In this document: one piece after another, positions 1-64,000 of the stretch
How the letters are laid out: the number at the start of each line of letters is the position of its first letter
Position numbering within the stretch: the first letter of the stretch is position 1
From: Acholoe squamosa
Taxonomy: Eukaryota; Annelida; Polychaeta; Phyllodocida; Polynoidae
DNA: 64,000 nt
Assembly: GCA_949317995.1 (NCBI GenBank)
Contig: OX439050.1
Location: 4,216,001 to 4,280,000 of the forward strand
Direction of reading: 5' to 3'
Notes under the pieces: model-generated
Databases searched by the model: none
Told to the model about the DNA's origin: nothing
What the model saw: only the letters and a program-made list of their open reading frames with translations
Program-made: the position numbers and the translations under genes

Positions 1-237
1 TTGAATAAAATTAATGTTTTTTAAGTTTAAATCAATTACATCAGAAGGGGGACTTTGTCCATAAAACCAGTTTATTTTTTTAAATTCATTGTCTATAATG
101 CGATCCATATTTTTTAAAAGATTAAGAAGAAAACTGGTTTTTCCTGAATTACTAGGGCCTGCTATTATCATAGAAAATGGAGTTTTTAATCTCGCATCAA
201 TTAATTCTATGTCTTTAGTTTTAGTTTTTTCTACCAT
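1..237 (-). CDS. Packaging ATPase, N-terminal 79 codons (FtsK/HerA or A32-like), cut by window edge
   Basis: The minus-strand frame opens with ATG at 237 and stays open to position 1. A Walker A loop of the form GPSNSGKT sits about 30 residues in, preceded by hydrophobic residues (SMIIA) and followed by a Leu-rich helix, and then an aromatic stretch (INWFYG). This arrangement is typical of the genome-packaging ATPases of Polintons, adintoviruses and related viruses. Walker B and the sensor motif would lie left of the window. The start overlaps the end of the integrase gene by 17 bases in another frame, as in compact viral gene strings. Family assignment rests on Walker A and context only. Confidence 0.75.
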   Translation of the reverse strand, partial: MVEKTKTKDIELIDARLKTPFSMIIAGPSNSGKTSFLLNLLKNMDRIIDNEFKKINWFYGQSPPSDVIDLNLKNINFIQ

Positions 238-1219
238 CTTGTATCTTATTTAATTCTTGTGCATAAAAACTACCAGTAAGTATTTCATTGTTTTCATCTA
301 ATAATATATAAGTAGGTGGCCATGTTCTAAGCACAAAAGCTACTTGAAATATTTCTTTTTGCCAATTTGGCTTATATCCTTTAGTAAATGTTTTTCTTTT
401 AGTTGTGATTTTTACTTTATCTCCTACTGAGAAAGGAAGTTGTATTCTTCTAGAATGTAAATATGGTTTGTATTGTTTGTCCCAAATTATCTTTTGGTTT
501 TTTTCATCAACTTCAGAGGGGCTAATTCCTAGAGTACGATGTGGACTTTTATTGTAGCTAAGTACAATGTCTTGCAAATCATCGATATATCTCAAGCTTT
601 TTTTAAAGGTTAAAAATCGATGTATTTTATTTTGTATAGTTCTTATAAAACGTTCAACTATTGCAGCCTTTGTGTCTTGTGATGTGCTAAAAGAGTGAAT
701 ATTTTGGTTAATGAGATATTTCTTAAAAACACCCTTAAATTCACTACCTTCATCTACTTGAATAAGCCTAGGCTTGTGTTTTGCCCTAAATAATATAGCT
801 TTAAAGCCTATTAATGTTGTTTCTGCTTTTTTGTCTTTAAGAGGTTCTATGTAAGCATATCTGGAAAAGCAATCTATAGCAGCTAATAAATATGAAATGT
901 TGTTATTATATCGTCTAATTTGGAAAGTACTTATTAAATCTAACTGCCATTGATCATTTAATCCTTTTACAATAGTTTTTCGTCTTAAAAAGTTATATTG
1001 TATAGGTTTGTGTGAAGTATAAGTTCTAGTATTTTGTAAAAATATTTCAGCGTCTTTTAAAGTTATTTTTTTGTCTTTTTTTTTAGCAGATTTATATAAC
1101 TTTTTCACAGAACTAAAAGATGAAGGATGACTTGGGTTAAAGTAAATACTTTCAAACAACCTTTTTATTTCTTGGTTTCTTTTTATTTCTTCTTTTTTTG
1201 CCATATTAAAATTAAACAC
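221..1219 (-). CDS. Retrovirus-like DDE integrase of Polinton
   Basis: 332 residues. The catalytic core shows the D,D-35-E pattern: Asp94 in QWQLDLI, Asp156 in IQVDEGSEF and Glu189 in AAIVERF, with the usual SRYAYIEPL strand after the first Asp. The C-terminal third has a GDKVKI stretch followed by a WPPTYILLDENNE segment, matching the SH3/chromo-like tail of Polinton integrases. The enzyme would insert the linear element DNA into host chromatin, normally with a 6-bp target duplication. Met6 (MAKKEE) is an alternative start. All three catalytic residues are present and no frame break is seen, so the gene looks functional. Confidence 0.93.
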   Translation of the reverse strand: MFNFNMAKKEEIKRNQEIKRLFESIYFNPSHPSSFSSVKKLYKSAKKKDKKITLKDAEIFLQNTRTYTSHKPIQYNFLRRKTIVKGLNDQWQLDLISTFQIRRYNNNISYLLAAIDCFSRYAYIEPLKDKKAETTLIGFKAILFRAKHKPRLIQVDEGSEFKGVFKKYLINQNIHSFSTSQDTKAAIVERFIRTIQNKIHRFLTFKKSLRYIDDLQDIVLSYNKSPHRTLGISPSEVDEKNQKIIWDKQYKPYLHSRRIQLPFSVGDKVKITTKRKTFTKGYKPNWQKEIFQVAFVLRTWPPTYILLDENNEILTGSFYAQELNKIQDGRKN

Positions 1220-1837
1220 TTCTTAAGAATAAACATATAAAGATGTAAACATGTTATGTTTGAAACAGGTGCAGTCCTTAAAACAATAAAGCATGCATTT
1301 AACCCTCTTGTTTACTAACCATCTCATTACAATTCTTAAGTTATGTTTTACTTTTAACTAGTGTGCGATGGTAAATATGATTTGTCACATTTAGTACATG
1401 AAATGAAAACATTTATAAACTATGTTTGGAACAAATGCACGTATCCTGATGAATTAAAAGTAAAATTACATAAAAAAACAATGTTAGGATCTTAGTATTT
1501 ACACACCCAATAATAAGTTAATATCCTTAAGGACAAATACCAGATTCCTAACAACAACAACAAAGTATCATGATAGCGTATTATTTGATTTGTTCACTAA
1601 GCATTTCAATGTAGATATATGACATCAATAAACATCATTTAAAAGTACAAAATATCATTTCACTGAAAAAAAGAAACACAAAAAATAAACTTTTTAGGTT
1701 TAAACTAATATATAAGCAGCTAATACTTACTAAATATGAATTCTCTTTTACTATATACACAACTTGTTATAATAATACAAAATAATATTTTCAATACAGG
1801 CACATGAAAAAACATTTAAAAGCAAACAAGAAATATT
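1220..1837. other. Intergenic AT-rich stretch inside the Polinton
   Basis: This is the largest gap between Polinton genes. No minus-strand gene is evident. On the plus strand a short frame at 1361 to 1495 (44 codons, beginning GTG after a TTTTAACTAG that could be a 3' splice site) reads with a normal-looking composition, including YVWNKCTYPDELK. It has no ATG at its start and I cannot assign it. It could be a small opposite-strand gene, an exon or chance. Confidence 0.3.
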
Positions 1838-2377
1838 TTAAAGAATGACATCAACAGTTTTAGATTTTTTTGGATAAATATTTCCCTTTTTGCAACTTAT
1901 TTTAAGAGTAAGCTGTAGTGGCTCATTTGTCTTTTTTGTTAAATTTAAAACTGTATTGTTATCTTTACAAGCAGATGTGTTTTTACCTGTTTCCTTTTCA
2001 TTTTGGCTGTTGCTTAATGTAATTTTTTTACTTTTTTTTTCAGTTAAATCGATAATTTTGTTAGAAAGGAGATTACTTCTTTTTTTCAGATTTTTAGTAA
2101 TTATTTTTTTTTCTTTTTCGTCCTTTTTTTTAAAAGAATCTTTGCTCTTTGATTTTAATTTCTCCAATTCATATTTTTCATGACATGAATTACATCTAGA
2201 TGGGTGTCGACTAAAAAAATGAGCGGAATGTAAGGGTCTATGACAGCGGATACATTCTTTGTACATATTTTCATAACAAGGAATACAATATTTTTTTCCA
2301 GTTTTTAAGTCATCACAAATACCACAATATATACATAATTCGCCCATTTTAAATATATAAAAATATTTGGAAAACAA
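1838..2377 (-). CDS. Cys-rich zinc-binding protein of Polinton
   Basis: 179 residues. The first 70 residues hold a dense set of metal ligands: C15, C18, C21, C31, C34, C42, C45, H50, H53, C62 and C65, in repeated C-x2-C pairs including ECIRCHRPL and RCNSCHEKYE. The remainder is Lys/Ser/Asn-rich and probably disordered, with basic clusters such as KKRSN. I know similar small zinc-ribbon ORFs with a CxRCxRPL-like core from Polintons and take this as one of them; the role is unknown (nucleic-acid binding or transcription is an inference). Met11 (MGELC) is an equally good start, since the first ten residues look like leader. It lies between the integrase and the PC4-like gene. Confidence 0.6.
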   Translation of the reverse strand: MFSKYFYIFKMGELCIYCGICDDLKTGKKYCIPCYENMYKECIRCHRPLHSAHFFSRHPSRCNSCHEKYELEKLKSKSKDSFKKKDEKEKKIITKNLKKRSNLLSNKIIDLTEKKSKKITLSNSQNEKETGKNTSACKDNNTVLNLTKKTNEPLQLTLKISCKKGNIYPKKSKTVDVIL

Positions 2378-2457
2378 ACATTAAAAGTTGATTGTTTTTT
2401 AGCTAATTATGTTCACCTAAAGATGTCTATCCCACAGACTTTTTCTTAAAATTATTT

Positions 2458-2769
2458 TTAATCACTGTCAGAATTACTGTCTACATAGGAATTATCGCTA
2501 TCACTTTCATCACTGTCTCTTTTAACTGATGATTTACTTTTCTTTTTACCTTCATTTTTTGTTTCTGTTTCTTTAGGACTTTTAATCTTTTTTATTCTTT
2601 TTTCTATTTTAACCTTTAATTTTATAAGTTCATCATATTCAGATTTTTGCAAGCTCATATTTTTATCTTTAGTCATATCATGCAAATGAATATATTCTTT
2701 TCCTCTAAATCTAGTTATATCTATTCTCTTTTTTTTTCCAAAAGGAATGGTGTGAAATTTAGAAGCCAT
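2458..2769 (-). CDS. PC4-like ssDNA-binding/transcription cofactor
   Basis: 103 residues. Residues 8 to 55 follow the PC4/p15 pattern: a short strand, then KKKRIDITRFRGKEYIHL, then a loop and NMSLQKSEYDELIKL, which resembles the 'GKxxIDIREY...GISLxxxQWxxL' core of PC4 proteins. The C-terminal third is Lys-rich and then a Ser/Asp tail (DSDESDSDNS), also usual for PC4 relatives, although in PC4 itself the acidic Ser tract is N-terminal. PC4-like proteins occur in some Polintons and large DNA viruses and bind single-stranded DNA during transcription or replication. The next gene downstream on this strand is the Cys-rich protein; upstream is the polymerase. Assignment is by motif only. Confidence 0.6.
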   Translation of the reverse strand: MASKFHTIPFGKKKRIDITRFRGKEYIHLHDMTKDKNMSLQKSEYDELIKLKVKIEKRIKKIKSPKETETKNEGKKKSKSSVKRDSDESDSDNSYVDSNSDSD

Positions 2770-2990
2770 CAGAAGTAATTTCTTTTAAATTAATTTGTGA
2801 TTTCTTTGAAAATAGATTTTTAAAATATTAACTTTTAAGTGCTTAGAAATGATTTCTTTATGTTGATATAAAATACCCTGCTGTTTAGATCCAAAAGGTG
2901 AATTTCATTTGTTTTAAAACAGTACAACACAAGTAATCTCAAGTATATTTTCACTGTTCCATACACAATGTTATGCCTTTTTAGTTTAAT
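2770..2990. other. Short AT-rich spacer
   Basis: Spacer between the polymerase and the PC4-like gene. I see no gene or clear signal in it. Confidence 0.5.
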
Positions 2991-5900
2991 TTAAAATTTT
3001 TTTTTTTTTAAATTTACAGATGAATCAAAATATTTATGTCTTTTACGCACATTGATCATATGATTCCCATAAGCAAAAGATTTGATTCCATCTTTTTGTA
3101 GCCAACGTTTATCTTCAAAAGGTGAAAGAGCCAGTTTATTTTCTTTTATTACATGTACTTTATGATTGTAACTTCTCATAGCATGATATGATTCTCGATG
3201 AAATTTCTTTTTAAACAATACTTTTTTAAACTGGTCATGTCTCATATCTCTTATATTACTTTTTTTAACACCTTTTACTCTTTTTGTTTCTTTATTTGAT
3301 TCAAATAAAATAGAATACATCTTAGGACGTAAACCAATGAATTCTTTTATTTTTTTCCCCTCACTTTCATCCTTAAATTTTCCTAATACTCTACAATTCT
3401 CAGTACAGTGCAAGGGGTGATCTAGTTTAAGATTTGAAAAATCAAAATATTCTTTTATACTTTTCAGCTTTTCAATAAAATGTTCATCTTCTATAAAATA
3501 TATGAATGAATCTGTGTCTGAATATAACAAGTTAATAACAGATAAAGAAAAAGTAGGTAACATTACCTTATAATGGAACCAAAACATGTGCATTTTAGAT
3601 AATTCTAATATAGTAAATCCAAGATATATCGGCTTGTCCAAATATACTTGTTCTTTAACATTTTGTATTCCTACATAATCTTTGTCTAAAAAATACAAGG
3701 AATGAAAAGTAGGTTTTCGAATAAGTTTTTTACATTTAATTTTACATGAAGTAAGGGTTAAATTTTTCCTTTTTTTAACATTTTCCATGCATTTTCCAAA
3801 ACATGAATTAGTCATTAACTTAAAAAATGCTTTATCGAAAGAAGAAGTTGATTCTCTCCGTTTAGTGTTATTAAAGTCAATATATTTTTTCATCCAAGCA
3901 GATTGTTTAAAAGATAGAATTTTATGTATTTTAACTATTTTCATCCCTAATTTAAGGTATAGTTTTAAATTCTTATAGTGAACAACATAATTTTTTTTCT
4001 CTCTTAAATCACATATTAGCTTATTCCCACTTTTTTTGTATTTAATATTTAATTTATGTAATAAATCTTTAGCATATGGAGATAACTCATCATGAAATAT
4101 CTCTTTTTTTTCTGGAGCCAGTGGAAAATCATCATGCAAAAAATGTAAATGCTTTGGATACAATAAAGTAACTTCTAATATATAGCCTTCATCACTGTTG
4201 TTAGCTACTTCTAATACATTAAACTTAGAATAACTAGAAGACGGTAACCAAACAAAATCATGAGTGGGAAGTTCTTGACACATAGCATGGCCATAAAGAT
4301 TATTACAATCATAATAAACCAAATGTTGGGAATCGTTTTTTACTTTAACATATCGTTGTACAACGTTTGTAATACCTCCGCGTATACCTTTTTCAATAAA
4401 GTTATGTTTATCTATATCATCTAAAAGATCAAGCTGTATCTTTGTGTGTTTTAACATAGCCTGATAACTAAGAGATGGAGCAGTAAGGAATTTCGCAGGA
4501 TCTAAACCATAATTTTCTAAACTTCTTTCTCTAAAAGATTCAAATACATCGCATAATAGTAAAACATCAATTTTAAGGTATTCTTTTAAATAGCTTCCTA
4601 AAGATTTACAATTCAACAAATTAAACATTGTTTTAGCATGAGTGTAAGCTTCTTTAGATATATTTTCTTTAGTTAGCTTATTATAGAAATGGGATCTAAC
4701 AGGTAGATTTTTTTCTTTTAATTTTTCCCATGAATCTATGTAATCATAACACATAATTCCCTTTTTTATTACATAAGGTAATAATTCCTTTTTGGTTAAG
4801 TTTTTTTTGGTTTCTATGAAATTATCTACATTATTAGCAGCTAAAAGATCTGCCAAGTGTGACAAAGAGGCAGATAAAAATTGGAATGAATCTAAAAAGT
4901 AAAAATTTTCAAATTGTAAAGTTAAAAATTTTTCAGAAGATCTAGGAAGAACTCTTATATCATCATTTTGAATATATTTATAGAGCTTTTTTACTATAAA
5001 ATGTAAATCAAAATTCATAGCATTATGCATAACAATTGGTATTTTCAATGTGTCCATTCTAAGAGAAGAATGGCTTAAATTACATCTATTGCAAGCATAG
5101 TTAACATCTCGCCCCTTTCCTTCTCGACCTATATGGGCATGGTCCAATACTTTTTTAATTTTTTTATTTTTAAATGAAACATGACACAAATAACATTCTG
5201 TTTGTTCATGAATTCTGCCTATGTCTTCCATTGTTAAAAAAATCGGCTTCCTATTTTTATCTAAAATATGAGATATCTCTGCTCTTTTTTGATATAAGTA
5301 ATTCACAAATTTTTTTAAAACATAACGTCCTATATATAAAAATGGTGTCTGTGAATATTTCTCATACTTTGAAATTAAAACTGCACCTATAGCATTTAAT
5401 TTTTGTCTAGTTTTTATTGTGGTATTTCCCCTTTTAACGGGCACTTTTAATTTTTGATTAAATGTTTCAAAGTCTGCATATATGATAAAAGGGTTTTTAA
5501 TTTGTTTAGAATAATCTTTGTATTCAACTTTGCTTCCTTTTATGGGCATTATATATGATTGACCAAAGAAGCTATTATTGTCACAGGTTTTTTGGGTATG
5601 AAAAAGGAGATCATTTTTTTTTAAAAAAGAAGTTAAACATTTATGACAATAATATCTTGTTTTCTTATAAAAAAAGGGTCTAACAAACTTACTCATGTCT
5701 CTTATAAGCCAATAATGTTCCCGATATAGTAAAAGGTTAACATGATTTAAATGTTTTTCTTCATTAAAATTAGTAGAAATATACATAGGATATGGATGAT
5801 AATTTTCATTTTTATTTTTAAATATACCAAAAACATTTACAGTTATGTGGTTTTTTTCTTCAAATTTAGCTATTTGACCAAGTTTTACAGGAAAAGAAAG

Positions 5901-6482
5901 ACAAGATATATTTAAACTTTGCAAGTAAGGTAAATAAGTGCTTGCTCTGTTTGCATTTGTTTTACTTTTAAACAAGGCAGCTAATATGCTAAAAAGAAAA
6001 CATTTATTTCCTGCTCCTTTAATATTAAGCAATGATCTTTTCTTAAACAAAATACTGTCTATATCAGAAGGCTTATAGCCTCCCAAAGGATTATATCTAT
6101 AAATAGAAATTCGCAAACATATAATTTCTTTTAAAAACCATCCAGATCCTAGTTGAATAAAAGAATCAAAAAAAGCAGAAATGATTCTGATGGCTTCATA
6201 AACTTTTTCTTCTATAGATTTTACATTTAGAATTACAGCTACTGGACTTTGAAACCAAGGTTTTATTTCAAAATGTTGGTTAGTTTCTATTTTATATTTG
6301 GCTAAAAATGTATTAAGACCTAATTGGAACTTAACTCCACCATGCTTTAACATCCACTTTTTTATTTTAGATGTAACTCTGTTTGATATATATCTTAAAA
6401 AAAATTCTAAGTCATGATTATATATTTTAGGGACCAAATTATATTCTATTGCAATATTCCTGAAACCATTTCTTCGATTCAT
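2991..6482 (-). CDS. Protein-primed family B DNA polymerase of Polinton
   Basis: 1163 residues. From N to C: a Cys-protease-like segment with Cys161 (GNKCFLFSIL) and histidines near 247 and 256 (HVNLLLYREHYWLI), like the OTU-type region seen in some Polinton polymerases; a C2HC finger at about 279 to 300; exonuclease motif I at 335 to 339 (YADFE); an endonuclease VII/HNH-like insert at 430 to 468 (C430, C433, DHAH at 447 to 450, C464, C467); Exo II at 486 to 494 (MHNAMNFDLHF); Exo III (YLKIDVLLL, about 635); polymerase motif A (YYDCNNLYG, D725), B (KLMTNSCFGKCMEN, from 888) and C (YSDTDS, D989 and D991). All catalytic acidic residues are present. The chain would replicate the linear element from terminal-protein primers. 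Confidence 0.96.
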   Translation of the reverse strand: MNRRNGFRNIAIEYNLVPKIYNHDLEFFLRYISNRVTSKIKKWMLKHGGVKFQLGLNTFLAKYKIETNQHFEIKPWFQSPVAVILNVKSIEEKVYEAIRIISAFFDSFIQLGSGWFLKEIICLRISIYRYNPLGGYKPSDIDSILFKKRSLLNIKGAGNKCFLFSILAALFKSKTNANRASTYLPYLQSLNISCLSFPVKLGQIAKFEEKNHITVNVFGIFKNKNENYHPYPMYISTNFNEEKHLNHVNLLLYREHYWLIRDMSKFVRPFFYKKTRYYCHKCLTSFLKKNDLLFHTQKTCDNNSFFGQSYIMPIKGSKVEYKDYSKQIKNPFIIYADFETFNQKLKVPVKRGNTTIKTRQKLNAIGAVLISKYEKYSQTPFLYIGRYVLKKFVNYLYQKRAEISHILDKNRKPIFLTMEDIGRIHEQTECYLCHVSFKNKKIKKVLDHAHIGREGKGRDVNYACNRCNLSHSSLRMDTLKIPIVMHNAMNFDLHFIVKKLYKYIQNDDIRVLPRSSEKFLTLQFENFYFLDSFQFLSASLSHLADLLAANNVDNFIETKKNLTKKELLPYVIKKGIMCYDYIDSWEKLKEKNLPVRSHFYNKLTKENISKEAYTHAKTMFNLLNCKSLGSYLKEYLKIDVLLLCDVFESFRERSLENYGLDPAKFLTAPSLSYQAMLKHTKIQLDLLDDIDKHNFIEKGIRGGITNVVQRYVKVKNDSQHLVYYDCNNLYGHAMCQELPTHDFVWLPSSSYSKFNVLEVANNSDEGYILEVTLLYPKHLHFLHDDFPLAPEKKEIFHDELSPYAKDLLHKLNIKYKKSGNKLICDLREKKNYVVHYKNLKLYLKLGMKIVKIHKILSFKQSAWMKKYIDFNNTKRRESTSSFDKAFFKLMTNSCFGKCMENVKKRKNLTLTSCKIKCKKLIRKPTFHSLYFLDKDYVGIQNVKEQVYLDKPIYLGFTILELSKMHMFWFHYKVMLPTFSLSVINLLYSDTDSFIYFIEDEHFIEKLKSIKEYFDFSNLKLDHPLHCTENCRVLGKFKDESEGKKIKEFIGLRPKMYSILFESNKETKRVKGVKKSNIRDMRHDQFKKVLFKKKFHRESYHAMRSYNHKVHVIKENKLALSPFEDKRWLQKDGIKSFAYGNHMINVRKRHKYFDSSVNLKKKKF

Positions 6483-6532
6483 TATCTGAGTTTACAACGG
6501 CGAAAGTGAAGTACTACAAATACTTTGCCATA

Positions 6533-7459
6533 CTAAAATTTTATAAGTTTTCCTTGGTCATCAACTATTTCTATTTCTATTTCGTGTATCTCAGACATTT
6601 TAACTTTTTTATAATAGGGAGAAGTAAATATCATTTTAAAATCTTCTCCAAACAAGCCATTACATCTTATAACTCTTAAAAGAGGAACTTGAACATTTCC
6701 AACAACTTCATTAGAAACTATATTGGTATATAAATAAATATTTGAAGAACGAGAACTTAAAGAAGGTACTCCTGTTGCTTTATAAGAAGCATAATGTTTA
6801 TGTATTTTTTTTTGAAATAATAAATTATTATAATCATCTATGGATTCTAAAGGAAGACCATAGTAACCTGTTACTTTTGAATCAGTTTCATCTTTAATAC
6901 CTCCTTCTGCATTTGTTAAGCAAAGAATATCAGACAAAGAGGAAGGCATCCACACAGTATCTCCCCTTGCTACATGTAAAACAGGCTTTAAATTTTCTTT
7001 TTCTATACTAATGTAAGGCTCTCTAGCCAAATGAAAAAAATCTAAATTTTTTTCAGCTAACTCTATTGATTTCATTAACTTATTCATTACATCTATATAA
7101 TTCTCTATATTACCATAATTTCCATATGGCATCATTTTAGTGTGAAAGCTCATGTCTGTTCTAACAGTGTCTATTTCTCCTTCTTCTAATACATGTAATT
7201 CATCATTGACCCCCATTTCTTTTCTGTAAATAGCAAAAGTTCGATCTTGTGGAGGATCCTGTGGAATATTGTACCAGGATACAGGAAGGTTTATTTCTAC
7301 TATGGCCACCTCCCAATGACCTTCTAAATGAAATTTTCCAGGAATTTCTACAAAAAAATGACTTGTTTTATTAATCCGAGATGAATGAATAGTATTAGAA
7401 GGTAGAGTAACATAAAAATCATCTGAGTGAGCCATTTTTTGTTTACCCATAAGCTTCAT
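6533..7459 (-). CDS. Polinton-associated 'FYVTLPSN' protein
   Basis: 308 residues. The N-terminus has the motif DFYVTLPSNTIHSSRIN, followed by F-x-V-E-I-P-G-x-F-x-L-E-G-H-W-E-V-A-I-V-E and PVSWYNIP. The C-terminus has SSNIYLYTNIVSN, VGN, VPLLRVI and an 'IEIEIVDDQGKLI' end. This layout is a recurring family that I know from invertebrate Polintons, next to the polymerase gene. Its function is not established; a beta-rich virion or fibre-like protein is an inference. The start may be Met9 (MAHSDDF), since the first eight residues add nothing to the pattern. It ends 50 bases before the polymerase start and begins 22 bases after the RING-like gene, consistent with one transcript. Confidence 0.7.
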   Translation of the reverse strand: MKLMGKQKMAHSDDFYVTLPSNTIHSSRINKTSHFFVEIPGKFHLEGHWEVAIVEINLPVSWYNIPQDPPQDRTFAIYRKEMGVNDELHVLEEGEIDTVRTDMSFHTKMMPYGNYGNIENYIDVMNKLMKSIELAEKNLDFFHLAREPYISIEKENLKPVLHVARGDTVWMPSSLSDILCLTNAEGGIKDETDSKVTGYYGLPLESIDDYNNLLFQKKIHKHYASYKATGVPSLSSRSSNIYLYTNIVSNEVVGNVQVPLLRVIRCNGLFGEDFKMIFTSPYYKKVKMSEIHEIEIEIVDDQGKLIKF

Positions 7460-7481
7460 TTATTTTTAATCTCATTTTGGT

Positions 7482-8372
7482 TTACATTAACTTGTTTTTT
7501 ATGTGACGATTTATGCTAGTTTCATACTCATTTAAACATAGAGCTAAATGATCTGTGGTGTATTTCACCAGGTAAGTAAAATTTTCTCTTTGGTTCCATT
7601 TCAGAAACATAGCATCACAAACAGGATTCCCATTAAACCATTTCATGTGACAAAATGGACAATTGATTTCTAAATTAATCACAACTACTTCACCATCATT
7701 TTTGGTATATTTTAAATGACAATGAACCACACTTGCGTAGCAATGCTTATGAATAGGTTTGCCACAACATATTGTGTATTCTATATTACTTTCATGTTTT
7801 TTGCTTACAAGAACTAGCCTTCTACATAAAGCACATCCCAAATACACATTACTGTAAAATAAACGTTTTTCTCTCACTTTTTCTTTTATTTTACTTTGAA
7901 GCCTTGAAGAGGCATACTGTCTTGTGCCTTTACGTTTATTTTTATTTTTTATGAGATGAAATATTGCTTCTTCATTGTAACCAACAAGATCACTTATAAA
8001 TTTACATATTTCTTTAGTAAAAGAATGATTCTCTCCTAATAAGATACTGGATGTGATTAAAACTCTAGCAGCTTTAATTTCCTCTTGTATTATCATATTT
8101 TTGATTTCTGAGAACATAAAATAACATTGGAAATAATGAGAAAAATATACAAGAGCTTCTGTTTTAATGTTTGATATGTCAATGAATTCGTCAGATAAAA
8201 CAGAAAATATGTTAGAACATTCTTTGGCACTCATAAACGTTTGATTTGGTATGCTCACATTTAAGCAAATTTTAAATTTCTGCATATTTGAAGTAACATT
8301 GTTAAAAGAGGACAAACATGAAATGTACTCTACTCTTTCTTTAAGCAGCTCTATGTTCACATCAAGCAACAT
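7482..8372 (-). CDS. RING-like zinc protein, paralogue A
   Basis: 296 residues, not recognised as a named protein. The first 140 residues are helical, with an SAKEC motif near 48 and a pattern like a BTB/adaptor fold, which I cannot prove. A basic hinge (KNKNKRKGTR) follows. The C-terminal half has a treble-clef or RING-like ligand set: C180-x2-C183, C202 C203, H208, H210, C211, C218, C238-x2-C241, then the signature MKWFNGNPVC. The gene at 9436 to 10266 has the same architecture and the same closing CC-G-x-P, C-x2-C and W-F-x-G-x-P motifs, so the two are paralogues. An E3 ligase or nucleic-acid-binding role is inference from the finger only. Confidence 0.7.
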   Translation of the reverse strand: MLLDVNIELLKERVEYISCLSSFNNVTSNMQKFKICLNVSIPNQTFMSAKECSNIFSVLSDEFIDISNIKTEALVYFSHYFQCYFMFSEIKNMIIQEEIKAARVLITSSILLGENHSFTKEICKFISDLVGYNEEAIFHLIKNKNKRKGTRQYASSRLQSKIKEKVREKRLFYSNVYLGCALCRRLVLVSKKHESNIEYTICCGKPIHKHCYASVVHCHLKYTKNDGEVVVINLEINCPFCHMKWFNGNPVCDAMFLKWNQRENFTYLVKYTTDHLALCLNEYETSINRHIKNKLM

Positions 8373-8738
8373 AGTTACATAGATAAATACAAGTTTAAAT
8401 ATGATAAAATGCTTAACAAATGATTATATTACCTTAACCCTTTCTACCATGAGAACTTGTATCCTAACTTATTTATTTTTATATTGTTTATCAAAGCTGT
8501 TTTAATGGAGCTGTACAAACTAAATTCTAATTTATCTATACCTCTATAATAACTAAAAAACCTTTAATTTTACATGTACTTGTTATACTTTACAAATATC
8601 AACTAAAATTAAACCAACTTTACAACAAAGATAAGAAGAAAAAATCTTTTATCTTATTTCATTAAGTGGTTTACAAAAGAAATCTATCCTATCTAATATC
8701 AGATTTCTACGTATTTCAGTATATTTTTTGTTTTGAAA
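8373..8738. other. AT-rich spacer; holds the former 3' end of the neighbouring RING-like gene
   Basis: No intact ORF here. Next to the LTR element, the minus-strand frame of the 9436 gene resumes at 8738 and runs to a TAA at 8649 to 8651, about 30 codons. It is the displaced original C-terminus of that gene. The remaining 8373 to 8648 shows nothing that I can name. Confidence 0.65.
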
Positions 8739-8743
8739 CTTAG

Positions 8744-8963
8744 TGTAGGGGCAGTAATTCCCTGTACTCGGTGGCAGACCCCCAGGGGCGGGTCTCCGGG
8801 TAATCACTGCCCCCTAGTGTGTATCATATCGATCCAGGTGTGGATGGAAGGTGGAAATGTCAGGCCAGGGGAAGTAGCTCAGAGGAAGAGCAGCCGCTTC
8901 GAAGTTGGAGGGCCCCGGGTTCGAGTCCCGGTTTCTCCAAGAACATTTTCACCGACCTCTACA
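8744..8963 (+). repeat. 5' LTR of the TRIM-like element
   Basis: 220 bp, TG to CA. The first 75 bases form a near palindrome (TAGGGGCAGTAATTCC against GGTAATCACTGCCCCCTA). The 3' part carries the tRNA-like unit at 8868 to 8939, followed by 24 bases to the LTR end. No TATA box is obvious. Confidence 0.85.
8868..8939 (+). tRNA. tRNA-like unit in 5' LTR (probably non-decoding)
   Basis: 72 nt with class I tRNA layout. Acceptor GGGGAAG pairs with TTTCTCC over 7 bp (two G-U); D stem GCTC/GAGC; T arm CCGGG/CCCGG around TTCGAGT; discriminator A at 8939. Box A (TAGCTCAGAGG) and box B (GGTTCGAGTCC) match polymerase III consensus. The anticodon arm is weak: about three of five pairs, and CGA at positions 34 to 36 in a molecule without the long variable arm of Ser tRNAs. 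It therefore looks kept for transcription and its 3' end rather than for decoding. Confidence 0.6.
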
Positions 8964-8964
8964 G

Positions 8965-8982
8965 TGGTGGAGAAACCGAGCA
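8965..8982 (+). other. Primer binding site complementary to the element's own tRNA-like unit
   Basis: TGGTGGAGAAACCGAGCA starts one base after the 5' LTR. A CCA-tailed transcript of the LTR tRNA-like unit would end CCCGGTTTCTCC-A-CCA. The first 14 bases of the site are perfectly complementary to that end, including the added CCA and the discriminator, and 15 of 18 overall. Confidence 0.75.
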
Positions 8983-9220
8983 TCCTAATACAATCAGATT
9001 GAAGATATGTGTGCCTGCTCATGTCTTAACACAATCATGGATTGAGGACTCGGGAACTGGGCCGATATGATACAGATGACGCTTCGACCAATCCGGTAAT
9101 TGTACTGGTACATCCACTGGGAAGTCAGGAGTGCCCTAACACTGCTTGATAAAGCCTCAATTTCCAGGTAACTGGTTTGAGGGGGAATGCCTGGTGCTGG
9201 TGGATGGTGGTTGAAGCTGA

Positions 9221-9230
9221 TGGGGAGGAG
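9221..9230 (+). other. Polypurine tract
   Basis: TGGGGAGGAG directly precedes the 3' LTR, in the place and composition expected of a plus-strand primer. Confidence 0.7.
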
Positions 9231-9450
9231 TGTAGGGGCAGTAATTCCCTGTACTCGGTGGCAGACCCCCAGGGGCGGGTCTCCGGGTAATCACTGCCCC
9301 CTAGTGTGTATCATATCGATCCAGGTGTGGATGGAAGGTGGAAATGTCAGGCCAGGGGAAGTAGCTCAGAGGAAGAGCAGCCGCTTCGAAGTTGGAGGGC
9401 CCCGGGTTCGAGTCCCGGTTTCTCCAAGAACATTTTCACCGACCTCTACA
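9231..9450 (+). repeat. 3' LTR of the TRIM-like element
   Basis: Same 220 bases as the left LTR with no difference that I can find. On the minus strand its end supplies the last codons and stop of the interrupted RING-like gene. Confidence 0.85.
9355..9426 (+). tRNA. tRNA-like unit in 3' LTR (probably non-decoding)
   Basis: Identical copy of the unit at 8868 to 8939, carried by the right LTR. Same intact acceptor, D and T arms, same A and B boxes, same weak anticodon arm. Confidence 0.6.
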
Positions 9451-10266
9451 CTTAGCATAAAGAGGGGTGCAAGTAGGTTTTCCATCAAACCAAGGAATAA
9501 AACAGTTTTTACATCTTGCAACCCTTTGGTTTTCAACATAAGAGGAAAAATATTGTAAAAATTCGAGACATCTTGTTTTACTTGGGCTCCCACAACATTG
9601 CATATATGTTATTTTAGATAATGCTCTTTTTCTGTTTGTCCTGTCTGCTTTGTGAAATCTTCCACAAGATGCACAACAATAAGTTAAAAATCTCAGGCAA
9701 TTGTTATATATCATATGGGCTATTTTTATCTTTTTTTTAAGTTTTTTCACATGTTTATATTGAGTAAATTTCCTTTTCCTAATAGTCATAGTTAATGCAG
9801 TAGTTTCGCTATAATTATCCTCAGAGTCTTTCATACATTCAAGGATTTCATATACTCGAGGTACTCTTAAAAAATCAGCCGCAAACCAAATCATTTCTAA
9901 AGAAAACTTGTGAAATTCTCCCATAAAGAAAATAGCCATTTTTATAACGCAAGGAACTTCTTCCACGTTATTTATACACCGACTTTTTATATATTCATAC
10001 AAGAAATCACTTTGAAAAAAAATTGCAAAAAAAACAATACTTTTGATATCTCTAATATCATTTAAAAGAATGTGACATAATTCATCTTCTTCTGATAAGG
10101 TCATCATTAAATAGGAGCATTCAGAAATATTCATATATTTTATAGCAGGTATTTCTAAGCTAAGCTCTTTCCTTTGTTTACCATAAAAAGATTGATAGCT
10201 TTTAAAATAGTGACATCTTTCATACAACAAAGAACTATCTAAATCTATTTCTATAAAACTATCCAT
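9436..10266 (-). CDS. RING-like zinc protein, paralogue B, C-terminus replaced by LTR insertion
   Basis: 276 residues as it now reads. Layout matches paralogue A: a helical N-terminal half with NISEC near 46, a basic hinge (RKRKF, KKLKKK), then ligands C198-x2-C201, C224 C225 (QCCGSP), C233, C252-x2-C255 and IPWFDGKPTC. The last four codons and the stop come from the TRIM LTR end at 9436 to 9450. Past the element the old frame continues at 8738 for about 30 codons to a TAA at 8649, and that stretch aligns with the tail of paralogue A. The finger itself is untouched, so the product may still fold. The start is 2 bases from the stop of the gene before it, supporting cotranscription. Confidence 0.7.
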   Translation of the reverse strand: MDSFIEIDLDSSLLYERCHYFKSYQSFYGKQRKELSLEIPAIKYMNISECSYLMMTLSEEDELCHILLNDIRDIKSIVFFAIFFQSDFLYEYIKSRCINNVEEVPCVIKMAIFFMGEFHKFSLEMIWFAADFLRVPRVYEILECMKDSEDNYSETTALTMTIRKRKFTQYKHVKKLKKKIKIAHMIYNNCLRFLTYCCASCGRFHKADRTNRKRALSKITYMQCCGSPSKTRCLEFLQYFSSYVENQRVARCKNCFIPWFDGKPTCTPLYAKCRGR

Positions 10267-10268
10267 GG

Positions 10269-10457
10269 TTAGTCTTTTATTTTATCGCATAAAATGATGC
10301 TTTCTTCTATACAATTCGGGAGATGGTTATTGGGGAACACTTTACAAGTTACTTTCTCTTTTTTTTTTAAATATTTTTTTGTGTTTAAATTACATTGAAA
10401 TATTTTTTCATTAAGTTTTTTTTTATCAATGAAACGTAAAATATCATCAATATCCAT
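10269..10457 (-). CDS. Small unrecognised Polinton protein
   Basis: 62 residues, Lys-rich, with DDILRFIDKKKLNEK at the start and four cysteines (C22, C38, C49 and C57). The stop is immediately followed by the start of the RING-like gene, and 31 bases separate it from the 385-residue gene upstream, so it fits the gene string. No family recognised. The tight packing is the main reason to accept it. Confidence 0.5.
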   Translation of the reverse strand: MDIDDILRFIDKKKLNEKIFQCNLNTKKYLKKKEKVTCKVFPNNHLPNCIEESIILCDKIKD

Positions 10458-10488
10458 AAGATTTTAAAGATGAAAAGTTTTTTAACTG

Positions 10489-11646
10489 CTACTTGATTTT
10501 ACTTTTAGGTCCTCTTCGTCCTTTAGTACCTTTAATTAAAGGAGGTGTGCAATGTAAAAAACAACATGCACATCTGTTTATATTATCTGGTAAAATATTC
10601 CTTAAAAATACTTCTGCGTGACTCTTTATTCTATCGCATATAGCTATAGTCCTTTCCAAATTTGCTCTGCAAGTATCTGTTTGTGGTTCAAATAAAGTAG
10701 ATGTTGGATTAAATTCAGATAGTTCTTTTACCTGATGGCTTACTGATAAAGGAATTTTTATCTTTTTATTTTGAACTTTATTTTTAAAATCAGTAATTTC
10801 TTCCTCACTTAAATCATCATTGCTGTCTGATAAAGTTTTGCTAACTTTCTTTCTTTTTGGAAGAGAATGTGTTCCTTTTATATCTTCTTCATTACTGTCA
10901 CTTTCTTCTAAATCTTTATGTAAAATACCTAGTAATTTTTGCTGTGATTGAATGAAAGCAGGGTGATCTTTTTTTTTTACTGGGTCATTGTCACTCTCAC
11001 TTTCTGTAGAACTGTTTTGCTCTGAAGAGGATGGTCGCTGTTTAATGTTAGACCGGCTTTTATTTTTGTCTTTTAATTTTAATTGAGAAGTGGACGTGAT
11101 GCTCTCTTTTTTACAAGAATTAAAAGAACTTAAAGCTGAATCTGACAATTTTTCTAAAGAAGGCATATGATACAATTCATCATTTACTTTTTCTACTAAT
11201 GAAGTAAAAAAGTTGAAATACAATGAAAGTCCTTTCCCTGGTTTTAAACTCTGTTTTGAGCTTCTGTATTCTGAAGATTTATCGTGGCTGTAATAAAAAA
11301 TGATATTTATTTGGAGAATTTCAACCAAACATTTTATCAAAATACTTTCTGAAGAAGTTATATCTTTTATTATACCATTATTTTCTCCGCATAAAACCTC
11401 ATAAAATTGTCTAATTTTTTTATTTTTTTTAATGTAAGAATGAAGAGACGATTTAGTTTCCTGAATTAAAGGATCTATGTAAGATTCTTTGTTGTGATGA
11501 TACTTTTTATATAGGTGATGCAAAGCAAAATTTAAGTTATGTTCTTCACATAAATGAACCCTGTCCCAATATTCTGTATTGCTAGGAGTATCCTCTAATA
11601 AATAAACCAGTATCACCCTTAATAAATTATCTATGACAGAAGCCAT
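10489..11646 (-). CDS. Unrecognised 385-residue Polinton protein, acidic Ser-rich middle
   Basis: The first 155 residues are predicted helical and globular (LLRVILVYLLED at the start, ESILIKCLVEILQINIIFYY near 130). The middle, about 190 to 290, is a low-complexity Ser/Glu/Asp/Lys region (SSSEQNSSTESESDND, EESDSNEEDIKG), probably disordered and a phosphorylation target. The C-terminus has a Cys cluster, RCACCFLHC, and a basic tail GTKGRRGPKSKIK. The late Cys-rich plus basic end suggests nucleic-acid contact; that is inference. I considered an OTU-type protease for the N-terminal part but find no Cys/His catalytic pair. Located between two other unknown genes in the same string. Confidence 0.65.
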   Translation of the reverse strand: MASVIDNLLRVILVYLLEDTPSNTEYWDRVHLCEEHNLNFALHHLYKKYHHNKESYIDPLIQETKSSLHSYIKKNKKIRQFYEVLCGENNGIIKDITSSESILIKCLVEILQINIIFYYSHDKSSEYRSSKQSLKPGKGLSLYFNFFTSLVEKVNDELYHMPSLEKLSDSALSSFNSCKKESITSTSQLKLKDKNKSRSNIKQRPSSSEQNSSTESESDNDPVKKKDHPAFIQSQQKLLGILHKDLEESDSNEEDIKGTHSLPKRKKVSKTLSDSNDDLSEEEITDFKNKVQNKKIKIPLSVSHQVKELSEFNPTSTLFEPQTDTCRANLERTIAICDRIKSHAEVFLRNILPDNINRCACCFLHCTPPLIKGTKGRRGPKSKIK

Positions 11647-11690
11647 GAATTAATTTATTATTAAAATATAGTTTACAGAGAACCTTAGCT

Positions 11691-12317
11691 TCATATAACT
11701 TTCTCAACAAGATTGCATAAAAACAGAAATTGATTTATATCTTTAGTTATACAACTTCCAGTAAAAGTGTGAGTAAAAGAAAAAGTTGTTCCTTTATTTT
11801 TTATTCTAAGAGAAGAAAACCTAATAGCATCAAAAGATTGCTTTGAGTTTAATAAGTTATGGTTTATTTCCAACCATATTGACTCATATGAATTCGATTC
11901 TTTAACTTCTATGCTATAGCCCTTTTCTAAACTTGACACTATTTTAAAGCAAAAATCATGAAATTTAATTCCTTCTTTAATTATAGTAAAAGATATTTGA
12001 ATATTTACAATGTCTAAACTGTATTGAATTATATTATCTTTGCTGTATTTTTCAAAAAAATTAATGCATGAGGAATAAATAAAGTCTTCTATCTTAGATA
12101 AAATACGAGGGATACTATTTTTTATAAATATATAACAATAATTATTTTTAGTAAATTTTAAAGTGTAATCTTTTTCAGAGTACACTATAGAACCTCTATA
12201 AGAAGAAGAATTCACCACCTCTCTTTGAAATGAAAGTATGTCAAAAGATGACTTAGGTAATGCTGTTAATCCTAACACAACTAGATGGGTAGAATAATCT
12301 ATAGGCATTGAAAGCAA
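11691..12317 (-). CDS. Unrecognised 208-residue Polinton protein
   Basis: Alternating hydrophobic strands and few charged clusters, with Phe/Ile/Ser-rich composition. Two halves look loosely alike: a strand-rich part ending near 95 and another ending SLRIKNKGTTFSFTHTFTGS plus ITKDINQFL. The second pattern recalls the closing strands and helix of TBP-like repeats, but the similarity is weak and I do not call it. Met4 (MPIDYS) is an alternative start. Nine bases separate it from the gene upstream, so it is part of one string. Confidence 0.6.
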   Translation of the reverse strand: MLSMPIDYSTHLVVLGLTALPKSSFDILSFQREVVNSSSYRGSIVYSEKDYTLKFTKNNYCYIFIKNSIPRILSKIEDFIYSSCINFFEKYSKDNIIQYSLDIVNIQISFTIIKEGIKFHDFCFKIVSSLEKGYSIEVKESNSYESIWLEINHNLLNSKQSFDAIRFSSLRIKNKGTTFSFTHTFTGSCITKDINQFLFLCNLVEKVI

Positions 12318-12326
12318 GCCTAAAAT

Positions 12327-12707
12327 CTATAACTTTGATATTTCTCCCAATGAAGGAAAAAATTCAGCTTCACTACGCAACTTTTTCATAGGAATATAGC
12401 CCTCATGCTGAACTATGGAAAATAAAAAAATGCTAGTTGTAAAGTGAAAATCAAAAAAAGGAGCCTGATAATAAGAAGGTGTATTTACTATATCTCGAGG
12501 ATTTACTTTGGTGTAATCATTAAGAGCTAAATTCGCATTGTATACACATGTTTCTGTTATAATCTGATTAAATGTAATATATTTGGCAGAAAAATCTGCT
12601 ATGTCTAAAGTATGTAGCATATATGTACAATTATGACAAGAGCAAAGTTCTTCAGTTTGACTATCTTTAAATGCGAGATAAAACCTAGTCATAGAGACAG
12701 TAAACAA
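12327..12707 (-). CDS. Unrecognised 126-residue protein with C-x-C-x2-C motif
   Basis: A C-x-C-x2-C cluster at 22 to 27 (LCSCHNC) near the N-terminus, then a hydrophobic, Tyr/Phe-rich body. The start overlaps the end of the upstream gene by 23 bases in another frame. The upstream gene also has a C-x-C-x2-C cluster in the same relative place, so the two may be diverged tandem paralogues. Met6 (MTRFYL) is an alternative start. Confidence 0.55.
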   Translation of the reverse strand: MFTVSMTRFYLAFKDSQTEELCSCHNCTYMLHTLDIADFSAKYITFNQIITETCVYNANLALNDYTKVNPRDIVNTPSYYQAPFFDFHFTTSIFLFSIVQHEGYIPMKKLRSEAEFFPSLGEISKL

Positions 12708-13143
12708 TTTGCTCTCCTATGTGATGTTTCAATAAAATAGGAAGATGGTTTATGCTTAGTCGCCTAGTTTTTTTAATGAAATCTTCTTCAGATAAAATAT
12801 CATCTACTAAGCTCAAAGGTAAAATTGAAAGGAGCTTTTCTCTCCTAGTGTCTTTAAGGTAAACTTTAGATAAACTTAAACAAAGATTTTTTAAAGTAGT
12901 AATTGGATGAAACTGATGATTAATCTGTTCTGCTATTTCTGACACTTTTTCAACTAAGTCGTGAGTTATTACCTCATAAGGAGGGCAAATATGTTCATAT
13001 GGTTTAAAAGATGCATGAAAATGTGTTGTTCCAAGAAAATTACAATAAAAACATTCACAAAATCCTTGACCGTTTGTTGTAAAATTGATTAAAAGATAAT
13101 AAATATCAATTGGTTTATCCTCTTCTAGTTTAGCCAAATCCAT
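12685..13143 (-). CDS. Unrecognised 152-residue protein with C-x-C-x2-C motif, first gene of the string
   Basis: C29, C31 and C34 (GFCECFYC) are followed by H41, H43, H51 and C53, enough for one or two metal sites. The second half is helical and Leu-rich (LSLSKVYLKDTRREKLLSILPLSLVDDIL). It is the outermost gene on the right side of the element, reading inward from the presumed terminal repeat. I do not recognise the family. Confidence 0.55.
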   Translation of the reverse strand: MDLAKLEEDKPIDIYYLLINFTTNGQGFCECFYCNFLGTTHFHASFKPYEHICPPYEVITHDLVEKVSEIAEQINHQFHPITTLKNLCLSLSKVYLKDTRREKLLSILPLSLVDDILSEEDFIKKTRRLSINHLPILLKHHIGEQIVYCLYD

Positions 13144-13460
13144 TTACAGCAATAAGGCTTTAAAAGTTTTCAGCGCTTTTCAAGAACAATTTGAATAAAC
13201 ACTTGTTCAATGGACACTTGCATTAGTTTGATAAAAGTTTACAGTGTCTACCTTTAAAAGTGGACTCAGCTTTTATCCTAGGTGAAGCTTTACGAGTTTT
13301 CAGCGCTTTCTGAAAAAGATCAGAGTCCAAACAGCTTCACTTAAATCGAGCGATCCTTTTCATGGATGTCTAAAGGTAGACCATCTGTAGCCCATTTGTG
13401 GAACGTCTAGGTGACTCTCAGCAAACGAGCATTAAGGAATGGAACCGCAGCTTTCTTCTG
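13144..13460. repeat. Presumed right terminal region of the Polinton, with internal repeats
   Basis: Two copies of a 25-base motif, GGCTTTAAAAGTTTTCAGCG... at 13156 and AGCTTTACGAGTTTTCAGCG... at 13286, spaced 130 bases. An inverted pair, GTCTACCTTTAAA near 13234 and TCTAAAGGTAGAC near 13370, also lies here. Terminal inverted repeats of Polintons often contain such internal repeats. Without the left end I cannot confirm the boundary. Confidence 0.4.
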
Positions 13461-14281
13461 TAAGTCAAATAATGTAGATTTAGCATATCAAATATTATAT
13501 GGCTATTACAAAAAGTTCAGTTTCTTGCTCTTTGTCTTTATAACTCAATGTTTTTAAACTGCTATTAAATTAAGAAAAAGCAACAATTCTCAGTGTTATT
13601 AACAATACCGTAATGCATTTGTGTGTATGAGCTTCATTGCACATTTAAAGATTTTTTATAAGTTACTACATGTCTAAAAGTTCATTGAATAATGGAATTC
13701 ATACAGCTATAAAGCATTCACACTAACAATATGAAGGAAAAATACACGCTGACAGTTTGATATTTAAAATCATATAACAATTTCATGGAGAAATTCACGC
13801 TGACAGTTTAATTCAATTATCTGAGTGCTGTTGTCAAATTGTTAATTTTATAAAGTGCTTTTGTCCCTTGTCACTCAGCTCTATAACTATTTTTTATCTT
13901 AAAAAGATCTTGCCAATGTGGGTTTTAGCAATTTGAGACCCTAAGCAAGCCAAACTACTAAACCCAGTTTGCCCAAAGCATAATAAGTAAACTTGCAACA
14001 TAAATGTAACTTAATTTCTCACAATATGAAACCTTAGCCCACTAAATGGGAAAGCCAATTAGTAAAACTGGTCTTTGCTATAGCAATCCATGCTCTCAAA
14101 ACTAATTGTATGAACCAAAATCCCCTAAGCATAAAAGAATCTCACATACAATATGAGCTATCATGTGTTAACTCTGGCTTGCAAATTCCCTTGAGATACA
14201 GGCCATTTTTATAAAAAAATTAACAGCTCTAAATCTCTGCTATAAATATATTCCATCACCTTTCAGTTAAAGCTCTATGTA
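13461..14281. other. AT-rich DNA without visible gene
   Basis: No ORF of note. A 14-base motif, CACGCTGACAGTTT, occurs twice, near 13746 and 13798. Either host flank or the outer part of the Polinton terminal repeat. Confidence 0.4.
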
Positions 14282-15259
14282 GCGTATTTCCCCGTGTATT
14301 GGCTTAGTCAAGTGTATTGGTCTACCTCGTGTATTAACTAAGTTATATTCAAAATATGTGAAAAAAACACTGTAGTCCTTAGCCCATGTATATCCCTACC
14401 CTGTGTATATGTTATGCACAATATGGGAATTTGCACAGTTTAGGAATAATAAAGCCTAATAGATAATTCTGTTGGAACAATTTGATTTAAAATCAGATCT
14501 CTAAAATTTATGTGACATTTTATTTTTCACCTCGCCCACAAGCTGTAATGGGTGTTGTATAGGGTATGTTTGAAGCATCTTACATCTAACTTTAGGTGTG
14601 AATTAAGCTGTGAGAATGACACATTGGGACTGTCAAACAACAAACTCTGGTGCAATTATGAGTTACCCATCACTCTTTAAACCAAAGGTATCAAGGAATT
14701 TTCAAGGATGGACATTTTGCAAACCTTTGTGCAATGTTAGAATGTTTATTTCATTTAACTCTTTAGACCTCAACCAATTGCAGGAAACAATGCTTTATTT
14801 CCTCAAGATTTCACCGATTTTAGCTAAAAATGGGCATTTTTTTGGCCCTTCACCTCACTTTAAACCTTTGTAAATTTTCTAATGCTCATATGGTGATAAG
14901 AATTCAACTTTTAAGTTCGGCTGAACAGTATCAAACAGGAACAGCAACTTCTGTTAATTTCTCATCGGTGATATTTGCTTTTGTCTTGCCATGAAAAATC
15001 AGTGAAAATTGTTCAAAAATCGACCGTCAATGGTCGTTTTGAGGAGACTAGACCCGACCGTTTTTGGCCGTTTTAAGGTCTAAAGGGTTAAATTTTCCTG
15101 AACTGCGCAGCCTAAGAGAGGACAATTCCAGAATTGGGCAAAATCAGTAATGGGCAATTCCGGAATTGTGTCCATTCCTACTTGGTGCATAACATATAGA
15201 CCCAGTTAATTTGACAGTTTTGCTTGTATTAGCTCAGTTTTATACATGGGGAAATACGG
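14282..15259. mobile_element. TIR transposon remnant, 978 bp, TA-flanked
   Basis: Ends are GCGTATTTCCCCGTGTAT on the left and, reversed, CCGTATTTCCCCATGTAT on the right, flanked by TA at 14280 and 15260. No transposase frame. The interior repeats CGTGTATT-like motifs. The TA flanks are compatible with a Tc1/mariner-type non-autonomous element; the class is not certain. Confidence 0.55.
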
Positions 15260-15497
15260 TAAACAGGTCCATTCTTTGGTTAGAGTATCAGAACAGCTGG
15301 GTCATGTTCCTGGTCTTAATGGCTGGTGTATAAAGCTGTTTACACCTAACTTAAATGGAGAGTATCGACAGAGCGGAATGTAAAATGTAAGTTAACACCA
15401 TGCGTTCTACTTAAATCATAGATAAAGAATAGGGTCGAGTCTGTTGTTCCCTCAATTCCCTTAGCGAGCTATTCTTTCTTCATTCTAAGCAAGCACC

Positions 15498-17481
15498 ATG
15501 TACTGCACGGTTATATTTGTTCTGCTCTCTGCTGTTTCTATCATAGAGGCAAAATCGTGTTTTTGTGAAAAAAAACAGCATTTAAAATGTGACAACTGTC
15601 TACCAACACGTGCCACGGTGGACACAGTGAAAAGCTCCTTTGTAGAATGGGAAGATTTCGTTGATATAAACCACATAAATTACAGCACCAATACTTTCCC
15701 CTTCTTAAGAAGAATTGAGATACAAGGAATACCTATTTTCTATTGCTCCTATGGAACATGTAGGTAAGTTTGTGAAAAGTTGATACTTAATAATATGACG
15801 ATCAATGTCCTTTGTGTAGCCAAAGTCAAGTCCTCTGCGCATGTGCAAGTTATAGCCCTGAGAATAGGTCAGCAAGGTAGCAGGTAAGGTCATGCACCAG
15901 TGATTTCAGTCAGGTAACAGGTAAACTTACATGCTGCTGGCGACCTCCTGTGAAATATACATGTACTAAACCAATAGATCTATAAACTAAATTTAAAGCT
16001 AGTTTTAAGCTCCTCACAAAAGTTTGCAATGAAGCATGCTATGGTATATTTTAAAAGCAGCAATTTATTTAACTTAAACTAAAGAAGCTCACTTTTTCCT
16101 TTGTAGTTTATTTCTTGTTTAAATGGGAAAAAAGGGCGACTGAGTGTTATCCTCTCTAACAAAAACCCTGCTAGCTTCAAAAAAAATATCTCCCCCAGTC
16201 TTCAACACACGTGGCTTCGATTTTTCTCACCTGGGAAAAACTACAATGTATAACCATAATGTGTTTCAGACCTAACTAAAGGTAAACTATCCTAAACATG
16301 AGTTTGACCCCCCGGCTTAGATAATAAAAAAATTCTCGGAATTTATCTAACTTAAACTAAAAAAAGCTGACTTTTTCCTTTGTAGTTTATTTCTTGTTTC
16401 AATGGGGAAAAAAAAGGGCGACTAAGTGTTATCCTCTCTAACAAAAACCCTGCTAGCTTAAAAAAAATATCTCCCCCCAGTCTTCAACACACGTGGCTTC
16501 GATTTTTCTCACCTGGGAAAAACTACAATGTATAACCGTAATGTGTTTCAGACCTAACTGAAGGTAAACTATCCTAAACATGAGTTTGACCCCCCAGCTT
16601 AGATGATAAAAAATTTCTCGTATAAAAAAATATAGAAAATAATTATTTCCCACAGGAAAATTCAACTTACCTATCCTGAAGGTGTGAGAGCGTCAACTAG
16701 CAGCGCTAGCATCTATCCCAAAAGTGAGATAGCATCAACTGAGACCGTTCTCTTCATAAAGAAGTCATCAGCAACTACTAAAGCAGCAAATTATCATATA
16801 GAAGTGACCGCTGAAAGTGCTAGCTTAACTACAAAATCAGACAGCACCTCAGCTTATATAGACAATGGCTCAGAAACTCTGGAGAAAAATTCTCCTCGTG
16901 CAGACAGCGTGTTGACGTCCACCCGTGTGAATGATGATGCTGATCAGAGCTCCTCCATTTATATAGACAGGGGAAGTGATGTCACCACTGTGGCAAATGT
17001 TGCAACATCTTTCCCCTCCTCGCCTTTGAAAGCAGCTGTCACCTCATATTTAAATTTCACATCTGCAGGTGAAACAATGGAAATAAGCGCTGTGTCAGCT
17101 AATTTTGAAACAAGTCCAATGCCTGAGGAAAAAACTAACCTTCCATTTCGCCATAGGACTACTCTCATAAATGCCATATCTGGAAGCTTTATGTCTCCAA
17201 CATATGCCACAACGCAGGATGGAACCTTAGTAACTAATTTGCCTCAAGGTATAAGTCAACAGCTCTCTAACACCTTGGTATATACCAATGTGATCACTGC
17301 TTTGGGTTTCATGATTTGTCTCATTCTGGCTATAACTTTTGGCATCAAATTAATGAAGAGGGAAAAAACTAAAGAAAATAAAACCAAAAGAATGGCATAC
17401 ATGGAAAGAGGGGAATCACTATGGAGCGAATGTGCAGAACCACTGTCTGGTGGGGAATCAGTGGAAATGCAGGAATTATAA
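15498..17481 (+). CDS. Two-exon type I membrane protein, Ser/Thr-rich stalk
   Basis: Exon 1 is 15498 to 15763 (donor TAG|GTAAGT), exon 2 is 16656 to 17481 (acceptor TTTCCCACAG). The phases join and give about 363 residues. An N-terminal signal peptide (MYCTVIFVLLSAVSIIEA) leads to a short Cys-rich module (CFCEKKQHLKCDNCLP) with a closing Cys pair before the intron. Then comes a long Ser/Thr/Ala-rich stalk, probably O-glycosylated, one membrane helix near the end (NVITALGFMICLILAITFGI), a basic stop-transfer (KLMKREK) and a short cytoplasmic tail. I do not recognise a family. It lies just beyond the Polinton, in similar AT-rich DNA, but the intron and domain style are host-like. Confidence 0.65.
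16071..16625. repeat. Tandem duplication in the intron, period 278 bp
   Basis: The segment from AACTTAAACTAAA at 16071 repeats from 16349 with few differences. It lies wholly inside the intron of the membrane-protein gene, so it does not change the coding sequence. Confidence 0.85.
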
Positions 17482-18985
17482 ATTATCCTGCTATATTATA
17501 TGGTAAAAGCCACCATATTTTTGTTTGAGATAAAACCCAAACAGAAGGATCACTTAAAAAGCAATAAGTTATAAACAGTTAAGCACTAAAAATCATGATA
17601 ACATCATTTCTGTATCATGATTTAGATCTGATCATAGTCGCCATCCTATGGGTCACTTATTTAAGATATCTTAAAGTATCTCACCCTTAAATAGCAATAT
17701 GTAAAAGCAATTATTTACTCATCATATTAAGCTCAAAAAGTATCTTAAATAGAACTATATCATAACTTTTTTATATGATATAAAAATAAAGCGCTATTAA
17801 AATTGTATAAGATTTCATGGAAACTCCATGTTAACTCTTAAATTACCTATATATGTGCTACATATGCAAGCTATTGTAGTGTTAGATTTCAGCCAGTACA
17901 AAAAAGGTTCAAAGGAATCCTAGGTTAACACTTATGCTAACAATCATTTATCTATACTTTAGTGCTGGTGTTTATCAGTCTGCTTATATATTGTACATAT
18001 AGGTCATCATGATGCTCCAATGAAATATGGATAAATCTGCTCAACAATAATTCATTGGAGCATCCTATAAACCATGCAGAGCTGCTTACGATCTTTTATC
18101 TTTAGTTTAGTGGTGGTGTCCATCAGTCTGCTTATATATTATACCCATTGGTCTTCATGATGCTCCAATGAAGTGCTATAAAGCAATCTCACTATCTCTT
18201 CATCAATGCATATTAAAAACCAGTAATCAGGATATATACCATAGTCTCTAGTTATCCTTAACTTACTTAGATTTTATATCTGTGTTATATTGCTAAGATA
18301 GCACTCATATATGGTATGAATCTTTTAGGTAAAATAAATGCTATCAAGCAAACAAGATAGTGTTTTATTAATGTTTAATTATAACGAAATATTATACCAT
18401 TATGCAATGTCCAAATGATGTAAATTAAAGTCAACATCTAAAATGTGAACATGAATCAAAGCAAGAAGCTGACCATAAAAAAGTTGCATGTAATTACTTC
18501 GAAATGACAACTACCTGGAGCTATATCGTTGTAGTGTCCCTCATAAAAATGGTCAACAGCGGTCAGCTTTAGCCCTAAGCTATGCTGACCTTACTAAGGA
18601 CATGAGTGATAATGAGATGACCACTGGTCAGCAATTTGCTAAAGGCGCTCCCTACATGATTTCGAAACACACATGACGCCTTACAGAAGGCCAACCAAAT
18701 TTATTGTAAACTTAGTTTAAAAAAACATTGAAAATGATTTTTTTAAAGCTTTATACTTAAACAGGTGTAAATTTTAAAGCTAAAACCAATATTTTTATCA
18801 TCATAAAAGTTTATAAAGAGAAAGAAGTAAAAAAAAAACAACAAAATGTTGTGAAACAAATACTTTAATATTGTTTAACCTTACTTAACGCTACAACAAA
18901 GAAAGATGCAGGTCAACCCCCAATTTTCATTAGGGTCAAGTTTTTAATAATAACTCACTCTGCTATAACTGCTTGGCGAGACAAG
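17482..18985. other. AT-rich intergenic DNA with a degenerate palindromic repeat
   Basis: No gene seen. Between about 17955 and 18190 a segment containing GTCTGCTTATATATT and CATGATGCTCCAATGAA occurs twice, a worn relative of the palindromic family at 21475, 54417 and elsewhere. Confidence 0.5.
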
Positions 18986-19699
18986 ATGGAATCCTTTGGT
19001 TTACTTGAGGCTACTATACCTTTTATGAAGGTTTTTCAATACAACATCAATACTAAATTCCTATGGGAGCTAAGAGACAAGAGAGCAGATCCAGTGACAC
19101 ACCGTGGTAAGTGTTCAGCACTTAATGGTACTGCAACAGAATGTCAGAAACCAGCTAAAAAAAACCTGTGTCCTTTTCACAACCATCTGAAATTTCTTGT
19201 TGAAAAATTTCAAAAAAATATTGAAGAAAAAGACAGCTCATATACAGCCACAGATTGTGCCCATGGTATACCATTGAGAATGCTAATAAGAGCCACCATG
19301 TTCCATGGGATAATGGACGATGCTCATGTTTATTGGCTTGTTCACATCTTATGTCATCGCATTTCAGTTAAAGATATATTAGATATCTTAAAGGTTAACA
19401 CCAGTGCTCATCGCAATGGGGTAAAAAGTTCAATCATCCAAAGCTGGATAAAAAATGAATCACTTAACAAAAATTCCATAAAAGAAGCACTGGTAGGAAC
19501 CTTTTGGCATTATAGCAGATTTTTTAACAAGAAAAAACTTTATGTTATCAAAGGCTGTTGTTTCGTATATTCTTCCGATCTGTTCAAATTGTGTTTAAAA
19601 AAAATAGAAAAATGTCACACTGGATGTGCTCCTACTGAATACCCCAACGTGTATGATATATTACACAAAATCTACATAAATCAGGGGTTTATATCATAA
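18986..19699 (+). CDS. Orphan intronless ORF, 237 residues
   Basis: Open from ATG to TAA in AT-rich DNA with a coding-like composition. Residues 43 to 68 contain GKCSALNGTATECQ...LCPFH, a C-x9-C-x8-C-x2-H pattern similar to short zinc knuckles in viral and mobile-element proteins. The C-terminal half is helical (DDAHVYWLVHILCHRISVKD, then SIIQSWIKNESLNKNSIKEA) with several late cysteines. No family recognised. The lack of introns and the zinc knuckle suggest a mobile-element or virus-derived gene, which is inference; it lies about 6 kb from the Polinton on the other strand and could be an accessory gene if the element is larger than I assume. Confidence 0.5.
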   Translation: MESFGLLEATIPFMKVFQYNINTKFLWELRDKRADPVTHRGKCSALNGTATECQKPAKKNLCPFHNHLKFLVEKFQKNIEEKDSSYTATDCAHGIPLRMLIRATMFHGIMDDAHVYWLVHILCHRISVKDILDILKVNTSAHRNGVKSSIIQSWIKNESLNKNSIKEALVGTFWHYSRFFNKKKLYVIKGCCFVYSSDLFKLCLKKIEKCHTGCAPTEYPNVYDILHKIYINQGFIS

Positions 19700-20589
19700 A
19701 GTATCTAAGTTCCCATACATAAACTACATTTTAAAACAGGGAAGTTTTAGACCATTAAGATCAAAATTTAGATGCTGCTCTATAGGATAGCCTTCTCGCG
19801 GCGGCAGTGAAGAATTCACATAGAAATAGCCGTATCTTATTACAGCAAAACATTCTATGTTAATTTACCAATGATCCTATTACATATAACAAAATAAAGA
19901 TTTCACAAGACAGCTTAATTATCTTTAATGGAGCTCTAAATTGGTAGCGTCCACCACTGTGCTAGAGTCAGCGGGTGTAACTCCTCGATCTAAAGCACCT
20001 TAAATACCAGCAAATTTTCCTTATACAAAACTAACGAAAAAACAAAAGATACTTACTCAATGTTACTTTTATTAACAAAATTCGTTTAAAAAATAGTAAA
20101 ACTTCGTTTATCTTAAAATATTAACTTCATAACATGGTGTAAAACACCTCTGTGATTTTTCAAAGTTAAAAAACCATGCGCGTCTGCCAAACAGCAGCTA
20201 AAACCAAACACAGACCCAGAGCAATGCACTGGTGACATCTAGCGGATAAAAAATACAACATATATATCAATGCTAGTTCTTCCCACTAGAGGGAGACAAC
20301 AAAATGCGCCCTGCGTTCAGGAACGCAATGAAAATCTGTCATCTCAATTGTAAGCTAGCGCTGTAAGAAAATCTTGGTTAACTTTATTGAAATCTCACAC
20401 TATTAGTACCTGGCGCAAGATGAAATTGGCGATCGACGCAGATTGGCGAAATGCGCCTGACAGTTCTTGCTTTTATCGCAAGAGGGAGACAACAAAATGC
20501 GTCCTGCGTTCGGAACGCGTTCGAAATCTATCGTCTCAATTGTAAGCTACCAATGTAAAATCCTTTAATAACGTAATAGATATTCTTCA
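19700..20589. other. Intergenic DNA with an 85-bp repeat pair
   Basis: AGAGGGAGACAACAAAATGC and the next 65 or so bases occur at about 20288 and again at 20471 with scattered changes. Otherwise no gene is evident. Confidence 0.5.
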
Positions 20590-20889
20590 TTAAGACGAAT
20601 GAAACATATCAAAAAACAGAAGAGAAAGAGCGCTATACACGAGAAGTATTCCGAATTTAAAAGAATCTATATCCTGATCACTAAAAATGTATTTGCTCGT
20701 GTGCTTTAACAGTAAACACCACATCTGTGGTTTCACCAACGTGAGGGGGTTTATAAGAAAGCCGATGTCAAACAGTAAATAGAGAGGTCCGGCCCCCATG
20801 TCACGAGCCACCTCACTTCCGCTCACGCCACTGGTGCGTCTGCGTCTGGCTTCGCTGCGCACAAAATCTCTACCATGAGATATGTCCAT
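20590..20889 (-). CDS. Small membrane-protein ORF, possibly a first exon
   Basis: 99 codons, or 70 if translation begins at Met30 or so (MGAGPLYLLFDIG). Two hydrophobic segments, GPLYLLFDIGFLINPLTLV and FGILLVYSALSLLFF, are linked by a polar KHTSKYIFSDQD. The first codons lie in GC- and CpG-rich DNA (CTGCGTCTGGCTTCGCTGCG), unlike the AT-rich surroundings, which fits a promoter-proximal exon. I do not recognise the product. It may be a complete small protein or a first exon whose donor I have missed. Confidence 0.4.
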   Translation of the reverse strand: MDISHGRDFVRSEARRRRTSGVSGSEVARDMGAGPLYLLFDIGFLINPLTLVKPQMWCLLLKHTSKYIFSDQDIDSFKFGILLVYSALSLLFFDMFHSS

Positions 20890-21337
20890 ACCGCCTATGC
20901 CGCGGTTATCCAGCTGAAGCCTTCAGAGACTGTCAAAATCTCTCCTCTGCTTCCACTGGTGGCCCTTGAGCCATACGTAATGGTCCTCGTGCTCAGGTAA
21001 CGCCACCTAGATTGCCGAGCCCCAGTGAGTGCTTCCAGATCTGTGCTGAAAATGAATGTTGCTATACCCGGCTTAACCCGGATGCCCGGCTTAACCCGGA
21101 AGAATTACTAAAACCTTAATAAAACGTCGATCATTACTGACTAACTAAAAACCTTAAAAACCGTCGATCATTACTGACGAGTATAATCCTCTCTCCTCCT
21201 CACTCCAAAGCACATTCACTAATCAGTTGATTCCTCTGCACCAAAAGCTCAGCGGAAAAAGAACAAGACTCGTGACATGGGTACCACTTGACCTCTTTTA
21301 TTTAAAACCTAAAGTAGCTTAGTATAAGTTCTATTTC

Positions 21338-21429
21338 TAAGGCGGTCTCCTATAAATCACACCTTTTGAAATCAAACTTTAAATTGAAATCTTCAATTCA
21401 AAAGGTGTGATTTATAGGAGACCGTCTTA
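21338..21429. mobile_element. 92-bp hairpin MITE
   Basis: Arms of about 33 bp, TAAGGCGGTCTCCTATAAAT... and its reverse complement, differ at one or two positions and enclose about 25 bp. Too short to encode anything; typical of a foldback MITE. Confidence 0.75.
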
Positions 21430-21474
21430 GATACTACTATGATGCATTAATGCATCTGGCGTCATTAGAGGGTT

Positions 21475-21554
21475 TACCCTTTAAGAGTCTCCAGCACTTC
21501 ATTGGTGCATCATGACGACCAATGGGCATGATGCACTCCTGCAGTGACGGATAG

Positions 21555-21621
<67 letters not shown>

Positions 21622-21745
21622 CAACTCCGTATGGTCGGCATGATGCTCCAATGAAGTGCTGGTGAGCAGTCTTGCCAGCACTTCATTGGTGCATCATGAC
21701 GACCAATGGGCATGATGCATCAATGCATCAGCGGCCGTTAAAGGG
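21475..21745. mobile_element. Palindromic MITE copy with (TA)n inside
   Basis: Contains two CAGCACTTCATTGGTGCATC blocks, a CCCTTTAAG-like left edge and GCGGCCGTTAAAGGG on the right. It belongs to the same family as the TTAA-flanked copy at 54417. A TA microsatellite of about 29 units occupies roughly 21560 to 21617. Confidence 0.55.
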
Positions 21746-21777
21746 CCCTACTGGTATATCTTATTTCTTTATTACAG

Positions 21778-21965
21778 AAGTGTCTCCTTCCACCAGTAAA
21801 AGATCAATTCAAGATGGCGTTAGTGATGTCCAAAATCGCCATGCTCCAGCCGCTACCAAGGCTTTCACATCCAAACCAGCACTGCACTTCACTGTGCCAT
21901 ATACAACAAGGTTTGCTTCTACAATAATAATACCTCTCATAATATGGGTTGTTGTAGATCCCTAA
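21778..21965 (+). CDS. Possible terminal exon, Ser/Thr-rich with hydrophobic end
   Basis: A good acceptor (TTCTTTATTACAG) opens a frame of 62 codons that ends TRFASTIIIPLIIWVVVDP and TAA. A short hydrophobic C-terminus after a Ser/Thr/Lys stretch resembles a GPI-anchor signal or tail anchor. It could be an alternative last exon of the gene at 15498 or of an unseen gene. Support is limited to acceptor and composition. Confidence 0.3.
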
Positions 21966-23166
21966 AATCATCACCTACAAACGTAAAATGGATTCTGCTT
22001 GTGGGATTCAATATCTCTAATAGCTCAGAATGTATTATAATAGATCAAATAGAAATAAATATATCTGAATAGGAGCTTATTAAACAGAATTATTGGGAAT
22101 TCAGGTCTACATAATTCCTTTGGTTACACAGTAAAAAAAATTCCCTAGAAAAACAGTGATTCACAGGCACCCGCATTGCCAGTGAATCACCGTAAAAATA
22201 TGGTCAATTCTCGTTGAAAACTGCGAAATCACCGTTCTTTTAAATAAAGGAGAAATCACAGCAAAATTTTACGGAGTTTCTATGGTAAATTTAGGGATTT
22301 TTTAACAGTGTTCTCATAATGAGTAGTGCAAGCCTTGTGAATAATTCGCCAGGGCAGCAATGACACCAAACCAGCCTGAAAATCTCTCACTTTGCCTACA
22401 ATTAAGAATAATACCTGATCCTTCTAAATTGCAATTGGCTTCTTCCAGAAGGGCAACAACCAGGCCTACCGTGGCTCCACATGGACATCGCCTACACTCC
22501 ATACCAAGACCAGGAGGAGGTTTACAACATGGGATTACTACAGTGGAATATAACAGGAAACCTTTTCACAAGGTCAAAGTGAGTAGAAATTCAGGAAGAA
22601 TGTGAAGTTTATTATTGTAACCAACATTTGATCACTAACTACATAACAAGACATGCATGATTCAGAGTACTAACACTTTAATGTTCTCACTTTATGATTC
22701 CTAAAACACACTTTATCCTGCAGGTTTCCTAGAATTTCAAAATTACCATTTTCTTATATTCTGCAGAAAACCTGCCAAGCAAAGTGTTAAAGCCAGATTC
22801 TCAATCTGAGATTTTTTCTTTTTAAATTACATGGCATTCTTACTCTCAGTAAACCCAGGGTACACCTTATTTGGTGGAGACTCCATAGTAATGAACTTAC
22901 CCGGTATTGAAATGACCAAGATTCTGTCCCGGGTGCACCTCGCGAGTCTGGCATGAACTGTTGCCAAGGTGTGCTTTATATTTGAGGTACTGCAGTTCTT
23001 CTTTCCTTTATTCTTGTAGAAATAGGCCCCATTCATACACCCAGTAAACTTGTCTAAGAAATCACTCACTTTATATGGAAATTAAAAATACCTTGCGTCT
23101 AAGCTGCACTCTGCGTATAAAGCACATTTGGCTTCCCCTATCCTCTATAGGGCGCACCATCCTCAC
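21966..23166. other. Intergenic DNA, no convincing gene
   Basis: Short ORFs on both strands only. Nothing that I can name. Confidence 0.4.
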
Positions 23167-24750
23167 ATGATCTCAAAAAAAGTTTTCCTCGTCTGTCTTA
23201 TATACAGTACCTTATACACGGTTTATCAAAACTGTTCACCAAACTTTGTGATTAGCCTTTTAGACAACCGTCTACCATTAGTGGCCCTACCACGACCTGT
23301 CACCCCTTCACACAACACAGAGACACCAGTTTATAATAACACCATTAGTGTCCCTACCACCACCTCTCCTGTCACCCCTTCACACAACACAGAGACACCA
23401 GTTTATAATAACACCATTAGTGTCCCTACCACCACCTCTACTGTCACCCCTTCACACAACACACAGACACCAGTTTATAATAACACCATTAGTGGCCCTA
23501 CCACCACCTCTACTGTCACCCCTTCACACAACACACAGACGCCAGTTTATAATAACACCATTAGTGTCCCTACCACCACCTCTCCTCTCACCCCTTCACA
23601 CAACACACAGACACCAGTTTATAATAACACCATTAGTGGCCCTACCACCACCTCTACTGTCACCCCTTCACACAACACACAGACACCAGTTTATAATAAC
23701 ACCAGTAGTGTCCCTACCACCACCTCTCCTGTCACCCCTTCACACAACACAGAGACACCAGTTTATAATAACACCATTAGTGTCCCTACCACCACCTCTC
23801 CTGTCACCCCTTCACACAACACAGAGACACCAGTTTATAATAACACCAGTAGTGTCCCTACCACCACCTCTACTGTCACCCCTTCACACAGTGTCCCTAC
23901 CACCACCTCTCCTGTCACCCCTTCACACAACACAGAGACACCAGTTTATAATAACACCATTAGTGTCCCTACCACCACCTCTACTGTCACCCCTTCACAC
24001 AACACACAGACACCAGTTTATAATAACACCATTAGTGGCCCTACCACCACCTCTACTGTCACCCCTTCACACAACACACAGACACCAGTTTATAATAACA
24101 CCATTAGTGTCCCTACCACCACCTCTCCTCTCACCCCTTCACACAACACAGAGTCACCAGTTAATAATAACACCATTAGTGTCCCTACCACCACCTCTCC
24201 TGTCACCCCTTCACACAACACAGAGACACCAGTTTATAATAACACCAGTAGTGTCCCTACCACCACCTCTACTGTCACCCCTTCACACAGTGGCCCTACC
24301 ACCACCTCTCCTGTCACCCCTTCACACAACACAGAGACACCAGTTTATAATAACACCAGTAGTGTCCCTACCACCACCTCTACTGTCACCCCTTCACACA
24401 GTGGCCCTACCACCACCTCTCCTGTCACCCCTTCACACAACACACAGACACCAGTTTATAATAACACCAGTAGTGTCCCTACCACCACCTCTACTGTCAC
24501 CCCTTCACACAGTGGCCCTACCACCACCTCTCCTGTCACCCCTTCACACAACACAGAGACACCAGTTTATAATAACACCATTAGTGTCCCTACCACCACC
24601 TCTCCTGTCCCCCTTCACACAACACAGAGACACCAGTTTATAATAACACCATTAGTGTCCCTACCACCACCTCTCCTGTCACCCCTTCACACAACACACA
24701 GACACCAGTTTATAATAACACTGTGGTGTAAAATATCCTCACCACCCTAA
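23167..24750 (+). CDS. Mucin-like secreted protein ORF of 24-residue repeats
   Basis: From Met at 23167 the N-terminus looks like a signal peptide (MISKKVFLVCLIYSTLYTVY). Then follow about 20 copies of a 24-residue Thr/Ser/Pro unit (VPTTTSPVTPSH + NTETPVYNNTIS), some shortened to 11 to 13 residues. Units contain NNT sites for N-glycans and dense Thr for O-glycans, as in mucin tandem repeats. Near 24607 one base is missing relative to other units (CTGTCCCCCTT for CTGTCACCCCTT), which shifts the frame for the last units and gives an unrelated tail. The first unit also lacks five bases. The repeat array is certain; the exact protein is not. Starting the frame further upstream at 23128 would add 13 residues before the signal-like stretch. 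Confidence 0.5.
   Translation: MISKKVFLVCLIYSTLYTVYQNCSPNFVISLLDNRLPLVALPRPVTPSHNTETPVYNNTISVPTTTSPVTPSHNTETPVYNNTISVPTTTSTVTPSHNTQTPVYNNTISGPTTTSTVTPSHNTQTPVYNNTISVPTTTSPLTPSHNTQTPVYNNTISGPTTTSTVTPSHNTQTPVYNNTSSVPTTTSPVTPSHNTETPVYNNTISVPTTTSPVTPSHNTETPVYNNTSSVPTTTSTVTPSHSVPTTTSPVTPSHNTETPVYNNTISVPTTTSTVTPSHNTQTPVYNNTISGPTTTSTVTPSHNTQTPVYNNTISVPTTTSPLTPSHNTESPVNNNTISVPTTTSPVTPSHNTETPVYNNTSSVPTTTSTVTPSHSGPTTTSPVTPSHNTETPVYNNTSSVPTTTSTVTPSHSGPTTTSPVTPSHNTQTPVYNNTSSVPTTTSTVTPSHSGPTTTSPVTPSHNTETPVYNNTISVPTTTSPVPLHTTQRHQFIITPLVSLPPPLLSPLHTTHRHQFIITLWCKISSPP
23296..24728. repeat. Coding minisatellite, 72-bp unit
   Basis: Unit GTCCCTACCACCACCTCTCC... of 72 bp, about 20 copies, with higher-order variants (ATTAGT or AGTAGT, GTCCCT or GGCCCT, CACAGAG or CACACAG) and internally deleted 33-bp forms. 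Two of the three forward frames stay open for most of its length. Confidence 0.9.
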
Positions 24751-24867
24751 ATTTAATGACTTCTATAAGGCGCACGAGTGGTCCTACCTCGCATGGTCTC
24801 GTGTATAAGCTGCGACACTGCAAGCATGGTACAGTTTATATCAATTCTCACCAAACTTTATTAACAG

Positions 24868-25087
24868 CCTTTCAGAGACCCATCTACCATCAGGGCCCCC
24901 ACAACTTCACCCACCTTCCCAGTCATCCCTACACATGTCACCGACGCACCAGTTAACACTGTGATGTCTATGGGGACTACAGCAGCACAGGACAGGTCAA
25001 CATCTATAGTGGAGGAACTGTCTGAATCACATATAGAGAAATTGACCAGGTGGCTGTCTAGCATCATGGCCAAAACGATACCTGAGT
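24868..25087 (+). CDS. Probable exon: diverged relative of the mucin exon
   Basis: Acceptor ACTTTATTAACAG at 24867, donor GTAAGTT at 25088. The frame gives a Thr/Pro-rich start (PSTIRAPTTSPTF) and an amphipathic end (ELSESHIEKLTRWLSS). The DNA from 24756 repeats, in diverged form, the block just ahead of the minisatellite at 23140 to 23290, so an exon-containing segment was duplicated and the 72-bp array grew in one copy. It may belong to the PAN gene downstream; the linking exon is not certain. Confidence 0.45.
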
Positions 25088-25197
25088 GTAAGTTGTGGTG
25101 GTTTCTACTTATTAAATTAACACTCCAGCAATTTAAAGCAGTTGAATAGTTAGAGGTTTGGGGGGTGTCAGGTCCCTAAAAGCTTTGCAGAGATATA

Positions 25198-25460
25198 GAT
25201 TCTCCCTCACTCTCCATTTCTTTCTTTCTCTATCAATCTCTATCTCTTTTTTCCTCTTGTCTCTCTCTCCCTTTCCCTATCTCCCCCGTTCCTTTCCTGT
25301 ATCTTTCTCTCTCTCTCTCTCCCTCTCCCTTTCTCTCCCCTTCTCTTTCTACTCCGCTATCTTAGCTACCTCGCGCTTCTTTCTCCCTTCCTCTCTCTTC
25401 TTCCTCTCTCTTCTACTCTCTCTCTCTCTAACTCTCTCTTTCTCTCTTCAGTTCTCCTTC
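25198..25460. repeat. Pyrimidine-rich (CT)n microsatellite
   Basis: Almost pure C/T on the plus strand with TCTCTC runs. The open frame across it is low-complexity and not a gene. Confidence 0.85.
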
Positions 25461-25679
25461 CACCCTTTACCCCCATTCCTGAGTCATTAGCTGAAAGGCA
25501 TTAGAAAACCTCAGGAGGTCATGTCGTCACAGCATGATAATCTTGATAATGGTGCATTAACCCTTAAAGGACAACACAGAGAATGAATGCATCATGTCTA
25601 GTGGCCGCCACAGCACATCAATTCAGAGGGATTATTTATATTTATCTCACGATTCTGGCCTCTACAGTGCCTTTTTGGT

Positions 25680-25910
25680 CATAACCCCGTGCCGTTATCG
25701 GGGTTTAACCGCACTCTCAGAGTTCTTTTTTTTTTCATAAGACAGTCCTGGTTTGAACCTGGACATGTTAATAAATTGATGATGTATACAAAGTCAACTA
25801 CGCCATTAATTTCCTGGTAAAACCATTTAGGGTTCAATGAGGAATCGATCACCGGCTGCTGGGGCAGGAGACGAGCTTGCTCTCCACTATACCAAGCCGA
25901 CCGGTGATAC
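25680..25910 (-). mobile_element. tRNA-derived SINE-like repeat
   Basis: On the minus strand a head with box A-like TTGGTATAGTGG and box B-like TGATCGATTCC lies near 25900 to 25838, followed by about 160 bp of body and a run of A. Layout as in a tRNA-headed SINE. No target duplication established. Confidence 0.4.
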
Positions 25911-26238
25911 AAAGCAATGTACATCAAGGATTTGAAAAAGTTGTCTGACATACTCGTTAGCATAGAATCCATGGAGCCTGGTGGAGTTATTAACAGGGAA
26001 ACATCCTTAGATATCCTAGATGAACATGCCATGCCTAATTTCGCCATTTTGTGTGAAATAAATAAAAATCCATTGATTTTCTATAGCGATACGTGTCGGC
26101 ACCAGCGTTTGGGCTTGCTGACCCAGTTCTTCAGCCAAAAGTAGGTCAGGTACATCCGGGCACCTACCCGCAATTGCTGTGTACCGGGCCGTGTGCGTTT
26201 GATCACTATGGAAAATTAATGGATTCTTATTTATTCAG

Positions 26239-29200
26239 AAGAAAATGGATACAAAATGTTGGGGAACACCAACTAGAGATCGTATATTTGGCAATGCTAG
26301 AAATACAGGACTTGACATGCTTGGATTATACCCGAAAAGTCATTGGAAAGATGAGGGTATGACAGGTGGAGTAAAAACAATGGCTATGCTGGCTTGGCAA
26401 ACCGTGCGGATCGCATGCACTTACAAAATGTCTTCTCCTGGATTAATTCTGGGGTTATCAAGTAAGAAATTAATACATAATGGATGAATAAGTGCGTTAA
26501 ACGCATTAATGCAATGTACATTAATAACTTATTACTTTTATCTACTTACAGCTCGTTGTGATGTGTCCACAGTGGTTAATGCTAACTTGGAGCTGCCACC
26601 ACAGGCGGTCACTGTTGTACAGGACCCCAGTGTAGACTCACTATACAGGTAGGCATTTATATATAGGTATTCAGAGTTAGCAGGTCGCCGCATGGGTGCC
26701 GCCATTACTGGAGCTTGTTACCAGCGAGTTCTACTGATAAGACATTTCAGATGGGTACCAGTCGGCCCCAAGAGGACCGCAGTGAATCGTTGGGGTTATC
26801 TCATTGGCTAATAAATAATCCTGCTAAGTCCGTATAGGGTAGAGGCACCCACCTTGGTTGCTCCTGGCCACACAGGAGGTCGCTGTATTTGGTGCTCAAA
26901 TCTTGCACCTTTAAATGTGGTCAGTGGCAGATCCAGGATTTGGAAAAGGAGGGGGCACACCCGCTATGTTTGGGCAAATTTTTGGGGTCCAAATATATAT
27001 AGTTAAACTTCTAATTACTGGGAAAAAGGGGGGGCGCCCCTCTAAATCCACCACTGGTGGTAAATTCTACTTTTGACCAGGTGATATATGATACGTTACT
27101 GCCAAAGAGGTTTTGATGATACTTTCCAATACATATGAATAAATGAGCTGTACATATTTAGTCTCCAAAACATCAAATTGCACCTCAGGTTGGACAGTTC
27201 ATGCCAGAGTTGACCCTAGAGTCAGACGCTATGTTATCTACATGATACCGACACAATGGGTCACTGTATCTGAAATATCCTATACAGTATAGCATATAAC
27301 ACTAAGGAATCCAAGCTAATACAATACTCATCTCCAGGATACTCTCAGATGTTTGATTCTGCATACCTGTAACAAGTCAGTCAACAGGTTCAGATGACAT
27401 GACTTCTATGGACAGTTGGAGTAGTAATTAGATTTAGGTATTAGAGAGCAGGTAAACCAAACACAGATTAAATATCCCTATCTGGGAGTACATGTATATT
27501 ATAGAAGATTCTATTTGTGATGAAATATCCATTGTAATAGTATTTAAATCATGATATAATTGTGTCCAGGGTGGGGTGTAATTGGTGTCTGACTGTAGGT
27601 GTAATCTGAAGGTCATATAAGAATAACTCCCATATTGTAACATGAGAAATGTATTCAGGTTTGTCAAGTCAAATTACTAGCAAAAGTATGTACATTGCCA
27701 TTAACATGTTTAGCGATCCTATAAATATGAATGTTAAGACATGACAAATTGAGAAATCAAACCAGGATCTCCATTCACTCACCTTTCTTCATCCTCAAAA
27801 TATAGCAAAAACACCCTGGGTTTGCACAGCCTAAAACCATGTGCGACTGGAGTTTTATATTTTATTCCTCATTTGTTAGAGAGTATGATACTTGAATTTT
27901 CATGTCTTATTCAAATGATAGCTGAATTCTTAATATCTATTATGTAATCCAATGCAAAAGGTGTGCGACTTTCGGTGTCTGTCCAACTCAGGGTGACTCT
28001 ACCCTAAGTCATGAGGCAACGTCTGGAGACAAATAAGGTTTTGAGTGCAAATCTTACAGAACAAATCTAGCAGTGATTTTTTGTATAACATTGTACCACA
28101 CTACATATCTGTAGAATCAAAATCTTGTTGCTTGACATCTGTATTGCCAGCCTTGCTTCAGGATCCCGGGGGATACTGACCCTGTGAAACAGCAGCCCCC
28201 CTTTTCTTTGGTCATTTCACAGCCCCCTAAAAAGCCAAAAGCCATTGCTCCGTAGTTGGGGTAATGTCAGTGAGGCCATGTTGGTGACAGGAGATGTCAG
28301 GCCAGGGGCTGTAGCTCAGTGGTAAAGCACTCGACTTGCAAGTTGAGATTCCTGGGTTCGAATCCTTGTGTCTCCAAAAGTTTTCATCGACCTCTACATT
28401 GTCATATATATGCTTCTCTCTTTTCCCACTAGGTGTCAGGAGGCGTGCCTGGACCCTGTCGGTAGTTCAGGTGTGCTGGGACCAGGGGGCACCACGTGTC
28501 ATGGCGGTATATTCTATAATGCTACCAGGAGGTGAGTATGTATGGATATGTCAATATATGTATATGGCTTGATTTAAAGTTTCAGAAGATTATTTTATTT
28601 GGACTTTATTTACAAAAGTGCATTTTCCCACTGACACAATGGTCAATACCCCACATCACCTTCACTTTCTTTGTGTATTGTCTACCAGTGAAGTAGAGTA
28701 TAGAAATGGCGGCTGATATACACCTTGGACATGGTCCATAAGTTCTGCTCAGAGCACCCTCTTGGCTCCATAGGTTCGATGCCGCCATCTCACTTATAGA
28801 TGTAGGAAAGCGATCCCGAAGAACACCTATTCATATACTGGGCACATAACAGTAATAGAACTTTAACTTAATAAGTGTTGGACACACATTTTCCAACAGG
28901 TGCTTACTGACAAGTTATGGCAGCCTGTATGAACATGCACAGAGCCACCTAGCGGGAAATGACAGTACCAGTGGGGGACCAGTGGAGTTTGTCAGTTTCT
29001 ACAATACACTTATTTGTTACTCTACCACAGCACCAGGTTAGTGGGATTACTGTGTTTATCATTGTATAAAATGTACCTTGCATACACTGTCAGACCGCGG
29101 CAAGCGTTCTGCAGTAGATTGTTTCTGTTAAACAGTGGTAGTTGCTATCAGTACAAATCCAATAATCCAATGTGGGTTGCACTGTACCAACTACAGTGGT

Positions 29201-32200
29201 CTTTATAGCCATTTACAATTGTGGCTGAGAGTGTATACGTAAGATACATACAAGGCGTTCGGAGTACGGTTGAGGGATCAATGCTGATTTGCAAGGCCAC
29301 CCCCTATTGGTCTGCCCCATGTGGGTCAATGTTGATCCCTGAGTCAACTTACTACCCTCCCAAGCATAGTAAGGGACTGGTACCTAACCAGACCTGGCTG
29401 GGGTGAAAGGGGGTGGAGGGAACACGCTAAGGTTGTGTAGTTAGCGTTCGAGGTCACCCCCACCCACAATGCACTGCATATGGTTAGAAAACCGCTGCCC
29501 GAACGCCTCGACTGAGTTCAGTCCAGATCTAAATGCTACACGCATGACTGGAGCTCGTTCTGGTAACATGTATTGATGAGATCTGATGAGAGATTGTTGC
29601 ATTATCTACCCTCCCTCTTTCTCGCTGTTTGGAGACGAGTGTGGCTTACATAGGTGGTTTTACCATGACCTATTACAGGTTGTAACTCTCGTGGTATCAA
29701 GTGGATCAACAGGCGCCCATACCCATTTATCTACTCTGAGGGAATATCGGGGAATGCTACCCTGGCCGATTGTATCCAAGGCTGTAATCTCATGTACCGA
29801 CACCAGGGAGCAGCACCGAGGTGCTATGGCTTTACTTATGACACACACAACATGTCTTGTACCTATGTCACATCATACCCAGGACGCCACCTGGAGGAAC
29901 AAAATGGAACTGAGTTCTACAGCTACAACATAAGGAGTGAATGTGGTGGGTGTGGATTTGGCTCTTTGATAAAAATGGCTAATGGCAGTGGCCCTTTAAG
30001 GGTATCCCTCTCTTGTGTTACAAATTTGCATAATTATTAGCTGTTAATATGCCAGGATGAATTCTTGACAAAATGAAAAATGATCCGGTATAAAACCCTA
30101 AGTTGCCAGTTTAAGCACTCGAGCGCCTGGCGTCACGTGAGACCAGCACTTATTTACAGTTTTACTGCATCAGGCTGATTTGGACTCCTTCGGCTGGTGC
30201 TTATTCAGGACCTTTGCTTATTTGAGATCCTGACACTCCAATGGCTCAAGATGGTAGATACCAAAAACTGCTTCTGCCCCATTTGCTTATAAAATATTAG
30301 TGCATCATTGTAATTCTTGATTCGTTTGATTTTCAGACATGGAGTGTCATGACGCTTTTCCTATGGTTACCCCTCATCATGCAGCATCTACCAACCCTTC
30401 ATCCACCGGTCTAACCCCATCTGTGTATAAATGTAGAGACCGTTGTGAGACCTATCACACAGTGAACCCTGCCATGTGTTATGGGTTTGACTACAGTGCC
30501 ATGGATAATGTGTGTAGTATAATAACAGACAGAGACTATGAGCTACAACCAAGGACGAACACTTCTAATTTTAGGAGGCATGTCAGATGCAACGGTAGGT
30601 TGATATTTTTTTAGCGCCTCCCACGCCGCGTAGCGGCGGTACCGCGAAGCGGTACGGGAGTGCGCTATGATGACTGCATTTGCCCCATGTGATGAGGTCT
30701 CACAATACAAAATTACTGAATACCGACATTAACGGCGGGAGGCATTTTTTTACGCGGTCACAACCGCATTTCTTGTTACACTTTTCATATTATTGCTCTA
30801 TCTTATTTAGGAAGTTTTGGGACGGGCCGTGACTAGCAAGGTAAAGATTTTTGAAATTGGCATTGTTTCTGGGTCAAATAGGGACTCCTTCAGTAATGCA
30901 CATAACCCCTGATCTTCTGGACTATTTGTTTCATTTGTTTTGATTTTGAGGTGATTACACCGAGTCTAAGTTACAAGTTTTTGTATGTTGGTCTGCAGTC
31001 TCTCTGCTGCAAATTCTGGGGTGCTCTCCAATACATACATAACAGCATCATCTGCATATAGCCTGACTCTATAATCAAGCCCATTATCAACACCATTAAC
31101 GAAATCTAAGAATAATAAGGGACCTAGTACAGAGCCCTGAGGAACCCCAGGTGGTGATATCCTGATGCATTGATCTGTGGTTGTTTGGATTGTTTCCTAT
31201 TGGCTAAGTATGATCCTAACCAGGTGATAACATCTAAGTTGGCCCCCAATGTTCATAAGTTTGTAGATAAATATTCTATGATTAACTGTTTCGAATGCCT
31301 TTGTAAAGTCAACAAAACTGGCTGTTGCCACTTTGTGGTTATCAATGTCCCTTAGTATGTTGTCAGAACAATTTATGAGAGTGAATGTAGTTTATTGCTT
31401 TTTTCTCCTGAACACTCCCTGAGGTTTGTTTAAAATGTTCTTTCTAAATTCTTGTATGTACAAGGGAATTATGTGTGTTTCATTCAAATGCACCAAACAG
31501 GGGGCAATATGACAATATATGTATTGACTAAATACAAGGCATTTTTATGTGTTCTCACATTGTGCCATTCTTTTTCTAATGTCTGTTGTTTTGTTTTCAG
31601 ACTGTCCTCATGGAGTGAGTTATATGAGTACCATGGACACAGCCCTTCCCTGGTCCCCCAGTCTGCGCACGCTCTATACGCCGTACCTGGTAGACTGTGA
31701 GAGACACTGCAGGAATTCTGCACCAGGGGCTCAACTTAATGCCTCCACCTGTCAGGTAAACTAAATCTAACTGACTAATAAATTCTAATAGGTCAAAGTT
31801 TATATAAATTTGATTATACAAATATAGGGGAGTGGCCAACTTTTAACAAGGCATCGTGCATTTTTGCATGTGAGCTGGCAACATTTCCCCAGAAGGATCT
31901 GAAATTGTTTCTGTCCCCTTTTTATTTTGTAATAAATCAGTGTTTTCAGGGAATTTTATGTTTTTTAAATTTTTTTCTAGGGGTCTGAAATCTTTTTGTC
32001 TCCCAAATTCACCAAACGTCTCCCCTAGTTAAAATGACTGCTCCCTTATATAACATTTATATATATTTTCCTACCTCAGGGCTTTACATATGACCATACC
32101 ACCAAGGAGTGTGTACTAACGGGGGACTATTGGCAGGAGATCAGCGCACTGGGTAAAAGTGATGGGATTGACCTCTACCGCCGCAGTTATCTATGTGGTG

Positions 32201-33883
32201 AGTATCAATTATCTATTTTTTCTGGTTTCAATTGTTTTGTTGTATTAGAATAAACCCAATTTCTAAATTATTTTATTTGGCCACGGTAGAAATTCTCATA
32301 TAATGATCAGTATGCTTCCAATTTCAAGTAAAATAAAAAAAGGTTATTTTAGTTAAATGGTGCTTCTTTTCTAATTCTTGAGGCATCTATATTATTTGTT
32401 TGTCAAAACTATGGGTTTATAATGCCTAGTCAGGATCTTTTTACGAGTGTAGGGGCAGTAATTCCCAATGTTGGCGGGTTGCCTTGTGATCACTGCCCCC
32501 TATTGTGTAGCATACCCATTCAGGAGAGGGTGGTCGCTTGAAGATGGCAGGTGAGGGCTTGTAGCTCAGTGGTAGAGCATGGGCCTTGAGGTCTGTGGGT
32601 CCCGGGTTCAAGTCCCGGAAAGTCCAAACATCATTTTTGCCATCCACTCTACTAGTTTCAAATGAATGAGAGCCATGTTTATAAATACAAGTGGCTGTAT
32701 CTGTGTATGTAGAATTTTAACATGAATTGTGTTTGTGAATATGTTTCAGACCACCCGAGTGTGTGTCAGGAGACGTACACCAAGGTGACCGATATGTCAG
32801 CAAAACTAGGAATCCTGCAGCCCGCCGATATTAACACTGTGTCCAGGTAAGCTTAATGAGGCATCCTGCAGCTCGCTGACATTAATACTGTGTCCAGGAA
32901 GGCAATTGACTGTGTCCAGGAAGGCAATTGACTGTGTCCAGGAAGGCAATTGACTGTGTCCAGGAAGGCAATTGACTGTGTCCAGGAAGGCAATTGACTG
33001 TGTCCAGGAAGGCAATTGACTGTGTCCAGGATGGCAATTGCCTGTGTCCAGGAAGGCAATTGACTGTGTCCAGGAAGGCAATTGACTGTGTCCAGGAAGG
33101 CAATTGACTGTGTCCAGGAAGGCAAATGACTGTGTCCAGGAAGGCAATTGACTGTGTCCAGGATGGCAATTGACTGTGTCCAGGATGGCAATTGCCTGTG
33201 TCCAGGAAGGCAATTGACTGTGTCCAGGAAGGCAATCGACAGAAACAATGGGGGGGCTGGGGCAAAACTATCCTGCAAATTTGGGTCTAGTCCATTGGCA
33301 GTACTTGCTGTGGGAGTGTTATCTAAATAAAGTCATTATTCTTCGAGATCTAATTGAATTCGAAGGATTGTTGATGTATGTATCAAACCATATATATATA
33401 TAATGAATTTGCAATCTGCTAGGGGAATAGTAATTTTAAATCAATGGCAAAAGGCAAAAAAGAGGGTTACTTTAAAACAAAAGAGGGGACATAAAATTTC
33501 AGATCACTCCAAGGGGGAGGCAGAAAGTCTTTTAGCGCACACTCAAAAATCCAACATTGATAATTGTTTGATGAAATAGACAGGAGACTTCTTTGTGTAA
33601 TAACTTATGTTCCAGTCCAACCATATGATGTCAATAATTTTATATACAATTTTTCCTCTCCTCATCCAGGTGCTCAGACCGGTGTCGTGGATTTGACATT
33701 GCTGTACACCTGCCTTGTTATGGCTTTGACTTTGGGAGGTTGAGCTCCAGGTGTTACATCCACATAAAGGACATCAGAGACAGGATGGTGGCTGTTACAG
33801 CTGTGGACTCCTATGTCAGTGACATGAGATGTAAAAGACTCCCTACTAGTAGTATTAGTAGTACTGTCAAACCCCATGTATAG
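26239..33883 (+). CDS. Secreted multi-PAN/Apple-domain protein gene (5' end uncertain)
   Basis: Nine exons with matching phases and GT-AG sites: 26552-26648, 28433-28531, 28900-29036, 29679-29945, 30337-30594, 31601-31755, 32080-32197, 32750-32846, 33670-33883 (stop). An in-phase exon at 26239-26461 probably precedes them. Repeated modules show the PAN/Apple pattern of paired cysteines around an aromatic core: CQEACL...TCHGGIFYN; DCIQGCNL...PRCYGFTYDTHNMSC; KCRDRCETY...MCYGFDYSAMDNVC; DCERHCRNS...CQGFTYDHTTKEC; RCSDRCRGF...PCYGFDFGRLSSRC. PAN domains bind proteins or glycans outside cells. No membrane helix is seen in these exons. The first exons, perhaps including the mucin-like part upstream, are not settled. 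Introns carry an antisense RT fossil, two tRNA-bearing LTR relatives and a minisatellite at one donor. Confidence 0.75.
26922..27056. mobile_element. 135-bp MITE with CAGTGG ends
   Basis: Ends CAGTGGCAGATCCAGGATTT and, reversed, CAGTGGTGGATTTAG. GTGGT on both sides looks like a 5-bp target duplication. hAT-related by end sequence; class not proven. It lies in an intron of the PAN gene. Confidence 0.55.
28183..28398 (+). repeat. Solo LTR-like relative of the TRIM, with a different tRNA-like unit
   Basis: The 3' half (GAGATGTCAGGCCAGGGG...TCGACCTCTACA) closely matches the TRIM LTR, and 216 bp between TG and CA is close to its 220. The 5' part has changed. No target duplication found. Located in the first long intron of the PAN gene. 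Confidence 0.5.
28305..28376 (+). tRNA. tRNA-like unit (Ala-TGC-like) in LTR relative
   Basis: 72 nt. Box A TAGCTCAGTGG and box B GGTTCGAATCC are canonical. Acceptor GGGGCTG against TGTCTCC pairs 6 of 7 with wobbles; the loop reads CTTGCAA (TGC). The anticodon arm needs a one-base shift to pair well, so it is probably not a working tRNA gene. Confidence 0.5.
30985..31385 (-). pseudogene. Non-LTR retrotransposon reverse transcriptase fragment
   Basis: The minus strand, across frames, reads TASFVDFTKAFETVNH, then KLMNIGG, WLGSYLANRKQ and LYADDAV, the order of RT motifs A to C of Jockey/CR1-type elements (YADD box included). Frameshifts separate the blocks, so it is a fossil. It lies antisense in an intron of the PAN gene. 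Confidence 0.75.
32448..32652 (+). repeat. Solo LTR of the TRIM family, variant tRNA-like unit
   Basis: Begins TGTAGGGGCAGTAATTCC exactly as the TRIM LTR, has GATCACTGCCCCCTA after the same spacing, and ends CCACTCTAC. About 205 bp. The tRNA-like unit inside differs from that of the complete element. No target duplication seen. Confidence 0.65.
32555..32626 (+). tRNA. tRNA-like unit in solo LTR
   Basis: 72 nt. Acceptor GGGCTTG against AAAGTCC pairs 6 of 7; D stem GCTC/GAGC; T arm CCGGG/CCCGG around TTCAAGT; box A TAGCTCAGTGG. The anticodon arm does not form a normal 5-bp stem. Its 3' end (GGAAAGTCCA) differs from that of the unit at 8868. Confidence 0.5.
32862..33240. repeat. 22-bp minisatellite seeded from an exon end
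   Basis: 32862 to 32897 copies the last 36 bases of the PAN exon that ends at 32846. From there a 22-bp unit, AATTGACTGTGTCCAGGAAG plus GC, repeats about 15 times. Each unit carries the exon-end word TGTGTCCAG followed by GAAGGC rather than GTAAGC, so the copies are not good donors. Confidence 0.9.
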
Positions 33884-34516
33884 CAGGGAATCGCCATGAC
33901 GGCACCATTCTTGTAGAAAGTTGCCAGCCTGAGGCAGTGTCAGTGTTGTACATTTCTGGAACTAGCGATACCCGTGATCTACGCCAGGACTTTGGCACCG
34001 CTTTGGCTGGGAACAGTGATTGGCATATACATTTCAACACAAGCACGGCTATGACCTGGCGGCTCTTAGGCACACCTCCAGTATAAGACACTCAGCTTTT
34101 ATGGACATGAGAGGGAAAATAAAAATTGACATAACTTCAGGCGCGACTCGATCAGTTAATCTTGATGATCAGCTAGCCATTTCTCAAACGCTACGATCCT
34201 ACCCCCCTCCCTCTGATTTCAACCACCCCTAGGATCCAGTTTAATCGTAGTGATTGACCCAGGGTGATTATGTATTACCTACGATTGCCTATTCAGGTAC
34301 ATGCTTTTCCCCTCTATATCTGCCCCACTCGTAGTGATTGACCCAGTGTAACCTAGAATTCCCTTCCAATCCAGGCCAGGTTGGTATGATTTGGGAGGGG
34401 TTGAAAGTTAGTGTCTGAGAAATGACTTCCAGGAGTGTCTGCATGGATATCCGATCGGGTCTAACAGTATCAAACAAGTTTGATGCCCCCGATCAGATCG
34501 GCGTCACTCTCCCTAA
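33884..34516. other. Intergenic DNA
   Basis: No gene. A short motif, CGTAGTGATTGACCCAG, appears near 34244 and 34328. Confidence 0.4.
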
Positions 34517-35073
34517 TAGGGATGTCATTGACATCTCATTTTTGTCGATTCCGATTATAATGATTTATGGTCTTGATATTTTTTCGCGATTTTATGGTGC
34601 AGTAGAACTTTCATTAAATTGGATCCAAGACCTCCCAAAATAATCGGCTGTACAATATACAGAGGGGGTGGGGCAGATCAACAATACTTTTTTTATCTAA
34701 AGGTTGAACTATGGAGGTCAAAAACAATTATAAAAGGGGAGGGGGGGGGGAGAAATGAAAGGTACATTATTGGATATCAGTACCCTTATTTTGAAGCCAA
34801 ATATGACTACTTTATGACATTTCTGTCTGGTACGATGGGCCTATTGTGAAAATGCAAATTAGATGTTACTCATTGTATTTGTTGCGCCATAAGGTTTAAT
34901 TTGATACCAAACATGCCAATACTTGTCATCAGATTTCAGGGTATTCGGTGAAAATTATATGTATTTTTCCAAGGAGACAGTACCATGTATCGATATTACA
35001 GTAATGTCGATAGGATATTAACTATTTTGATAATGATGATGCTTCGATATTGTGAATATCGATGACATCCCTA
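34517..35073. mobile_element. hAT-type non-autonomous element, 557 bp
   Basis: Ends TAGGGATGTCATTGACAT and, reversed, TAGGGATGTCATCGATAT. CTCCCTAA before and CTCCCGAA after form an 8-bp target duplication with one change. Both traits fit hAT. No transposase. Confidence 0.75.
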
Positions 35074-35689
35074 CTCCCGAACTACCGATCAAGTTGGGCC
35101 CATCTGCGGTCACCTTAAGACTCGTCATATACAAGAGGTAGTATGGTACTACAACCACAGGCACAAAGGTGGCCTCACACCCAGGGCTGAACTACCAAGA
35201 AACTTAAGTCTCTCAATTATTCTCGTTTATTTGATGAAATGTAGAGGATACCAGAATCCCACTCTATGAACTGTTACTTAGTGCCTCAGGCTGCTGACCA
35301 TCAACTATGGCGGTCGCATGATCAGTTTCTGCCCATATATGGGAAAATGACATCATGAATCATGCAGCGGTTGGAAGTCAGCCGTCCACCATCGGATTTC
35401 TAACCGTACTTTCTTGTTGTGGTGGCTGAACAGCTCAACAAGTCTCTCCCGATCTGGACAGCACTCAATGGTTTGCTCTCACGGTAAAACGAGTGTCTGC
35501 TCTACATCTCGAGTCGAAGCTATGGCAAAGCTCAGCAGTGGCTATATACTGTAAATGTAGATAGTTCCATATAGTCTGGCAGAATTGTAGCTGGACCAGG
35601 ACTCGTCGGTTAAAGTTTTTTTCTCTCTTGATTATTCATCTATAGGGTCTCTATAATCATTCCCAGGTGGGTGTGGTGATGTCACCCTT

Positions 35690-36400
35690 GAGCAATTTGA
35701 ATTATTCAAGATGACCGCCAATATGTTGAAGTTTCTTTAAAATGATCTATTTCTGCTTCTAATTAACATAGAAACATAATTCCAAGTTCAAAGTATACAT
35801 TTTTGGAGCCAAGGAATTCATATTTCCCATGATCAATAAGCTAGGTGGCAGCCATTTTGAATATTTAATGAGATTACAGCTATTTCAACATAAATTATCA
35901 CTCTTACTTCGCTCATTGATTTGATAATGGCTAAAGTTCTATAAAAGGCACCAAATATATATTTATGAAGTCAGGGCACTACAATATAATCATGGAAGAA
36001 AATGGCTGCCAAGGCAGGTGGCAGCCATTTTGAATTTTGATGAGATAATCATGATGAACACTAATTGTTCTTGTATAGGTTGGTGAAATGTCATTCAAAA
36101 CTCCTGAATATAGATTTATGGCAACAGTGATTATACATCGCTTAAAGAGAGCAGTTGACAGCCATTTAGAATCCTTTACCCTTTGTGGGAGAATAAATAC
36201 TAATTTACATGCAGTGTGAGGGTGAGTGTGCAAGTACAAACTGGTCCAGTATGAGTGTGTATTATAAGAAGCCCTACGCACACCTCAAGGTTCCATTCTA
36301 TGAGGTCTATTATATACACATGTACATCATTTTAGAGAAGAAAGGTGGCAACTATTCTGAATAGTTTTTGAGGTAATAAGTTCTAAATTTCTTAGTAATT
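35690..36400. repeat. Diverged tandem repeats around GGTGGCAGCCATTTTGAA
   Basis: The motif or close variants recur near 35850, 36018, 36145 and 36345 at 130 to 200 bp spacing, with GAGATAA or GAGGTAATAAG nearby. Old repeat of unknown class. Confidence 0.5.
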
Positions 36401-36589
36401 TCTTGTTCTAGTAAAAAACATAATTATAATCAAATCATCCTTATACATTTACAAAGCCATGGATCTCAGGTATAAGGTGAACATGGTGAGCTGCATAAAT
36501 ATTTTCAAGAGATACCTGTTCGCCTCTTCAAATCGTTAATCAAAACCAGGATATTGAGAATTAAATCATGTTCTAAAGATCAATCCCAT

Positions 36590-37860
36590 GTAGCAAGCCC
36601 GCTTAGGGCCAATTCAGTTTTAGCTCAGATAAGCTGGTTCAAAGCGGGCAGAATACTATTCATGGTTTTAGGTAGGGCAAATGGTGGGTTTCCAGTCAGG
36701 GCCACATTGGGTTGCCCTAATAGGGCAAACTGAACTAAGACTGTTTGGCTCCCGACAGTTTTTGTCCTCAGCAAGTTGTGTGGGCCACATAAGGCTAACT
36801 GATTTGGGCACAGAGCAGCTTCAAAATGGGCAAACACTTTGGGCACAGATTGGTTTCAAGGTGGGCACCCCGAATCAGGCATAGATCAGTTCCAAAGATA
36901 ATTCCCCAGACAGGGTTGAGGATGGGTTTGCACAAGGCATACTGAGCTGGGAGTTCTGAACTTTGACACTAGATGACCCCACTATGTCTGATCTATGGCT
37001 TTCCCCCCATGTCAGTATTGATTTTCTTTAGTATGATATAACAGAAATAGACTAATGAATCATTTAAATCATAACAGTACACAAATTTTCTCAGAGTTTG
37101 GATCTACTGGCAAAATACATTTGAAATTTTTAAGTTAGGTGATGTCAGCAGTTTTTAATGTGACTACACCATTCCTGTGGTAATCATTTTATATTGAAGT
37201 ATGCTACCCATTGGGAGGCACTATGAACTTGAAGGCTAGCATGTTACTGGACTAGGTCTGGTTGACATGCCTTGGCCAACTAAGTTTGAATTGATGGTTT
37301 TACTGTATTATGATGATGGGGAGAGTAATACGATGTTTAGTCTCCCTCCAACTACAGAGGCCAAGGGGAGGGGCTAGCACTTGGAGGCTAGCAGAGCATT
37401 TTCAGGGTTCAAAACTTTAGAAAATTAGGAAAAAATAGATTTTCTATAATATCTATCCCAGATGGTGCCACCTGATCAAAGTGGTCAGCCCACTTTCAGC
37501 CACACCAAAAACCCATGTTGACCCCAAAATGATAAATTTTGACCAGATGGTGGCATGTGATCAAAGTGGTCAGCCCACTTTCAGCCACACCAAAAACCCA
37601 TGTTGACCCCAAAATGATAAATTTTGACCAGATGGTGGCATGTGATCAAAGTGGTCAGCCCACTTTCAGCCACACCAAAAACCCATGTTGAACCCAAACC
37701 CACTCTGAGACTGATCTGTGCCCATATTGGTTAGCCCAGTGTGGCCCACGCACCTCACTGAGCACAGAAACTGTCAGCAGCCCATCGGTTAGCCCATTGC
37801 GGCCGACAGCAGAAGCCACATCAAATAAAGTGTGGGCATCATACGCATACCATTTTATAT
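36590..37860. mobile_element. Unclassified inverted-repeat element with internal tandem repeat
   Basis: GTGGGCCACAT...GGCTAAC...TTTGGGCACAGA on the left (36690 to 36850) has a reverse-complement counterpart at about 37690 to 37800. Between them a tandem array of 85-bp units starts at 37460, 37545 and 37630 (AGATGGTGGCATGTGATCAA). Boundaries and class not established. Confidence 0.45.
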
Positions 37861-37909
37861 TTAGTTTTTTTCCCCTGCACAGCTTGGAAGGGGGGTCCAT
37901 ATGATTTGA

Positions 37910-37910
37910 G

Positions 37911-37970
<60 letters not shown>
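37910..37970. repeat. (TA)n microsatellite
   Basis: About 30 TA units with one AA interruption near the left end. Confidence 0.9.
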
Positions 37971-37971
<1 letters not shown>

Positions 37972-38429
37972 ATAGGGAGAGGGGCAGTCAGTCCAAATGG
38001 ATAAACAGTGCAACATGAGGGGGGTTTGGGCAAAAATGCACATAATTAATGGATGCCCCCTTAGTAAGGCACCTGTTGAAGAAGTATAGAGGTTATAAAT
38101 AGGTCTCAGCCATGGAAATACTTTTTCACTATATTTAAATGTAGCATGGCATGCCATAACTAGGGTGCCCAGGAGGTATTGAGCAAAATATCCCATGTAT
38201 ATCCTTAAAGGCAACCAGTGCATTGATCACAGAAATCTGGAATGCTGGCCATAAATGTACACACACCTGCATAATTGGCATTTTATGCAGTGAATAAATT
38301 CAGTTTAAACCCAATCCAAAACAAGTTTCATGCAAGTTTCATACAAGTTTCACAGTTTCCGACTTTGCTAAGACTCCTGGATCCATTGCAGTGGTGGGTA
38401 TTTCCATATTGCAGACATAGGGTGAAGTC

Positions 38430-41400
38430 TTAAATAGCTGGGTAGTAGGTGATGTAGATGTAACACATCTCGTCTCTGGTAGCCGGGCTGTAGTAGGTAT
38501 GCGTGTCCCTCCTGCTAGTATCATACTCACACTCCAGGCGAATCGTATCGTCTGGTCCTAGATGGACAGGGGGATAATGGCTAAAGAGAAATACAAAGTT
38601 ATTTTTTAATTGCAAATTCAGACAGTGATCAACAGGCAAATCAGGATATCTAATTAAGTTGCTGCTGTTAGGAACAATTTCTAAGTAATCATTTTTTGTT
38701 GATTGCAATCAAGGTTAGGGTTAGGTGCTGGTGAGCAGAATCTCTAGCACTTCTTTTATGACTCAGGGGATGATGTAACAAAGAAGTGCTGGAGAGTCTG
38801 CTCACCAGCACTTCTTTTGTACATCATGTTCACCAAAGGGCAGGATGCACTCTTGATTCATACTTACTTTTCATCTTCTGGTGCATTGTAGTCAAATTTG
38901 TCGACAGCGATCAGTGACTCAGCTGGACTATTTTTACGGATTAGGTCCACATATCCAGATTCCTCTGTGGTGAACAAATGACAAATGTAAGTGACAAAAT
39001 TAACACAGAAATAATAGGATCTTCAAAATGAGCAGCATAGAATAAAATAGGCATGACTCCATAGGAAGTTTTAGGAAGGAATGTTTGAAAGAGCCGGCTT
39101 CTCCAGCAACAAACACCAATTGTCTGTGAATTATCAAATCATAAGCAATATTGAAACAAGCCCCAGGCTTCTTTGTACCAGTCTGCGACTGACCGAGATT
39201 GAATTACATTCTGGGATAGAGCAAATGCATTTGCAGGAATATTATTGTTAGGCAGTGAGGGGGTCCTGCCATACAAGCTGACTATAGCTTGTTGCATATA
39301 ATACTCTTACTGAATTGTGCCCTATTATAGGGCCTGGTAGGCTGTGCTGCATTGAAAAATGATGCAGGATCCTAGATCATTGTTATAGTGATTTCGTAAG
39401 GAATGGAGCGGTCTCACTGCAACCCTTGTGGCGGAATTGCGACCCGAAAGATTGTGGCTGATTCTTACCTGCCAAATGCATGTGACCAATAGTCACAGAT
39501 CGTCGTCAAATAGGTTGCCTTTGCCTCCCTGTCAATAAATTCTTCAAAATAAGAGATGTAGTTGTGTTTTTCATGCATTCTGGTCCCCAAGGCTTAGAGC
39601 TTGAAGGGGAACCATGGTTTTACCTATCTGTGAAGCATATTAAGTGAGCCACAGGGGTCAGAACAACCAGAAAGGGTGTTTTTTTAGGGTAAAAACAAGG
39701 AACTAATTTTTTTTCTTTAGCTACCAAAAAAAAAATAAAGAGGCAAATCCTTATCTACTTCATTTGGGATACCCCCCTAGGGTAGAGAATCTTTTTGTAA
39801 CAGTTGGGGATCCATGCATTATCTTTTGTGGTGACTGGGTACATAAAACCTTTGGTGTAATCGTCGTGAGGACACGTCTACGACCTTTTTCAGGTTGTTT
39901 TGCACCATGAAAGACATAGTGGATGGACTAATGAAATATACCAGGTAGAGACCTTACATGTACCTATGTAGGCCACAAAAAAAAATGAACTTGCCTGTAC
40001 AACTGTATGTTCCACAGGCTATGATATGGTTTTGGGGTAGTTTACGCACGGACACGTCTACGACCTTACATGTACTCATAGCTGCTAGAGGTTTGATATT
40101 TAACTATCCTTATTATGTGGGCCTTATACCTTCATATGACAGCAAAAAGCCCTGTAAGTTTGGTTAATAGATTCCACATAGAACCAGAGATATCATAACA
40201 AAAGTACTGACGAGGACACATCTACGACCGAGGACACGTCTACGACCATGGACATGTCTACAGTTATATTGCAAGATGCTTGATACTTGACTGTCCTTGT
40301 TATGTGTGAATTATACCTTGATATGAAAGCAACATTGAGTGTTAATGAGATTATTCTGTCTTAAAGCAACTCTGAGCTATGACACTGAATACAAAAACAA
40401 GGACACGTCTACGACCAGGGACACGTCTACGACCATACATGTAGTCATACAGCAAGCTGATTTTGTATTTAAGTAAAACCATTATATGTTAGTTGTTCCT
40501 TGATATGAGAGGAACTTTGCATGTTAGTGAGGATATTCTGCCTGATTGCAACTCTGAGCTATGGCATTGAATATATGGGTCAGTCCACCGAAAGTGGGCA
40601 CTTGGGTCTTTTTTGGGCCTTTTTGGATACAGGGGGCTGTAGAATAAAATGTAATCAACCATTCTTCTTATTTCTGGTTTCATTTAAAAGAAAAAACATT
40701 GGGCTTCAACAGAAGGGCAAATTTATGTATGTCAGCCTGCTATTCTTGGAGATATGGTGGCCCAAAGTTGAAAAATGGCCAAAAATTGCCTTTTTTTCAA
40801 TTTGCACCTCATTCCAGGCTCTATACCATCAAGCCAAGCAGCAACAAACTGATATAATTTTATTTATTCCTTAGCGGGGGGTCCTCTCTAACATTTTCAT
40901 GTGGTTTGGAGGTGCTCTGGCTGGCATTCTTTTTCCCCTGTTCATTTTTGTAACAAAATACAGTTGATGTAATGGGCGTGAGCAAAATAAAGGTACACTG
41001 GTAGGCCTACTAAAACACTATCCTCAATCTTCTTACTTCCCACCAAGATTAGGGTCGTCATAGGGGTTTTTCTGGTACATGTGCTTAGGGTCTACTTACA
41101 GGCATGACTTTGCACTACATATTCAAGTATTTTCAAGTCCATTTTGCTCACGCCCATTACATTAATATTTCTGCATCCAGGACAAATACTATCAAAGTTT
41201 TCTTTCTTTCAACCAGCCTCATGTGAAGATCTATTGTTAATAAGTCATTTAAAAAAAAGACTGGAGTCTCTACATGCCTTGGTTATGCCAAACAGAAGGG
41301 TCAACTGACAGATGTAATGGGCGTGAGTGTAATGGGCGTGAGTGTAATGGGCGTGAGTAAAATGCAGTGCAAGCATGTTGGCAGGCTGGATGCATTCCAA

Positions 41401-44400
41401 ATGCATCCTATATGTATTCTTAGATTATTTCTATTGCCTAGATCAGTGCTGGTTGAGGTTATATTACTGAGTGGCTGTCTGAAGCCTGGAAAAGTTGTTT
41501 CGCTCACGCCCATTACGCTCATGCCCATTACATTCACATTATTTCCTTATGTAATGTCAATATCAATATTATTTCCTTTTTTTCTTCATTGTGTTTCTAT
41601 GGGACCTTTTGTCAAATATCCTAACTGAAAATTATGTAGTTCTGACAAATATTTCTGTGATTTAGAGAAGAATTCATTTTGCTCACGCCCATTACATTTT
41701 CATAATTTTGAATATTTGCAATAAAAACTGACTGCTTGGGAGTTAGTGACTTGAATGAACCTTTCTAAAGAGCCAAGATATAGGGCTATCAATAAAATTA
41801 AGTTTCATGATCTAATTCTGAGTTTTCAAAAATCACCCTCTACCATGGACAAGTGCCCACTTTCAGTGGAATGCCCCATATAGTGCATGGACACATCTAC
41901 GACCATGTAATAAGGCATTGTACTGTGGGCATCCTATGAAATATATTTAACCTTCCCTCATATATGGGCATTGTAGCCCAACATATATACATTATGTACA
42001 CTAAAGGAATTTACCATACTGCAAAATTTTTTTTGGACCCCTCTGACCAGCCATTTGACGATGATCCGTGACTATTGGTCATGTGTAGACCAATGCTAAC
42101 AATGTTCAGATGGCTCTCCCCATTGGCTGTCAGTTCTTCCCTAATGCATTGTGGGGAGCACTGTGCCTCTGCCCAATCTGTGGTTTTAGGAGGAACGATA
42201 ATTCCATTCTGACAGTTAGAATGCCCAGGTCGTACAGCCTCAGGTTAATGTCGTAGAAGAGGTCAAAACCTGAGGTATCATTCCTGCCCTTTAGCTTGAG
42301 TGGATTGTTGTAATGGATCTGTTGGTCAATAAAATGTGTCAGGATGTCATCAAAATTTAAAATCATCCAAATATTCCTCTGTATACTAAAGCCGGAGGCC
42401 AGATGCGGCTTGTAGACTGCAGTAAGACCCGCTCATAAGCCGACCCCTGTCATAAGGCTGGGTAGAGTTTGGGAAGCCGATTTTAGATTGAAAATTTCTC
42501 TATAATCTATTGTAGGGATATGATATTACCTAATTACTTATTAGGTTATTTATACACTGTGGTTAAATTACCCCAAAGTTATTGTCTAAGGGGGGCAGTG
42601 TAGGGGCATGATATTTCTATTATATATTACGCTTGTTACGTTCATGCACCCGTGGGACTCAGACCCAGGTCTGAGTTTCACAGGCTTTTCCCCTATATAA
42701 GGGCAGTTCCCAAGGTTTGTGCACCAGTAGTGTCCTACCACTGCTCACTACACTTGGTTGTTACCTTAGGGTAACTGAATGCCATCAGCGGCATGTAGTC
42801 TATAGGCTGTGATGGTAAGTAAGTGTAGGGGTATGGTATTTGTGTTATAATATTACACTTGTAACGTTCATGTACCCGTGGGACTCAGACCCAGGTCTTC
42901 GGGTGTGATGGGGGAGTCCAGATGGCAGGTGGCAGCACCTGCCTCCGGGTTCGTATCCGTTACACCAGGGGGCCTTTCACTCATCTGTCACACATCACGT
43001 GACGGGTCTGAGTTCCGTGGGCTTTTCCCCTATATAAGGGCAGTTCCTCAGTAGTGGTCCTACCACTGCTCAGCACCCTTCTACTGTTACCTACGGGTAA
43101 CCGAATGCCATCCGGCATGTAGTCTCTATAGGCTGTGATCGTATGTAACTAAGGTCAGAATGAAACACTCCGTTGCCTACCCGGAAACTTCTTCTCTTTT
43201 CGTTACGATTTGACATCTAACCAAAAGGAAGAACCACTACAGAACTAAGGTTAATAAAAGCTCAGTTGCCTAACCGTAACATCTTCTCTTCTCATTATGA
43301 TTTAATCTAACTAGAAAGACGAACCACTACACTATAATAATAAACCCCTTTCATAAGCCGGGGTGGGACTTTGGCAACAATTTAGAAGCCTTTTTTTTTA
43401 CCTGAATTGGAAAAGAAAAGATCGGCTTATGACCAGGTTTTTTACAGTAGTACTAAGCACTAGCGAACAGTACTAAACCATCCATTTTCAAGCTCCGGAT
43501 GTGGCTTATAACCTTCTGCTAAAGTCGGTGTTGTGCTTATACATGGGTGCAGCTTATACATGGGAATTGACAGTAAAATACAGTTGGCATACAAAATTTG
43601 ATTCACTGAAATGCCTGATTCGTTTACAAATATTAGGCCAAAAAAATAAAGGTTTGTTTCTAGTAACATGACTTGAAAAGGTAGGGTCGGTAGGTCGTTT
43701 TTTTTTTCTTACATTTATAATTATAGGGAATGTGAGGCCACATATCAATGCATATATCAAATTCTTTGATCTCATTGTAAAATAATGACAACTGTGAGAG
43801 AGGTGAAGAATATGAGAAGGATACAGGAAATGGATGGGAAAAAAATGGAAAAATCATCAAGAAGAAATGAAAAAGTTCTTTAAAATATGAAAAAATGAGA
43901 CAAAATTCCTCAAAATCAAAATTATTTGGCCCTGTTTTGCTTGGGTTGGTCTTTTTTTCTTTTTAGGCCCTACATTAGCTTGAGTCTTGCCTCTCCTCCT
44001 TTGAGCCTAGTGTAATAAAATCAAAGGGGGGGATAGCAGTGACTTGGCCCCTAAAGAATGAAATGGTCCCCTACAAAAGCCTATATAAATATATGGTGGT
44101 CCCTTAGAAGTCACTTCAATGAAAATGTGGTTCCTAGCCTGACCAAAGTTTGTCCTCCTTACACAGAGATGGCCCGTTTAAGCGCCAGGGTCTCAAATAA
44201 GCACCGGACCTGAATAAGTGACACAGGTACAGAGTTATTGAAATCAAACTTGAGCATTGACAGCAGTATTCAATTGAGCACTGGTCTGAAATAAGAGCTG
44301 GGGGTACAGCACCTGGGGGCTCTTGAAACAGGACACTGCGGTAATTCACCTACCTCCAGTACAGCCTTTTTGAAGCCTGTTTTACCTATTCTGGTGGCAG

Positions 44401-45160
44401 CTTCAACATCTTCGAAACGCGACCCGCTTCCCCCCGCCGCCCAACCACCAATAATCTGACTACACTTTTCCTGTACCATCATGCCACATTGTGCCGGTTT
44501 GCTGCCAAATCGCTTCTCCATCTCATTAACATCAACTGTATAAATAAGTAGCATTTCTTCATTATTTTAGGTACACTTTAAAAATTAACTTTTGAATCTA
44601 CCAGAGATCCTTCTAAAACTGAACAGTGAAACATAATAGTCATATAGCAGGGAGCCAGTGTAGTTTTTACAAGAAAAAGGTGGCAGTATTGTGGTACAAG
44701 GAATCTCTGTGATAATAACGACATCTCTGAAAATAACAATGGGTCTCTGGCAACTTTGGGACGAGGATTCCATCGCTATTTTGACATATTTTTAACAATG
44801 TATCTATGAAATAGGGCCAAAAGGCAATGTCATGTGTTAAAGCAAAAGGCGAAGCCTACAGTTTCATATACCGAATTTTTACATTAAGCCTACCGCAGGC
44901 TTTTTTCTTGCGAATGGCCAAAGCAGAATATTTGGTTTTACCTTCTACCAGGTAGAACTGCAAAGAAAGAGACTGCTGCAGGTAAGGCACTTTTTAGGCA
45001 AAACTACTTCTTTTCCATAGGAGCAGGTTTGAATCCCATTACCATTATCAGTACAGGCGTATAGCAGCATGTGGTGCACAAGGTTCTTGTCATCTACAAA
45101 CAGTCTGTCGGCTGATATGTGATAGTCCCTGTTCTTATGCAGTACATTGAGATCAAACAT
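38430..45160 (-). CDS. Dopamine-beta-hydroxylase/MOXD1-like copper monooxygenase, disrupted
   Basis: Exons in coding order: about 45160-45043 (3' end uncertain; NLVHHMLLYAC holds the first copper-site His pair), 44535-44354 (QCGMMVQEKCSQIIGGWAAGG), 42318-42085 continuing after a transposon at 39483-39469 (LEIHYNNP across the junction, then C-x3-C, then LHMHLAG split by the insertion), 38964-38868, and 38580-38430 (IRLECEYDT, RDEMCYIYITYYP, stop). The order matches the Cu type II ascorbate-dependent monooxygenase N and C domains. Defects: the transposon inside the H-x-H copper motif, and a frame slip near 42207 between GILTV and IIVPPKTTDW. No DOMON or signal exon was found upstream, and the protein stops right after YYPAI. 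Probably a pseudogene or a null allele; an assembly error could explain the slip. Confidence 0.7.
38727..38852. repeat. Palindromic repeat, GTGCTGGTGAGCAG family
   Basis: GTGCTGGTGAGCAGAATCTC and GAGAGTCTGCTCACCAGCAC face each other around 38765, with AGCACTTCTTTT on both sides. Relative of the TTAA-flanked family at 54417, in an intron of the monooxygenase gene. Confidence 0.6.
39870..40434 (+). repeat. Array of about 180-bp units marked by GGACACGTCTACGACC
   Basis: The 16-mer or a one-base variant occurs at 39870, 40050, 40214, 40232, 40401, 40419 and, past the nested element, at 41889, all in the same orientation; a partial copy is at 40250. Removing the nested element restores the spacing. 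Confidence 0.8.
40577..41877. mobile_element. 1.3-kb nested TIR element
   Basis: Ends GGGTCAGTCCACCGAAAGTG and, reversed, GGGGCATTCCACTGAAAGTG, continuing GGCACTTG. ATAT flanks both sides (40573-40576, 41878-41881). No transposase. It contains eight copies of GTAATGGGCGTGAG in both orientations. Confidence 0.8.
42600..43331 (+). repeat. Nested solo LTRs of one LTR retrotransposon family
   Basis: An LTR starting TGTAGGGGCATGATATT at about 42600 is interrupted at about 42823 by a second, related LTR (TGTAGGGGTATGG to CCACTACA, about 43245), after which the first resumes with GAACTAAGG and ends CCACTACA at about 43330. Both have CTATATAAGGGCAGTTCC, a TATA box. The inner copy has about 110 extra bases with a box B-like GGGTTCGTATCC. 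No coding region remains. It lies in an intron of the monooxygenase gene. Confidence 0.7.
43332..44353. other. Intronic DNA, no feature seen
   Basis: Part of an intron of the monooxygenase gene. Only short ORFs. Confidence 0.4.
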
Positions 45161-47245
45161 CTTACAATAGTCTACTGTTGTCTACTGCCAGACGTTCCTT
45201 GAAATTGCCACTTACCTAAGCGGATGGAAATTATTGAGAGAAGCAGAAAGTCTGCACCTTGACATGTCGCTCAATGAAGTGACAGGATTGTATAACAGGT
45301 ATATACGATAGGTTTAGGAGGAATGGGGGGGGGTCACTCAGCAGTAACGTGGGTGTCAACTGCAGTACCAGCCTTAGGTTGATAGGTTGGGGGGCACTCT
45401 TGGTAACTTTGGTATCAACTGCAGTATCAGCCTCGAAGTGATGAGGGGGGCACTCAGCAGTAACTTAGGTATCAACCGCAGTATCGGCCTTGCGAAGCTC
45501 TGGTTCAAGATGCATCGAAAAGGGAATAATTAACCAGGGTGCTGTCAATTCAATTATTAAAAGTATAGAATCAGGGATCTATTGATATCTACTATTATGT
45601 ATACATACGCCAGTAGTCCCCTATGTAGACTTTGTAATGCGCCTCTAGCACGGCAGCACTGACAAAATCTGGGCCTTAATACTATGGGGAATGTTGTCAT
45701 TGTTTGAGTTACAGGTAGCTAATGGAATTTTTGTATATAAAACAAATGGCTGACTGATGACCATCAGTCACTGATGGACGGTGTAGGGAGAGTATCACTT
45801 AGGGTCCCCAGCTTTCTAGTTCTATTAGAGATTGGTTCACAATTCATCCTAAATCTTTTAAATTCCATTATCACTGTACACTGGCTGCAGACAGGCGGCC
45901 GACAGGCAACCACAATCACTGCATGTGACGTCATGACCTCATAACCTAATTGCACTCAAAACAAGGCTAGCCATCATCAGCTGGCTGTAGCTCAAACAGT
46001 GACGAAATTTCCCATCGTGTTAAGGCCCGAATTTCGTCAATGTTTCCGTGCTTAAGGCATGTGATGTCTGTCCACAGGGGTGTGAAGTCAAGGGAGTGGG
46101 GTGAAGTATCGCAGTTCGTACCTACTATTGAAGAGCCAGTCCCCCCCCCCCCCTCGCTTCAGTATGGTTATTGATTTGGATGATGAACCAGCCGAATATT
46201 CGGATTGGCGACTCAGGGGCATAGGAAAATGGGGGATGGAGGGGGCCTGGGTCCCCCAAATCTTTATTGTTGTCTCATTATAACAAATGGGCATGATGCA
46301 CTCCTGCATTAACCCTTTAAGTGCTACTGATGCATTAATGTAGTATAGCTGTCACACTGATCAGCTTTCTCCCAATATGTGCAAACAAAGTTATCAGGGC
46401 AAATAGACAGATCTATGCATCCCAAAGTCTGGCCACCAGTAGCAATTTCATAGCAAGCATGGAACCCTTGTGTATTGGAAGGTATTTTTGCAACATGCTG
46501 GATATGTTTCTGTAAATAATTGTGTAGATGAACTAAGAAAACTGTCCTTTGGTTTGGAGGTACTGCTGAAGATTCCAGAGGATGTATTAATGTACACCCA
46601 GCAAATTGTCGTCATCTGTCGCCATGATTGGTCATCAATGGTGACTCCTTTTTGAGTGATAACTCATTCCGTCATCTTTCCCCACTGTGTGTTAGACTCA
46701 CGTGGCATAGCAATTGCTATTCCTGGTGATCTTGTGCTATAACAATGTTGTGTTCCATCTAGCGACATGTGTGAGCCACTTCACACAGGTTGACGAGGAC
46801 TCACGACAATTCGCTGGAGTATGTGTATGGGAAGCATGCTGGGGGGGGGCGGGGGTTGATGGGGACAAGTCAACCTATGCCCGTGGTCAATATAGTACAG
46901 CAGTAATAAGGTGCACCTTGCACATAAGGTGCACCTGGGCATTGATATTTTAGTTTGATACCATATTATGTTGCATGCCATCTTAGCCATGGCATATGTT
47001 ATTCCATTTATAATGATAATAAATAGCCAAGTAGCCATGTCATATACTATACTGCCGAGGATTAATTGTATCTAAGCAAAATCATATGTAAAAATATCAA
47101 GATAAACAATAGAAATATATTTTCAATAACAGTTTTATTAACAACAAGATTTTTGACAAATCTCCACTCTTAGTCAACTCCAATTCTCCTTGTCCACAAA
47201 TAAATAGATAAATAGATCATCTGTTTCATTCTGTATCAGGCATGG
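45161..47245. other. Intergenic DNA with repeat fragments
   Basis: No gene found; the missing 5' exons of the monooxygenase were looked for without success. A one-ended CAGGGGCATAGGAAAA fragment near 46215 matches the MITE at 58986, and TTAACCCTTTAAG near 46311 marks a piece of the palindromic family. Confidence 0.45.
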
Positions 47246-50200
47246 TTACTTCTTTGCCTTGGGCATGGCACTGGTGAGTGAATATCCACCATCCATGGGG
47301 AACATAGATCCTGAGATGAAGGATGCTGAGTCGGAGGCGAGGAACAAAGCAATATTGGCGGCCTCCTCGATTTGCCCGATACGACCCATGGGGATAGCCT
47401 TGCAGCTCCAGTCTAGGTACTGTAGGGAAAAGGGAAGAAAATATGGTATCAGTCTGATCAGTAGAGCCAATGAGCATTGCAGAGCTGCTCCAGCCAAAAC
47501 TTTACTTTTAGGGATAGGAGGATGATTTGTCATCAGAACTTTGCATTTCAAAGTTATAAACAAGGTCATCAATGCCTTAAAACCACTAAGAGGGTTAAGG
47601 ATCAAGTTGATTGTTTCTTCTGAGCTAGAATTTCTCTTGAGATTTAGATTAAGATATAACTTGAAATGTGAGATTTTGAATTTCTGTTGAAATTAGGATT
47701 TTGTGGATTTATTTTAGAATATTAGATTGAATACTTACAGCCTGAGCCTTGGCGGCCGTGCCTCCGGGGCCATCGGGCTTGTTGAACATATCGGTCATCA
47801 CAGTGGCTGGGCTAAAATGCAGAGAGGAAATTCATGAATACTAGTATTAAAACTACCAACACTCAGTGTCTTAGTGACTATAGCATGAGGGTTACAACTA
47901 TTGTAAGATATAACCTTGAAGTTTCAGAAAGGTTTTATTCTTTCTAATCTATAATGTCTTATTGCACAGAGTGAATTTCAAAATACACTGTATTCAAAAT
48001 GAGAATGAATACTCAGTCCTTGTAATATCCCAAAGTGGCTATGGTTATAACAATGTGTTCAGATCTTTTCAGATAGAAGGTATTCAGGTTTAATTGGATT
48101 ATTGATTATTGACCTTTCTTTTTATAAATAATTCATTACTTACTTAATGTTGTTAATCCTGACGCCTTTTGGTGCAAGACCTGGTGGAATAAACAAAAAT
48201 AATATATATATATTGTTAATAATAGAGTAATTGTGAGAGGATGTTGCAATTATCTAGAGTTCTTTCATTCTTTACAGTTTACCAATTAACCTTTTGCAAT
48301 TGATCAGAGATTAGGAACTCACAGAATGGGTACATGAAAATAAAATCAACACAACGCAAGTTATGTCACGTTGAATATCTGCATCCACATCATATATCAG
48401 ACTTAGTGTTTCAGTAGTAGAATATAAATCTTTGATAAAATTAAAAGGTTGGTAATACAGTATATGAAATGGGTCATTTGGGTTTAATTAGATAAAGCAG
48501 CTTTGGTATATGTAATGATAATGTACTTACTGACAGAGCAGATCTCAGTAAACCTGTCCACCATTCCTTTACACATGGAGTAAGGCACAGCAAAGTGAAG
48601 CTGGAAGCACAACAAGAGAACATTATTAGAAATCTTTTAGTGATTCAATAATAACTAACTATAGTAAAGTTCTGCCCATATGCCAGGGATGATTTAATCA
48701 GAAGGGTATAATCTAATTTTGGTCCAAACTGTTAAATTATGACTAGGGTTTTATGGTTACCTGTAGTGATAAATTGGTAACCATAATTGTAAAAGAATGT
48801 CGTTAAAACAAAGACGGTTCTCTTGCAACTTTGTGAAAAAGTTTTCATTGTTATTTTTAGTGAGTTTCCTTTAACACAGTGCGTTCACTGCACTGCCATC
48901 TGGGGCTTCATTGTAGAAACTACACTGCTTCACTGCATCACAATCAGATCTATGGTGGTTTAGTGTGGTTACGTCTTTTGGGGAGAAGCGCTAACGGGGC
49001 GCCATTTTCGCTTGTAAAGACTTTCGCATATTCACCACCGGAACCAGGGACACACTTCCGATCATACCGTTTCTCCCCGAAAGGGTTCACGGTTTAGGGT
49101 TCGATTTTGAAAGGACCCCTGGTGGATTGAACAGTTATTTCCTAGAGTATATGTGGATCAACACGGTAAGAGGTATGCCCGCGAGGGGTGCATGGGCATA
49201 CCTTTTACCGTGTTGATCCACATATATATGAATGAATATTAAATATAACTTACTGGTCTGAGACCTGACAGACTGCTCATGTTGACAATGTTACCCTTGG
49301 TTTTCTCCAGATGTGGAATGGCGGCCTTAGTCATCATGAACACAGACCGTACTAGGACATTATAACACCAGTCTAGGTCTTCCGCCTCACATGTGTCAAG
49401 GTGCCTTGCCCGGGTAGCACCCGCCACGTTACACTGTAATGGAATTCAACAATTTTTATGACTTATCAAATTTTGCAATTTTTCACTATTTGCTTGTAAT
49501 TTGATGCAAAGCTTTCAAGGTGTATTGAAGTTTACAATCATAATCATTTCACCTACTGTAATTCTTGCTATGAACCTGTACCAAATTTTCTACAAAGGTT
49601 TTTGTCTTTTGTACCTTGATTCAAGGTTTTTAAGAAGATATTGAAGTTTACAAATTTCACTTTACTCCTGAAATTTAATTCAATATATTCAAAAACCTAT
49701 GCAGTGTCCTACGGCAAAGGCCACTAAACCAAAAGAATGCTTAGAAATCGCCCAAACTAGTAATTATTTAATTTAAAAGAAAAAAATAGAATAGCATAAT
49801 AATAAAATACCAAACTCACCAGTACGTCCAGGCGTCCGAAGTATTCTACCGTCTTGTCCATAATTCTGTCTACATCCTCCTTCACTGTGACGTCACCAGT
49901 CACCAGGAACATCTGAAAAGGTAATGGGAGAAATGAAATTGTGAAGTGTGGTACATTGTGAAAATCATAGAATAATAGATTGACAAATGTGCATAAAGTG
50001 CGCTCATAGACAATGCTCGATCCGTACTGTGCCTCAGAGGGCCAGCAAAACTTGTCAAAATGAAGTTTTAATCATTTTCTTACTTTGAAATATTTTTAGG
50101 AAGTTGACCAGCTAATATTTCCCCTTTGGTGGAAGAACCACGGATAAAATGAACTTAAAGGGTTAATAAGTTGACTTACGTCGTTCTCGGCAACTCCTAG

Positions 50201-51199
50201 TGCCTGGCACTCGTCAGCTGTTTTCTGTAGTCTCTCCATGTTTCTGGCTGTCAGAGCTAACTTAGCTCCTGCCGCCGCAAAACCCTTAGCCAACCCAGCG
50301 CCGATACCACTGCTGGCACCTAGTGAGTAAAAACATAACTACATGTAAATAGTCCCCAACCCAGTGCCTATACCACTACTGGCACCTAGTGAGTAAAAAC
50401 ATAACTACATGTAACTAGTCCCCAATCCAGCGCCGATACCACTGCTGGCACCTAGTGAGTAAAAACATAACTACATGTAACTAGTCCCCAACCCAGTGCA
50501 TATACCACTGCTGACACCTAGTGAGTAAAAACATAACTACATGTTACTAACCCCTTTTATAGCCACCCTTTAGTTGAACTAAAAGAAGGGCGCCAAAAGA
50601 AGTTCGTGGATGGAAACACAACTACATGTTTTACAGTTGTATATATTCAAGATATGACACATGTATGATTTATAGTGTTTTAAAAAAAAATGCCTTAGCA
50701 TGGGTAAAAGCCTAGTCCGTTTGACAGAGTGGGTTTCAAAGAAAGCTCACTGTTCACAAAAGGGTTTCGGAATTCGCAATTTTATAAGATCTTAGAAGGC
50801 CTATAGCCTATCCTCATATGCATGAAAACCAAATTGGCAAAAACGAATATTTGTGTCATAATATAAAGGAACATTTAAAAAAGGTTTGGGTAAAGGGAAT
50901 ATGTTAAAGACATTTTATGTAAAATAATGTTCAAAAACTGAAACTCACTTTTAAAATGTTTTTTTTTTTTTGAAGGTCGAAAAGCGTTCACATACTTTTC
51001 AGTTAATACTACATCATGATGCACCAATGAAGTGATAACGAGCAGACTCACCAGCACTGCATTGGTGCATCAGGATGGACATGATGCACTCATGCATCAG
51101 AAGACCTTATAACGCTAAATCTCTGATGAAATCTATTGAGGTTAGAAAGGTAGAATACTTACCACTGATGAGGACGACCTTGCCTGCTACAGACGCCAT
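47246..51199 (-). CDS. Classical short-chain dehydrogenase/reductase, eight exons
   Basis: Exons in coding order: 51199-51163, 50319-50180, 49912-49820, 49433-49254, 48600-48531, 48180-48144, 47811-47739, 47419-47246. All GT-AG, phases join, 267 residues. The cofactor loop is SGASSGIG (residues 12 to 19), LALTARN marks the end of beta-2, VTGDVT has the adenine-ring Asp, and NVAG replaces the usual NNAG. Catalytic Ser is in VNMSSLSG, and Tyr and Lys in YSMCK. PATVMTDMF and a C-terminal PMDGGYSLTS complete the fold. The length and motifs fit cytosolic NAD(P)H-dependent oxidoreductases of the FabG/DHRS type; substrate unknown. No targeting signal. Exon 2's acceptor region is tandemly repeated in intron 1. 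Confidence 0.93.
50291..50553. repeat. 66-bp tandem repeat copying an exon's 5' end and acceptor
   Basis: Four units start at 50291, 50357, 50423 and 50489. The first overlaps the start of dehydrogenase exon 2; each other unit carries a copy of that exon's first 29 or so bases together with its CACTAG acceptor (minus strand). Confidence 0.9.
51010..51105. repeat. Palindromic repeat, TTAA family fragment
   Basis: ATGATGCACCAATGAAGTG and CACTGCATTGGTGCATCA face each other around 51045, followed by GGACATGATGCACTCATGCA. It lies in intron 1 of the dehydrogenase gene. Confidence 0.6.
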
Positions 51200-51687
51200 T
51201 TTGAAGGTCAATGAGAGAGATTTTTGGATCAGACGACTTTAGCTGTCAGTGGACGCTGGAGAAGTGATGCCCTGTCCACCATACAGCACGACTTTTATAC
51301 AGCAGACGACAACCACACCCACACCGTGTCACGCCATGTGTGACCCCCGTACACGTCATGACGTCATGACAGACGCAGCGTGGACGCTGGTTGATCTCCG
51401 AGTAGAGTCTGGGTGAGGGATGCAGGTGGATTGTGTGTGGAGAAAGGAGGAGAGAGATGCCCGGATGTAACCACGTGACATACTGAGCCCCCTTATGTAA
51501 GGGGCGCCATCTAGCGGTGTCTTGTGGCGGCATGATGAGGGTTTACTTTGTACAGACGTAGATTGATGCTTTAGTTAACCATATATGGGCAACACAGTGC
51601 ATCAAATCATCATGCCCATTGGTTGTCACGATGCAAACAGTGGTGAACAACTCGCCATTTCTACACTCACGTATAATGCTGATTTTA

Positions 51688-52010
51688 GGGAGTGATAATT
51701 TTTTAACAACAGGGGGGCTGGTGGGTTTGCGTGCGGACGCGCGAAAAAAATTGCGACCCCCCCCTCTTGAGGGGGTAAATATTTTCACCCCCCCCATAAG
51801 GGACAAAAATCGTGCGCGAACGTCCCCTTTTAGCCTATAGTAACGCGCATGGTTTTCCATTGAAAACAGGTGAAATTAATTTGACCCCCCCCCATCAGAG
51901 GTGTTGAAAAAATTCTGACCACCCCCCCCCCAGTCAAGGGGTTGAAAAAATTCTGACCACCCCTCAAACCCACCAGCCCCCCCCCCTGTTGTTAAAAAAT
52001 GATCACTCCC
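51688..52010. mobile_element. PIF/Harbinger-type MITE, copy 1
   Basis: Long inverted ends GGGAGTGATAATTTTTTAAC...CTGGTGGGTTTG, flanked by TTA on both sides (51685-51687, 52011-52013). 323 bp, rich in C and G runs, no ORF. Confidence 0.8.
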
Positions 52011-52013
52011 TTA

Positions 52014-52988
52014 ATGACTAGCCTTTTTGGGGTTTACCTGGAGGTTTAATATACTTGTGCCCATTGTGCAATGTTGGTGAGTAGTATCATCAGCACTATA
52101 TTTATTAGTCAATTCAATCAAAAGAAATAGGAACCATGGAGGCATGAGGTGGCCCTTAATGGAATAGGCCCTAAGGGTAATTAATACCGTGGAGGGGGGG
52201 GTGGCCATGTGTTGATGTCTGTGACTAAGATGGCTGACACCTCCAGTAGTCTGTAGTCCAGGTGGAACTCAGGGATAACCATTGTGGGTGTGTAGGGGGA
52301 ATGGGGTCCTTGTCATGCCATCATGGAATAGGGGTTTGTGTGTCGGGGGGGGGGGGTGGCTTCTGGGCGCCAGGATGTCTTCTGCTTAGTCAGCATTGAC
52401 AAATTTCATTGTCTCCGTGTCGAGTTAGAAACCAGCTGAGTTTATCTGCCTCGTTTTGGCCATCAATTTGGTCAAAGATATATGGGCTAAACAAGGGGCG
52501 CGGCCCTCCTTTTTTCAAAATGCTCGATCCGCCACTGTACATTACAATCTAACAGTGAACTCCAATCATGATAATATCAAAAAGAACTTCAGTCATTTTT
52601 GTGCAAACCAGGCCCTATAGATAAAATGCTTTTGCAAGTGTTTAAATGCTGGTAGCGGCCTGACCTTTTACAAAAACATGTTAGAACTTTCCTTATTTCA
52701 AGTTGGATATGACATCCACGTATTCGCAGAAGTCACTTGATAAAAGGAAAAAATATATATACATCTCTATAATCAGCGTATTGGCTGGCCCTACTGCCGT
52801 TCCGGTCCCACAAGATTGCTGTTAAATAGTTTATAAGGATATAATATCCATCCCCTATAAAAAAAAATAAATGAAAATTTAAAAAAATAAATAATGAAAA
52901 AAAAAAACACATCTGAATGTTCCATTGAAACGATCCTGCGAATCTCTCTACTGATTTCATCAATATCCAACACTACAATTGACAATAA
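52014..52988. other. Intergenic DNA, no gene
   Basis: Short low-complexity frames only; a G run near 52345 and a one-ended GATCCGCCACTG repeat edge near 52530. Confidence 0.4.
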
Positions 52989-53449
52989 GGGGCCGTCCAT
53001 AAATCATGTCACACAGGAGGGTGTGGGGGTGGGGGTTTCTGATTGTGACAAAGTGTTACAGGGGATGGGGGTGACGTCACATTTTCACAAATTAATTTTA
53101 AGACCCATATCAAAGAAACAAGCTAAATATTTTAGCTAGAAGGCAACTTCAGAAGGTCAGCAATGTAATGGTAAAGATGAATTTCCGGGGCTGTGCCCCT
53201 AAACCCCGCCCATAGTTAAGTAAGATTTTATTTTACTCCCAAACCCAGTTACTCATGTAAAATTCTAGTAAAAATTCAAATAAGATATCAACTTTGGAAG
53301 CTGAGCAGAGTTGATAGTATGGGAGGGGGGTCCAGCCAAGTGTGACATAATTTTCGATTGGGGTGTTTGCTGATGTATGACTAGGTGTGACAGGGTGGGG
53401 GGTGTTGAAAATGACCAAAAAAGGTGTGACATAATTTATGGACATCCCC
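52989..53449. mobile_element. 461-bp TIR element, TAA-flanked
   Basis: Ends GGGGCCGTCCATAAATCATG and, reversed, GGGGATGTCCATAAATTATG, followed by TCACAC. TAA on both sides (52986-52988, 53450-53452). No transposase. Class unclear. Confidence 0.7.
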
Positions 53450-53708
53450 TAAAGCACACATGAGAACACATAATCATGCTTGTAATCCTGCTTCTAATTC
53501 TGGGCTCTTTTTGTATTTGAAAGCTAGATATAATGCTTAGAAGTGACATTGAATTATAATGTGGGTGGGTGCTTTTTTGGGAGGGCCCTTTTTTTAACCA
53601 TGATGTTTTTTTTTTTAGCGTCACCATTCAGATACCAGGATGGGGTAGAGCCTAGACCAGTAGTCCTACATGACATTATGTCAACATTGTCCTAATACAG
53701 GGAATGCT

Positions 53709-54250
53709 TTAACCCTTCAAGGGGCGCGCTAAGGGAGTGATCATTTTTTAACAACAGTGGGGGCTGGTGGGTTTGCGTGTGGACGCGCAAAAAAAAAAAA
53801 TGACCCCCCCACTCAAGGGGGTAAAATTTTTCACACACCCCCCCCATAAGGGACAAAAATTGCGCGGGAACATCCCCTTTTAGCCTATAGTAATGCGCGG
53901 GGTTTTCCTCTGAAAACAGGTGAAACTATTTTGACTCCCCCACCAGAGGTGTTGAAAAAATTCTGACCCCCCCCTCAAACCCACCAGCCCCCCCCCCCTG
54001 TTGTTAAAAATTGATCACTCCCTAATACAGGAGTGCATCATACCGATTGATCAACATGATGCACCGGTTGATTGCTCGTGGGTCCGCATGTATCAGCACT
54101 TCATTTGTGCATCATTCCGACCCTTCCGGAGTGTATCAACCCTGTAGGGTCGTCATGATGCATTAATGCAGTCCTGGCGTGTTCCCCACCAGGGCTAGAT
54201 TCATGCATTAAGGCGACAAGTGGTTATGGCGCGTTACTTACAATGAACCC
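53709..54250. mobile_element. TTAA-family palindromic element hit by a Harbinger MITE
   Basis: Starts TTAACCCTTCAAGGGGCG; after the inserted MITE it resumes with TACAGGAGTGCATCATACC and family motifs (ATGATGCACCGG, CATTTGTGCATCATT). The right end is not clear. Confidence 0.45.
53733..54022. mobile_element. PIF/Harbinger-type MITE, copy 2
   Basis: Same inverted ends as copy 1 (GGGAGTGATCATTTTTTAAC), TAA on both sides, 290 bp. Nested in the palindromic element above. Confidence 0.8.
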
Positions 54251-54416
54251 TCAAAGGTGTATGGAGTGAGTGAGTGAGTAATAGATGTTTAACGCCATTT
54301 CGACAGCTAAGGTCATATTCATGGCAAGAACGACATTACACAAAAAGGTGTATGGAAGGCCTATGTATAAATCATAGGTTACTACTTACTGTATCATAGG
54401 GGCAGATAACATGATG

Positions 54417-54815
54417 TTAACCCTCTAAGGACCGCTAATGCATTCATGCATCATGCCCATTGGTCATCATGATGCATGAATGTAGCCCTGGTGGGTCACT
54501 CACCAGGGCTACATTCATGCATCATGCCCATTGGTCATCATGATGCATGAATGTAGCCCTGGTGGGTCACTCACCAGGGCTACATTCATGCATCATGCCC
54601 ATTGGTCATCATGATGCATGAATGTAGCCCTGGTGAGTGACTCACCAGGGCTACATTCAAGCCGACCCTGCGGAGTTGATACAGTCCCATAGGGTCGTCA
54701 TGATGCACCAATGAAGTGCTGGTGAGCAGCCTCACCAGCACTTCATTGGTGCATCATGACGACCAATGGACATGATGCACTCGTAACTCCTACAGCAGCT
54801 GCTCTTAAAGGTTAA
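54417..54815. mobile_element. TTAA-flanked palindromic MITE (piggyBac-like), best copy
   Basis: TTAA at 54417-54420 and 54812-54815; ends CCCTCTAAGGACCGC and, reversed, CCTTTAAGAGCAGC. Inside are three 71-bp units starting at 54448, 54519 and 54590, each made of two palindromes (GCATCATGCCCATTGG... and TAGCCCTGGTGGGTCACTCACC...), then a palindrome pairing ATGATGCACCAATGAAGTGC with its complement. TTAA and CCCT ends are the piggyBac hallmark. Confidence 0.7.
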
Positions 54816-56790
54816 AACCCTTGACTGGATTAGAAACACCAGCTGTCACTTAGACTCACGTGCAAGAACTAACCCAGCTAGCACAACTCGTGCAATTGAC
54901 GTCATTCTTACGTGAAAACTCATCTTATTTACATAAAAAAGACATCATTTGGATGAGTTGTGCTAGCAGGGAAGTCAGTACAATCACCAAGCTGAGAGGC
55001 GGTGTAGAGAGCCCAGTGTGTGACACTTGTCATTTTCCTATTGCTGCCATCTATCAGAACTCTAGTAAACTATTTTCTGCCTTGTCTCATGAGTAAAATC
55101 TTCCGGTCTCTAAAATATATCAGAAATTTTTATATGCATGTATTCTGATTTATGGGAATTATTTGTAAGGCTTTCATAATTTTACAGCTTCCGTTTATTT
55201 TAATCCAATTTCCAACACTGCACCCTCTCTGGGTGCAGCCTTGAGTCCAATTGACTACTGCCAGTGCCTGCCAAGCTAGTGTTGTGGCCCTACACCACTA
55301 AAATCGACATCTTGACATGGCCATTTCTTAAAATTGGCATGGGACATGGCTATGCTAGTGACATGTGACAGGGTCATTTTTTGAATTTGACATGTGAAAT
55401 GGGACTTAGTGACAAAAAGTAGGGCATATTACCTATTTTATTAGGGGGTATAGAGTAAAGGGGAGGTGTCTTTTTTTATACATAGAGAGGTCACCAAAAG
55501 AGGTTTTTGGGGTATATAAGCTGAATGCCTGCCTTTATGGTAGCAGATGTATTACAGATTTTGTCAGAATAAGTTTACTTAAAATATAGAGTACTGAATT
55601 CATGATGAAAATAGGTATTTCACTGGATAGGGCCATGATCTAGACAAGAAAGGGAATCCACATCATCATACTGGTACTCTTTTTGGATTAGCTATGCTGG
55701 TTACACTGGGAATTGCTCTTGGTATGGGACATGTGCATTTCTTAAAATCCTATGTATGACATTGGGACCCCCCATCAAGGGCACCAGTGTAACCTCAGTG
55801 GTGAGCTGGCAGCTTGGGACCTATGCAGCTAATTATAGCCATAGCCATGTGCTTTGAGGACCGCAGTCATGTTGACACAGAGGAGAAGGTTTACTTTTAC
55901 CCACAGGGGAGAGAGGGTACATGGTCAGTGGCAGACCCTGGACCTATACCATGAACAACACAAAGAATCTGGTAGCAGACTAGTTCTGCGCCTGTGCTTA
56001 GACTGTAGTACCATGTATGTGGACTGACACGTCTGTATTTAGTTTTAGAAACCTAACCAGCATAAGGGTTGCTTTATATATAGCTGTAAATGATGTACCC
56101 AGGATTTCTATAATAGATGTAAATTAACAACTCATCTGAGGGAAGGAATTCAGATTCGCTCCTTTCATTCCCCATAAAACACCTTTTCAACGTGACTTAT
56201 TGGGGAAAATACAAGTAAAAAGTAAGATCACTCCCCTGGCAATGTACGTGTTGTATTACTTGGTTTTTACTGCCTCAATTTAATGTGATATATGGATTGT
56301 AAACCCTATACATTATAAAATTGTGTCACAAAAAAGAATAATACACCTATAAAAAAAACATGAGGATGGACCTTTCAGGGCCGGCGGAACCGGGGAGGCC
56401 AGGGGGCCACGACCCTCCCCCCCCCCAACATGAAAGTTAGGGAGGCCAGACTATGTTCTGCCCCCCCCTCCTACATTTCTTTTACTCATCAGATTGATGG
56501 ACAAATCTTTACACAATATCAATATCAGATATATGTTGCGTATTGCGGGCTCATAATGCACTATTTCACTTGTAAAATTTCTAAATTTTAGACCCCCCTT
56601 CAATATATTTCTAGACACAATACAATCTTACTAAAGTCATCTAGTAATAGGATAGCCGTACATTTGACCTCCCCCCCCCCGCAATTAATTGAGAGCCCCC
56701 ACCCCCCCCCCCCCACAATATATCTGGGTGCTGCCCCCCACCCACTTTGAATAGGTGCCACTGCCCCTGCCCTTAGAAGAAGACAAATTT
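54816..56790. other. Intergenic DNA, no gene
   Basis: No convincing exon. Poly-C runs near 56410 and 56670 and one-ended repeat edges only. Confidence 0.4.
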
Positions 56791-56960
56791 GGGGAGTGGT
56801 CATTATTTATCAACAGGGGCTGGTGGGTTTTCACGCCCCCACCCTCAATGGCGGTCAAAATCCCCCCCCCCCTCGAAAGGAGGCATGGGGAATTTTCGTG
56901 CCCCTCTTTGATCTATTGTAGTGCGGGTTGTTTTTGCTAACAATTTGTTGTGCTCTCGCC
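56791..56960. mobile_element. Truncated PIF/Harbinger-type MITE, left end only
   Basis: GGGGAGTGGTCATTATTTATCAACAGGG... CTGGTGGGTTTT matches the left end of copy 4; the right end is missing. Confidence 0.55.
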
Positions 56961-57117
56961 CCTCAAAGGGTGCCCAGCTTGTTTTTGCATCGACCGATGG
57001 ACTAGAGAGAGAGAGAGAGCAATGCGATATACATGTAAGTCCTACTTTGGTGTCCATTAAATTTGTGGACAGCCGTGTGAAAAGGGTCGTCAAGGTCACC
57101 CTTTTATGTTAGCCTAA

Positions 57118-57402
57118 GGGAGTGATCATTTTTAACAACAGGGGGGGCTGGTGGGTTTGAGGGGGTGGTCAGAATTTTTTCAACCCCTTGACCGGGGGTC
57201 AGAATTTTTTTCAACACCTCTGATGGGGGGGGGGTCAAAATAATTTCACCTGTTTTCAGTGGAAAACCCTGTGCGTTGTCCCTTATGGGGGGGTCGAAAA
57301 AATTTTACCCCCTCAAGAGGGGGTCGAAATTTTTTTCACGCGTCCGCGTGCAAACCCACCAGCCTCCCCCCCCCCCCCGGTTGTTAAAAAATGATCACTC
57401 CG
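57118..57402. mobile_element. PIF/Harbinger-type MITE, copy 3 (reverse orientation)
   Basis: Ends GGGAGTGATCATTTTTAACA and, reversed, CGGAGTGATCATTTTTTAAC; TAA on both sides; 285 bp. Interior matches copies 1 and 2 in reverse orientation. Confidence 0.8.
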
Positions 57403-57542
57403 TAATTATCACTCATGCTTATGGTCAATATTACCCCATCAATGTTCCTGGTGACAATATGTGGCGGTGCAGGTAGGTTGTCATTATCGACCATTTATTT
57501 CTACTGTTATCTAATGGAAAGGTACCTAAGGAGTTCGACCAT

Positions 57543-57690
57543 TTAACACTTGAAATGCTGCTGATGCATTCATGTATCATGCTGACCCTACAGGGCTGAT
57601 AGATCCTGAGAGGGTCGGCATGATGCACCAATGAAGTGCAGACTCATTAGAACATCATTGGTGCATCATGCCATTCAGGTATATATGATA
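57543..57690. repeat. TTAA-family palindromic fragment
   Basis: TTAACACTTGAAATGC at the left, GGGTCGGCATGATGCACC and CATTGGTGCATCATGCC facing each other. The right end is not defined. Confidence 0.5.
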
Positions 57691-58753
57691 CGGTTCTCAC
57701 GATGCATCAAAGCATTGAGGAGAGGAGGAACAGGTCTGTCCCAATCTGGCCCAAGTTCGACCACTAGCGTGAGTCGTCTCTGGCGACCAGCGTTTCTGGG
57801 TAAAAGTAGATCTGGGCACTGGTTGCTGTAGTGGTTAAATGTAGGCAAGTATAGTGTGTAGTAATATTCCCCAGAATATGGGGACCCACAATCCCCAAAC
57901 ACGAGAGAGGGAGTTCCCTGAATCCCAACGAAAAATGATGAAAAACAAGAATACTGCCAAGTATTTTAATCATTTAAGATATACCAAATAACTTTCATGT
58001 TGTTGACAAAATCCTTAAAATAATAGTCTGATTTCGCAGCTGTTAAAACTGGCCATGGCCTTGTCGCCATAGGCACACGAGTTTTCAAAAAGAAAGGTTG
58101 GAAAAGTTGAAGGCTTTGTGTCATATATTTTGTAACTGTCGGGTCAGCTACCTGATTCCCTGGCATGTCTGGTTATCGGGCGAGACTACATACCGAATGA
58201 CCATTGATAAGCAACACAGTGTCAAGGCTTGCTGGATGAACTTTATTGCTATAGGCTAACAATAGTAGAACAGTCTCAACAGACTACTTCATAGTGATTG
58301 TAAAAGGTAGTGTAAATTATCGACTTATATCTAGGATGACTTTAAGAGCTGGGTTGTCAGTTCATCTGAACTCCTGGGTCAAATCATCACAGACGAAGGT
58401 GGAAGGTTGAGAAAGAAGTCATGTTACCACGCAAACAATTCTTATGAATAAAATAAATTTATGGTGGGTTACTGATCAGACTAAAATATCCATTTTTCTG
58501 GCGGGGGGTTCTCATGATAATTATGTACTGTTTATGTGTTGTATGTCTGTATCAATATCTCAATGTCTCCCAAACTGTAAAAAAAAAATGTTGTCAAAAT
58601 AATGGCAGAATCCTTGTGCCAGAGATCCGTCATTATTCCCACAGTGATTACTTGTACATTTGTGTACCACCATACTGCCACCTGGGGCTTCTTGTAAAAA
58701 CTACACTGGTTCTATGCAATAAGATTATGGTGATTCGCTGTTCTACATCACAG
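57691..58753. other. Intergenic DNA, no gene
   Basis: Only short ORFs without support. Confidence 0.4.
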
Positions 58754-58889
58754 TATACATTTCTTGTACCGGTAAAACCCCTAGCCTCTGACACCTTGAG
58801 CCTCAATGAGTAGGATAGATGTATACATTTCTTGTACCGGTAAAACCCCTAGCCTCTGACACCTTGAGCCTCAATGAGTAGGATAGATG
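58754..58889. repeat. 68-bp tandem duplication
   Basis: TATACATTTCTTGTACCGGT and the following 48 bases occur twice in tandem, at 58754 and 58822, apparently without change. Confidence 0.9.
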
Positions 58890-58985
58890 TCGGAGCATTC
58901 CAGTTTCTATCCTAATTTGTGGAGTGTAGATCTCCACCTGGACAAAGCCAGTATTCCAAACCCATAAATAACCATAACTATATTC

Positions 58986-59333
58986 CAGGGGCGTAGGAAA
59001 AGGGGGGGCCAGAGGGGCCCGGGCCCCCCCAATCATTAAGGAGGTGGGGCCTGAGTATGTCTGGGCCCCCCCCAAAAAAAATTGTCAAGAATTCATAATA
59101 AATTGAACAAGAAGCTACAACTTTGCATCTCAAATTAGAATGATATAGTAATGAGATAGGGAAAATGGGGGTCTGGGCCTCAATTCAGATCTAAAATTCA
59201 TCAAAAATTACTTTTCTATACAAATTTGATATAAGTATGTATATGCACTGTTGCACTTGAGCTGACAATTTAAGGAAGTCGAGGTTGGCCCCCACTGGGC
59301 CCCCCTAACAAAGATATGCTTCCTACGCCGCTG
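58986..59333. mobile_element. 348-bp MITE with CAGGGGCGTAGGAA ends
   Basis: Ends CAGGGGCGTAGGAA and, reversed, CAGCGGCGTAGGAA, with TATTC on both sides (possible 5-bp duplication). No ORF. End sequence is hAT-like; a 5-bp duplication is unusual for typical hAT. Confidence 0.65.
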
Positions 59334-59675
59334 TATTCATCAAAGATGCCATTACACTAAATTGAACAGAAATTAGTCATAAATGCGTGCTCAATATACA
59401 ATAATTGGTACTCCTTATATTTTAGGTACTCTATGTTTACTACGTTACATGTGCAAGTTAATTAACTAGATATATCTCCAAACTTTTAGAGTATCTTGTA
59501 GTGGAAAGTCAAGAACCTCTCAGCTTATGTTTGTCTGCTTTTAATAATATCATCATGGACTCCTGTCCTCTGATATTTGTTTCTTCATTACTTCAAATCC
59601 TTGTTGCCAGATGTTGATGTATCATAGGTTGAAGACGCTCACTTCTCTCTCTAGTCCTGATGCAACCAAAGATAA

Positions 59676-59994
59676 GGGAGTGGTCATTTATTATCAACAG
59701 GGGGGGGGGTGGTGGGTTTGAGGGGGGGCGTAAAAAATTCTGACCCCTCTCGAGGGGGGGGCTAAAAAAATTTTGACCCCTCTTGAGGGGGGGCTAAAAA
59801 AATTTACCCTCTTTTTAGCAAAAAAGCCCGCGCGCTACTATAGATCAAAGAGGGGGCGCGAAAACTCTCCGCGCCGGAGGCGCGGGGGGGCGCAAAATTT
59901 TTTTACTGCCGTCGAGGGGGGGGCGTAAAAAATTTTCGCGCGTCTGCGCGAAAACCCACCACCCCCCCCCTGTTGATAAATAATGACCACTCCC
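59676..59994. mobile_element. PIF/Harbinger-type MITE, copy 4
   Basis: Ends GGGAGTGGTCATTTATTATC and, reversed, GGGAGTGGTCATTATTTATC; TAA on both sides; 319 bp. A subfamily distinct from copies 1 to 3. Confidence 0.8.
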
Positions 59995-60081
59995 TAATGA
60001 GGCACCGAAGAGTTGACATATCACTATTTGTGTCTCTTTATTTACTCTTGCAGCACTCTCGATAAGGGACTCATATTTGGC

Positions 60082-60918
60082 TGCCATCAAACCTACACCA
60101 CACTCATGCAGTATACATCAAACCTACAGCACACTCATGCAGTATACATCAAACCTACAGCACACTCATGCAGTATACATCAAACCTGCACCACACTCAT
60201 GCAGTATACATCAAACCTACAGCACACTCATGCAGTATACATCAAACCTACAGCACACTCATGCAGTATACATCAAACCTGCACCACACTCATGCAGTAT
60301 ACATCAAACCTACAGCACACTCATGCAGTATACATCAAACCTACAGCACACTCATGCAGTATACATCAAACCTACAGCACACTCATGCAGTATACATCAA
60401 ACCTGCACCACACTCATGCAGTATACATCAAACCTACACCACACTCATGCAGTATACATCAAACCTACAGCACACTCATGCAGTATACATCAAACCTACA
60501 GCACACTCATGCAGTATACATCAAACCTGCAGCACACTCATGCAGTATACATCAAACCTACAGCACACTCATGCAGTATACATCAAACCTACAGCACACT
60601 CATGCAGTATACATCAAACCTACAGCACACTCATGCAGTATACATCAAACCTACAGCACACTCATGCAGTATACATCAAACCTACAGCACACTCATGCAG
60701 TATACATCAAACCTACAGCACACTCATGCAGTATACATCAAACCTACAGCACACTCATGCAGTATACATCAAACCTACAGCACACTCATGCAGTATACAT
60801 CAAACCTACAGCACACTCATGCAGTATACATCAAACCTACAGCACACTCATGCAGTATACATCAAACCTGCAGCACACTCATGCAGTATACATCAAACCT
60901 ACAGCACACTCATGCAGT
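60082..60918. repeat. 31-bp minisatellite, about 27 copies
   Basis: Unit ATACATCAAACCTACAGCAC plus ACTCATGCAGT. Variants are CCTGCAGCAC, CCTGCACCAC and CCTACACCAC. Because 31 is not a multiple of 3 and the unit lacks stops, all three forward frames read through; these ORFs are not genes. Confidence 0.95.
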
Positions 60919-61166
60919 ATGTTGCGCAATATCGCTTTTGGTGGAACAGTTTCATCACTGATAAGATCGTTTATGCCATCTATTAATACTATAAAGTCTG
61001 GCGGTGTCAAGAAATGGTCAGATTCTGCATGATGTCATTCATGGATGACCCTAATGCCTCTGTGTAAATACAAAAATGCATCATGCCCATAGGTTAGCAT
61101 GATGCAATAATGAATTGCTTGTGAGCAAGGTTATACATAAGATTCTTCATATGTCATATACAAAGT

Positions 61167-63514
61167 CTAGTCCTCTTCATCGTCCGCGCGGTAGAAGGTA
61201 GGCTGAGCTTGGAAGTTATCTAAAAGGTAAAAATTAAAACATTTAATGTGTTTGAAATGACAATGTTATAACAATGACACATAAATTTGCATAGTTATTT
61301 GATGAATGCTTCTATTCTATCTATTTTCTGTACATTTTGGGGTTCTATTCACCCAGGCCTACTTGTTCAAATTTGGCACCACTCGAGGTAACTTTAGCAG
61401 TCTAAAGGTGTCTGACGCTATTGGGACAGGGACAAGTTTTTGACGCCTCCACACCAAGAAGCATCAGTATAGATGCAAAATGCGGTATTCAAAGTGAGTA
61501 GTATAAAAGCAAAACCTGTCAGATTTAACTTGTCAGACCGTGCACGGGCTCGTCATGTTGACAGTTTATGTTCCTATATAGGTTGAAAAATTCAACCTAT
61601 ATTATGCCATCACTTGCATGATGGCATAAATAAGGTTAGCCTTCTTACAATTCACATTGATTAGGGTTCTGAATTTGCGGCCGGTTCTGAGAGATGTGAT
61701 CACGCCGCTTTTGTCAATTTTGGGGTAATAGTTGCAGGTGTGGGGTCACCCGAAGAATGTTGGGAAGACGGCCCTGTCATCACAATCCTACACAGAAAAA
61801 AAAATTCTAAATATCTTAGGCTGTTCGCCTAACATTTGTTGGAATTGCTAAGGCAAGTTGGGAGTTTGCACGTCGCCAAACCACCGAAGTTTTCTTGGGA
61901 GTTTACGCCTAACCCTTAGGAGAAATTAGGCAAGTTGGGCATTCTTCCTAACTTGCCTTAGACTTTTTCACTAACTACATGGACTATTTCAATACCCATA
62001 ATACCCATTCTTTTATTTTAATCCAAACTCCACATGGATTAAGACACCCAGAATAGAGCCTCTCTATTTGAGAAACAAGTTAAATGCCTCATATCATTTT
62101 CATTTGAAACCCCTGAACTTAGTTGTTCGGGGTTTGACTCATAGGGCCATAGATGTGGATATATGAGAAATTTGAATTTCCAGAGAAAAGGTGTTTCAAT
62201 TCTTCTTCCTTGCTCCATCAATAACATAATAAACCTATAGGCTGTATTCTGTTAAGCCCTATGCCAGGTTGAATGGTGAAGGCTTTATCATGTCAATAGT
62301 CGTTAGAAGTACCATTAATTTAACATTTGTAGGCCTTTCCATGATAGACACTTCACATAATAGTCCTCATGCAAACCACACTGCCACCTAGTGTGAAGAA
62401 ATCTGCTAACCCTTAGATAAAACTACTAACCCCTTAGACAAAAAGACCGCTTTTCTCTCTTGGCTAAATCAAGCCAGCTTGCCTTAATAGGTTAGTGAAT
62501 ACAACTAACACGTTAGTAAAATATTACTAACATGTTGGGTATTTTGCCTAATCAGTGGTTTTGTCTAAGTTAAATTAGTATTTACTAATTTGGATTTTTT
62601 TCTGTGTAAGCTTCATTAGATACCCTCCCAAATCTATGGAAGGCATTGAGGAACTAAACAAAGAGGAGAAAAGATGGATACACCGTTTGTGCACCATAAC
62701 CCCTCAAGGATTGAACCTCTTGGACTAATCCAGTTGACCCCCACCCCGCCACCACATTCCGTTTATCACAAATTCATAAGCGTCACTCTAGAGTCACCAG
62801 GTGGGACCATGTGCCTGGACCACCTAAAGTTGTCAATGTGAAGAGTCTGTGTCAAGTTAAATTTGACAAGTTTAACTCCTTTATTTCATGCTGTTCAATT
62901 AGATGGCGTCTCTACATGTTGTGTGTGTGAGGTGTTTAGTTACCCGTGTTGTGGCCGAGCCTTTTGAGGGCTGTGATGAATTGGTTCCTGACCCGGACCA
63001 GGGTATTCCTACGTGCTGCAATGGGCAACTGCCTCTGTCCTGGGAGGGGGAGGTACTGGAGACCTGAAGTGAATTTATTGTCAAATTACATTGGACTCGT
63101 TGTCATTGATTCTTTCACTACACGTGGCCTTCCATTTACAGTAGAGGGCGGCCAACTGCTCCATACTAGTAATGGTGGAGAAAGAGAGATAGACAGACAG
63201 ACAGAAAAGCTGATACAGAAAATTGGGACCCTTCACCAGAATGTGCATTATGTGTTTGGTTTGGGTTTGTTTTTTTACTGAATTTCAAATGCAGTACCGT
63301 AATATGACTTATTACTAGCTCACATGATCCTAAGGTGCATATTAAACTCATTAAAAATACTTCATATGGATATGCTCAATGGTGTTTTTTTCTGCCCAAT
63401 CTCCTTCTTACCAGGGATCCTTAGGTAGTGAAGGGCGACCCGGGGCTGGAGGAACCAAACCATCTCCTGGTCCTCCTCAGCAATAGGCACTCTCTCATCA
63501 TCAAGGTTCAACCC
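61167..63514 (-). CDS. 3' end of an unidentified host gene, three exons
   Basis: Exons in coding order: 63514-63412, 63039-62944, 61219-61167 with stop TAG. All have GT-AG sites and their phases join, giving about 84 C-terminal residues: DDERVPIAEEDQEMVWFLQP, then a basic helix (RRNTLVRVRNQFITALKRLG), and an acidic end YRADDEED. I do not recognise the protein. The 5' part lies beyond the right edge. The acceptor of the first exon abuts a minisatellite. Confidence 0.55.
61220..62943. other. Intron of the right-end gene, no other gene seen
   Basis: Contains an element-like stretch at about 61790 to 62610 with repeated CTAACTTGCCTTA and TTAGTAAAATATTACTAA motifs bounded by CACAGAAAAAAAAATT and AATTTGGATTTTTTTCTGTG, probably a TIR element. 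Confidence 0.4.
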
Positions 63515-64000
63515 CTGATAAATATTTCATATATAACAGTCATATCAAAGATAAATATTTAATATATAACAGTTATATCAAAGATAAATATTTAATATAT
63601 AACAGTCATATCAAAGATAAATATTTAATATATAACAGTTATATCAAAGATAAATATTTAATATATAACAGTCATATCAAAGATAAATATTTAATATATA
63701 ACAGTCATATCAAAGATAAATATTTAATATATAACAGTCATATCAAAGATAAATATTTAATATATAACAGTCATATCAAAGATAAATATTTCATATATAA
63801 CAGTTATATCAAAGATAAATATTTCATATATAACAGTCATATCAAAGATAAATATTTAATATATAACAGTCATATCAAAGATAAATATTTCATATATAAC
63901 AGTCATATCAAAGATAAATATTTCATATATAACAGTCATATCAAAGATAAATATTTCATATATAACAGTCATATCAAAGATAAATATTTCATATATAACA
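63515..64000. repeat. 33-bp minisatellite beginning at a splice acceptor
   Basis: Unit CATATCAAAGATAAATATTT plus AATATATAACAGT, about 14 copies up to the window edge. Variation is T or C in ATTTAAT/ATTTCAT and CAGTCA/CAGTTA. The first unit forms the polypyrimidine part and CAG of the exon acceptor at 63515. Confidence 0.95.

Follow-up and report, generated by a model that had tools for sequence, protein, structure and literature searches.

Helenus elements of Acholoe squamosa with primer binding sites that match and vary with a tRNA-like unit in their own LTRs: a putative self-encoded primer

The window analyzed here is a 64-kb stretch of the Acholoe squamosa genome. A 707-bp non-autonomous LTR element with an internal region of 267 bp is located at 8744–9450, and no open reading frame of at least 150 aa was found inside it. 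Its features are collected in Table 1, together with two related lone LTRs. As claimed in an earlier interpretation made from the letters alone (the sequence-only reading), the two 220-bp TG...CA LTRs are identical, a purine tract directly precedes the right LTR, and the primer binding site (PBS) starts one base after the left LTR. An 18-nt LTR stretch (8820–8837 and 9307–9324) has an inverted counterpart (89%) at 9057–9074 in the internal region.

Table 1. Coordinates in the window of the element, its parts, and the related lone LTRs
Feature	Position	Strand	Basis or remark
Target site duplication CTTAG (left)	8739–8743	+	5 bp in the window copy
Left LTR, 220 bp, TGTAG...CTACA	8744–8963	+	220/220 identical to right LTR
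tRNA-like unit in left LTR (putative primer gene), 72 nt	8868–8939	+	ARAGORN, Rfam RF00005, stem pairs
A box-like TAGCTCAGAGG in left unit	8875–8885	+	Sequence; box motifs as given in PMC10886601
B box GGTTCGAGTCC in left unit	8918–8928	+	Sequence
TTTT, likely Pol III terminator, 6 nt 3′ of left unit	8946–8949	+	Only T4 run of the LTR
Spacer base, LTR to PBS	8964	+	
PBS TGGTGGAGAAACCG	8965–8978	+	14/14 to CCA-tailed 3′ end of own LTR unit
Polypurine tract GGGGAGGAG, directly 5′ of right LTR	9222–9230	+	
Right LTR, 220 bp	9231–9450	+	220/220 identical to left LTR
tRNA-like unit in right LTR	9355–9426	+	ARAGORN, Rfam RF00005
TTTT in right LTR	9433–9436	+	
Target site duplication CTTAG (right)	9451–9455	+	
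Lone LTR, related family C (approximate; 5′ boundary uncertain)	28203–28398	+	Unit 28305–28376, ending TTGTGTCTCCA
Lone LTR, related family B (3′ boundary uncertain)	32448–32653	+	Unit 32555–32626, ending CGGAAAGTCCA

Minus-strand frames surround the element (block 221–12326); they include an integrase core (PF00665) and a 1166-aa PolB-like frame, for which the best named match was the PolB of a house spider adintovirus (37%). This block is probably an integrated adintovirus/Polinton-like element. One minus-strand frame (9436–10281) ends inside the right LTR. A host short-chain dehydrogenase (SDR) gene with at least seven exons is located on the minus strand at 47246–50338; when its spliced sequence was searched, the best 15 of the 120 matches listed (of 1016) had 54–72% identity, and named animals among those listed reached at most 44%. 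Long tandem arrays are present at 23296–24721 (72-bp units), 32887–33240 (22 bp), 60085–60920 (31 bp), and 63517–64000 (33 bp).

The units of the window LTRs matched Rfam RF00005 (47 bits, E 2.6e-8) and were called tRNA-Ser(CGA) by ARAGORN. The 72-nt tRNA-like unit described earlier for each LTR, which combines A and B boxes and intact acceptor, D, and T arms with a weak anticodon arm, is confirmed: read at fixed coordinates, 7/7 acceptor, 4/4 D, and 5/5 T pairs are present, and 3/5 pairs in the anticodon stem. When folded freely, the window unit formed the acceptor, D, and T arms and a different middle hairpin. The folding energy was dropped as evidence, being thermodynamically unremarkable (z −1.1), as was the lack of TTTT in the internal region, which was shared by half of the shuffled sequences. 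Across 64 distinct units, which were chosen by their A and B boxes, the mean number of stem pairs was 5.9/7 for the acceptor and 4.4/5 for the T arm, and 3.2/5 for the anticodon arm (59 units); TTTT was found no more than 25 nt 3′ of the unit in 57 of the 64. The nearby T-runs and the well-kept acceptor and T stems fit a gene for a mature tRNA-like primer. Selection for priming over decoding, which had been proposed from the weak anticodon arm, is plausible, and the weaker anticodon stem supports it loosely.

For copies of the window family, the LTR was used as a query against the 1.48-Gb host assembly, which yielded at least 45 matches (40 scored of 2329 candidates); copy numbers are lower bounds. 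The 30 loci best matching the window LTR were fetched, a biased sample that included 13 simple full-length copies (the window copy among them). Single LTRs were present at L016 and L026, and L017/L018 and L019 are two compound places. The PBS was the same in 13/13 simple copies, and the internal region equaled that of the window copy in 10/13. The LTR pairs were identical in 12/13, a count biased by the choice of the best LTR matches. Window-family copies have moved recently. Target duplications of the simple copies were 4 bp in nine cases, 5 bp in one (the window copy), and absent in three, and the lone LTR L026 also had a 4-bp duplication. The 5-bp duplication CTTAG of the sequence-only reading is thus correct for the window copy but an exception and not a family trait, the usual length being 4 bp. 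A 5-bp duplication as the mark of a Copia partner was rejected on the same counts. At L017 and L018 (C6, ~71.638 Mb) and at L019 (C5, ~15.732 Mb), LTRs in both orientations lie close together in compound arrays, which perhaps arose by integration into or beside own copies.

The window element belongs to Helenus (TRIMp3), a group of TRIMs with tRNA-like LTR sequence that has been described from fungi, animals, and one plant (Kojima 2024, PMC10886601). According to that survey, Helenus elements are short (311–1263 bp) and have two LTRs, no protein genes, and, in animals, 4-bp target duplications; the LTR contains tRNA-derived sequence including A and B boxes, and the internal region is bounded by a PBS and a polypurine tract. 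All of these are shared by the family studied here, except that the window copy has the longer duplication. The difference lies in priming: host tRNA primers and no unit/PBS complementarity are reported there, whereas here the unit and the PBS match and change together. In the survey, priming by the LTR unit was raised as an idea and rejected for the families covered, no PBS having matched its own LTR unit, and Pol III transcription was expected but not proven (PMC10886601). Cassandra was the TRIM cited in the sequence-only reading; the right known family is Helenus. In Cassandra and Ajax, too, the LTR of a TRIM harbors a small RNA gene that has Pol III signals, as described in PMC10886601, but theirs is derived from 5S rRNA, not from tRNA, and would not give a CCA-tailed tRNA primer. 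No 5S rRNA was found in the window LTRs, where RF00005 was the only Rfam family matched.

The sequence-only reading had predicted that the CCA-tailed end of the unit would be perfectly complementary to the first 14 bases of the PBS and to 15 of 18 overall. Comparison of the window PBS with the reverse complement of its own unit plus CCA gave exactly these values (14/14 contiguous and 15/18) and 17/20 over the longer stretch, the mismatches being at PBS nucleotides 15, 17, and 18. At all positions and on both strands of the 64-kb window, the PBS was the sole 14-base run to this target, and the next longest run was 11. In retroviruses, each round of copying tends to replace the PBS with a new copy of the primer sequence, and such overwriting would keep the PBS and the unit matched. 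Copying in the retroviral style would, however, predict 18 matching bases and not 14; either the copying stops earlier here, or the detail differs.

The LTRs of the window family (A) align with those of families B and C. Three acceptor pairs differ between the A and B units on both sides with the pairing kept. Among the loci examined, there was no full-length copy of family C. The family B LTR, used as a query against the host genome, gave at least 41 matches (40 scored of 963 candidates), and 30 loci were fetched. Type B was first seen in L057 and L059, which are old family B copies with an interior and were found by the LTR, not by the PBS pattern described below; their PBSs (TGGTGGACTTTCC in L057 and (C)GGTGGACTTTCC in L059) are complementary to the unit end of B, not to that of A. 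A second full-length Helenus element, of family E, was found beside an A copy (L012). Over 187 bp its LTR is 83% like that of A, but the head differs. The interior has diverged from that of A, with 78% in the 3′ part (175 bp) and 16 bases in common at the PBS. The left LTR of family E is followed by C and then by TGGTGGAGAAACCGAGTTGG; the PBS, TGGTGGAGAAACCG as in the window copy, matches its own unit (CGGTTTCTCCA) at 14/14. Since family E is of type A and its interior is related, it speaks for maintenance of the match but does not count as an independent case of coupled change. The same copy has a further LTR-like head in its interior, ~295 bp before the right LTR.

Coupling between unit and PBS was followed through the genome with a PBS pattern in which 11 PBS bases were free, including the diagnostic ones, and C was demanded where the window subfamily has T. 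Bases 17, 18, 20, and 21 were demanded, and their constancy therefore proves nothing; base 15 was left free. The pattern yielded 26 matches and none in the reversed control: 23 of type A, two of type B (L081 and L079, the latter being the same place as L057), and one of type F (L077). To read the ends of the own units, a constant distance from the B box was used, not the best match. A left unit could be read in 25 of the 26 elements, and its type equaled the PBS type in 25/25; at L080, only the right unit was readable, again with agreement. The comparison of each binding site with the unit of the same copy, which had been put forward as a check in the sequence-only reading, thus gave 26/26 agreements over three types in the part of the genome's copies covered. 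The right-LTR readings of eight elements (L065, L066, L067, L073, L075, L078, L084, and L089) fell on unrelated sequence and were not used. Against their own PBS, 14 of the 25 left units matched at 11/11, 10 at 10/11, and one at 6/11 (L079, decayed; its right unit matched at 9).

The unit ends in ...TTTCTCCA in type A (PBS GGAGAAA), in ...AAAGTCCA in type B (PBS GGACTTT), and in ...TGTTTCCA in type F (PBS GGAAACA). Four PBS bases differ between A and B, exactly at the unit differences, and two between A and F. When PBSs and units were crossed, PBS A matched the A unit at 14/14, PBS B matched the two own units of L081 at 13/14 and 14/14 and the own right unit of L079 at 12/14, and PBS F matched the own left and right units of L077 at 13/14 and 12/14, respectively. 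Pairings between types gave 8–12/14. The closest of these, PBS F with the A unit (12/14, run 7), equals in count the drifted right unit of L077 (run 11). Type F has one full-length copy (L077), both units of which have drifted (10/11 and 9/11); the F-like unit of the lone LTR L071, ending CGGTGTTTCCA, predicts the L077 PBS at 14/14, and a lone LTR at L080 has a drifted F-like unit ending TTTGTTTCCA. Four type-A elements (L073, L078, L084, and L089) have A instead of G at PBS base 14, a change mirrored by the own left unit in L089 and not in the other three. Base 15 was A in 26/26 elements whatever the unit, and the coupled stretch therefore extends to about base 14. Common descent links the copies within a type; the 26 agreements are therefore not independent, and about two independent coupled changes are visible. 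The proposal that the element may bring its own primer draws sequence-level support from this coupling.

The coupling bears on the view published for other Helenus elements (PMC10886601), in which the unit is a promoter only; the PBS match would then be due to chance or be a hitch-hiking relic without function. This is hardly credible here, as three types match, and the chance of the coupled bases would be ~1/256 for A–B and 1/16 for A–F.

Priming of each type by a host tRNA (e.g., tRNA-Ala isoacceptors), with the LTR unit derived from the same tRNA, is unlikely but has more in its favor. G3:U70, a mark of tRNA-Ala, is kept in all three window units (A, B, and C). In a list of ordinary animal tRNA ends, a proxy for the host's own tRNAs, tRNA-Ala came out best for all three types, with 12/14 (run 9) on PBS A, 10/14 (run 7) on PBS B, and 11/14 (run 7) on PBS F, and an insect-type tRNA-Ala tied with the own unit on PBS A over 18 nt (15/18), with a contiguous run of 9 against 14. 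An ordinary tRNA can have the exact end of A: tRNA-Ala(TGC) ending GGTTCGAGTCCCGGTTTCTCCA was found in two IMG/VR viral contigs (L001 and L002, seven tRNA genes each) with its last 22 bases equal to those of the A unit, and no relation of these contigs to the host was evident. Scans of IMG/VR with the LTR and the PBS pattern revealed no related elements, and the match L003 was without a tRNA. Host tRNA primers are also what is reported for the published Helenus families (PMC10886601). On the other hand, three host tRNAs would be needed, each having its last 11 bases equal to the LTR unit of the family that uses it, and the tRNA-Ala ends of the animal list lack the diagnostic bases. As the A, B, and C LTRs align, the unit ends appear to have diverged within the element lineage and not to have been captured repeatedly.

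Coupled change would also follow if the two sequences paired within the element RNA, since the 11 complementary unit and PBS bases are close together in one molecule. In such a hairpin, the 3′ strand of the left unit would pair with the PBS ~28 nt downstream, serving packaging, dimerisation, or Tf1-like self-priming with no free tRNA. We regard this as quite improbable. The TGG at the PBS start fits an added CCA and is unpaired in the LTR, where the window unit is followed by AAGAAC, not CCA; it was seen in 13/13 simple copies and in L012 and L057, with CGG in L059, none of which were chosen by PBS. As TGG has no DNA partner 3′ of the unit, a CCA-tailed RNA is the best explanation for what it pairs with. 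The T-run that follows 57 of the 64 units is tRNA gene-like, which also speaks against a hairpin.

From the sequence evidence, the LTR unit is probably processed like a tRNA and then used to prime reverse transcription of the element that encodes it. The unit would be transcribed by RNA polymerase III from the tRNA-like gene of the LTR (A box, B box, and T-run terminator), the transcript would be trimmed at both ends, and CCA would be added by the host. The last 12–14 nt of the CCA-tailed unit would anneal to the element's own PBS and be extended by a reverse transcriptase from an autonomous LTR element. This partner is presumably Gypsy-like, to judge from the 4-bp length of most target duplications. 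The full-length template RNA may be produced by Pol III read-through past TTTT or by Pol II. These proposed steps follow what is established for tRNA genes transcribed by Pol III and for RNase P, RNase Z, and CCA addition. On balance, it also seems likely that the lineage no longer borrows host tRNAs and that the binding site and its own primer gene form a locked pair, with a private priming code for each type.

A matching tRNA-like RNA can reportedly prime: an MLV vector with an impaired PBS is reported to have been rescued by an engineered tRNA-like primer (Lund 1997). That system differs in being engineered and retroviral, with the primer supplied in trans. In Tf1-type self-priming, the genomic RNA primes with its own 5′ end, whereas a separate tRNA-like RNA is predicted here. 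What the two have in common is that the element supplies its own primer (Tf1-type self-priming is named in PMC6934838). The biv-TRIM of bivalves is also an animal TRIM, and its authors were unable to assign it a canonical PBS without ambiguity (PMC6934838). A Gypsy element of Culex, cqgypsy_1, shares tRNA sequences at an LTR/PBS boundary but differs in that two tRNAs have been inserted next to its PBS (PMC3286476). In full-text literature searches, mostly at the title and abstract level, no report of a self-encoded tRNA primer was found.

To our knowledge, LTR retroelements are understood to start copying either from a host tRNA or from their own genomic RNA. A self-encoded, matured tRNA primer, if true, would be a third way to start copying, and the tRNA-like units of Helenus would gain a function beyond promoter activity. 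Such an element could escape both the host's choice of tRNAs and defence by tRNA fragments, and its types would offer a natural covariation system for the co-evolution of binding site and primer.
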